DNA from: Acidimicrobiia bacterium
Lineage (GTDB): Bacteria; Actinomycetota; Acidimicrobiia; Acidimicrobiales; SKKL01
Direction of reading: 5' to 3'
DNA length: 38,509 nucleotides
Assembly: GCA_016649895.1 (NCBI GenBank)
Contig: JAENWR010000026.1
Span: forward strand, 1-38,509
Part shown: positions 1 through 38,509 of the stretch, piece by piece
Layout: every line of letters starts with the position of its first letter
How positions within the stretch are numbered: position 1 is the first letter of the stretch
Translations under genes and position numbers: made by a program
Notes under the pieces: model-generated
What the model was told of the DNA's origin: nothing
Seen by the model: the letters and a program-made list of their open reading frames with translations, nothing else
The model's database searches: none

Positions 1-1342
1 CGCCGAAGAAGCGCTGGCGGCTGATGAGCCAGTCGCCGTTGAGGCCGTTGACCCACGAGTCGTAGCGGGCCTTCATGTACGACGGATGCCAGGCGAGCTC
101 GGCGCCGCGGGCGAGGAGCGCATCGCGCAGCTCGGCGTCGCGGCCGCCGTTGCGGATGTACCACTGGCGGGTGGTGATGATCTCGAGGGGCTTGTCGCCC
201 TTCTCGAAGAACTTCACCGGGTGGGTGATCGACTTCGGCTCACCCAGCAGCTCGCCGGTCTCGGCGAGCATCTCGACCACCCTCTTCTGGGCGGAGAACA
301 CGGTGAGGCCGGCCAGCTCTGCGTAGCGCTCGGCGCCGGCGCCCTCGATGCCGTCGGGCGGTGTGGCGAGCACTCGGCCGTCGTGGCCGAGCATGGCCCG
401 CACCGGCAGGCTGAGCTCGCGCCACCAGGTGACGTCGGTGGTGTCGCCGAACGTGCAGATCATGGCGATGCCCGAGCCCTTGTCGGGGTCGGCCAGCTCG
501 TGGGCAACGACCGGCACCTCGACCCCGAACAACGGGGTGGTGACGGTGGTGCCGAAGAGGGGCTGGTAGCGACTGTCGTCGGGGTGGGCGACGAGGGCCA
601 CGCACGCGGCGAGCAGCTCGGGCCGGGTGGTCTCGATGACCACGTCGTCGGCGTCGGCGCGGTGGAAGGCGAGGCGGTGGTAGGCGCCCGGGCGCTCGCG
701 GTCCTCGAGCTCGGCCTGGGCGACGGCGGTGCGGAAGGTGACGTCCCACAGCGAGGGCGCATCCGACTGGTAGGCCTCGCCGCGGGCGAGGTTGCGGAGG
801 AACGCTCGCTGGGCGGCGCGCTGCGACCGCTCGCCGATGGTGGCGTAGGTGAGCGACCAGTCGACGCTGAGCCCCACCTTGCGCCAGACGTCCTCGAAGA
901 CCCGCTCGTCCTCTTCGGTGAGCTGCAGGCACAGCTCGACGAAGTTGGGGCGCGAGATCGGGATCTGGTCCTTGCCGGGCTCGGCGGGCGGCGTGAAGCC
1001 GGGGTCGTAGGGGAGCGACGGCTCGCACCGGACGCCGTAGTAGTTCTGCACCCGCCGCTCGGTGGGCAGGCCGTTGTCGTCCCAGCCCATCGGGTAGAAG
1101 ACGACGTCGCCCCGCATGCGGTGGTACCGAGCCAGCGTGTCGGTCTGGACGTATCCGAAGACCGAGCCCATGTGCAGCGAGCCGCTCACCGTCGGCGGCG
1201 GCGTGTCGATCGAGAAGATCTGCTCGCGGGTGGCGGTGCGGTCGAACCGGTAGGTGCCCTGGTCGTCCCATACACGGTCCCACCGCTCCTCGACTCCGTC
1301 GAGGGTCGGCTTCTTGGGCACCTGTCGGTCGGTCGCAGTCAC
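1..1342 (-). CDS. valS: Valyl-tRNA synthetase, N-terminal part (runs off left edge)
   Basis: This class Ia aminoacyl-tRNA synthetase charges tRNA-Val in the cytoplasm. The visible ~447 residues carry the ValS catalytic start PPPTVSGSLHMGS, the stretch MGWDDNGLPTERRVQ, the editing (CP1) region with ETTRPELL, and the post-editing segment WLISRQRFFG near the edge. The KMSKS loop and anticodon-binding domain lie outside the window. The GTG at 1342 was chosen because homology begins soon after it and the next gene upstream ends at 1375, leaving a 32-bp gap. The pair is probably co-transcribed with the GGDEF gene. Oddity: the HIGH signature reads HMGS, so its last histidine is serine. Family identity is very secure; the exact start is less so. 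Confidence 0.95.
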   Translation of the reverse strand, partial: MTATDRQVPKKPTLDGVEERWDRVWDDQGTYRFDRTATREQIFSIDTPPPTVSGSLHMGSVFGYVQTDTLARYHRMRGDVVFYPMGWDDNGLPTERRVQNYYGVRCEPSLPYDPGFTPPAEPGKDQIPISRPNFVELCLQLTEEDERVFEDVWRKVGLSVDWSLTYATIGERSQRAAQRAFLRNLARGEAYQSDAPSLWDVTFRTAVAQAELEDRERPGAYHRLAFHRADADDVVIETTRPELLAACVALVAHPDDSRYQPLFGTTVTTPLFGVEVPVVAHELADPDKGSGIAMICTFGDTTDVTWWRELSLPVRAMLGHDGRVLATPPDGIEGAGAERYAELAGLTVFSAQKRVVEMLAETGELLGEPKSITHPVKFFEKGDKPLEIITTRQWYIRNGGRDAELRDALLARGAELAWHPSYMKARYDSWVNGLNGDWLISRQRFFG

Positions 1343-1374
1343 CCGCCCAAGGCTACAAGCCACCCGGAGGACGG

Positions 1375-2367
1375 TCAGACGCCGTTCGTCTCCTCGCCGG
1401 CGACCACCACGCGGTTGGTTCCCGAGGCCTTGGCGATGGCGGCCGCGAGCTCGGCGGTCTCCACGATGCCCTCGATCGAGTCGGCCTGGTTCGAGTCCGA
1501 TACCCCGAAGCTCACGGTGAACCTCTGGACGTCGCCGCCGGCAAGCGCCAGCGCTTCGCGCACCCGTTCGAGCGCCTGGGCGGCGTCGATGGCCGAGGTG
1601 GCCGGGAACGCGACCCCGAAGACGTCGTGGTCGATGCGGCCGACCACGTCGCCGGGGCGGACGGCGGCCGACAGCACCTGTGCGAACAGCCTCAGCGCCC
1701 GGTCGCCGAGGTCGTGGCCGTGGTCGTCGTTGTACTGGGTGAAGTCGTCGAGGTCGCAGATGGCGAAGCTGAACGGAACCAGCGCGCCCACCAGGTCGCG
1801 GACCGCACGGTTGAGGCTGTTGCGGTTCAACAGCCCGGTGAGCGGGTCGGTGCGCGGGGCGTCGGCGCGACTGCCCACCCGCAACACGGCGAGTCGCATG
1901 GCCACGAGGTCGACGATGGACTCGACGCTGCCGATGGTGACGTCGTCGAGTGGACGGTCGGTCGGTCCGTGCCACTGCACGACCCCGAAGCGCTCCTCGG
2001 CGGTGGCGACGGCGCGGCACACCCCGCTCACCGGGGGCGACGAGGGCCGCAGGTGGGCGCACGCATCGAAGGCATCGCTGCGGACGGTCACCACCGGACC
2101 CTCCCGCCTGAACGCCACGCAGTCGTCGGGGTGCTCGCTCCAGTCGGGGATCACGTCGAGATGGCGCAGCGGCACGAACCGCACTTGCCCACGATCGCCG
2201 ATGGCGTCGCCCACCGCATCGTGCAGCACGCGCAGCACGTCGGTCTCGGAGATGGCGACGTGGATGGCGCGCCGCACCCGGTCCTCGAGCTGGACCCTGG
2301 CCATGAGGCGCGTGAGCAGCTCGTCCTTCTCCGACCGTCGCACCGTCCCATTATCGGCAGATGTCAC
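1375..2367 (-). CDS. GGDEF-domain protein with degenerate active site
   Basis: A 330-residue cytoplasmic protein with no obvious membrane segment. Residues ~20-165 look like a GAF-type sensory region, which is inference. Residues ~175-325 are a GGDEF fold: DPLTGLLNR opens it, followed by the metal/nucleotide segment FAICDLDDFTQYNDDHGHDLGD. The signature expected as RxGGDEF reads GRIDHDVFG, so the catalytic loop is lost. It is more likely a GTP/c-di-GMP binding or regulatory domain than an active diguanylate cyclase. It is divergent from cysS and 32 bp upstream of valS on the same strand. ATG 2367 was chosen as the first start after the divergent gap. Confidence 0.88.
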   Translation of the reverse strand: MTSADNGTVRRSEKDELLTRLMARVQLEDRVRRAIHVAISETDVLRVLHDAVGDAIGDRGQVRFVPLRHLDVIPDWSEHPDDCVAFRREGPVVTVRSDAFDACAHLRPSSPPVSGVCRAVATAEERFGVVQWHGPTDRPLDDVTIGSVESIVDLVAMRLAVLRVGSRADAPRTDPLTGLLNRNSLNRAVRDLVGALVPFSFAICDLDDFTQYNDDHGHDLGDRALRLFAQVLSAAVRPGDVVGRIDHDVFGVAFPATSAIDAAQALERVREALALAGGDVQRFTVSFGVSDSNQADSIEGIVETAELAAAIAKASGTNRVVVAGEETNGV

Positions 2368-2435
2368 CCCGGGTTGCGGGTTCGGGCAACAATCAGGTTC
2401 GGCTGGCTCAGCTGGTCGGCATTACCGTTGCTCGG

Positions 2436-3803
2436 GTGATCCACCTGTTCGACACCGCCAAGGGCGCCGTGGTGCCCCTCGAGACCCGCGAGCCTCAGAA
2501 GGTGTCGATGTACGTGTGCGGGCCCACCGTCGACGGTGCGCCGCACATCGGCCACGGCCGCATGACGTTGGTGTTCGATGTGCTGCGCCGGTACCTCGAG
2601 TGGTCGGGGTACGAGGTGCACCACGTCTCGAACGTCACCGACATCGACGACAAGATCATCAACCGCGCCGAGCGCGAGGGCCGTGAGCCCGCCGACGTCG
2701 CTCGCGAGTTCGAAGCGCTGTGGTGGGAGGGCATCGACGCCATCGGCGTGGCCCGTCCCCACGACGACCCGCACGCAACCGCCTGGGTCGGCCAGATGGT
2801 CGAGATGATCGGCGCGCTCGTCGAGCGCGGCGTCGCCTACGAGATCTCCGACGGCGTCTACCTCGAGGTGTCGAAGGTCGACGGCTACGGGCTCCTCGCC
2901 CGCCAGAGCCTCGACTCGCTCCAGGCCGGGGCACGGGTCGACGCCAACGGGGAGAAGCGCTCGCCGGTCGACTTCGTCCTGTGGAAGAAGTCGAAGCCCG
3001 GTGAGCCCACGTGGCCCTCGCCGTGGGGCGACGGGCGGCCGGGGTGGCACACCGAGTGCGTGGTGATGTCGCTCGGGCTGCTCGGCGACGGGTTCGACAT
3101 CCACGGCGGCGGCATCGACCTCACCTTCCCGCACCACGAGAACGAGAGGGCCCAGGCGGTGGCGCTCGGGCGGCCGTTCGCCCGCCACTGGATGCACAAC
3201 GGCTTCGTCGAGGTCGACGGCGAGAAGATGTCGAAGTCGCTCGGCAACTTCGCCAACCTCATCGACCTCGTGCGCTCCACCGACCCCCGGTCGTATCGCC
3301 TCCTCGTGCTGCAGTCGCACTACCGCTCGCCGATGGAGGTCACCAAGGACACCATTGCCCAGGCCCGTCAGGCCATCCACCGGCTCGACGCCTTCGCCCG
3401 CCGCACCGCCGACATCGACAGCTCGCCGGGTTCGGGCATCGAGCCCGACCCCGCCCTCATCTCGAAGTTCCGCGAGGTGATGGACGGCGACCTCAACACC
3501 GCAGGGGCGATGACGCTGGTCTTCCAGCTGGTGCGAACGGTGAACCAGTCGCTCGACATCGACGACCTCGCCGGGGCCGAGCCGGCCGTCGCCGCCGTGC
3601 GGTCGATGTGCCAGGCGCTCGGGCTCGAGCTGAACGACGAGCCCGAGGTCGTGCCCGACGACATCATCGCCATGGCCGAAGAGCGCGAGGCCGCTCGCGC
3701 CGCCCGCGACTTCGGCCGGGCCGACTCGCTCCGCGACGCCATCACCGGTGCCGGCTGGATCCTCGACGACTCGGCCGGGGGCACCACCATCCGCCGCGCC
3801 TGA
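2436..3803 (+). CDS. cysS: Cysteinyl-tRNA synthetase
   Basis: Cytoplasmic class Ia synthetase charging tRNA-Cys (455 residues from the chosen GTG; usual length 450-490). Visible motifs are MYVCGPTV with the first zinc cysteine (C28), HIGH at residues 37-40, the zinc-site stretch GWHTECVVMS and FPHHENERAQ, and KMSKSLGN. The C-terminal helical anticodon region includes the typical AREARDFGRADSLRD-like segment. The paralogue MshC (mycothiol synthesis) was considered, but the C-terminal extension and KMSKS fit CysS better. The frame opens earlier at ATG 2361, but that would overlap the divergent GGDEF start, and homology begins at VIHLFDT. No strong ribosome binding site is visible. Confidence 0.94.
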   Translation: MIHLFDTAKGAVVPLETREPQKVSMYVCGPTVDGAPHIGHGRMTLVFDVLRRYLEWSGYEVHHVSNVTDIDDKIINRAEREGREPADVAREFEALWWEGIDAIGVARPHDDPHATAWVGQMVEMIGALVERGVAYEISDGVYLEVSKVDGYGLLARQSLDSLQAGARVDANGEKRSPVDFVLWKKSKPGEPTWPSPWGDGRPGWHTECVVMSLGLLGDGFDIHGGGIDLTFPHHENERAQAVALGRPFARHWMHNGFVEVDGEKMSKSLGNFANLIDLVRSTDPRSYRLLVLQSHYRSPMEVTKDTIAQARQAIHRLDAFARRTADIDSSPGSGIEPDPALISKFREVMDGDLNTAGAMTLVFQLVRTVNQSLDIDDLAGAEPAVAAVRSMCQALGLELNDEPEVVPDDIIAMAEEREAARAARDFGRADSLRDAITGAGWILDDSAGGTTIRRA

Positions 3804-3914
3804 CGCTCCGCGCCCCCGAACTCCCCGAAATCCTGCGGCTGCGTGTCGTGGCGTGACACAGATCCGCGCAACTTCGCCAAGGGTGGCCTCAGCCGTATTT
3901 CGCCGACAGGTGCC

Positions 3915-4208
3915 TTACGGGTGTGGGAACACCGCTTCGATCCGGGGCCCGGCCGAGGTCCAGAAGACCTTGACCGGTGTCTGACCCGGTACGGCGAGAC
4001 GCAGCACGATGCCCTGGGCTGTCTGGACGGCAGACGACATCGACTGTGCCCTCCCCGGCTGTGTGAAGATCAGTTCGCAGACCGTGAGGATGTCGTTGTA
4101 GAGGGTGGGGTCTGAGTTCGCCAACGCGTCGAGTTGCTCGTCGGCGACAGCTGAATACGAATCGCCGGGTTGGTCGGGTGGATCGGCTTCGTCGGCCCGC
4201 TCGTTCAC
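3915..4208 (-). CDS. Putative RelE/ParE-like toxin
   Basis: A 97-residue small protein, second gene of a two-gene cassette. After ~20 variable residues comes a region resembling RelE/ParE plasmid-stabilisation toxins: an N-terminal helix (ADEQLDALANSDPTLYNDILTV) and a C-terminal beta-rich part (IVLRLAVPGQ, VKVFWTSAGPRIEAVF). Its ATG overlaps the upstream antitoxin stop as ATGA, typical of translational coupling. Function is inferred from size, fold pattern and neighbour. Members of this fold inhibit translation or gyrase, but the catalytic residues are too variable to assign a mechanism here. Confidence 0.55.
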   Translation of the reverse strand: MNERADEADPPDQPGDSYSAVADEQLDALANSDPTLYNDILTVCELIFTQPGRAQSMSSAVQTAQGIVLRLAVPGQTPVKVFWTSAGPRIEAVFPHP

Positions 4209-4429
4209 TCGGCGCGGATCCGCCGCCGACGGACCGTCGGGGCTGCAGCCGCCCGACCGAGCAGCTCACGGAGCTCAGCGCTCTCGTCGTGTTCGTGCTG
4301 CGCTTCGCTGACAACTCGCGCTGGTTGGAGGAGGATGCTTCCGTCTGCGTTCTCTTGGAGCAGGAACTTCCGCTTCGGGTGCCCGGGAAGCACGACTCGG
4401 CTTCGGGCATCGGTTTCGACCATCGTCAT
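4205..4429 (-). CDS. Putative AbrB/MazE-like antitoxin
   Basis: A 74-residue protein whose first ~40 residues follow the swapped-hairpin AbrB pattern: DARSRVVLPG, then a gap, then ENADGSILLQPA. The usual segment between the two strands is shortened. The C-terminus is charged and probably binds the partner toxin. ATG 4429 is preceded by GGAGGT (4435-4440), a good ribosome binding site. The stop overlaps the toxin start by 4 bp. Such antitoxins bind the operator upstream and neutralise the toxin; that role here is inference from arrangement and motif. Confidence 0.6.
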   Translation of the reverse strand: MTMVETDARSRVVLPGHPKRKFLLQENADGSILLQPARVVSEAQHEHDESAELRELLGRAAAAPTVRRRRIRAE

Positions 4430-4517
4430 GTCACTACCTCCGTTGCCACCATACCGGGGCGTCCCTCCAGGGGCAAGTGGGCACATGGGCATTTCGTCAG
4501 GGCGGGGTACGAATGTG

Positions 4518-5309
4518 CTACTTCGGGCGGCGGACCCGGATGAGGACCTCTTGGGCCACCGACGCGATGTGGGTGCCGTCGACCGAGAAGAACGCACCGC
4601 GGGCGAGCCCCCGCCCGTCGGCGATGCCTGCCACGTCGACGTCCTCGAGCCGCCACTCGTCGGCGCGGAACGGTCGGTGGAACCACACGGCGTGGTCGAG
4701 GCTGACGCCGGAGAGGCCGCTGGTCGCGTGGTCGGATGATCGTCGCTCGGGGTGCGACGCGCCCACGGGCTCGGCGGGAAGGTCGTCGGAGCTGTAGGCC
4801 AGGCCGCAGGCATGCAGCAGGGGGTCGTCGCGGAGGTCGCCGTTGATGCGGATCCAGGCCTGCTCGCGGTGTGGCTCGTTCGGGCTGGCGACCGATCGTC
4901 GGTCGTAGAGGTCGGTCCACGAATCGGGTTCGAGACCATCGGGACCCGGGACGTCCGGCATCGAGACCACCTGGACCTCGGCCGACGCCTCCGCTCGCTT
5001 GAACGAGGCGATCATGGTGAGGATGGCACCGTTCGACTGGCGGGCGACGACCTGGCGGGTGGCGAACGATCGACCGTTGCGGAGCCGGTCGACCTCGAAT
5101 CGGATCGGCTCTGAGTGATCGCCGGGGCGGATGTAGTAGGCGTGCAGCGAGTGGGGCACGAAACCGGAGTCGACGGTGAGGCCACCGGCCCGCAGGGCCT
5201 GGGCGACGATCTGGCCGCCGAACAGGCCTCCCCATGGGTAGGAGGGGCCGGCACCGACGTACGTGTCGGGTCCATGCGGCTCGAGAGCCATCATCTCGAT
5301 GAAGTCCAT
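4518..5309 (-). CDS. tesB: Acyl-CoA thioesterase II (TesB-like)
   Basis: A 263-residue double-hotdog thioesterase that hydrolyses acyl-CoA to free acid and CoA. The N-terminal hotdog shows YPWGGLFGGQIVAQALRA and the conserved RPGDHSEPIRFEVDRLRNGRSFATRQV block. The C-terminal hotdog shows SLDHAVWFHRPFRADEW, the hallmark of the TesB family. The frame opens at 5357, but ATG 5309 (MDFIEMMALE) is where family similarity begins. It stands alone, divergent from the stress gene at 5653. A perfect inverted repeat at 5383-5395 lies ~75 bp upstream and could be an operator. Confidence 0.9.
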   Translation of the reverse strand: MDFIEMMALEPHGPDTYVGAGPSYPWGGLFGGQIVAQALRAGGLTVDSGFVPHSLHAYYIRPGDHSEPIRFEVDRLRNGRSFATRQVVARQSNGAILTMIASFKRAEASAEVQVVSMPDVPGPDGLEPDSWTDLYDRRSVASPNEPHREQAWIRINGDLRDDPLLHACGLAYSSDDLPAEPVGASHPERRSSDHATSGLSGVSLDHAVWFHRPFRADEWRLEDVDVAGIADGRGLARGAFFSVDGTHIASVAQEVLIRVRRPK

Positions 5310-5382
5310 GCATGCAGTCTCGCCGTTCGGGACCGCGTCGCCGACCACATGACACAAATCACCGGACGGGTTCGAATCGTTG

Positions 5383-5395
5383 CGTTACTGTAACG
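5383..5395. promoter_or_regulatory. 13-bp perfect inverted repeat upstream of tesB
   Basis: The sequence CGTTACTGTAACG is two perfect 6-bp arms around a central T, and a further GTAAC half-site follows at ~5401-5405. GTTAC/GTAAC arms occur in operators of many TetR and GntR regulators of lipid metabolism. The site sits ~75 bp upstream of the thioesterase start in the divergent gap. The regulator is unknown and not encoded nearby. Confidence 0.4.
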
Positions 5396-5422
5396 TGTCC
5401 GTAACACCCCTGAGATTGGCCC

Positions 5423-5622
5423 GTGGGCGGGTCGTGGAGAACAAAAGTGGCTTGGTTGGTCGGGATGATCATCGCATTAGGCGCCGGAACGCTGGGCGTT
5501 CTCCTCAGTCGGGTGGAGCGGGTACGGATCTCTTCCCCCTCGGCTTCCGACCTGCCGAGCGCCGTCGACCAGGTCGCGGATGACGCGGATGTGTCGTTTG
5601 GATGTCGCCAGGCCGGGTAGCT
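5423..5622 (+). CDS. Possible small membrane protein (weak)
   Basis: A GTG-started frame of ~65 codons within the otherwise empty 343-bp gap between tesB (5309) and the CsbD gene (5653). It contains one strongly hydrophobic stretch (VAWLVGMIIALGAGTLGVLL) followed by a polar tail. I do not recognise the family, there is no clear ribosome binding site, and its 3' end overlaps the predicted promoter of the next gene. It may be a chance frame. Confidence 0.2.
5596..5619 (+). promoter_or_regulatory. SigB/SigF-type promoter for the CsbD gene
   Basis: GTTT at 5596-5599, a 15-bp spacer, then GGGTA at 5615-5619. This matches the consensus used by SigB/SigF-group sigma factors (GTTT-N15-GGGTA). It lies 34 bp before the CsbD start codon, leaving room for a start site near 5626 and the AGGAGGA ribosome binding site at 5641. 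CsbD family genes are known general-stress genes, so site and gene agree. Confidence 0.6.
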
Positions 5623-5652
5623 CGGCGGGAGCACCCACCGAGGAGGACTCCC

Positions 5653-5823
5653 ATGGGCAGCAACACCGACGATCTCAAGGGCCGGGCCAAGGAAGCAGCT
5701 GGCGCCGCCACCGACGACGACGAGTTGCGCAACGAAGGCAAGGCCGATCAGGCCGGTGCCAAGGTCAAGAACATGGCGAACGACGCCGTCGACAAGGTCA
5801 AGGGCGTCGTCAACAAGGACTGA
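5653..5823 (+). CDS. CsbD family general stress protein
   Basis: A 56-residue, highly charged, helical protein. The opening MGSNTDDLKGRAKEAAGAATDDDELRNEGKADQA is the diagnostic CsbD pattern (KGxxKExxGxxxxDxxLxxxGKxDQ). The tail KVKNMANDAVDKVKGVVNK is amphipathic. AGGAGGA at 5641-5647 precedes the ATG by 5 bp. CsbD is induced by general stress sigma factors in several Gram-positives; its molecular function is unknown. A matching stress-type promoter lies just upstream, and the gene stands alone. Confidence 0.92.
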   Translation: MGSNTDDLKGRAKEAAGAATDDDELRNEGKADQAGAKVKNMANDAVDKVKGVVNKD

Positions 5824-5874
5824 CCGCCTGGCCCGTGCACGAGCCCGCCCGATGATCCGGGCGGCTTCGTCGCG

Positions 5875-7275
5875 TCAGGCCCCGACGTTGGTCGGCGGGG
5901 CCCCTGTCGTGTCGGCAACCGGCTCGTCGGCCATTCGTGCCCCGATGGCCTCGATGAGCGGAGCGGCCTTGGCGCGGCACTCGTCGAGCTCGGCTTGGGG
6001 GTCCGACTCGGCGACGATGCCGCCGCCGACGCCGAGCCACACGGCGGGACCGTCCACCTCGAAGGAGCGGATGCCCACGTTCCACTCGGCGCCGGCCACC
6101 GGGCTCGCCATCCCGATGCACCCCGTGTAGACCTCTCGCCCGGTCGCCTCGACCTCGGAGATGACCTCCATCGACCGCACCTTCGGCGCCCCCGTCACCG
6201 AACCGGGTGGGAAGGCTGCTCGCAGCAGGCCGCCGTCGCCCACGTCGGGGCGGAGCCGCCCCGTCACCTCCGACGCGAGGTGCCACAGCCCGGGGTGCGC
6301 CTCGATGGTGAACAGCTCGGGGACCTCCACCGAGCCGGGGATGCACACGCGACCGAGGTCGTTGCGCATCAGGTCGACGATCATCACGTTCTCGGCCCGC
6401 TCCTTTGCCGACGCGAGCAGCTCGGCACGCGCCGAGGCGTCAGCATCTGCATCACCGCTGCGGCGCCGGGTGCCCTTGATGGGCCGCGTCGTCACCCGGT
6501 CGTGCTCACGGCGCAAGAACTGCTCGGGCGACAAGCTCACCACGGCACGGCCGTGGCCAAGATCGAGGAACGCCGCGTACGGCGGGTCGAGGACGGACGC
6601 TCCGGCGACGAACAGGTCGAGGGCGTCCCCCTCCAGGGTGGCGTCGAGCCGTCGGCACACGTTGGCTTGGTAGATGTCGCCGGCCTCGATGAGGTCGATC
6701 GTTCGCCGCACCGCTGCTCGGTGGGCGGCGGGCCCGGGTGTCGCGACGAACTCTGAACAGCCGACGGGATGCGGCGGGGGAGATGCAGAGGCGAGCCGCT
6801 CGGCGAGGAGCATCCGGCGGGCGGCGAGTGCCTCGGCGCGCTCTTCGGTCCAGAGCGCCTCGAACCACCAGCCGGAGTCGGGGTCGAAGCGGATGACGTG
6901 GTCGTGCCACGCCAACCACCAGTCGGGCAGGGGACGGGGCCGGGACGGCCCGTGGGGGAGGTCCTCGACGAGGTGACCGGCCCGGTAGCCGAGGTAGCCG
7001 ACCCACCCCCCGCCGACGTGCGGCATCGCACCGACATCGGCGCTCGCCTCGAGGGCGGTTCGGGCGTCGAGCGTGTCGAACGGATCGGCGCCGCCAGGGC
7101 CGGCCACCACGTGCAGCGGCTCCGAGCCGAGGATGGCGCCACCGCCGAGCCAGGTGCCGCTGAGGGCGAACGGGTGGGCGTCGGAGCGCAGGGTCCTGAG
7201 AGCCTCGAGAGGGGTGAGCGTCGACTCGAGTCGCTCTCGGACAGAGCGCGCCGCGCCGGGGATGGGGGCCACCAC
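5875..7275 (-). CDS. pabB: Aminodeoxychorismate synthase component I-like (chorismate-binding) enzyme
   Basis: About 466 residues. The C-terminal chorismate-binding domain is complete: AGDIYQANVCRRL, RPIKGTRRR, ERAENVMIVDLMRNDLGRVC, LFTIEAHPGLWHLASEVTG, PPGSVTGAPKVRSMEVI and GVGGGIVAESDP. The N-terminal half resembles PabB/TrpE N-domains (GGGWVGYLGY). PabB makes 4-amino-4-deoxychorismate for folate; TrpE is the close alternative, and the PIKGTR lysine favours PabB. No amidotransferase (pabA) or lyase (pabC) gene is adjacent. The frame extends upstream to 7632, but the divergent lipoprotein occupies that strand, so GTG 7275 (or 7272) was chosen. Confidence 0.85.
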   Translation of the reverse strand: MVAPIPGAARSVRERLESTLTPLEALRTLRSDAHPFALSGTWLGGGAILGSEPLHVVAGPGGADPFDTLDARTALEASADVGAMPHVGGGWVGYLGYRAGHLVEDLPHGPSRPRPLPDWWLAWHDHVIRFDPDSGWWFEALWTEERAEALAARRMLLAERLASASPPPHPVGCSEFVATPGPAAHRAAVRRTIDLIEAGDIYQANVCRRLDATLEGDALDLFVAGASVLDPPYAAFLDLGHGRAVVSLSPEQFLRREHDRVTTRPIKGTRRRSGDADADASARAELLASAKERAENVMIVDLMRNDLGRVCIPGSVEVPELFTIEAHPGLWHLASEVTGRLRPDVGDGGLLRAAFPPGSVTGAPKVRSMEVISEVEATGREVYTGCIGMASPVAGAEWNVGIRSFEVDGPAVWLGVGGGIVAESDPQAELDECRAKAAPLIEAIGARMADEPVADTTGAPPTNVGA

Positions 7276-7369
7276 GACCGACAGCCTAGAGATCGGGAAC
7301 CGGCGGCCGTTCCGGTTCGTCGAACATGGTGCCGGAGACGCCGGCACCGCCCCGACGATGGAGCCAGAG

Positions 7370-8263
7370 ATGTCACGACCCCGCTTCCGTTGGATGCTCG
7401 CCCTGCTCGCAGCGGCGGGCCTGCTGGCCGCCGGGTGCGGCGACGACACCGAGCTCGTGTCCAGCGGCGATGGTGGCAGTGGCACGGGTGAACAGGAGAG
7501 CGACGCGACCGATCCGGTGCTGCTCGTCGAGGTGACCGGAGCGTTCACCACCCCCGAGATGAACTTCCAGAACCTGCCGCACCTGGTCGTGTACCCCGAC
7601 GGCCGCATGGTCCAGCCGGGCGCCCAGATCATGATCTACCCGGGGCCTGCCCTCCCCGCGCTGAACGTGACCGGCCTGTCCGGCGAGGCACTCGAGGCGA
7701 TCGCCGGGGCCGCCCGTGCGGCCGGTCTCGATCGCAACGACGTCGACTACGGCGAACCGCCGGTGGCCGATGCCGGCACCACCGTCGTCACGGTCGTGAT
7801 CGACGGCGAGACCTACGTGCACTCGGCGAACGCGCTCGGCCTCGTTGCCGGCGACCTCGGCCCGAGCGCCGACGACCTCGGCCTCACCAACGAGCAGGTC
7901 GAGGCTCGTCAGGCGCTCGAGGGCTTCCTCGCCGAGGTCGGCGATCCCAGCTCGTTGCCCGGGGCCGGAGAGTCGCAGACGTTCTCCGCCGACCGGTTCC
8001 GCTTGTGGGCGCGCCCTGTCGCCGAGGTCGATGCCGGCGTCCAGCCCGACGCCGACGAGCCCAGGCCGACGACGGCCGAGTGGACCGTCGAGGAGGTCGA
8101 GCTCTCCGCTTCCGATTGCATCGCGGCGGAGGGCGACGCCGCCGATGCGGTGGCCTCGCTCCTCGCCGATGCCAACACGCTCACCCGCTTCGAGTCGGGG
8201 GGCGAGACGTGGGCGATCGTCGCCCGCCCGGTGCTGCCCCACGAGCCCACCTGCGTCGATTGA
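7370..8263 (+). CDS. Lipoprotein of unknown function
   Basis: A 297-residue protein with a lipoprotein signal: basic start MSRPRFR, hydrophobic stretch, and lipobox LAAGC near residue 23, followed by a Ser/Gly/Asp-rich linker. The mature part has segments such as HLVVYPDGRMVQ, LSGEALEAIAGAARAAGL and an invariant-looking final CVD. I recognise the pattern as a secreted actinobacterial hypothetical but cannot name a family with a known role. It is divergent from pabB and ends before a strong shared terminator at 8307-8346. ATG 7358 is an alternative start. Confidence 0.8.
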   Translation: MSRPRFRWMLALLAAAGLLAAGCGDDTELVSSGDGGSGTGEQESDATDPVLLVEVTGAFTTPEMNFQNLPHLVVYPDGRMVQPGAQIMIYPGPALPALNVTGLSGEALEAIAGAARAAGLDRNDVDYGEPPVADAGTTVVTVVIDGETYVHSANALGLVAGDLGPSADDLGLTNEQVEARQALEGFLAEVGDPSSLPGAGESQTFSADRFRLWARPVAEVDAGVQPDADEPRPTTAEWTVEEVELSASDCIAAEGDAADAVASLLADANTLTRFESGGETWAIVARPVLPHEPTCVD

Positions 8264-8306
8264 TCGCGGGCCCGGCGACCCGTCCCGGCCGGGCGCCGAC
8301 GCGAGA

Positions 8307-8346
8307 CGAGGCAGCCCCACCGACCTCGGCCGGTGGGGCTGCCTCG
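8307..8346. terminator. Bidirectional hairpin terminator
   Basis: A perfect 16-bp stem (arms 8307-8322 and 8331-8346, CGAGGCAGCCCCACCG and its complement) with an 8-base loop, located between the convergent lipoprotein (ends 8263) and alcohol dehydrogenase (ends 8375). There is no U-run, as is usual in high-GC actinobacteria. Its position suits termination of both genes. Confidence 0.8.
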
Positions 8347-8374
8347 TGCGAAAGGTCAGGCGGTGGACGTCCTG

Positions 8375-9508
8375 TCAGTCGTGCACGATCACCGAGCGAG
8401 CGACCTCGCCGGCGGCCATGGCCTCGAAGGCCTCGTTGACCTCGTCGACGCGGATCTCGCGGGAGATGAGCTCGTCGAGCTTGAGCTCACCCTTCTGGTA
8501 GAGGTCGATGAGCATCGGCACGTCGCGGTCGACGTTGGCCGAGCCGTACCAGCATCCCTTGATGGTCTTGGCCGCGTAGAGGAACGTGAACGCGGCGTTG
8601 AGGTCGAGCTGCACCTCGAGGCGGGGCACGCCCACGAGGATGACCTCGCCGCCGGTGCGGACCATGTTGACCGCCTGCATCATGGTGGCCTCGAGGCCGA
8701 TGCACTCGAACGACACATCGGCACCGCGACCCTCGGTGAGCCCCTGGACGGCGGCCACGGGGTCGCCCTCGCCAGCGTTGACGGTGTCGGTGGCGCCGAA
8801 GTCCTTCGCCATCTCGAGCTTCGAGTCGAACATGTCGACGGCGATGATCTTGGTGGCGCCGGCGATGCGCGCCCCCTGGATGGCGTTGAGTCCCACGCCG
8901 CCGCAGCCGATGACGACGACCGAATCGCCCTGGCGGATGTTGGCGGTGTTGATCGCAGCACCCACGCCGGTGAGCACGCCACAGCCGATGAGCGCTGCCG
9001 CGCCGAGCGGCACGTCGTCGGGGATCTTCACCGTGGAGATGACCGGCACGATGGCTTCGCTGGCGAAGGTGCCGCAGTAGGCCATCTGCCCGAGCTCGCC
9101 GTCGGGTGTCGAGAAGCGCTTGGTGCCGTCAAGGAGGCCGCCCAGGGAGACCGCAGCGTTCTTCTCGCACAGGAAGCCCTGGTCGCGGGTGCAGAAGTAG
9201 CACTCGCCGCACTGGGGGACCCACGACAGGACCACGTGGTCGCCGACGGCGCGATTGGTGACGCCGGGGCCCAGCTCGGTGATGACGCCAGCGCCCTCGT
9301 GGCCGAGGACGAGAGGCGTGGCGAGCGGAATCGTGCCGTTCTGCACCGAGACGTCGGAGTGGCAGACGCCCGATGCGGCCATCTTCACCCGAACCTCGCC
9401 GGCCTGGGGTGCGGCGACGGTGATGTCGTCGCGGATCTGAAGCGGCGTGTCGACGGCGTTGAGGACCGCCGCCCTAGCCGTGCCGGTGGTGCTGGTGGTG
9501 TCGGTCAT
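8375..9508 (-). CDS. Zinc-dependent alcohol dehydrogenase (MDR superfamily)
   Basis: A 377-residue medium-chain dehydrogenase oxidising an alcohol with NAD(P) or a bound cofactor. The catalytic zinc ligands are in SGVCHSD, LGHEGAG and LIGCGV. The structural zinc cysteines are in PQCGECYFCTRDQGFLC. The Rossmann motif is VIGCGGVGLNAIQGA. The pattern is closest to class III or nicotinoprotein alcohol dehydrogenases; the substrate cannot be assigned. ATG 9508 was chosen; ATG 9526 (six codons earlier) is possible. It is convergent with the lipoprotein across the 8307 terminator. The 132 bp before the next gene holds nothing I can name. Confidence 0.92.
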   Translation of the reverse strand: MTDTTSTTGTARAAVLNAVDTPLQIRDDITVAAPQAGEVRVKMAASGVCHSDVSVQNGTIPLATPLVLGHEGAGVITELGPGVTNRAVGDHVVLSWVPQCGECYFCTRDQGFLCEKNAAVSLGGLLDGTKRFSTPDGELGQMAYCGTFASEAIVPVISTVKIPDDVPLGAAALIGCGVLTGVGAAINTANIRQGDSVVVIGCGGVGLNAIQGARIAGATKIIAVDMFDSKLEMAKDFGATDTVNAGEGDPVAAVQGLTEGRGADVSFECIGLEATMMQAVNMVRTGGEVILVGVPRLEVQLDLNAAFTFLYAAKTIKGCWYGSANVDRDVPMLIDLYQKGELKLDELISREIRVDEVNEAFEAMAAGEVARSVIVHD

Positions 9509-9640
9509 CGCGTCATCGTCCCCCATTGGATCGGTGAAGTGGAGTGGGTCCTCATGGTCGCACCCGTCGGTGCTGCGCGCACATGCGCCACGAGTCGTCG
9601 AACCGTACACCGTACGGGCGAGCGGCCAGTGACAGCCGTC

Positions 9641-9937
9641 TCACCCTGCCGACGGGGGCAGGCGTCCTGTTTCGCGGTCGTCGGCGTCGGCCGCCTTCAC
9701 CGCGTATCCGAGGATGATCGCCGGCGCCAGGACGATCGATCCGGCGAGGAGCGAGCCGATGATGACGACGGTGAGCGTGCTCGACCAGCTCGTGACCGAT
9801 CCCCACACGAAGGCCACGATGGCGACGAGGAACAAGCCGTAGCCGAGCCGCTGGGCCACGCTCACGATGCGGGCCAGCCGGGCACGTCGCTGCAGCACGG
9901 GATCGGCGGAGCCGGCGCCGTCGGATGTGCTGCTCAC
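9641..9937 (-). CDS. Small two-helix membrane protein
   Basis: A 98-residue protein. Residues ~1-35 are polar, then two transmembrane helices follow (GYGLFLVAIVAFVWGSV and LTVVIIGSLLAGSIVLAPAIILGY), with a polar Asp-rich tail. Its GTG start overlaps the stop of the glycosyltransferase as GTGA (9934-9937), so it is translationally coupled to it. Actinobacterial hypotheticals of this form are common. A role as a membrane partner of the glycosyltransferase is only inference from coupling. Confidence 0.75.
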   Translation of the reverse strand: MSSTSDGAGSADPVLQRRARLARIVSVAQRLGYGLFLVAIVAFVWGSVTSWSSTLTVVIIGSLLAGSIVLAPAIILGYAVKAADADDRETGRLPPSAG

Positions 9938-10962
9938 GGGCGCCACCCGGCCTCGTCGAGGAGCTCGGCGATCCGCTCGGTCATCGAGTCGAAGGAGAGA
10001 TGTCGGCGGACCACCTCGCGATTGTGGTCGAGGAGCGCGGCATCGGGCGACCTCATGAACTCCCGCAGCGGCGTGGCATCGTCGGTGGGGAACCACCGGA
10101 AGCCCAACCGACGCAGCTCGGTGGCCACCGGGTAGTCGGCCACGGCCGCGGGGAGCATGTGCGCTGCGGCCTCGACCGGTGGGTTGCCGAAGCCCTCCCA
10201 CCTCGACGGGAAGACGACGGCATCGGCCGCCGCGTAGAAGTCGGCGGGGGAGACGGCACCCTCGCGGATGACGCGGCAGTGGGCGGCGCCGATGATGCGG
10301 TCGAGCTCGGGGCCGTAGCCCTCCTCGGCCGGACCCACCAGCCAATAGGTGGCGCCCAGCTGCTCGCACATCCGCACGGCGTCGGGCACGCCCTTGCGTT
10401 CGATGGCTCTCACCGGGTGCACCAGGAGCGTCTCGTCGTGGTGGACCCCGAGGCCGGCGCGAACCGCATCGCGATCCCCCCGCGGTGGGTCGGGATCGAA
10501 CCCGTTGTAGATGCACACAGCGTCGATGCCGCGCTCGGCCATCTCGACGCGGGTCAGCTGGTTGATGGTGACGTGGCACCAGGCCGCATCGGTGGGAGGC
10601 AGCTCGGTGATGTGGGCGAACCGTTCGCGCTGCCATGGTGGATCGTGGTGGTGCAGGACTGCCGGCCGCCCCCGCAACGCGTCGGCCACGACGCGGGCCG
10701 CTGCCAGGTTGAGTGGGATCGTCAGGAGGTTCTCGACGATCACCAGGTCGGCATCGGCGAGCGCGTCCTCGATCTCGCCGGCCGACGGGGGAGCTGAGGC
10801 CCCGATGGCGAGACCGGCGATGGTGCGGTCAACGGGTCCTTCGCCGGCGACGGTGACCACCTGCCACCCGAGCCGGGTGAGGGCATCGGACCAGGCGGCC
10901 GCCACGACCGACACTCCGTCGGTGAGGCCCAACCGGAACGAGACGAGGGCGCAGGTCGACAT
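9934..10962 (-). CDS. GT4-type glycosyltransferase
   Basis: A 342-residue GT-B fold glycosyltransferase. The N-domain has the nucleotide-free acceptor side (VSFRLGLTDGVSVVAAAWSDAL, HHHDPPWQRERF). The C-domain has PVRAIERKGVPDAVRM, YWLVGPAEEGYG and the diagnostic SRWEGFGNPPVEAA (E-x7-E-like nucleotide-sugar site). The HHHDPPW pattern is often seen in uncharacterised actinobacterial GT4 enzymes. Donor and acceptor are unknown. It overlaps the small membrane protein downstream by 4 bp and follows the DUF5317 gene (gap 38 bp), suggesting a three-gene run. Confidence 0.88.
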   Translation of the reverse strand: MSTCALVSFRLGLTDGVSVVAAAWSDALTRLGWQVVTVAGEGPVDRTIAGLAIGASAPPSAGEIEDALADADLVIVENLLTIPLNLAAARVVADALRGRPAVLHHHDPPWQRERFAHITELPPTDAAWCHVTINQLTRVEMAERGIDAVCIYNGFDPDPPRGDRDAVRAGLGVHHDETLLVHPVRAIERKGVPDAVRMCEQLGATYWLVGPAEEGYGPELDRIIGAAHCRVIREGAVSPADFYAAADAVVFPSRWEGFGNPPVEAAAHMLPAAVADYPVATELRRLGFRWFPTDDATPLREFMRSPDAALLDHNREVVRRHLSFDSMTERIAELLDEAGWRP

Positions 10963-11000
10963 GGCGGCCTCACCGTACCGGCCACCACTCCGCCCTTCGA

Positions 11001-11852
11001 TCAGCGGCGGCCGACGCGCATGGTGGGGTGGTCGGGGCGCGGCGGCGGATGCCGGCGCCACGGCCAGGCCGGGTGGGCAGCCGCAGGCGCGGCCCGGCCC
11101 GAAGGTGGAACGCCGCCGGCGCGGTGGATGGCGCCGACGAGGCCCTCGTCGTCCTTCGAGGGGCCCCACCCCAGGGGCACCGGAACCGGGCGGCCACGCT
11201 CCACCTCGATCGGTCGCTGACGGCGGGTGGGCTCGTGGTGGGGCCGGCCGGCGGCTGAGGTCGCGGCGCGGTCGTCGTCGAGGAGGATCTCGCGCACCGG
11301 GATGGTGCCCTGTCGGCGTCGTCGCTGCACGGCGTTGCAGGCGGCGGCGCCCATGCCCATCATCGTGATGAGGTCGCCGAAGGAGACGACGAGGCCGACC
11401 ACCGGCACCGGGATGCGCTCGCCGAGCGGGGCGAGCACGGTGTCGTCGTCGGCGACCCGTCGGCCGCCGACGAGGTGGAGGTCGACCGGATCATCGAGAG
11501 CGCCGACCTCGGCACGATCGACGGCATCGACAGCGAGGAGCGCGTCGAGGTCGACCGGTACCGTTCCGTGGAACAGGAGCGGCACGAGGTTCACGATGAT
11601 GCCGATGCCGGCGACGCCGAGGCCCCGAAGGTGCACGTTGGCAAACGCGAACAGCGCCCCGCAGATGAGGCCGGTGGCGAGGAGGATCTCGGGGGCCTCG
11701 AGCCCGCCCCACCTGGCGGCCACCACGGCGCAGACGGCGATGATGCCGACGGGGGTCCAACGGAAGTGGAGCCCCTTGAGGCGTCGGAGCCGGCCACCGC
11801 GGACCAGCCCGATCACCAATCCGATGAGGAGTCCGGCGGCGATGAGGGCCAT
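11001..11852 (-). CDS. DUF5317 family membrane protein
   Basis: A 283-residue protein. The first ~185 residues form 4-5 membrane helices typical of DUF5317: MALIAAGLLIGLVIGLVRGGRLRRL, then HLRGLGVAGIGIIVNLVPLLFHGTVPVD, then ERIPVPVVGLVVSFGDLITMMG. The remaining ~95 residues are a Pro/Arg-rich cytoplasmic tail without recognisable domain. The family function is unknown. ATG 11852 follows a GTG in the same frame. It is divergent from the biotinyl carrier at 11946; the 93-bp gap should contain both promoters. Confidence 0.85.
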   Translation of the reverse strand: MALIAAGLLIGLVIGLVRGGRLRRLKGLHFRWTPVGIIAVCAVVAARWGGLEAPEILLATGLICGALFAFANVHLRGLGVAGIGIIVNLVPLLFHGTVPVDLDALLAVDAVDRAEVGALDDPVDLHLVGGRRVADDDTVLAPLGERIPVPVVGLVVSFGDLITMMGMGAAACNAVQRRRRQGTIPVREILLDDDRAATSAAGRPHHEPTRRQRPIEVERGRPVPVPLGWGPSKDDEGLVGAIHRAGGVPPSGRAAPAAAHPAWPWRRHPPPRPDHPTMRVGRR

Positions 11853-11945
11853 CACCCACGGACCGTACTGCCCACGTGCGTCGCACACGGGGACCGTCGG
11901 TGCGCTGGGATACGGTTTCGGGCACGGGGTGACGAGAGGAGCGAC

Positions 11946-12164
11946 GTGGTCGAGATCAGCGCCGAGATGAGTGCCACTGTCTGGCAGGTGCGCACCGAGG
12001 TGGGCCGGAGCGTCGCCGTCGATGACGAACTGGTGGTCCTCGAATCGATGAAGATGGAGATCCCCGTCGTCGCACCCGTCGCCGGCACCGTGCGCGAGAT
12101 CCGCGTGGCGCCCGACGACAAGGTGTCCGACGGCACGGTGCTCGTCGTCGTCGACCCCGACTGA
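11946..12164 (+). CDS. Biotin/lipoyl-binding carrier protein (TB7.3-like)
   Basis: A 72-residue stand-alone biotinyl domain. The biotinylation motif is ESMKM with K36 as the modified lysine, within VLESMKMEIPVVAPVAGTV. It closely resembles mycobacterial TB7.3. GTG 11946 has AGGAG at 11937-11941. Such carriers present carboxybiotin to carboxyltransferases of acyl-CoA carboxylases; no carboxylase subunit is adjacent. The stop is followed by 13-bp tandem repeats and a large hairpin. Confidence 0.9.
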   Translation: MVEISAEMSATVWQVRTEVGRSVAVDDELVVLESMKMEIPVVAPVAGTVREIRVAPDDKVSDGTVLVVVDPD

Positions 12165-12171
12165 CAGCGGC

Positions 12172-12221
12172 CCTGACCCCGGCCTGACCCAGTTCCCTGA
12201 CTCAGTTCCCTGACCCAGTTT
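12172..12221. repeat. Tandem 13-bp repeats
   Basis: Three successive copies of CCTGACCCAGTTC at 12183-12195, 12196-12208 and 12209-12221, each differing by at most one base. A partial copy lies at 12172-12182. They lie between the biotinyl carrier stop and a strong hairpin. Every unit contains TGA, so stops occur in several frames. Confidence 0.7.
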
Positions 12222-12227
12222 CGTTGT

Positions 12228-12266
12228 GGGCGCGTTGGCGAACGGGGTCCGTTCGCCGGTGCGCCC
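12228..12266. terminator. 16-bp-stem hairpin between convergent genes; also a dispersed repeat (copy 1)
   Basis: Arms GGGCGCGTTGGCGAAC (12228-12243) and GTTCGCCGGTGCGCCC (12251-12266) pair over 16 positions, three of them G-U, around a 7-base loop. It separates the carrier gene (ends 12164) from the lipoprotein on the other strand (ends 12271), so it fits a bidirectional terminator. A related sequence occurs at 21692-21736 downstream of ccmI. Confidence 0.65.
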
Positions 12267-12270
12267 GGTA

Positions 12271-12834
12271 TCAGCGAGCGCGACCGGCCATCGAACCCTC
12301 GAGCGGCGACAGGCCCAGGTCGAACAGGGCGCACGACACCCTGCGGTCGCCCGCCGACCAACGATCCTCGTTCGGGACCTGCGCTGCGTAGTCCAGCGTC
12401 GACCCGGCCCATGGAGTGCCGACGAACGTCGAGAACTGGGCCACGCAGTAGCTGTCGGCCTGTTCGGCGATGGCCTCGGCTCCCGGCCACGCAGCTCCGG
12501 GTGCGGCCAGCTTGCCCGTGGCGAACAGCTCGTAGCGGTGCGGATGCCGGCAGTCGAGCGGCACCACCGGTTCGCCGGCCAGGTAGGTGTCGATCCCGTC
12601 GGGTTGCTCGCCGGTCTCGTCGGCCACGTCGTCGAAGCACGCATCCACGCCGAGGCTGCGCGGGTCGACCGGGTCGGGCGGAAGGGTGGGAACGGTGGGT
12701 TGGGCGGTGAAGAGCTCCTCGGCGCCCTCGGGGATGGTGGCGCGCCCCGACCTCACATCGTCGCCCACGTAGTCGGCACATGCTGCGACGCCGAACACGA
12801 CGAGGGCGAGGGGCAGCAGCCGGGCGCGGGTCAT
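12271..12834 (-). CDS. Septum-formation-family lipoprotein (paralogue 2)
   Basis: A 187-residue lipoprotein. The signal MTRARLLPLALVVFGVAAC ends in a lipobox (VAAC). The mature part has the cysteine pattern of the Septum_form family: VDACFDD, VVPLDCRHPHRYELFATGKL, YCVAQFSTFVG and VSCALFD. It shares layout with the gene just upstream (DCxxPHxxE, then C, then VxCA), so the two are tandem paralogues. Its ATG overlaps the upstream stop as ATGA. It is probably anchored on the outer face of the membrane. The link to septation is by family name only; function is not established. Confidence 0.8.
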   Translation of the reverse strand: MTRARLLPLALVVFGVAACADYVGDDVRSGRATIPEGAEELFTAQPTVPTLPPDPVDPRSLGVDACFDDVADETGEQPDGIDTYLAGEPVVPLDCRHPHRYELFATGKLAAPGAAWPGAEAIAEQADSYCVAQFSTFVGTPWAGSTLDYAAQVPNEDRWSAGDRRVSCALFDLGLSPLEGSMAGRAR

Positions 12835-13475
12835 CCGGCCTCGGCTCCGCCGACCCGAGCTGCCAGGGGTTGCAGGTCGCGGTTGTGGACTGCGCAGTGC
12901 ACGACTCGATCGCCCCCGGCCCATGCGTCGGCATCGGGCCGCAGGTGGACGATGTCGAGCGTCGACTCGACGTACTTCTGGCCGACGTAGGGCTCGAAGG
13001 CATCGAGGCACAGCTGATCCGCCGCTCCGAGCACGGCTCCGTCGCCTGGGTACCCAGCGGATGGCTCGTCGTTCAGCGAGGCCACCGCGTACACCTCGAC
13101 CCCATGGGGCTCGTCGCACGCGCGCCGTTGGGCGCCGCCCTCGACGGTGATGCTCTCGAGCATCCCGAGGCCCGGGAGGTCGACGCAATCGCCGGCAGCG
13201 AGCTGGTCCAGCGGGATCATCGAACCCGAGGCCGTGGTGTCGTCGGGTGGGGCGATGATGGGCTCCACCGTGGTGGGGGTGACCAGGGCGCGCCCCACTC
13301 GCTCAGTGGTGGTCGTGGTGGCCGACGCCGTCGTGGACGACGCCATCGCGGCGTCGGTGGTCGAGGTGCCAGGGACAGCGGTCGTGGCGGCCCCACCGTC
13401 GTCGGATGTGCACGACGCCACGGCGAGCAGCACCGCCGCACCGATGGCGCATCGCCACACGGTGAGCCGGAGCAT
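12831..13475 (-). CDS. Septum-formation-family lipoprotein (paralogue 1)
   Basis: A 214-residue lipoprotein: signal with lipobox VASC near residue 22, then a ~60-residue Thr/Ser/Ala-rich linker, then a cysteine-containing domain (AGDCVDLPG, RACDEPHGVEVYAVASL, QLCLDAFEPYVGQKYVES, VVHCAVHN). Its start codon overlaps the sortase stop by one base (TGATG). Together with the sortase and paralogue 2 it forms a tightly coupled three-gene cell-envelope operon. No LPxTG-type sorting signal is visible in it. Confidence 0.8.
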   Translation of the reverse strand: MLRLTVWRCAIGAAVLLAVASCTSDDGGAATTAVPGTSTTDAAMASSTTASATTTTTERVGRALVTPTTVEPIIAPPDDTTASGSMIPLDQLAAGDCVDLPGLGMLESITVEGGAQRRACDEPHGVEVYAVASLNDEPSAGYPGDGAVLGAADQLCLDAFEPYVGQKYVESTLDIVHLRPDADAWAGGDRVVHCAVHNRDLQPLAARVGGAEAG

Positions 13476-14536
13476 CAGTACGACGGCAGGAACTGGTCGA
13501 GGTGGATGAACGTGTTGAACAGCAGCCACACGAGCACCGGTGAACCGAGCGCGTAGGCGGTCCAGCGACGCCAGCGGGCACCGACGACGATGATTGCCGC
13601 CAGGGCCAAGAGGAACAGTGCCCCCCACACCAGGGTCGGCGTTCGAGCGCTCGGGTCGCCCTCGAGCCCTTCGCCGAAGCCGTCGGCCGACGCGGCGACT
13701 CCCTCGTCCTCGCCGTCGACATCGCCGTCGACATCGCCGTCGGCATCGGCATCGGCGACCTCGCGGGGCGGAGCCCGTGGGGCAGGCGGGTCCTGCAGCG
13801 CGGCCGTGACCACGATGCGTTGGCGCGAGCTGTACTTCGGGTGGCATGCGGTGAGGGTGAGGCGGTCGTCGCCGGCGTCGTCGAGCACCTCGACGGCGTT
13901 GTCGTCGACGATGAAGTGCCCCGCCACCTGTGCAGGATCGCCGTCGACCTCGTGCGCCATCACCTCGTAGGTGAACTCGCCCTGCACGGTCTGCACGCGG
14001 ATCTCGTCACCTGGTTGCAGCTTGTCGAGGTCGTGGAACGGCTGGCCGTAGGTGGTGCGGTGCCCGGCGATGGCGGCGTTCCCCGGCTGGCCCGGCAGGG
14101 GGCTGTCGGGGTAGTGGCCCGGCCCGAGGCGCAGATCGGCGGTGCTCACCCCGTGCACCACGGCCTCGTCGACGCCGATGGTGGGGATCCAGATGCGGGC
14201 CACCGGATCGCCGGGCTCGGGGGTGAGCGCCGCGATGGTGGCCTCGTCGAGCTCGTCCAACGTCGGCGGTGTCGTCGTCGTGGTGGGAGTTGCGGGGTCG
14301 ACGGGGGTCGTGGCCGGATCGTCCACCGGCGGAGGCGTCGTGGTGGTCGGGGCGAACGCTTCGAGCTGCTCGGCGAACTGCTGGTCGAGGCGGTCCTGGC
14401 TTCGGGAGTGCTGGAGGCCGGTACCCCACAGCTGGTAGATGGCGAAGAGCAGGATGAGCACGCCGGCTCCGATGAGGACCCGGCCCAGGTCGCCGATGGC
14501 TCGCGCCACGCGGGGCGACAGGTGGGGGAGGCTCAC
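13475..14536 (-). CDS. Class E sortase
   Basis: A 353-residue membrane-anchored transpeptidase. There is an N-terminal membrane helix (residues ~18-37), then a long Thr/Pro-rich extracellular linker. The sortase domain has H159 in AIAGHRTTYG, C231 in LTLTACHPKYSS and the arginine in RQRIVV. After it comes an acidic Asp/Gly repeat encoded by GACGGCGATGTC-like units, and two more hydrophobic segments at the C-terminus. Class E sortases attach proteins with LAxTG-like signals to peptidoglycan; no substrate is nearby. GTG 14536 was preferred; ATG 14635 in the same frame would add a low-complexity leader. It is divergent from ccmA. Confidence 0.9.
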   Translation of the reverse strand: MSLPHLSPRVARAIGDLGRVLIGAGVLILLFAIYQLWGTGLQHSRSQDRLDQQFAEQLEAFAPTTTTPPPVDDPATTPVDPATPTTTTTPPTLDELDEATIAALTPEPGDPVARIWIPTIGVDEAVVHGVSTADLRLGPGHYPDSPLPGQPGNAAIAGHRTTYGQPFHDLDKLQPGDEIRVQTVQGEFTYEVMAHEVDGDPAQVAGHFIVDDNAVEVLDDAGDDRLTLTACHPKYSSRQRIVVTAALQDPPAPRAPPREVADADADGDVDGDVDGEDEGVAASADGFGEGLEGDPSARTPTLVWGALFLLALAAIIVVGARWRRWTAYALGSPVLVWLLFNTFIHLDQFLPSY

Positions 14537-14664
14537 GGCGGTCGAGGCTACCAGTGGGGCGCCGACCACCCGGGTCACGAGGTGTTGCGGGCGGTCGGGC
14601 GTCGGGGCACAGGGCGTGGCTGCCTGGCTCGCCATGCGGTCCCGCCGGTAGCCTCGGACGGCCC

Positions 14665-15378
14665 ATGGAACCCGTCATCCACCTCCGCGGCGTGGTCTGC
14701 CTCCTCGGGCGCTTCCCGGCGCTGGCTGGTGTCGACCTCTCCGTCGAGCAGGGCGAGATCGTGCTGCTCCAGGGTCCCAACGGCGCGGGGAAGTCGACGC
14801 TGCTGCGCCTGTGTGCCGGCCTCCAGCCGGTGGCCACCGGCACGGCGCGGGTGCTCGGCCACGATCTGGCCACCGAGTCGCACCAGGTGCGGGTGCGGGT
14901 GGGGCTCCTCGCCCATGCGACGTTCCTCTACGACGACCTCACCGTGGCCGACAACGTGCGGTTCTGGACCTTGGCGGCGAAGGCCGATCTGGACGACGCA
15001 CAGCGCGCCATGCAACGCCTGGGCCTGGCCGATCGACTGGCCGAGGTGAAGGTGTCTCGCTTGTCCACGGGTCAGCGCCGTCGGGTGGCCATCGCCATCT
15101 TGATGGCCCGCCGGCCCGAGCTGTGGCTCCTCGACGAGCCGCATGCCGGCCTCGACCAGGATGGCCGCGACCTCGTCGACGCGCTGGTCCGCGAGGCGGC
15201 GGAGGTCGGCGCCACCGTGGTGATCGCCTCCCACGAGCTCGATCGAGCGGCGCAGCTCGCTCCTCGCCACGTCACCATCGTCGGCGGCGCCATCACCGCC
15301 ATCACCGCCGACACGGCAGCTGGCCCAGCGGGCGTGCCCGAGCATCAGCAGCCCGAGGCGGTGCGCAGTGCTCCGTGA
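14665..15378 (+). CDS. ccmA: Heme exporter ATP-binding protein CcmA
   Basis: A 237-residue ABC ATPase. Walker A is QGPNGAGKST, the signature is RLSTGQRRRVAIAI, Walker B is LWLLDEPHAGLD, and the switch histidine is in IASHE. In System I cytochrome c maturation, CcmA energises CcmBCD to release holo-CcmE. It is the first gene of the nine-gene ccm run. It overlaps ccmB by 11 bp. Alone it would be an anonymous ABC ATPase; the ccmB-ccmH context fixes the name. Confidence 0.93.
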   Translation: MEPVIHLRGVVCLLGRFPALAGVDLSVEQGEIVLLQGPNGAGKSTLLRLCAGLQPVATGTARVLGHDLATESHQVRVRVGLLAHATFLYDDLTVADNVRFWTLAAKADLDDAQRAMQRLGLADRLAEVKVSRLSTGQRRRVAIAILMARRPELWLLDEPHAGLDQDGRDLVDALVREAAEVGATVVIASHELDRAAQLAPRHVTIVGGAITAITADTAAGPAGVPEHQQPEAVRSAP

Positions 15379-16036
15379 CGCCCGGCTCATCGCCGCCAAG
15401 GACCTCCGCATCGAGCTGAGGTCGAAGGTGACGGCCAGCCAGATCCTGCCGTTCGCTCTGCTCGTGCTGATGCTGTTCGCATTCGCCCTCGACCCCGACA
15501 GCCAGGCGCTCGAACGGGCCACCCCCGGGCTGTTCTGGGTGGCGGTGCTCTTCGTCACGGTGCTGGCGGTGGAGCGCTCGTTCTCGCTCGAAGGGGGCGA
15601 CGGCGTGCGCGACGCACTTCGCCTGGCGGGGCTCGAGCCGGGTGGCGTCTTCCTCGGCAAGTTCGCCGCCCTCGTGGTGCAGCTCCTCGTGGTCGAGGTG
15701 GTGCTCCTGCTCGGGGTGCTGCTGCTCTACAGCCGCGACCTGGCCGGAGTAGGCCTCCTCGCCGCCACGATGCTGGCCGCGACCGCCGGCATCGGTGCAG
15801 CCGGTACCCTCTACGGCGTGCTCGCTGCCGGGTTGCGGGTGCGCGAGACCCTGCTCCCGTTCCTGCTGCTGCCGGTCCTGGCGCCGGTTCTCATCGCCGC
15901 CACCCGTGCATTCGAGTCCGCCCTCGACGGGGTCCCGTCCGACGGATGGCCCTGGTTCAACTTGCTCGCTGTCTTCGCCCTCGTCTACATCGGCATCGGG
16001 ATCCTCACCTTCGGATCCCTGCTGGAGGAATCGTGA
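15368..16036 (+). CDS. ccmB: Heme exporter membrane protein CcmB
   Basis: A 222-residue protein with about six membrane helices, the normal CcmB size. It opens with RDARLIAAKDLRIELRSK, the typical CcmB amphipathic start. It also has ERSFSLEGGDGVRDALRLAGLEPGGVFLGK and long hydrophobic stretches to the end. It forms the membrane part of the CcmAB complex that handles CcmC:heme:CcmE. GTG 15368 overlaps ccmA, and the stop overlaps the ccmC start as GTGA. Confidence 0.93.
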   Translation: MLRDARLIAAKDLRIELRSKVTASQILPFALLVLMLFAFALDPDSQALERATPGLFWVAVLFVTVLAVERSFSLEGGDGVRDALRLAGLEPGGVFLGKFAALVVQLLVVEVVLLLGVLLLYSRDLAGVGLLAATMLAATAGIGAAGTLYGVLAAGLRVRETLLPFLLLPVLAPVLIAATRAFESALDGVPSDGWPWFNLLAVFALVYIGIGILTFGSLLEES

Positions 16037-16845
16037 CCACCCCACAGGCGATCTCCGCCTCCCATCCCGCTGGCGTGCGCGCCCCCAACGGCACCGGCTC
16101 GTCGGTGAGCAGGGTGCTCGGCGTCGTCGCCCTCGCCGCCATGGGGCTGCTGGTGTGGCTCGCGTTCGTCGCCAGCCCCCGCGACGCCATCCAGGGCGAC
16201 CTCGTCCGGCTGCTCTTCCTGCACCCGGCGCTGGCATGGACCGCCTACCTGGCCTGCTTCATCGCCACCGCCGCCAGCATCCAGCACCTGCGCAAGGGAA
16301 CCGTCGGCTCCGACATCCTCGCCCACAGCGCGGTCGAGCTCGGTGCGGTGATGACGCTGCTCACCCTCGTGACCGGTTCGGTCTGGGGTCGTCCCACCTG
16401 GGGCGTCTGGTGGGTCTGGGACGCCCGGCTCACCTCGACGGCCATGCTGTTCCTGTTGCTGCTCGGCTACCTGGCGCTCCACCGCATCGATGCTGCTCCC
16501 GAGGTCCGGTCGAAGCGCTCCGCGGTGCTCGGTGTGCTGCTCGTGCCCAACGTGTTGCTGGTCCACCAGTCGGTCGAGTGGTGGCGCACGCTGCACCAGG
16601 ACGCCACGCTCCTCGACCGCCAGTTCGACTTCGGTACGAGTGACTTGTTCATGTTCACCATGATCTTCGGCTTCGTGGCCGTCACGTTGGTGTTCAGCTG
16701 GCTGCTGCTGCACCGGTTCCGCGTGGGCTGGCTTGAGCACCAGGTCGAATCCGAGTGGCTCGACGAGGCCATCGAGGCCCGCCGTGCCGAGGCCCACGCC
16801 GAGAGCCACGACGGCACCCCCACCACCGGAGGAGTCGCCCGATGA
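16033..16845 (+). CDS. ccmC: Heme handling protein CcmC
   Basis: A 270-residue protein with about six membrane helices. It carries the tryptophan-rich periplasmic WWD heme motif GRPTWGVWWVWDARLTS and the flanking conserved histidines (FLHPALAW, LVHQSVEWWRTLHQ). CcmC loads heme onto apo-CcmE. GTG 16033 is preceded by GGAGGAA (16024-16030). It overlaps ccmB and ccmD by 4 bp each. The ~40-residue tail is charged and not conserved. Confidence 0.95.
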   Translation: MTTPQAISASHPAGVRAPNGTGSSVSRVLGVVALAAMGLLVWLAFVASPRDAIQGDLVRLLFLHPALAWTAYLACFIATAASIQHLRKGTVGSDILAHSAVELGAVMTLLTLVTGSVWGRPTWGVWWVWDARLTSTAMLFLLLLGYLALHRIDAAPEVRSKRSAVLGVLLVPNVLLVHQSVEWWRTLHQDATLLDRQFDFGTSDLFMFTMIFGFVAVTLVFSWLLLHRFRVGWLEHQVESEWLDEAIEARRAEAHAESHDGTPTTGGVAR

Positions 16846-16979
16846 GCGACATGTCGTACATGTACCTGGGATGGGGGGTCCCCCTCGTCACGCTGGCCGT
16901 CTACTCGGCCAGCCTCGTCGTGCGTGGGCGGGCGCTCAGCAGGAAGGTCCCCGCAGAGCGGCGTCGATGGACGAGCTGA
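16842..16979 (+). CDS. ccmD: Small heme exporter subunit CcmD
   Basis: A 45-residue single-helix protein (YLGWGVPLVTLAVYSASLVVRGRAL), the usual CcmD size, form and position between ccmC and ccmE. CcmD stabilises the CcmABC-CcmE complex and is needed for release of holo-CcmE. It overlaps ccmC by 4 bp and ccmE by 13 bp. Sequence conservation in this family is low, so the call leans on context. Confidence 0.82.
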   Translation: MSDMSYMYLGWGVPLVTLAVYSASLVVRGRALSRKVPAERRRWTS

Positions 16980-17581
16980 CCGGCACCACCGACCCCGACG
17001 ACGTCGGGCAGACCGACGCGGCCACCGACCTCACCCCGCGCGTCGCTCCAGCGGCGCGGCGTCGCCGTCGCAAGCCATGGGCCTTCGTGGCCCTCCTCGT
17101 CATCGTGGCCGCCCTCCTCGTCGTCGTCATGAACGGCCTGGGCGACGCCACCATGTTCTTCCGCAACACCGACGAGGCCGTGGCCCAGCGCGAGTCGCTC
17201 GACGACCGGCGGTTCCGCATCCAGGGGCGGGTCGAGTCGGGGAGCATCCGCTCCACGACCAGCGGGGTCGACTTCGTCATCAGCCACAACGGCGTCGAGG
17301 TCACCGTCGCCCACCGCGGAGATCAGCCCCCCGACCTGTTCCAGGAGAACATCCCGGTGGTGCTCGAGGGGCGCTGGGCCAAGGTCGACGATCCCGACGT
17401 GAGCGCCCCGGCAGCCGACGTGCCCACCGACGACGGTTGGTTCTTCGCCAGCGACAAGTTCTTCGTGAAGCACGAGGAGAACTACGTCGCCGAGAACCCC
17501 GAGCGCATCGACGACTACGACGACGATGGGGGCGCCGGCGACGGCGACGATGGGGACGTGGAGGACGCGCCCACCCCATGA
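16967..17581 (+). CDS. ccmE: Heme chaperone CcmE
   Basis: A 204-residue type II membrane protein: basic cytoplasmic segment (RRRRRKP), one helix (FVALLVIVAALLVVVMNGL) and an extracytoplasmic beta-barrel. The heme-attachment motif is the classic His type: H169 in KHEENY with Y173 (HxxxY), rather than the Cys variant of some archaea and deltaproteobacteria. FRIQGRVESGS and LFQENIPVVLEGRW are typical. The C-terminal tail is very acidic. It overlaps ccmF as ATGA. Confidence 0.95.
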   Translation: MDELTGTTDPDDVGQTDAATDLTPRVAPAARRRRRKPWAFVALLVIVAALLVVVMNGLGDATMFFRNTDEAVAQRESLDDRRFRIQGRVESGSIRSTTSGVDFVISHNGVEVTVAHRGDQPPDLFQENIPVVLEGRWAKVDDPDVSAPAADVPTDDGWFFASDKFFVKHEENYVAENPERIDDYDDDGGAGDGDDGDVEDAPTP

Positions 17582-19575
17582 ACGCCGCCATTGGTTCGGC
17601 AGGGGTCGCCCTCGGCCTCCTCGCCTCGGTCTTCGGTGTCATCACCCTCGCCGTCGGGATCCGCAGCCACAAACCGCTCCTCCTCCGCCGGGCCGGCACC
17701 TACGCCGCGCTCATCCTCGTCGCCGGCCTCATCGCCGCCGCCGCGATGGAGCGGGCGCTCATCACCCGCGACTTCACGGTGCGGCTCGTCTTCGAGAACG
17801 GCAGCTCGCTCACCCCGCCGCTGTTCAACTTCGCATCCCTGTGGTCGGCGCTCGAGGGCTCGATCATCCTGTGGGCGGTCATCCTCGGTGGCTACATCGC
17901 GCTGGTGGCATGGAAGTTCCGCCGCCGGCTCGACGACCCGCTCGTGGCGTGGGCGCTGCTCACCATGTTCGTGGTCGCCGCCTTCTTCTTCGCCCTCATG
18001 GTGGGTCCGGCCGATCCGTTCGTGTCGGTGAACCCGCCCGTCGGCTACGACGGACCCGGCCCCAACAAGCTGCTGCAGAACCACCCGCTCATGGCGTTCC
18101 ACCCGCCGATGCTCTACCTGGGATACGTGGGCTTCACGGTGCCGTTCGCATTCGCCATCGCCGCGTTGGTCACCGGCCGCGTGGGCGAGGGATGGCTGGT
18201 CGAGACCCGCCGCTGGACCCTCTTCGCCTGGGGCTTCCTCACCCTGGGCATCGCGCTCGGGGCCTGGTGGGCCTATGAGGTGCTCGGCTGGGGTGGCTAC
18301 TGGGGGTGGGACCCGGTCGAGAACGCGTCGCTCCTGCCGTGGCTCACCGGCACCGCCTACCTGCACTCGGTCATGGTGCAGGAGCGCCGCGGGATGCTGC
18401 GGGTCTGGAACCTGGCGCTGCTCTGCGCCACGTTCTCGCTCACCATCCTCGGCACGTTCCTCACCCGCTCGGGCGTGGTCGAGTCGGTGCATGCGTTCAG
18501 CGAGTCGTCCATCGGCGCGTGGCTGCTCGCGTTCTTCGGCGCCATCGTGGTGGTGACGGTGGGGCTCATCGGCTGGAGGGGCGATCGCCTCCGTTCGCCC
18601 GGGTCCATCGACTCGCCGGTGTCGCGCGAGGGCGCGTTCCTGGCCAACAACATCCTGTTCGGCGCGTTCGCGTTCGTGGTGCTCCTCGGCACCGTGTTCC
18701 CTTTGGTGGTCGAGGCGCTCAACGACGACCAGATCAGCGTCGGCTCGCCCTTCTTCGAGCGCATGACCGTGCCGCTCGGCCTGGCGCTGCTCACGATGAT
18801 GGCCATCGCCCCGGTGCTGCCGTGGCGCAAGGCGTCGATGGAGACGCTGGGCCAGCGCCTGCAGTGGCCGGCGTGGTTCGGGGCGGCCGCCCTCGTCGGG
18901 TCGGTCGCCATCGGCGAGCGCGGCCTCGGCACCGTCGCCGGCTACGGGCTCGCCGGGTTCGCTGCCGGTGCGGCCATCCGCCAGGTGGCCCTCGCCACCC
19001 GCCGCCAGGGTTGGCGCGGCCTGGTGGGGCGCACCAACGGCGGCATGATCGTGCACCTCGGTGTCATCCTCATCGCGGTCGGCATCATCGCCTCGCACGC
19101 CAACGTGGTGAGCCGCGAGCAACGCCTCGAGCCGGGCGAGTCGTTCACCGTCGCCGGCCACGAGCTCGCCCTCGTGTCGGTCGAGCGCACCGACACTGCC
19201 CGCACCATCCGCACGACGGCCGCGGTCCGGGTCGACGGGGGCCAGATCTACGAGCCGCAGGTGAACACCTACAGGGTCGACGGCATGACCATCCCCACGC
19301 CGTCGGTGCGCACCACGTGGAGCCACGACATCGCGCTCACCGTCTCGCTCGGCGACTGGCCCGATGGCCCGGTGCAGATCCGCGCCGTCGTGCAGCCGCT
19401 GATGTCGTGGCTGTGGACGGGCGCGCTGCTCATGGGCCTCGGCACCGTGTTGGCCGCGTTCCCGGGCCGGCGCCGCCGCCCCACCGACCCGGTGTCGGGC
19501 GCGATCGGCGTCGCCGAGCCCGAACCTGAGCGTGATCCTGACGCCGAACCCGAGCGCGCCGAGGTCCGGACATGA
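17578..19575 (+). CDS. ccmF: Cytochrome c heme lyase CcmF
   Basis: A 665-residue polytopic protein of normal CcmF length. The WWD heme site is WGGYWGWDPVENASLLPWL. Conserved histidines are in LLQNHPLMAFHPPMLYLGYVG, and TILGTFLTRSGVVESVHAF is another strong CcmF block. A C-terminal extracytoplasmic domain (residues ~530-620) precedes the last helix. CcmF with CcmH ligates heme to apocytochrome c. It overlaps ccmE and ccmG by 4 bp each. Confidence 0.96.
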   Translation: MNAAIGSAGVALGLLASVFGVITLAVGIRSHKPLLLRRAGTYAALILVAGLIAAAAMERALITRDFTVRLVFENGSSLTPPLFNFASLWSALEGSIILWAVILGGYIALVAWKFRRRLDDPLVAWALLTMFVVAAFFFALMVGPADPFVSVNPPVGYDGPGPNKLLQNHPLMAFHPPMLYLGYVGFTVPFAFAIAALVTGRVGEGWLVETRRWTLFAWGFLTLGIALGAWWAYEVLGWGGYWGWDPVENASLLPWLTGTAYLHSVMVQERRGMLRVWNLALLCATFSLTILGTFLTRSGVVESVHAFSESSIGAWLLAFFGAIVVVTVGLIGWRGDRLRSPGSIDSPVSREGAFLANNILFGAFAFVVLLGTVFPLVVEALNDDQISVGSPFFERMTVPLGLALLTMMAIAPVLPWRKASMETLGQRLQWPAWFGAAALVGSVAIGERGLGTVAGYGLAGFAAGAAIRQVALATRRQGWRGLVGRTNGGMIVHLGVILIAVGIIASHANVVSREQRLEPGESFTVAGHELALVSVERTDTARTIRTTAAVRVDGGQIYEPQVNTYRVDGMTIPTPSVRTTWSHDIALTVSLGDWPDGPVQIRAVVQPLMSWLWTGALLMGLGTVLAAFPGRRRRPTDPVSGAIGVAEPEPERDPDAEPERAEVRT

Positions 19576-20237
19576 CCGAGCCCACGGTGTCCGACGACGT
19601 GGTCGAGTCGCGCCGCCCCCGCATGGCGCTCATCGCGTCGAGCGTCGTCGGCGTGGTGATGGTGGCGTTCATCGCCATGTTGGCCCTCAGCGACAGCGGC
19701 CCCGACGACGGGGCGAGCCCGCTGCTCGGCAACGCCGCTCCCGTCGTGGTGGGTGCGACGCTCGACGGCGGCACCTTCGACCTCGACGACGAGCGCGGCC
19801 GGTGGGTGTTGGTGAACTTCTTCGCGACGTGGTGCGCGCCGTGCCGGGTCGAGCACCCGGAGCTCATTGCGTTCCACGGGGCCCACGCCGAGGCGGGCGA
19901 CGTCGAGGTGGTCAGCGTTGCTTTCCAGAACGACGTCGAGGACATCTCGACGTTCTTCGCCGAGAACGGCGGTGAGTGGCCGGTGCTGGCCGAGGACGTG
20001 AGCGCGTTCGCCGTGTCGTGGGGTGTGGTCGCGCTGCCCGAGTCGTTCCTGGTCTCGCCGCAGGGCATCGTGGTGCACAAGTTCATCGGTGGAGTGACCC
20101 TCGCCGACCTCGAGTCGATCCTCGCCCAGGCTCGCGGGCTGCCGCCCGACCCGGTCGAATCCGACCTCGAACCGGCCGGTGCCGAGAGCGAGGAACCGGC
20201 CGGCGACGAGGTTGAGCACCTGGGAATGGGCTCGTGA
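19572..20237 (+). CDS. ccmG: Thioredoxin-like thiol reductant CcmG/DsbE
   Basis: A 221-residue membrane-anchored thioredoxin: one N-terminal helix (residues ~18-40) then a TlpA/ResA/CcmG fold with the redox pair C88/C91 in FFATWCAPCRVEHPEL and cis-proline region VALPESFLVSPQG. It reduces the CxxCH thiols of apocytochrome c (with CcmH) outside the membrane. It has an acidic unconserved tail. Coupled by 4-bp overlaps on both sides. Confidence 0.92.
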   Translation: MTEPTVSDDVVESRRPRMALIASSVVGVVMVAFIAMLALSDSGPDDGASPLLGNAAPVVVGATLDGGTFDLDDERGRWVLVNFFATWCAPCRVEHPELIAFHGAHAEAGDVEVVSVAFQNDVEDISTFFAENGGEWPVLAEDVSAFAVSWGVVALPESFLVSPQGIVVHKFIGGVTLADLESILAQARGLPPDPVESDLEPAGAESEEPAGDEVEHLGMGS

Positions 20238-20743
20238 GCCCACGACGTCGCCAGCTCGCGCTGTCGTGGGCCGCCGTGGCCGTCGTCGTCGTCGCAGCCC
20301 TCGCCGTTGGCACCTTCGCCGCCGACGATCCCACCCCGGCCGAGCGGGTTCGCAGCCTCTCGTCCCAGTTTGCCTGCCCCAAGTGCGTCGGCCAGTCGGT
20401 GCAGGAGAGCGATGCCGGCATCGCCGTCGAGATCCGCGCCGAGATCGTGCGGCGGGTGCAGGTCGGCCAGGGCGACGGCGAGATCCTCGGCTTCCTCGAG
20501 AGCAAGTACCCCGGCAACCTGCTCACGCCGTCGGCATCCGGCACCGCCAGCCTGGTGTGGGCACTGCCGGTCGCTGGCGCCGTGCTCGCGCTGGCCGGGC
20601 TGGCGTACGCGTTCGTGCGCTGGCGTCCCCGCGACGACGTCGAGGTCGACGCTGCCGACCGCGACCTCGTCGACGACGCGCTCCGCTCACGACGCACCGG
20701 CGGTGCCACCTCCGACCCCGGGAACCGCGGCGCTCGCTCATGA
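20234..20743 (+). CDS. ccmH: Cytochrome c maturation protein CcmH
   Basis: A 169-residue protein: N-terminal helix or signal, then the CcmH/CycL three-helix domain with redox cysteines C48 and C51 in SSQFACPKCVGQSVQES. The region EIRAEIVRRVQVGQGDGEILGFLESKYP is diagnostic. A second membrane helix (LVWALPVAGAVLALAGLAYAF) follows. It forms the thiol-disulfide relay to apocytochrome c with CcmG and partners CcmF. GTG 20234 overlaps ccmG; its stop overlaps the next gene as ATGA. Confidence 0.94.
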   Translation: MSPRRRQLALSWAAVAVVVVAALAVGTFAADDPTPAERVRSLSSQFACPKCVGQSVQESDAGIAVEIRAEIVRRVQVGQGDGEILGFLESKYPGNLLTPSASGTASLVWALPVAGAVLALAGLAYAFVRWRPRDDVEVDAADRDLVDDALRSRRTGGATSDPGNRGARS

Positions 20744-21678
20744 CGTCCTCCTCCTCCTCCTCCTCCTCGTCGTCGTCGTCGGCCAGCTCAGGTCGCCGCA
20801 CCCGCCCGCTCGACCCCGACACGCTCGCCGCGCTCGAAGAGGAGCGCGACTTCCTGCTGCGCTCGATCGAGGACCTCGACCGCGAGCACGCGGCCGGCGA
20901 CGTCGACGATGCCGACCACCGGGCCCTGCGCGACGACTACACCGCCCGTGCCGCCGCGGTGCTGCGCAGCATCGAGGGACGCCAGGCCGAGATGGCCGAG
21001 GCGCGGGCGCCGCGGAACACGCTGCGAGTCGCGGGCATCGCGGTCGGTGTCCTGCTGGTGGCCGGTCTGGCCGGGTGGGGCGTCGCCCGCGCCGCGGGCG
21101 ACCGCTCGGCCGGCCAGCAGATCACCGGCGGGGTGGTCCACAGCCTCGGCCAGCAGCTCACGGGGTGCCTCCAGCTCTCGATGACCGCCGAGAACCCGGT
21201 CGACGTGCTGCGGTGCTACGACGACATCCTCGATGAGCACCCCGCCAACGTCGAGGCGATCACCTATCGCAGCTGGTACCTCGTCACCAACGTGGGCGCC
21301 GCCGAGATCGTCGAACCGGCGTGGGCGGGCTTCCAAGAGGCGGTGGCCATCGATCCCGAGTACCCCGACGTGCGGGTCTTCCGGGCGGTGATGCTCAGCC
21401 GGCTGTGCCGCCCCGACGAGGCGCTCGCCGAGCTCGAGCTCCTCGACGGCCTCGATCCGTCGCCGGACATCGAGATGCTCGTCGCCGACTCCCAGGTGCG
21501 AGAGTCAGCCGAGGCCATGCGCGCCGCACGCGATGCGGTTCCCGAGCTGGCTGGCGCGCCTCCGCCCATCGACCGCGCCGATCCCGCGGCCATGAACCAG
21601 TGCGATGCCCTCGCCGATGCCGGCGTCTTCGATGAGGAGCCTGGAACCGACCCGGCCCCCGATCCCGTTCCCGAGTAG
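20740..21678 (+). CDS. ccmI: CcmI-like protein with N-terminal polyserine tract
   Basis: A 312-residue protein. It starts MT followed by 12 serines encoded by 7 TCC then 5 TCG codons. A CcmI-type helical segment (LEEERDFLLRSIEDLDREHAAGDVDDADH) follows, then one membrane helix (residues ~89-110) and a C-terminal TPR-like helical domain (ALDEHPANVEAITYRSW-like, PDEALAELELLDGLDP). CcmI-type proteins escort apocytochrome c to the lyase. The serine tract is unusual; being trinucleotide, slippage would change length, not frame. Last gene of the ccm run. Confidence 0.78.
   Translation: MTSSSSSSSSSSSSASSGRRTRPLDPDTLAALEEERDFLLRSIEDLDREHAAGDVDDADHRALRDDYTARAAAVLRSIEGRQAEMAEARAPRNTLRVAGIAVGVLLVAGLAGWGVARAAGDRSAGQQITGGVVHSLGQQLTGCLQLSMTAENPVDVLRCYDDILDEHPANVEAITYRSWYLVTNVGAAEIVEPAWAGFQEAVAIDPEYPDVRVFRAVMLSRLCRPDEALAELELLDGLDPSPDIEMLVADSQVRESAEAMRAARDAVPELAGAPPPIDRADPAAMNQCDALADAGVFDEEPGTDPAPDPVPE
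20746..20781 (+). repeat. Trinucleotide repeat (TCC)7(TCG)5
   Basis: A 36-bp simple repeat directly after the second codon of the CcmI-like gene, encoding 12 serines in the cytoplasmic N-terminus. Confidence 0.85.
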
Positions 21679-21691
21679 CCCCGCCCCCGAT

Positions 21692-21736
21692 TTCGGGTGC
21701 GTTGGCGAACGACCCCCGTGCCTCACCGCGCCCGGT
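21692..21736. repeat. Dispersed intergenic repeat (copy 2)
   Basis: From TTTCGGGTGCGTTGGCGAAC to GCGCCCGGT this follows the same order as the hairpin element at 12221-12268, sharing GTTGGCGAACG and GCGCCCGGT. Pairing is weaker here: GGGTGCG with CGCGCCC, 7 bp. It begins 14 bp after the ccmI stop and abuts the end of a broken DUF1905 gene. Confidence 0.5.
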
Positions 21737-22050
21737 TTGTTGGCGATCAGGTCGCTGGCGAACGCGCTGGCCAAACCGTCGGGCACCGTCACCGTGAGCG
21801 GCTCGTCGTCGAGCTCGACGACGACCTCGAGCTCGTCGCCGCCGGCCACGCCCGCCCTTGTCCGGTTGTCGGCGCTCAGCGAGATGATGAACATGCCCTA
21901 CCACGGGGCGATCGATGACCGGTAGGTGTAGTCGTTGAGGGTGACGCGCACCTTGGGCCGTTTGCCGGCTCCCAGGTCGTCGACCACCGTGTCGGGGACG
22001 TGGATCCCGGTCGTGTTGCCGCTCTGCACGATCGTGGTGAGGAACCTCAT
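21737..22050 (-). pseudogene. DUF1905-family gene interrupted by in-frame TAG
   Basis: Reading from ATG 22050, 50 residues match DUF1905 (MRFLTTIVQSGNTTGIHVPD, LGAGKRPKVRVTLNDYTYRS). An in-frame TAG follows at 21898-21900. The same frame then continues with the rest of the domain (MFIISLSADNRTRAG, GGDELEVVVELDDEP, TVPDGLASAF). The expected C-terminal extension is missing; similarity fades at ~21740, where a repeat element begins. The stop aligns with a position usually glycine. It was probably a YdeI/DUF1905 protein of unknown function, now inactive or reduced to a 50-residue peptide. Confidence 0.75.
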
Positions 22051-22108
22051 CGTGGGATCCTTTCAGGAAGAGGCCAGCGGGATCGCCGGCCAGTAGAGGA
22101 GTGACGCA

Positions 22109-22342
22109 ATGACCACCGACAGCTCATCGCCGTCGACGAAGAAGGTGAAGGGCCCTGCGTCCTACTTTCCCTCGATCGAGGCGAAGTACGGCCGGCCGAT
22201 CGACGAGTGGATCGACCTCGTACGCGGTCGGTTCGCAACCGAGACGCACATGGAGACCGTCAACTGGCTGAAGTCCGAGCACGACATGGGCCACGGGCAC
22301 GCCAACGCCATCGTCGCCCACGTGAAGGCCACGGCCACCTGA
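22109..22342 (+). CDS. DUF4287 family protein
   Basis: A 77-residue protein matching DUF4287 throughout: KKVKGPASYFPSIEAKYGRPIDEW and ETVNWLKSEHDMGHGHANAIVAH. GAGGA (22096-22100) precedes the ATG. In many genomes this domain is fused to DUF5655; here it is alone. Function is unknown; the HGHAN motif suggests a ligand or metal site, which is inference. It is divergent from the broken DUF1905 gene, and such small genes often occur together in actinobacteria. Convergent with fba. Confidence 0.88.
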   Translation: MTTDSSSPSTKKVKGPASYFPSIEAKYGRPIDEWIDLVRGRFATETHMETVNWLKSEHDMGHGHANAIVAHVKATAT

Positions 22343-22372
22343 GCGGAGCTCAGCGCAGGCTCTGAGCGGAGC

Positions 22373-22382
<10 letters not shown>
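22340..22382. repeat. 20-bp direct repeat spanning two stop codons
   Basis: TGAGCGGAGCTCAGCGCAGG occurs at 22340-22359 and again at 22363-22382, a 23-bp period. Copy 1 begins with the DUF4287 stop; copy 2 contains the fba stop on the other strand. Each copy includes the small hairpin GAGC-GGA-GCTC, so the pair may serve as a convergent terminator. Confidence 0.75.
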
Positions 22383-23395
<1,013 letters not shown>

Positions 23396-23437
23396 GGCGC
23401 TCCTCTCGGTGGAGCGCCCACTGTCGCACGACGGCCC

Positions 23438-24103
23438 TCAGGGCGAGAGGATCTCGTCCACGGCGTCGGCGACGGTGCGCCCGTGGGCGTCGGTGTGGCG
23501 CACCAGGGTGGCCCTCATGCCGGCGCTGAGCGCACCTTGAACGTCGGCAGCAGGGTTGTCGCCGACCATCCAGGCGTTCGCAGCATTGAGACCCCGCAGG
23601 GCGTGGCGGAACGCCTGGGGGTGCGGCTTCTCGACGCCGATCGCCGCCGAGGTGATCACGTCGCCGACCAGCTCGGCCAGACCCATCGCCGCGACGATCA
23701 CGGGCAACTCGGGCACGTGGTTCGACAAGATGGCCGCCTCCACGCCAGCGTCGGAGGCGCTCCAACGACGCGACCGTGTCGTCGAAGAGCTCGAAGTGGG
23801 CGGCGTCGCACCGCGTCGAGCAGGTCAGGGAGGTGGTCAGGTCGGACGCCGGCCGCGGCCAGGGCCCGCGTCAGCACATGGTCCACCTCGATCCACCAGG
23901 CGTCGGGATCGCACAGCTCGGGGTGGGCGATGTCGGGACGGTGCCAGGGGAAGCCACCGCGGAGCTCGGCGCGCAGCGCGTCGATGGAGCCCGTGTGGCC
24001 GGGGAGGGCTCGGTCGAGCACGTCGAGGACGGCTCGGGGACCACGGCCGCCGGTGCGCGAGCGTTCCGTCGAAGTCGAACACGACCAGCTGCGTCCTCGC
24101 CAT
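23438..24103 (-). pseudogene. HAD-family hydrolase broken by three frameshifts
   Basis: From ATG 24103 the protein begins with HAD motif I (MARTQLVVFDFDGTLA). It shifts frame at about 24030-24062 to AVLDVLDRALPGHTGSIDAL ... VRPDHLPDLLDAVR. It shifts again near 23803-23812 to AAHFELFDDTVASLER, and again near 23755-23765 to SDAGVEAAILSNHVPELP (motif II). The intact 3' part carries the motif III lysine region (GVEKPHPQAF) and motif IV (WMVGDNPAADVQGA). It was a phosphoglycolate-phosphatase-like HAD. No single frame encodes it. Either true decay or base-calling errors could explain it. Confidence 0.8.
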
Positions 24104-24157
24104 GGGGCCATCTCCCCAGGTGGGGAAGGGTGCGCTGCGGTTCCGGGTGGTGGGCGT

Positions 24158-24649
24158 ATGGTCGACGCAGTGGCCCTCCGCTTCCGTCTGCTGACCAACT
24201 CCATCGGATCGTGGGCGGTCTTCGCTCCTCTCATCGGCCACTGGTCGAACGAACGGCTCTCCATCGCTCCCGGCGAGGACGGCCCAGGTCTGCAACTGGT
24301 GGCCACGGCTCGTCCGACCTCGACCCTGCCGCTGGACGCGCCGGTCGGACCGGGCATCTTCGCCCTCCGGTGGTTCGAGTGCGCCGATCCCGATGCCGAC
24401 GAGTTCGTCGACCTGTCGGTTGGGGCCTGGCCGGCGTTCGAGGACGGCACGCCGGGTACCCGCATCTTCGGGCTCTTCCGCACCGACCCCGCGCCCGACA
24501 TGGTGCGGTTCCTGCTGTGCACGCGGTACCCCGACCTGGCCGCTTGGCAGTCGAGCCGGGTCGACACCAACACTCCCGACTTCTCGCGGCGTCGTGCCCT
24601 CACCCGTCGCACCCAGGTGAGCATTTGGCGCCTCGCCGGCAGTGCCTGA
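24158..24649 (+). CDS. Hypothetical protein
   Basis: A 163-residue soluble protein I cannot place in a family. It opens VALRFRLLTNSIGSWAVF. The middle is Pro/Asp-rich. The end (MVRFLLCTRYPDLAAWQSSRV, then RRRALTRRTQVSIWRL) has the feel of an antibiotic-monooxygenase/EthD-like ferredoxin fold, but that is speculation. ATG 24158 or GTG 24170 could be the start. Divergent from the HAD pseudogene and convergent with the SixA-like gene. Codon use is like its neighbours. Confidence 0.65.
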   Translation: MVDAVALRFRLLTNSIGSWAVFAPLIGHWSNERLSIAPGEDGPGLQLVATARPTSTLPLDAPVGPGIFALRWFECADPDADEFVDLSVGAWPAFEDGTPGTRIFGLFRTDPAPDMVRFLLCTRYPDLAAWQSSRVDTNTPDFSRRRALTRRTQVSIWRLAGSA

Positions 24650-24665
24650 GGCGGTCTGCCGACTG

Positions 24666-25154
24666 TCAGCCGATGGGGAGCCCACCCTTGCCGGCGTAGA
24701 CGGCCTCGGTGACCGAGCCATCGTGGGTGCGGAGGATCCAGATCGAGCCCTTCGGGCACGCGCCGCCGGGGTCGAGCCGGGCGCCCCGGCGGGCGAGGGC
24801 GGCGAGCAGGTCGGGGATGATGTCGCCGTGCGAGCACAGGGCGGCGATGGTGCCGTCGGCGGCCAACCGCTCGACGAGCACGACCCCTGCCGCCAGGGTC
24901 GCCCCCTCCCTTAGCGCCTCGTCATCACCAACCTCGATGCCCAGCGCAGCGGCCAGTGGCTCCATCGTCTCGACGCAGCGCACCAGCGGGCTCGACCTGA
25001 CCTCGGTGATCCCGACGCTCGCCAGCGTGTCGGCGATCTCGTGGGCACGGCCCCAGCCCTGGTCGCTGAGGTGGCGGTCGGCGTCGGGTGCCACCCATGC
25101 ATCGCGAGAGCCGGCGTGAGCGTGGCGGACGAGGTAGATCGGCACGCTGCTCAC
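24666..25154 (-). CDS. sixA: SixA-like phosphohistidine phosphatase
   Basis: A 162-residue histidine phosphatase. The catalytic motif is YLVRHAHAG (RHG-type). The second-arginine region is VRSSPLVRCVETMEPLA, and the second histidine is in ALCSHGDIIPDLL. The layout fits SixA, which removes phosphate from histidine phosphotransfer domains, but small actinobacterial members often act on other phosphomonoesters. GTG 25154 gives MSSVPIYLVRHAHAG. No kinase is adjacent. Confidence 0.85.
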   Translation of the reverse strand: MSSVPIYLVRHAHAGSRDAWVAPDADRHLSDQGWGRAHEIADTLASVGITEVRSSPLVRCVETMEPLAAALGIEVGDDEALREGATLAAGVVLVERLAADGTIAALCSHGDIIPDLLAALARRGARLDPGGACPKGSIWILRTHDGSVTEAVYAGKGGLPIG

Positions 25155-25312
25155 GCTATTCGTAGATCGGAGGCGGGCGGACGGCCTCGACCCTTCTGGC
25201 GATGGAACGGCGGGTGAGCGACGTCAGGCGGCGTTCGGGGGCGCCTGTGCGGTCGTCACATCGTCCGCCTCGGCCCCGCGGCGTAGTTCGCTCCCGAGGA
25301 CAAGGTGATGCC

Positions 25313-25914
25313 GTGGATGTGTCGAACCCCCTCAGAGCTGTGGCGCCGGGCGTCGAAAGCGACGTGTTGGCGGTGCTGCTCCGCAGCCACGTGCCAATGA
25401 CCGGCGCCCGGGTGGCTGCGATGGCCGCTCGTTCCGAGACCCAGGTGCGAGTGGTGCTTCGCCGTCTCGAACAGGATGGCTTGGTCGAGGCAGAGCGGCA
25501 CGGGCAAAGCTACTCGTACGTGTTGAACCGCCAGCACATCCTGGTGCCGGGCCTGGAGCAGATCTACCAAGCGATGCCAGCCCTCGACGACAGGATTCGG
25601 GTGTTGTTCAGACGTGGAAGTCGGCTCCTGCGTCGTTGGTCCTCTTCGGGTCAGCGGCACGCCGTGATGGCGACGCCGACAGCGACATCGACCTCCTTCT
25701 CGTCCGGGACGGCTCGGTCCACCCGGATGATGAGACCTGGGCAGAGCAACGCCACGGTCTGGCTCGAGACGTCGAGCGCTGGACGGGCAACACCGTGCAG
25801 ATCATCGATCTCTCCGAGTCAGAACTGGCAACGGCCGTTCGACGCAACGAGCCTCTCATCAGCGCTCTGCGGGCTGACGGTATCGTCCTCGCTGGGAAAG
25901 ATCCGAAGCTGTAG
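25313..25914 (+). pseudogene. HTH-MNT nucleotidyltransferase (antitoxin-like), frameshifted
   Basis: From GTG 25313 a winged-helix part reads MTGARVAAMAARSETQVRVV ... VLNRQHILVPGLEQIYQAM (residues ~1-97). The frame is then lost near 25607-25615. Reading resumes one frame over with TWKSAPASLVLFGSAARRDG. That is followed by DADSDIDLLLV, the MNT nucleotidyltransferase site (GS ... DxD), and runs to 25914. A single missing G (TTCGAGACG expected, TTCAGACG found) would explain it. Intact homologues pair with HEPN proteins; here the HEPN gene follows by 12 bp. A TTG at 25636 could start a truncated MNT piece. Confidence 0.78.
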
Positions 25915-25926
25915 GGGGCGCGGCGA

Positions 25927-26337
25927 GTGGCGAGAGGGTCGCGAGACAAGGTGGAGACGATCACCCGCGCCGACGCGCGGACACGCCTCGAGACCGCCAA
26001 GATGTACCTGACTGCCGCCGAGCTCATCGTCGATGAAACCGTCGACGAGGCGTCGACGGTGGCAAACGGCAATGCAGTGCTCGCGGGCATCGCCGCAGCC
26101 GACGCCATCTGCGCCGACGCGTCTGGCGAGCGATATCGCGTGCCAGACCACCGGGCCGCCGCCGACCATCTGGAGCGTGTGACCGGCGACAAGGTCCTCG
26201 GCCGCACCCTGCGTGAGCTCGTCGACCTCAAGGACGCCGGACACTACGGCGTCAGCAACGTCAGTCGTACGAATGCGAGGAAGGCACTTCGTCGCGCCAG
26301 TCGGCTCATCGCAGAGGCAGCGGCTCGGCTGCGATAG
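25927..26337 (+). CDS. HEPN-domain protein (toxin-like partner of MNT)
   Basis: A 136-residue all-helical protein. After a basic N-terminus it has helices with AKMYLTAAELIVDE, AVLAGIAAADAICADASGERYR, DHRAAADHLERVTGDKVLG and LVDLKDAGHYGVSNVSRTNARKALRRASRLIAEA. This order and the KxxxHYG region fit HEPN proteins linked to MNT nucleotidyltransferases. In MNT-HEPN modules HEPN is often an RNase toxin, silenced by AMP addition from MNT. Here the reading frame is intact while the MNT gene is broken. GTG 25927 was chosen. Confidence 0.72.
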   Translation: MARGSRDKVETITRADARTRLETAKMYLTAAELIVDETVDEASTVANGNAVLAGIAAADAICADASGERYRVPDHRAAADHLERVTGDKVLGRTLRELVDLKDAGHYGVSNVSRTNARKALRRASRLIAEAAARLR

Positions 26338-26347
26338 GCGCAGGCAA

Positions 26348-27472
26348 TCAGCGGCCGGCGAGGCGGCGCAGGTCGGCGACGACGCGGGGGAGGGCGTCGA
26401 GCAGGGCGTCGATGTCGGCGTCGGTGGTCGACCAGCCCACGGAGATCCGCAGTGACCGCTGCGCGTCGACGCCCATGGCTTCGAGCACGGGCGACGGCTC
26501 GATCGACTCCGACGAGCACGAGCTGCCCGAGTGCACCGACACGCCCGCTCGATCGAGTCCGATGAGCACGGGCTGGGGCTCGACGCCGGCGATGCCGAGG
26601 CACACGATGTGGGGGAGGCGGTCGTTCGGGTCGCCCAAGGCTTCGACGCCGTCGATCTGCGTCGCGACCTCGACCACCCGCTCGGTCTGGCGCCGATTCG
26701 ACGTCGATTCGATGCCCAGCCGGTCGGCGTCGAGCAGCGCCGTCGCAGCGGCTCCGAAGCCGAGGATGGCCGGGGTGTTCTCGTGCCCGCCACGACGGGC
26801 CCGCTCCTGATCGCCGCCGAGCAGGAGCGGTTCGAGCCGCAGCCCTCGCCGCACGAGCAGCGCGCCCATTCCGGCCGGACCTCCGAACTTGTGCGCCGAG
26901 ACCGACACCAGGTCGGCGCCCAGGTCGGCGAACGAGATCGGGTCGTGCCCCACCGCCTGCGCGGCGTCGACGTGGACGAGAACGCCCTGGTCGCGGCATG
27001 GGTGGACGATGTCGGCGAGGGGCTGGCGGGTGCCGACCTCGTGGTTGCCCCACTGCACGTGCACGACCGAGGTGGCCCCGGGACGGATGGCACCGAGCAC
27101 CTCGGCGGGGTCGACACGGCCGAGCCGGTCGACACCCACGACGGTGACCTCGCCCGCCCGCTCGGCCTGCTCGCGCACCGCCGAGTGCTCGACCGCGGTG
27201 AGCACCTGGTGCGACCCTCGCCGCGACGCACCCCACACGGCGGCGGCGATCGACTCGGTGGCCCCGCTGGTGAACACCACCTCGCGCGAGCGGGCGCCGA
27301 CAAGCATGGCCACCTGCTCGCGAGCCTGTTCGACCAGCGCTCGGGCCTCCATCCCCTCGGTGTGGATGCGGGCCGGGTCGCCGAGGCCCCGGTCGTAGGC
27401 GTCGACGATGGCCTGGCGCGCCTCCGGGCGCAGGGGCGAGGTGGACGCGTGGTCGAGGTAGTGGCGGCTCAC
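26348..27472 (-). CDS. Cysteine desulfurase (IscS/NifS-like)
   Basis: A 374-residue PLP enzyme taking sulfur from cysteine for Fe-S clusters and thio-cofactors. Visible features: HYLDHASTSPLRPEA, FTSGATESIAAAVWG, EHSAVREQAE, NHEVGTRQPL, HVDAAQAVGH, the PLP lysine K195 in SVSAHKFGGP, RRGGHENTPA and the persulfide cysteine C319 in SVHSGSSCSSES. The Cys loop is of the class II-like SSC form. GTG 27472 was preferred because 27514 would overlap the upstream regulator. It follows that regulator by 17 bp, so both are probably one operon for Fe-S assembly. Confidence 0.92.
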   Translation of the reverse strand: MSRHYLDHASTSPLRPEARQAIVDAYDRGLGDPARIHTEGMEARALVEQAREQVAMLVGARSREVVFTSGATESIAAAVWGASRRGSHQVLTAVEHSAVREQAERAGEVTVVGVDRLGRVDPAEVLGAIRPGATSVVHVQWGNHEVGTRQPLADIVHPCRDQGVLVHVDAAQAVGHDPISFADLGADLVSVSAHKFGGPAGMGALLVRRGLRLEPLLLGGDQERARRGGHENTPAILGFGAAATALLDADRLGIESTSNRRQTERVVEVATQIDGVEALGDPNDRLPHIVCLGIAGVEPQPVLIGLDRAGVSVHSGSSCSSESIEPSPVLEAMGVDAQRSLRISVGWSTTDADIDALLDALPRVVADLRRLAGR

Positions 27473-27489
27473 GGCAGCGGACCGGCGGG

Positions 27490-28209
27490 TCAGGCGTCGA
27501 CGGCGGTGACGCACTGCGTGGCGCCGAGGGCCACCGACGATTCGATCTCAGGATCGGTGGAGCCGTAGAGCGAGCCGAGCATCCCCTTGACCATGCCGCG
27601 GTCGACCGCGCAGATCACCGGGTGCTCGATGGCGGTGTCGCCGAACGGACAGTGGTCCGACACGATGCGCAACTGGTCGCCGTGCTGCTCGGCGTGGGCG
27701 GCGAAGCCGTGGGCCGACAGGGCATCGGCCACGGCGTGCAGCGCCGAGCGGAACGAGCGCTGGGGCTCGCCGGTGTCGCCCATGGCGGCCGCCATCTGGC
27801 GGCCGTATTCGATGCCGACCTCCTCGGCGAGCTCGGCGGCGTCAGCGGGGTCGAGCCGGGAGAGCGCCTTGCCGAGGAGTGACACGAGGATGTCGTCGTG
27901 ACGCACCGCGATGTCGAGGTTGATGGTGGGGGCGATGGCCCGGTAGTGCTTGGAGGGGCGGCCGGCGCTGCGACCCTCGGTGCGGGCGACGGCGATCTCG
28001 AGGTAGCCGCCGGATACCAGCTTGTCGAGGTGGTGGCGGGCCACGTTGGCGTGCAGGTCGAAGTGCTCGGCCACGCCCGACGCCGTGAGGCCGAGCGGGG
28101 TCTCGTGGGCCAGCAGGTAGATCTCCCGCCGTGTGGGGTCGCCGAAGGCCGATGTGATGGCGGTGACCGCCGACGCGAAGTCGGTCGGATTGAGGGCTTC
28201 CCCGGACAC
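27490..28209 (-). CDS. SufR-like iron-sulfur regulator (ArsR/MarR-type HTH)
   Basis: A 239-residue regulator. Residues ~18-95 are a winged helix (FGDPTRREIYLLAHE, LTASGVAEHFDLHANVARHHLDKLVSGGYL, then SAGRPSKHYRAI). The C-terminal half has conserved cysteines in SDHCPFGDTAIEHPVICAVDRGMVKGML, the pattern of SufR-type Fe-S sensing repressors. It lies between cysteine desulfurase and divergent mrp. A 26-bp imperfect palindrome begins 7 bp upstream of its GTG start, so it probably represses itself and mrp when clusters are sufficient. Confidence 0.85.
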   Translation of the reverse strand: MSGEALNPTDFASAVTAITSAFGDPTRREIYLLAHETPLGLTASGVAEHFDLHANVARHHLDKLVSGGYLEIAVARTEGRSAGRPSKHYRAIAPTINLDIAVRHDDILVSLLGKALSRLDPADAAELAEEVGIEYGRQMAAAMGDTGEPQRSFRSALHAVADALSAHGFAAHAEQHGDQLRIVSDHCPFGDTAIEHPVICAVDRGMVKGMLGSLYGSTDPEIESSVALGATQCVTAVDA

Positions 28210-28215
28210 GTCGGT

Positions 28216-28241
28216 ATTCTACTTATGCGCATAGGAGAAAT
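28216..28241. promoter_or_regulatory. Palindromic operator between sufR-like gene and mrp
   Basis: A 26-bp imperfect palindrome centred at 28228/28229. The core TATGCGCATA (28224-28233) is perfect and the outer arms ATTCT and AGAAAT pair largely. It sits 7 bp from the regulator start and 16 bp from the mrp start, and is AT-rich against a GC-rich background. It is the likely site for the SufR-like regulator and overlaps the probable promoters. Confidence 0.7.
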
Positions 28242-28257
28242 CCGAGGAGCTGTCTGC

Positions 28258-29400
28258 ATGCCCGTCACCGAAGCCGAGATCATCGAGGCCCTGCGGCCGG
28301 TCGAGGACCCCGAGCTGCACCGTTCCATCGTCGATCTCGACATGGTCCGATCCGTGGGCATCGAAGGTGCCGACGTGATGGTGCAGGTGGCGCTCACGGT
28401 GGCGGGATGCCCACTGCGCAACGAGATCACCCGGCGGGTCACCGAGGCGGTCGAGGCACTCGACGGCGTCGATCGGTGCAGCATCGACTTCACGGTGATG
28501 AACGACGAGGACCGGGCCCGCATCCGCCAGATGCTCCACGGCGACCCCGCTGCCACCGCCGGCACGCACCAGGGCCACGGCCACGCCGAGGGCCGTTCGG
28601 TGCCGTTCGCCGAGGCCAACTCGCGCACCCGCAGCCTGCTCATCGCATCGGGCAAGGGCGGCGTCGGCAAGTCGTCGATCACCACGAACCTGGCCATCGC
28701 GCTCGCCCAGCGGGGCCACTCGGTGGCCATCATCGACGCCGACGTCTGGGGCTTCTCGATCCCTCGCATGCTCGGGGTCGACCGGCCGCCCACCGTCATC
28801 GACTCGATGCTCGTGCCGCCCGAGATCCACGGGGTGCGCTGCATCTCGATGGGGTTCTTCGCCGAGGAGGACCAGCCGGTCATCTGGCGTGGCCCGATGC
28901 TCCACAAGGCCCTCGAGCAGTTCCTCACCGACGTCTACTGGGACGAGCCCGACTTCCTGCTCGTCGACCTTCCCCCCGGCACCGGCGACATCTCGCTGTC
29001 GCTGGCGCAGTTCCTTCCCCGCTCCGAGGTCTACGTGGTCACCACCCCACAGGCCGCCGCGCAGCGGGTGGCGCAGCGTTCGGCGTTCATGTCGCAGAAG
29101 GTGCAACTCGAGGTGAAGGGCATCATCGAGAACATGTCGTGGTTCACCGGCGACGACGGCACACGCTACGAGCTGTTCGGAGCCGGCGGTGGCCAGGACC
29201 TGGCCGATCGCCTTGAGGTGCCGCTCCTCGGCAAGGTGCCACTGGTGCCCCAGCTGCGCGAGGGCTCCGACTCGGGCCACCCGATCATGGTCGAGGCCCC
29301 CGACAGCGAGGCCGGCCAGGTGTTCGCCTCGATGGCCGCGATGATCGACGTCGAGCTGGCCCCCACCCGCCGCCACCATCCCGAGCTGAAGATCATCTAG
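28258..29400 (+). CDS. mrp: Mrp/ApbC-type Fe-S carrier ATPase
   Basis: A 380-residue P-loop protein. The N-terminal ~90 residues are a MIP18/DUF59 domain (EAEIIEALRPVEDPELHRSIVDLDMV, VALTVAGCPLRNEI). The C-terminal domain has the deviant Walker A SGKGGVGKSS, then DADVWGFSIPRMLG, LVDLPPGTGDISLSLAQ and IIENMSWF. The usual CxxC of ApbC after MSWF is not present here; FTGDDGTRYELFG is read instead. It carries Fe-S clusters to apoproteins. GAGGAG (28244-28249) precedes ATG 28258. Its TAG stop lies within the CTAG target duplication of the adjoining IS element. Confidence 0.92.
   Translation: MPVTEAEIIEALRPVEDPELHRSIVDLDMVRSVGIEGADVMVQVALTVAGCPLRNEITRRVTEAVEALDGVDRCSIDFTVMNDEDRARIRQMLHGDPAATAGTHQGHGHAEGRSVPFAEANSRTRSLLIASGKGGVGKSSITTNLAIALAQRGHSVAIIDADVWGFSIPRMLGVDRPPTVIDSMLVPPEIHGVRCISMGFFAEEDQPVIWRGPMLHKALEQFLTDVYWDEPDFLLVDLPPGTGDISLSLAQFLPRSEVYVVTTPQAAAQRVAQRSAFMSQKVQLEVKGIIENMSWFTGDDGTRYELFGAGGGQDLADRLEVPLLGKVPLVPQLREGSDSGHPIMVEAPDSEAGQVFASMAAMIDVELAPTRRHHPELKII
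29397..29400. repeat. Left CTAG target duplication
   Basis: CTAG flanking the IS1182-type element on the left, repeated at 31032-31035 on the right. It contains the mrp stop codon. Because CTAG is itself a palindrome, it could alternatively be counted in the inverted repeats. Confidence 0.7.
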
Positions 29401-31031
29401 GAGCGTGAGTCGGTAACGGGGAGTTGGGCTGGTGCGGGGACGCGGGGGTTGGGGTGGTGTCGTTGCTGCTGGTGGCTTGGTTCGGGCCGGTGGGTGGCGG
29501 TTCCTGGTTGAACCGCTGATGGCGGTGCCGGGTCTGCTGTGCGGGGGTTGCCTGCCCGCTTCGGTGGTTCAGGTGGGGGCCGGTCGGGCTGAGACGGTGT
29601 TGTTGAACAGTTTGCGGAGGTTGTGGCACGCGGCGATGAACCGCCATTCGTGGGCGGCGGCGTGTTCACCTCGGAGCAGGACCTGTTTGCCTCCCTGGAC
29701 GGTGTCGATCTGACCGAAGACCGGTTCGATGATCGCTTTGCGTCGGGCGTAGCCGGCCCGTCCGGGTTTGGTGCGTCCGGTCGCGATCAACGCGTCGATG
29801 TCACGGTCGGCGGCCGCGGCGACGTTGTCGTCGGAGAAGTAGCCGGCATCAGCCACCACCTGGTCGGGCTTGGCGTCGCAGTTCGCACAGATGTCATCGA
29901 GGAGCGACACGAACTCGAGGCAGTCAGCTGAGCGGTTCGACAGCCGGGTCGCGACGATCACCTGGTGGTCTTCGGCGGCGGCGGTCTGGGCGTTGGAGCA
30001 GTAGTGGAAACCGCCGTCGGAGGTCTTCATGATCCGGGCGTCCGGGTCGGTGAAGTTGCGTTGCGCCTTGTCCGGCACCGTTGCTGTCGCAGCGGCTTGG
30101 TCAGCTGCGCCAGCGGTGTCCTCGCCGCGTTGCTCAGCGGTCGCGTCGTCGTGCCCGGCTGTTTTGTGCCACGTTGTGCGGGCTGCGTCGGCCGCGGCGC
30201 GGCGAGCCGTGTCAGCTTCAAGATCGGCTTTCGCGCGGCGGATCTTCGCGAGGCGGCCCTCGCGGCGGGCCATCTCCGCGTCGAGGTCGTCGTCGCGGCC
30301 GTCGGGACCGAACTTGTGATCCTCGGCGGTATCGGTTCCTTCGGCGTCACGAAGGAGGTCATCGACCTCGGCTTGGAGATCGGCTTCGCGTTCGGTCATC
30401 CGCTTGTAGGACATGGCTTTGCGGCGAGAAGCGTTGGCTCGCACCTTCGAACCGTCCAAGCCGACCCGACCCAGCTTGACCATCCCCGCCTGCTGGCACA
30501 GCTTCAAGATCTCCAAGAACAGGGCGTCCAACGCGGCGAGGTGCCGGCGCCGGAACCGGGCGATCGACCGGAAGTCCGGTGCCTGGTCCGCGGCCAGGAA
30601 CCGGAACGCCACATCGTCACCGCAGGCCTTCTCGATCTTGCGCGACGACCGCACCCCGGTGGTGTAGCCGTAGACCAAGATCTTCAACATCAACCGGGGG
30701 TCATACGGCGGGAACCCCCGCTTCTCGGTGTGCGCCGCCAGGAACGGTTCGAGATCCACGACCTCATCCACCAACTCGGACACGAACCGGGCCAGATGAT
30801 CCTCCGGCACCCAATCCCCAATCGACGGCGGCATCAACAACACCTGGGCCGGGTCATAGGCCCGAAACGTCGTATCCACCCGACCCTTCACCGGCAGCTC
30901 GACCAGCTCCACCACCGACACCTCGAACAACCGGTCCTCACCATCACGACTCGTCATCCCACCAGTATTTTCGATCCCGACACAGAACGCGAATCGAGCG
31001 AACCCACAATGGCGGTTACTGACCCACGCTC
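29401..31031 (-). mobile_element. Complete IS1182-family insertion sequence (1631 bp)
   Basis: Bounded by 17-bp inverted repeats: left GAGCGTGAGTCGGTAAC (29401-29417) and right GTTACTGACCCACGCTC (31015-31031), matching at 15 of 17 positions. Both are flanked by CTAG. It carries one intact transposase on the minus strand. About 150 bp between the left repeat and the transposase stop is noncoding and includes a 7-bp-stem hairpin (29497-29516). Intact ends and gene suggest recent arrival. Confidence 0.9.
29569..30957 (-). CDS. IS1182-family transposase
   Basis: A 462-residue DDE transposase. The N-terminal region is PPSIGDWVPEDHLARFVSELVDEV. The family block is PPYDPRLMLKILVYGYTTGVRSSRKIEKAC, then PDFRSIARFRRRHL. 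The first catalytic aspartate is in GRVGLDGSKVRANAS and the second in VVADAGYFSDDNV. The glutamate region is RKAIIEPVFGQIDTVQG. There is a long charged insertion of ~120 residues between first and second Asp. The frame is complete. It lies wholly within the terminal repeats. Confidence 0.94.
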   Translation of the reverse strand: MTSRDGEDRLFEVSVVELVELPVKGRVDTTFRAYDPAQVLLMPPSIGDWVPEDHLARFVSELVDEVVDLEPFLAAHTEKRGFPPYDPRLMLKILVYGYTTGVRSSRKIEKACGDDVAFRFLAADQAPDFRSIARFRRRHLAALDALFLEILKLCQQAGMVKLGRVGLDGSKVRANASRRKAMSYKRMTEREADLQAEVDDLLRDAEGTDTAEDHKFGPDGRDDDLDAEMARREGRLAKIRRAKADLEADTARRAAADAARTTWHKTAGHDDATAEQRGEDTAGAADQAAATATVPDKAQRNFTDPDARIMKTSDGGFHYCSNAQTAAAEDHQVIVATRLSNRSADCLEFVSLLDDICANCDAKPDQVVADAGYFSDDNVAAAADRDIDALIATGRTKPGRAGYARRKAIIEPVFGQIDTVQGGKQVLLRGEHAAAHEWRFIAACHNLRKLFNNTVSARPAPT

Positions 31032-31035
31032 CTAG
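31032..31035. repeat. Right CTAG target duplication
   Basis: Matches the CTAG at 29397-29400. Joining the two flanks restores mrp stop codon directly followed by the hairpin at 31037. Confidence 0.7.
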
Positions 31036-31036
31036 C

Positions 31037-31060
31037 GACGCCGCCGGTAGGAGCGGCGTC
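31037..31060. terminator. Hairpin terminator, formerly shared by mrp and the methyltransferase operon
   Basis: Arms GACGCCGC (31037-31044) and GCGGCGTC (31053-31060) with an 8-base loop. It follows the methyltransferase stop (31068) on the minus strand. Before the IS insertion it would have lain just after the mrp stop on the plus strand. Confidence 0.7.
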
Positions 31061-31067
31061 AGTCGGA

Positions 31068-32189
31068 TCAGATGCGCACCTCGTAGTAGAGGTTGGCGGG
31101 CTCGTCGAAGTCGTGGATCCGGAACTGGCTGAACCCTGCCTCGGCACAGAGCTGTTCGAGGAGCTCGGGGTGCAGGCCGAGGGTGCCGAGTCCTGCACCG
31201 CCGGGTTCGGATAGGGCGGAGGACATGCAGCTGGCGATGGAGAAGCCGTACATCATCGCCGCCATGGGGTTGGCGAGGTTGTCCTTGGCCCGAGGGGCGC
31301 AGCGGATGTCTTTGACGAGCCAGGTGCCGTCGGGGCGGATCGATCGGCGGATGGCGGCCACCGTCTCGGTGGGCTTGGTCATGTCGTGCAGGCAGTCGAG
31401 GGTGAGCACGAGATCAAACGTCGCCTCCGTCGGGAGGGTGTCGGCGCCGGCGAGGTGAAGGGTGACGTTGGCGACCTTGGCGTCGGCGACCAGTTGCTGA
31501 GCTCGTTCGATGGCGTGACGGGAGATGTCGTAGCCGTGGATGTGCGAGCGCGGGAACCGTTCGGCCAGAGCGATGACGGCGAGGCCGGCCCCGCAGCCGA
31601 CGTCGGCGACCACGCCGCCGGCGTCGAGCTTGGCCTCTACCCCGTCGAGGGCGGGCAGGATTCGGGGTACGAGGGCGATTCGGGTCCAGGGCCCGAGCAT
31701 CCGTTCGGTGCGGTGGGCGCCGGCGGGGCCTTGGCGGTCATAGGGCAGGCCGAGCCCGGTGCGGAAGGCGTCGGCGAGGTCGTCGACGAAGTCGGGCGCG
31801 GCTGGGGTACCGAAGGCTCCGGCGGCGAAGAACAGCGAACTGTGCTCGTCGGCCAGCACGGCCGCTGCGGCGTCGGTGAGCTCGAAGTGGTCGTCGTCGT
31901 GCCAGGTGAGCAGGCCGGCGGCCCCTTGGCCGCGCAGCCACTCGAGGAGCCAGCGTTCGTGCAGGCCGGTTCGTTCGGCCAGCTGGGCGGCGGTGAGGGG
32001 ACCGGCGTCGCGCATGGCGCGGTAGAGGCCGAGCCGGTCGCCGAGGTGGATGAGCAGCGACACCATTTCGCCCTGCTTGTAGTTCCACACTTGGAAGGCG
32101 AAGAGGCCGATCTCCTCCGGGCTCGGCGGACTGGGCGTGTCGGTCATGGCGTCATCATCGTCGGAGTCCAAGGGCTTTGCGTCCGTCAT
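31068..32189 (-). CDS. Winged-helix class I SAM-dependent methyltransferase
   Basis: A 373-residue protein. Residues ~60-120 form a dimerisation/winged-helix domain (PLTAAQLAERTGLHERWLLEWLRGQGAAGL). Residues ~185-310 are the Rossmann domain, with motif I VADVGCGAGLAVIAL, IHGYDISRHAIERA and LVLTLDCLHDMTKP. It resembles Rv2258c-like actinobacterial methyltransferases of unknown substrate. Its ATG overlaps the DsbA-like stop as ATGA, so it is the last gene of the minus-strand run from 36745. ATG 32147 (MTDTPSPP) is an alternative start. Confidence 0.88.
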   Translation of the reverse strand: MTDAKPLDSDDDDAMTDTPSPPSPEEIGLFAFQVWNYKQGEMVSLLIHLGDRLGLYRAMRDAGPLTAAQLAERTGLHERWLLEWLRGQGAAGLLTWHDDDHFELTDAAAAVLADEHSSLFFAAGAFGTPAAPDFVDDLADAFRTGLGLPYDRQGPAGAHRTERMLGPWTRIALVPRILPALDGVEAKLDAGGVVADVGCGAGLAVIALAERFPRSHIHGYDISRHAIERAQQLVADAKVANVTLHLAGADTLPTEATFDLVLTLDCLHDMTKPTETVAAIRRSIRPDGTWLVKDIRCAPRAKDNLANPMAAMMYGFSIASCMSSALSEPGGAGLGTLGLHPELLEQLCAEAGFSQFRIHDFDEPANLYYEVRI

Positions 32190-32821
32190 TGGAGGGTCCG
32201 GTCGATGAACCGGTGGAGCTCGGCGTCGTCGATGTCGATGCGGAGGTGTGCACCGTGGCGTTCGATGTCGAGGGTGGGGCAGAAGAACGGGCTGCCGTCG
32301 ATGATGAAGTAGGGGGAGCCGGTGACACCCCGGCGCTGACCTTCGGCGAAGTCGGCCTCGACCGCAGCGCGGGCGGTCGCCTCGTCGGGCACGTCGAGAC
32401 CGAAGCCGGCCGCGATCTCGGCGAGCACGCCTGGGTCGCTGATCGCCCTGCCCTGTTCGAACAGCGCGTCGCGGATGGCGAGGTTGAAGGCTTCTGCGGT
32501 GTAGGTGCCGTGCTGGTAGGCGAGCGTGGCGGTGCCGAGGATGGCGATCGTGCTCGACGGGAAGGCCGACGGCTCGAAGCCGCCGAACAGATCGCCGGCG
32601 ACCTGGGCGCGCAGGTCGGCGATCTCGTCGGTGACTTTGGCGGCACCGAGCGCCTCACCGTTGACCAGCTCCAGCGGCCAGGCGTGCACCCGGAGCCGCA
32701 CGTGGTCGGCGTCGGCCTGTCGGCGACGTTCGGTGAAGCGCCGGAGGCTGAAGTGGGCGAAAGGGCACGAGACGTCGGCGTAGACGTCGACGAGCCGCTC
32801 GGGTCGTGCTGGGTCGGTCAT
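32186..32821 (-). CDS. DsbA/FrnE-like thioredoxin-fold protein
   Basis: A 211-residue DsbA-family (2-hydroxychromene isomerase/FrnE-like) protein without signal peptide, so cytoplasmic. The active-site position reads DVSCPFAHFSLRRF: only the first cysteine of CxxC is present (CPFA). The helical insertion and the cis-proline loop GVTGSPYFIIDGSPFFCPTLD are clear. Single-Cys forms may act by glutathione- or mycothiol-type chemistry; this is inference. It overlaps the beta-propeller gene upstream and the methyltransferase downstream by 4 bp each. Confidence 0.85.
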   Translation of the reverse strand: MTDPARPERLVDVYADVSCPFAHFSLRRFTERRRQADADHVRLRVHAWPLELVNGEALGAAKVTDEIADLRAQVAGDLFGGFEPSAFPSSTIAILGTATLAYQHGTYTAEAFNLAIRDALFEQGRAISDPGVLAEIAAGFGLDVPDEATARAAVEADFAEGQRRGVTGSPYFIIDGSPFFCPTLDIERHGAHLRIDIDDAELHRFIDRTLQ

Positions 32822-33777
32822 GTCGTCGGGGTGAGGGTGGTGACGACCCCGGCGCCCTGGTTGCCGACGAACACGCGGCCGGTGCCGGGGTCGACGGTCA
32901 TGCCTGCCGGTCCGGCGGCCACGTCGACGCGGTCGAGGACGGTGCCGCGGCGGGCGTCGAGGACGGCGACCTGGCTGGTGCCGGTGACCGCCGCGAGGAC
33001 GGTGCTGCGCTGCGGGTCGACGACGATGCCATGGGGCGAAGCACCGACCGGGGCGCGCCACGCCACTCGGCCGCCGCGGACGGCGACGACCTCGCCGGTC
33101 CGTTCGAGGGTGACGTAGAGGGTGCCGCCGAGGAAGGCGGAGTTCCACGGCCCGGCGCCGACGGTGACGACGTCACGGACCTCGAGGGAGTCGCGGTCGA
33201 GGAGGTGGACGGTGTCGGCCGCGGTGTCGGTCACGGCGATCCGGTCCGGCCCGACGGAGACACCCCAGGGTCCGTCGCCGACGGGGATCGTGGTGATCTG
33301 GGCGAGGGTGGCGAGCTCGTAGACCTCGAGGCGGTCGGCGTCGATGCTGGTCACGTACAGGCGGCCGTAGTCGGTGTCGACGGCGAGGCCGTGGGGGTTG
33401 GGGCCGACGGCGAATTGGGTGACCGCCCCGGTGTCGAGGTCGATGACCGACACGCTGGCCGCACCCTTGTTGGTCACGAAGGCGCGGCGGGAGGCGTCGT
33501 CGACCACGACGGTGTGGGGCGTTGTGCCGGCAGCGAAGGTGCGGGTCGGGCCGGTGCTGATCTCGAGGTCGGTGACGGTGTTCGCCGAGACGTTGGAGAC
33601 GACCACGTGCCCGGTGGTCGGGTCGAATGCCGGGAAGTGCGGGGTCGGTCCTGCGCTTGTGGTGCTGGTGACGGTGTAGGTGGTGCGCCGGGGGTGGGCG
33701 GCGGCGGGTGCCGCGGTGGCGGCGAGCATGGCCACGCTCGCTGCCAGGGCAGCTACAGCGGTGAGGGTTCTTCGCAT
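32818..33777 (-). CDS. Secreted YVTN/NHL-type beta-propeller protein
   Basis: A 319-residue protein with a Sec signal (MRRTLTAVAALAASVAMLAA, cleavage after APAAA). The rest is six to seven beta-propeller repeats of form GPxPHGLAVDxxxGRLYVT and VGDGPWGVSVGPDRIAVTDTAADTVHLLD. No catalytic motif is visible; such propellers bind proteins or metals outside the cell. AAGGAG precedes ATG 33777 by 6 bp. It is coupled to the DsbA-like gene by ATGA, although one product is exported and the other is not. Confidence 0.85.
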   Translation of the reverse strand: MRRTLTAVAALAASVAMLAATAAPAAAHPRRTTYTVTSTTSAGPTPHFPAFDPTTGHVVVSNVSANTVTDLEISTGPTRTFAAGTTPHTVVVDDASRRAFVTNKGAASVSVIDLDTGAVTQFAVGPNPHGLAVDTDYGRLYVTSIDADRLEVYELATLAQITTIPVGDGPWGVSVGPDRIAVTDTAADTVHLLDRDSLEVRDVVTVGAGPWNSAFLGGTLYVTLERTGEVVAVRGGRVAWRAPVGASPHGIVVDPQRSTVLAAVTGTSQVAVLDARRGTVLDRVDVAAGPAGMTVDPGTGRVFVGNQGAGVVTTLTPTT

Positions 33778-33802
33778 GACGTTCTCCTTGTGATCGGGGG
33801 GT

Positions 33803-33889
33803 TCAGGCGGCTGCGGGCGCGTGAGCGTCGAGCCACTCGGTGAGGGCGTGGGCGGGGAGCGGGGCAAGGTCGGTGAGTATCGGGGTCAC
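33803..33889 (-). CDS. Possible 28-codon mini-ORF coupled to DUF302 gene
   Basis: A GTG at 33889 overlaps the DUF302 stop as GTGA, the same coupling used elsewhere in this run, and opens 28 codons (ending LTEWLDAHAPAAA) before a stop at 33803. It fills the otherwise empty gap to the beta-propeller. I know no family for it. It could equally be chance. Confidence 0.25.
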   Translation of the reverse strand: MTPILTDLAPLPAHALTEWLDAHAPAAA

Positions 33890-34278
33890 CGGCCGGCGAG
33901 GGTGTCGAGGGCGGCCTGGATGCGCTGGCCGGCTTCCTCGGCAATGGGGGCGAGGGCGGCGTTGTCGGGCACCTCGGCGATGATCTTGGGGTCGAGGGCT
34001 TCGACGACGGTGTGGCCGTTCTCGGTGCGGACGACGACGTTGCACGGCAGCAACGTGGCGACGCGGGGGTCGATCTCCAGGGCGCGGTGGGCGAGCTGGG
34101 GGTTGCAGGCGCCGAGGATGATCTGGGCGTCGACGTCGATGTCGAGCTTGTCCTTCAAGGTCTGGCGGACGTCGATCTCGGTGAGGACGCCGAAGCCCTG
34201 TTCCTTGAGGGCGTCTTTCACATAGGTGATGGTGTCGTCGTAGGTGGCGTCGAGCTCGATGCGGCGGGTGAATTCCAT
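33886..34278 (-). CDS. DUF302 family protein
   Basis: A 130-residue protein matching DUF302 throughout: DDTITYVKDALKEQGFGVLTEIDVRQTLKDKLD, then ILGACNPQLAHRALEIDPRVATLLPCNVVVR. The two cysteines (GACNP and LLPCN) are typical. DUF302 proteins are widespread next to sulfur-oxidation and persulfide genes. Their fold is heme- or ligand-binding-like and their function is unknown. GGAGG lies upstream of ATG 34278. It follows the damaged TauE gene on the same strand. Confidence 0.92.
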   Translation of the reverse strand: MEFTRRIELDATYDDTITYVKDALKEQGFGVLTEIDVRQTLKDKLDIDVDAQIILGACNPQLAHRALEIDPRVATLLPCNVVVRTENGHTVVEALDPKIIAEVPDNAALAPIAEEAGQRIQAALDTLAGR

Positions 34279-34305
34279 GGGGGTGGTCCTCCAGTTGGTT
34301 GGCGG

Positions 34306-34943
34306 TCAGTAGGTGACGAGCAGGGCGGCGAAGGCGCGTTGCATCGACTCGGGTTCGAGGCGGTCGGCGATCCGCTTGCCGGCCCCGACCCCGGCGGTCG
34401 CGGCGGCGGTGAACACCAGGGTCGTGCCCCAGTCGATGCTGCCGGCGCCGGCTCGGGCGGCGAGGGCGACAGCGGCGTTGACGGCGATGACGGCGATGAC
34501 GAGGAGCGAGGTGCCGATGGCGACGCCCATCGGGAACTCAAGGACCAGGGCGAGGGCGGGGACGATCACGAACCCGCCGCCCACGCCGAACAGGCCGGTG
34601 AGGAACCCGACGGCGGTGCCGCGGCGACGATCTTGGCGACCCGAACGTCGCTGTCGAGGCGGCGGTTCAGGGCGGATCCGGCCAGTGAGCCTGCGATGCC
34701 TACGAGGCCGAACATCAGGCCCTGGGTGACCCGGACGCGGCCGGCCCGCCAGTGGCCGTGGGCGCCGATGAGCGCGGCGACGCCGACGACGACCAGCGAC
34801 GTCGTCGTGGCCGCCGACGGGTCCTGGCCGGCAACGAAGACCAGGACGGTGACGGCCAGGATCGAGCCGCCCCCGCCGAGCGCGCCGAGGGACACGCCGA
34901 TGAGGAACCCGAGCGGCGATGCCAGCAGCGCCCTGGTGCTCAT
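34306..34943 (-). pseudogene. TauE/SafE-type sulfite/sulfur exporter, deleted and frameshifted
   Basis: From ATG 34943 the first half reads as TauE (LGFLIGVSLGALGGGGSILA, SLVVVGVAALIGAHGHW, GSLAGSALNRRLDSDV). At ~34643 the sequence jumps to RVAKIVAA, skipping about 40 residues (a helix plus loop) that the family normally has. At ~34620 one base is missing (GCGGC where GCGGGC is expected). The second half continues in the next frame as TAVGFLTGLFGVGGGFVIVP to AFAALLVTY. In sulfide-response operons TauE exports or imports sulfite or thiosulfate; this copy is probably non-functional. Confidence 0.8.
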
Positions 34944-35025
34944 CGCTGCCCCGGGCCGCCGGGCGACGACAGGACGTCGATAGCGACCCGCTCGCCGTCC
35001 GCAGTGTCAACGGCGGCGTCCACGG

Positions 35026-36387
35026 TCAGTCCGTGCTGACGCCGAGGGCGTCGTGTTTGGCGGCGGCCGCCCACTCGTCGTCGATGGCCACGACGGTGGG
35101 ACCGGCCCGGTCGAGCAGCGATGCCGCGATCGAGGCCCGGTAGCCGGACGCGCAGTGGACCCACACCTCGCCGTCGGGGATCTCGTCGAGGCGGGCTTCG
35201 AGATCGTGGAGGGGGATGTGCACGGCGCCGTCGATGCGGCCGTCGGCCCACTCGTCATCCCGGCGGACGTCGAGCACCACGACCCCGGCGTCCTCGCGTG
35301 CATCGGCGAGGTCGGCGAAGGTCGCGGTCCGGTAGGAGCGCACATCACCGCCGATCGCCCAGGTGTCGATGCCGCCGTCGGCGGCGCCGGCGGGGCGGTC
35401 GATGCCGATGCGGACCATCTGGCGCTGGGCCTCGGCGACCTGCTCGGCAGTGTCGCCCACCAGGGTCACCGGTGTCCCCCACCGCAGCACCCAACCCAGG
35501 TAGGTGGCGAACGAATCGCCCACCTCCAAATTGACGGTACCGGCCAGGTGGCCGCGGGCGAATGCCGTGCGCGACCGCAGGTCGACGACCCATTCCCCGG
35601 CGTGGATGCGGCGGCGGATCTCGACGGGGTCGACCAGCTCGGGCGCCGACAGGTCGACATCGGAGGGTCCGGCCCGGTTGATGGGCGCCATGTGGGCATA
35701 GTAGCGGGGGTAGGCAGTCAGCCCGCTCAGCAGCTTCTCGACGAAGGTGTCCTCGTCATCAAGGGTCAACGCCAGGTTCGAGTGGCGTTCCTGGCCGATC
35801 GTGCTGGCATCCGAACCCGACGTCGACGCCGACGAGCAGAAGCTGCCGAACCCGTGGGTCGGGTACACACCGACCTCGCCCGGCAGCTCATCGGCGAGGC
35901 GGCGCACCGACTGGAACTGGGCCCGGGTCAGGTCCTCGGTCGCTTCCGCGCTGATGAGGTCGGTGCGACCGACGGTGCCGAACAGCATCGACCCGCCCGT
36001 GAACGCCGCCACCGGCTGGCCGTCCTCGAGCACCACGTAGGAGAGGTGGGTCGGGGTGTGGCCCGGCGTGTGCGCGGCCCGGACCACCAGATCGCCGACG
36101 GTGAACTCATCACCATCGGCCGCGCCGGTGCGGCCGAAGGCCACGTCGGCGGCGGCGGCCAACACATAGGCGGCGCCGGCTCGTCGGGCCAGCTCCAGGC
36201 CGCCGGTCACGTAGTCGTTGTGGAGGTGTGTTTCGAACACGTGCGACAGGCGCACACCCCGCTCGGCCAGCACCGTCTCGACGCGGTCGATGTCGCGTTG
36301 GGGGTCGATGACCGCGGCGGCGTCGCCGGAGACCAGGATGTAGCTGCGGTCGCCCAATGCGGGGGTCTCGATCGTGATGATCTCCAT
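35026..36387 (-). CDS. MBL-fold/rhodanese fusion, persulfide dioxygenase-like (CstB-type)
   Basis: A 453-residue protein. Residues ~1-230 are a metallo-beta-lactamase fold with iron ligands in ETHLHNDYVTGG, AHTPGHTPTHLSYV and VYPTHGFGSFCSS, the ETHE1/persulfide dioxygenase pattern. Residues ~255-345 are a rhodanese domain lacking the catalytic Cys (VTLVGDTAEQV). Residues ~360-450 are a second rhodanese with an active-looking Cys (VHCASGYRAS). This layout is that of CstB-type enzymes, oxidising persulfides to sulfite/thiosulfate. ATG 36387 has GAGAGGGA just upstream. It follows the small rhodanese gene by 13 bp. Confidence 0.9.
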   Translation of the reverse strand: MEIITIETPALGDRSYILVSGDAAAVIDPQRDIDRVETVLAERGVRLSHVFETHLHNDYVTGGLELARRAGAAYVLAAAADVAFGRTGAADGDEFTVGDLVVRAAHTPGHTPTHLSYVVLEDGQPVAAFTGGSMLFGTVGRTDLISAEATEDLTRAQFQSVRRLADELPGEVGVYPTHGFGSFCSSASTSGSDASTIGQERHSNLALTLDDEDTFVEKLLSGLTAYPRYYAHMAPINRAGPSDVDLSAPELVDPVEIRRRIHAGEWVVDLRSRTAFARGHLAGTVNLEVGDSFATYLGWVLRWGTPVTLVGDTAEQVAEAQRQMVRIGIDRPAGAADGGIDTWAIGGDVRSYRTATFADLADAREDAGVVVLDVRRDDEWADGRIDGAVHIPLHDLEARLDEIPDGEVWVHCASGYRASIAASLLDRAGPTVVAIDDEWAAAAKHDALGVSTD

Positions 36388-36400
36388 CAGTCCCTCTCGA

Positions 36401-36745
36401 TCAGGCCACGGCGCCGGGGGCGCCGTCGTCACGCATCACCGGCAGGCCTGCGGTCGCCCACGCCGTCATGCCGCCGGCGACATTGCGGACCTTGGCCCCA
36501 GCCTGAGCCAACGTCTCCGCGGCCTTGGCCGACCGGCCGCCGCTGCGACAGACGGCGAGGACTTCCTGCCCGGCGAATCGGGCAGCGGTTGTCTCCACCT
36601 CGGCCAGCGGGACGTGGACGGCGCCTGGAGCGTGACCGTCGGCCCACTCGTCGGGCTCGCGGACATCGAGCAGTACCGCGCCTTTCTCGCGCAGACCAAC
36701 CGCGTCCTGCGGTGAGACTTCGTCGATCTTCGATCGTTGGAACAC
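36401..36745 (-). CDS. Single-domain rhodanese sulfurtransferase
   Basis: A 114-residue rhodanese. Conserved features are LLDVREPDEWADGHAPGAVHVPLAEV and the persulfide-carrying C66 in AVCRSGGRS. It moves sulfane sulfur to an acceptor in the cytoplasm. It is the first gene of the minus-strand sulfur run. GTG 36745 is preceded by AGGTAGGT. A CstR/CsoR-type operator palindrome lies 41 bp upstream. Its layout recalls cst operons, where a rhodanese is followed by an MBL-rhodanese fusion. Confidence 0.92.
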   Translation of the reverse strand: MFQRSKIDEVSPQDAVGLREKGAVLLDVREPDEWADGHAPGAVHVPLAEVETTAARFAGQEVLAVCRSGGRSAKAAETLAQAGAKVRNVAGGMTAWATAGLPVMRDDGAPGAVA

Positions 36746-36785
36746 GAATACCTACCTTCTCGTTGGGAACAGCATGTTCAATGCC

Positions 36786-36801
36786 ATACCCCCTTGGGTA
36801 T
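36786..36801. promoter_or_regulatory. CstR/CsoR-type operator
   Basis: ATACCCCCTTGGGTAT has perfect ATACCC/GGGTAT arms around a CCTT centre, the form of CsoR/CstR family operators. It lies in the 144-bp divergent gap, 41 bp before the rhodanese start and 88 bp before the repressor start. Further half-sites (AATACCCCCC, GTACCC) occur at ~36852-36870. Confidence 0.75.
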
Positions 36802-36889
36802 ATTCCAAACGCGAGGATCACCCCCACCGGCGAACCACGGACAACCATGGGAATACCCCCCGCCGTACCCTTCGTTGAAGGAAGAGACC

Positions 36890-37159
36890 ATGGACCTGCC
36901 CGAACAGACCATCGACGACCTGCTCAAGCGGCTGCGCCGCGTCGAGGGCCAGATCCGGGGTATCCAACAGATGCTCCTCGACGGCCGCGAATGCCGAGAC
37001 GTCGTAACCTAGATCTCCGCGGCCAGCAAAGCCCTCGACCAGGCCGGCTTCAAGCTCGTCGCCTCCGGGCTCACCTACTGCCTGAACAACCCCGAACAGG
37101 CCGCCGAAGAGGGCTACGACATCGACGACGTCCAGAAGATGTTCATGAAGCTCGCCTAG
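36890..37159 (+). pseudogene. cstR: CstR/CsoR-family repressor interrupted by in-frame TAG
   Basis: The frame would give 89 residues, normal for the family: LLKRLRRVEGQIRGIQQMLLDGRECRDVVT, then TAG at 37010-37012, then ISAASKALDQAGFKLVASGLTYCL to the end. The stop replaces a position normally glutamine (CAG to TAG). The first conserved Cys (C35) lies before it and the second (C64) after. The histidine four residues before C64, a copper ligand in CsoR, is glycine, which favours a persulfide sensor (CstR). Without readthrough only 40 residues are made. GAAGGAAGAG precedes ATG 36890. Confidence 0.82.
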
Positions 37160-37182
37160 CCGGCACGTCAGCAGGACGGGGT

Positions 37183-37425
37183 TCAGCCTCGGGCGCAGGA
37201 GGCGCCGAGCCGGCGGCCCGCGCTGGACCACGCAGGGTCGTCGGTTCGGGGCCAGTAGTCCCCGGTGTGCTCGTCCTGGTCGTAGGTCACGGGGGGGGGC
37301 GCCTCGCTGCTGACGATGCGGGCGAGAGCGTCGAGGAAGCGGTCGATGTCGTCGCTGCTCGTGGCGATCCCGGCGCTGGCCCGCACCGCTCCAGGCACCC
37401 GCCGGCGGTCCCCGCGCAGCCAACC
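37183..37425 (-). pseudogene. C-terminal remnant of a class V aminotransferase
   Basis: On the minus strand the last ~80 codons read [30 protein letters not shown] and then a tail with YDQDEHTGDYWPRTD. This is the usual end of cysteine desulfurase/selenocysteine lyase-type class V aminotransferases. The N-terminal ~85% is absent; the sequence meets an integrase fragment near 37405-37425. It contains a run of nine G (37291-37299). The exact junction cannot be placed by eye. Confidence 0.6.
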
Positions 37426-37909
37426 CGTCCGGGTCACCGCGCATCAGTTCCGTCACACCCTCGGGACCAGGCTCATCAACCAAGGTGTGCCCCAGCACGT
37501 CATCCAACGGCTCCTCGGGCATGCAAGCCCGTAGATGACCGCCCGCTACGCCACCCTGCACGACACCACCGTCCGCCAGGCCTTCGACGAGTACTGCCAG
37601 CAACGAGTCGACCTTCACGGCGAACGCATCGTCTATGACCCCGTCGGCGTCACCGCTGATGCCGAGTGGACCAAGCACAACATGGCCCGAGTCCAAGCCA
37701 GCCACCCCAACGCCTGTCTCACCTGCCCCGACTTCCAGACCACCCCGGCGTTTCTCGACGTGCACCGCCGCCAACGCGACGACACCCGCACCCTCATCGC
37801 AACCGCCGAGAGCGACGGCCGGTTCCGTCTCGCCGCGAACCACCGCCAGGTCCACGACAACCTCGACCAGCTCATCGACTCCCTCGAAACCATCGGAGAC
37901 GGACCATGA
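37426..37909 (+). pseudogene. Tyrosine-recombinase/integrase remnant with in-frame TAG
   Basis: Begins inside the catalytic domain: [20 protein letters not shown] (HxxR box) and QRLLGHASP. An in-frame TAG (37532-37534) replaces the glutamate normally found before MTARYATLHD (the catalytic Tyr is in ARYATLHD). The frame then runs on with ACLTCPDFQTTPAFLDVHRR and FRLAANHRQVHDNLDQLI to a TGA at 37907-37909. The N-terminal half is missing. The cysteine-rich tail is typical of integrases that sit in front of DUF6262 genes. Confidence 0.8.
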
Positions 37910-38295
37910 CCACTGACAACTGCAACGCGCTCGCCGTCGCCGCCCAGCAACGCAGCCACGAGACCCGCCACCGCGCCATCGAGGCCCTCCGCGACCTCGA
38001 TGCTGCCGGCGAAGCAGTGACCTTCACCAGCGTCGCCCGAACAGCAGGTGTGTCACGGTCCTGGCTCTACCGCCAACCCGATCTCTGCTCCGAAATCGAT
38101 CGCCTCCGCACCACCGGCCCCGCCACCGCCACCATCGGAGCGGTCCCCTCCGCCCAACGCGCCACCACCGAGTCCCAGAGTCGGCGCCTCGAGGCCACCC
38201 TCGACGAGATCCGACGCCTCAAGGCCGAGAACCATCAGCTCCGAGAACAAGTCGCCAAACGCTTCGGCCAGCAACGCGCCGACGGACTCACCTGA
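37906..38295 (+). CDS. DUF6262 (TnpC-like) transposition-associated protein
   Basis: A 129-residue protein. Residues ~45-70 form a helix-turn-helix (VTFTSVARTAGVSRSWLYRQPDL). The C-terminal third is a coiled coil (LEATLDEIRRLKAENHQLREQVAKRF). It matches small proteins encoded behind actinobacterial site-specific integrases of the Tn554-like three-gene type. ATG 37906 overlaps the integrase remnant stop as ATGA. The frame is intact but its partner integrase is broken, so it is probably an orphan. Confidence 0.78.
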   Translation: MTTDNCNALAVAAQQRSHETRHRAIEALRDLDAAGEAVTFTSVARTAGVSRSWLYRQPDLCSEIDRLRTTGPATATIGAVPSAQRATTESQSRRLEATLDEIRRLKAENHQLREQVAKRFGQQRADGLT

Positions 38296-38367
38296 ACATC
38301 CGTCGAGGACATGTCCACGACGTAGACGCCCCGCCCCACAAGGCCTCGACGCCGAGCGCTCCAGATA

Positions 38368-38508
38368 ACGATCAACAATCTGATCAAAAGGATCAAGCGG
38401 GTCGGGTTCGGGTTCACGAAGTTCCGCCACTACCGGGTCCGCGCCCTGCTCTACGCGGGTCGACCGAACTGGGATCTGTTGGCCACGGTCACTCCCTCCC
38501 GGGACTGA
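38368..38508 (+). pseudogene. ISL3-family transposase C-terminal fragment
   Basis: A 46-codon remnant reading NNLIKRIKRVGFGFTKFRHYRVRALLYAGRPNWDLL-type sequence to a TGA at 38506-38508, the characteristic end of ISL3-family transposases. An in-frame TAA lies immediately upstream (38365-38367) and no transposase coding precedes it. No terminal repeat is visible before the window edge. Confidence 0.75.
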
Positions 38509-38509
38509 A

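Follow-up and report, generated by a model that had tools for sequence, protein, structure and literature searches.

A probably eroding copy of the actinobacterial sulfane-sulfur module in an insertion sequence-bordered island of an Acidimicrobiia bacterium, and the genes that lie behind it

The window, by which we mean the whole stretch of 38,509 nucleotides from an Acidimicrobiia bacterium that was analysed, carries on its minus strand a run of genes that a first-pass annotation had read as a sulfide/persulfide operon extended by three further genes. Protein families were assigned to the ORFs of the window with Pfam and NCBIfam profiles, and all of the genes named in that annotation were found, on the one strand and in the order it gave. 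They are a single-domain rhodanese with a CRSGGRS loop (36401-36745; PF00581, 8e-19); a persulfide-dioxygenase-like MBL protein with two rhodanese domains (35026-36384; PF00753 and PF00581), which has an HLHNDY metal motif and, in its last rhodanese domain, a CASGYR loop; a disrupted TauE/SafE exporter (34306-34943; two separate PF01925 fragments); a DUF302 protein (33886-34278; PF03625, 1.5e-22); a mini-ORF of 28 codons (33803-33889); a YVTN/NHL beta-propeller (32818-33777; TIGR02276, PF21783); a DsbA/FrnE-superfamily protein with a CPFA motif and an invariant FCP cysteine (32186-32821; PF01323); and a Rv2258c/TnmJ-like protein of the SAM-methyltransferase fold (MT; 31068-32189; PF13847, PF21320). 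The last three are called the tail here, and the rhodanese, MBL-rhodanese, TauE and DUF302 genes the core. The stable hairpin that had been placed at the end of the run is present 3' of MT, between its stop codon and the end of an insertion sequence (IS) (31037-31060, minus strand; -17.8 kcal/mol, z -3.4), and has no T-run. A divergent repressor gene, two operator sites and the IS behind the hairpin had all gone unmentioned.

The junctions within the run are tight. DUF302 and the mini-ORF overlap by GTGA at the DUF302 stop, the propeller is preceded by a gap of ∼24 nt containing AAGGAG, and the propeller and DsbA-like genes overlap by ATGA. The mini-ORF is unsupported and was rejected as a gene because no homologue was found on plasmids or in the module loci. 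ATGA overlaps had been proposed throughout the tail; the one between propeller and DsbA-like genes looks real, but the one between the DsbA-like gene and MT is doubtful, as the start of MT is uncertain. With the closest MT orthologue (G082, 84%), nucleotide similarity sets in near 32163, and an inner ATG in the same frame at 32147, ∼40 nt downstream of the first, is better conserved as a start. Because similarity starts near this ATG, which may be the true start of MT, the overlap may be illusory. A scan for internal promoters gave one weak sigma-70-like match inside DUF302 (34145-34118), which we did not take as evidence of a promoter. Given the compact spacing (the 24-nt gap and the ATGA overlap), co-transcription of the tail with the core is plausible.

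The divergent gene (36890-37159, plus strand) encodes a CsoR/CstR-type repressor, with PF02583 matching over its first 40 codons. Its C35 and C64, 29 residues apart, are kept, as is the same pair in its relatives, and the position of the copper-site histidine is occupied by G60. The corresponding cysteines in ScCsoR, a sulfane-sulfur sensor, are Cys37 and Cys66 (PMC7533328). Between the repressor and rhodanese genes lies ATACCCCCTTGGGTAT (36786-36801, plus strand), which matches the ScCsoR operator consensus ATACCn6GGTAT (PMC7533328) with 0 mismatches. The motif recurs near csoR in three other loci (L118, L119 and L121), as well as in the genome's second module, and it is because of this conservation and its position that the exact match carries weight. 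A second, weaker operator-like site (36853-36868, plus strand) has 2 mismatches; a lone 16-bp motif with that many mismatches is within chance, and this site counts by position only. Given the ScCsoR-like repressor and the exact operator with a motif recurring near csoR, the sulfide/persulfide identity that the first-pass annotation had assigned to the core is strengthened, and the core can be firmly predicted to be the known CstR/ScCsoR sulfane-sulfur module. The two-cysteine repressor, the operator, the PDO-type MBL with C-terminal rhodanese and the separate rhodanese are all in place; an uninterrupted repressor gene and an intact TauE sulfite exporter are not. The MBL protein is 89% identical to that of relative G159 and 83% to that of G068, at pN/pS of 0.18-0.24.

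The closest described counterpart, the ScCsoR-ScPDO-rhodanese-TauE circuit of Streptomyces coelicolor (PMC7533328), shares with the window a repressor whose two cysteines are spaced by 29 residues, the operators, the PDO-rhodanese, the rhodanese and TauE; unlike it, the window has an interrupted repressor, a broken TauE and an added DUF302, and three unrelated genes lie behind. The Staphylococcus aureus CstR/cst operon and the Bacillus licheniformis yrkD cluster (PMC9918477) likewise place a persulfide-sensing CstR-type repressor over rhodanese, PDO and TauE, but their gene order is different, and no SQR, TusA or DsrE was noticed in the window. The propeller, DsbA-like and MT genes are not described for either system (PMC9918477).

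Two genes of this copy are damaged in the assembly. Codon 41 of the repressor is an in-frame TAG (37010-37012) where three relatives (G159, G068 and G102) have CAG; the remainder of the gene is still 90-92% identical to these relatives, with low pN/pS, so that the lesion, if real, would be recent. Reading TAG as glutamine was rejected, as 4518-5357, mrp at the IS border and csoR itself all terminate in TAG. The TauE gene of the first-pass annotation is represented by remnants and is not intact: alignment with G068 and G102 reveals an internal deletion of ∼60 codons, a 1-nt frameshift near the joint and a truncated 3' end, leaving two matches, one of which has an internal stop. The module thus looks decayed, although errors of MAG assembly or strain mixture could mimic such lesions.

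A second module is found in the same genome on contig C9 (10000-29500; module at 6464-11612 of the fetched stretch, L156). It comprises an exact operator, an open csoR, an MMPL transporter, an MBL that is more distant (36%), a rhodanese and an open TauE frame. The CstR encoded on C9 could regulate the operator of the window in trans, and the C9 TauE could supply the exporter. Recombinase genes lie further downstream of this module.

The surroundings of the window copy are those of a mobile region. The IS, with a DUF772/DDE transposase, terminal inverted repeats and CTAG on both sides, occupies about 29401-31031 (29397-31035; minus strand); its left border is the mrp stop codon, and its right end lies directly behind the hairpin. 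Synteny of the window with three family members breaks at this stop codon, where the IS starts. The arsA region comes after mrp in three relatives (G001, G002 and G003); in the genome under study, arsA is on another contig (C142) and adjoins a further IS end, which lies at the end of that contig, is 96% identical over 446 nt and runs in the same direction. Substitutions and a 12-nt indel distinguish the two copies, of which that in the window is complete and has CTAG on either side. The whole stretch could be an island flanked by two copies of the IS, or the contig could have been joined via the IS. On the other side of the module lie a remnant of an aminotransferase-V-like C-terminus (37186-37437, minus strand; no Pfam match), of which 37250-37420 has a 69% nucleotide match to a gene near the second module, and a truncated tyrosine recombinase with DUF6262, Tn554-like transposition genes (37430-38295, plus strand; PF00589, PF19776). 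The module of the Mycobacterium adipatum plasmid pMYC1 is also near DUF6262 and tyrosine recombinases.

Of the tail proteins, the propeller has an apparent signal peptide, judged from sequence, and its best solved relative is the YVTN domain of an S-layer protein (1l0q), which belongs to the same repeat family; we know of no role of YVTN beta-propellers in sulfur metabolism. The DsbA-like protein gave a model with a pLDDT of 95, nearest to FrnE, HCCA isomerase, YjbH and GST kappa and also near Rv2466c; against FrnE (5coh) the DsbA-type fold aligns over 184 residues (Z 18.4, rmsd 2.8; profile match 4e-9). The first-pass annotation had described it as a single-cysteine thioredoxin fold, which does not hold for this family, as all 23 aligned sequences keep both C19 and C181. 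In the aligned homologues CxxC is replaced by CPF[A/T], and an FCP motif holds the other invariant cysteine. Judging by the secondary-structure register, the hairpin after the cis-Pro ends with C181, which may lie near C19 in the fold. Compared with Deinococcus radiodurans FrnE and the DsbA-Mrx1 cluster (Rv2466c, NCgl2478; PMC8280269), the fold and the position of the nucleophilic cysteine are shared, but the window family has CPFA or CPFT rather than CxxC and its second cysteine after the cis-Pro hairpin. Because NCgl2478 (CPFC) reduces mycothiolated disulfides via one cysteine (PMC8280269), a monothiol role with mycothiol is conceivable by analogy. The group as a whole (the window gene and L002-L024) is oxidoreductase-like with an unusual cysteine pair, CPF[A/T] and FCP.

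MT consists of an N-terminal winged helix (PF21320) and a Rossmann domain with a SAM motif (PF13847), in which D196, G198, C199, G200 and G202 are invariant. It matches TnmJ (8g5s, 9e-59) and Rv2258c (5f8c, 9e-39) over most of its length, the Rv2258c-like winged-helix domain included, and the close relatives of solved structure that were listed include no thiol methyltransferase. The thiol or persulfide methylation at which the earlier annotation had hinted is thus left without positive support. TnmJ is cited as a cofactor-independent oxygenase (PMC11181247), so that even methyl transfer by MT is not certain. An anti-phage role was rejected, as it would rest on just a generic methyltransferase-domain match to mad2.

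If the tail were part of the system, one would expect to meet it behind the module elsewhere. About 300 genomes of the same order were sampled, three of them relatives from the same genus or family, and for this reason a close relative sharing the gene order may have escaped notice. The module MBL (E ≤ 1e-100) occurs in 34 of 248 same-order genomes, and the module is found on many actinobacterial plasmids. No tail gene lies behind it in G068, G007, G102, the four plasmids read closely or C9, while G159 is uninformative on this point because its contig ends soon after the MBL. No sampled relative keeps the module together with the propeller-DsbA-MT arrangement; the gene order is unique to this genome among all relatives fetched, which argues against a functional extension of the module. 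MT has homologues in many genomes (134 of 298 at 1e-40), DsbA-like homologues were present in 27 of 148 genomes, and a search of the genome contigs with the DsbA-like query returned a single weak match. The propeller is rare, with four distant homologues (32-40%) across 298 genomes of the order, 395 of the class and 396 of the phylum, none of which had a sulfur module linked to it within the stretches fetched. In those stretches the best homologues of the tail genes had neither another tail gene nor the module alongside, and their neighborhoods have almost nothing in common. In one genome (G125) a propeller and a DsbA-like gene are ∼3.6 kb apart on one contig; as they are on opposite strands with other genes between, we judged this proximity to be chance.

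Co-occurrence in same-order genomes gave the same answer: MBL and MT were found together in 8 genomes (8.9 expected) and MBL and DsbA in 5 (4.0 expected), so that MT and DsbA are distributed independently of the module. MT and DsbA co-occurred in 12 against ∼6.6 expected (P ∼0.01, uncorrected and unadjusted for genome size or phylogeny). The nearest relatives also differ by gene (G082 for MT, G054 for DsbA, G159 for MBL). Foreign composition was rejected as a sign of transfer, because the tail genes do not clearly depart from the core genes in GC and GC3. Beyond adjacency there is no positive support for a shared sulfur function of the tail, and such a function is probably absent.

We thus consider it probable that the locus is an eroding, horizontally carried copy of the actinobacterial sulfane-sulfur module in an IS-bordered island, with an accidental tail. 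In an intact module, the CstR/ScCsoR-type repressor would sense persulfide via its two cysteines and free the operator, the persulfide dioxygenase and rhodaneses would convert persulfide to sulfite, and TauE would export the sulfite. In the window copy, with its repressor apparently cut by a stop codon and its TauE apparently broken, the open CstR from C9 may still act on the operator in trans. The tail genes would be separate acquisitions of broad families, placed behind the module inside the island and probably transcribed by read-through as a passive tail. Counting against an accidental tail are the intactness of all three genes, the purifying selection on MT (pN/pS 0.23 versus G082), the operon-like spacing and the co-occurrence of MT with DsbA.

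An alternative reading is that the tail is a true extension, in which the DsbA-like protein would handle mycothiol persulfides or mixed disulfides, MT would cap a thiol or persulfide and the propeller would act extracellularly. We think this improbable. The compact same-strand layout with its ribosome-binding site and ATGA overlap fits it, as do the intact frames and the proximity of the fold to FrnE, GST kappa and Rv2466c, but the arrangement is not conserved, MT and DsbA occur independently of the module elsewhere, and MT is closest to TnmJ and Rv2258c. Modelling the DsbA-like protein on the handling of mycothiolated disulfides by NCgl2478 and Rv2466c, an analogy that we likewise hold improbable, is weakened by its lack of the CxxC of the mycothiol-dependent cluster. 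A narrower form, in which the DsbA-superfamily protein (C19...C181) and the TnmJ/Rv2258c-like enzyme would be a lineage-specific, CstR-controlled addition processing mycothiol persulfides, strikes us as very improbable indeed. Somewhat less remote, though still unlikely, is that assembly produced part of the arrangement, with the contig joined via the repeated IS and the csoR and tauE lesions due to errors or strain mixture. The genome is available as a draft in 171 contigs, and the IS end on C142 lies beside arsA, the native neighbor of mrp, such that mrp-IS-arsA could be the true order. However, the two IS copies differ and that of the window is complete with CTAG on both sides; the damage to TauE is a clean deletion, and csoR is altered by one C to T.

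Although the locus is largely ordinary, its gene set being a familiar one for clearance of toxic sulfur, it records the known persulfide-detoxification module, with operator and repressor, in Acidimicrobiia. It also cautions that one unconserved neighborhood is a poor basis for inferring function; were the extension true after all, it would point to an unknown route for handling mycothiol persulfides. On the preferred reading, an eroding module with an accidental tail, the window offers an example of a persulfide module decaying within a mobile island. Such erosion may recur, because at the G159 locus (L118, 7542-7718) the rhodanese gene beside the module also seems to be internally shortened.
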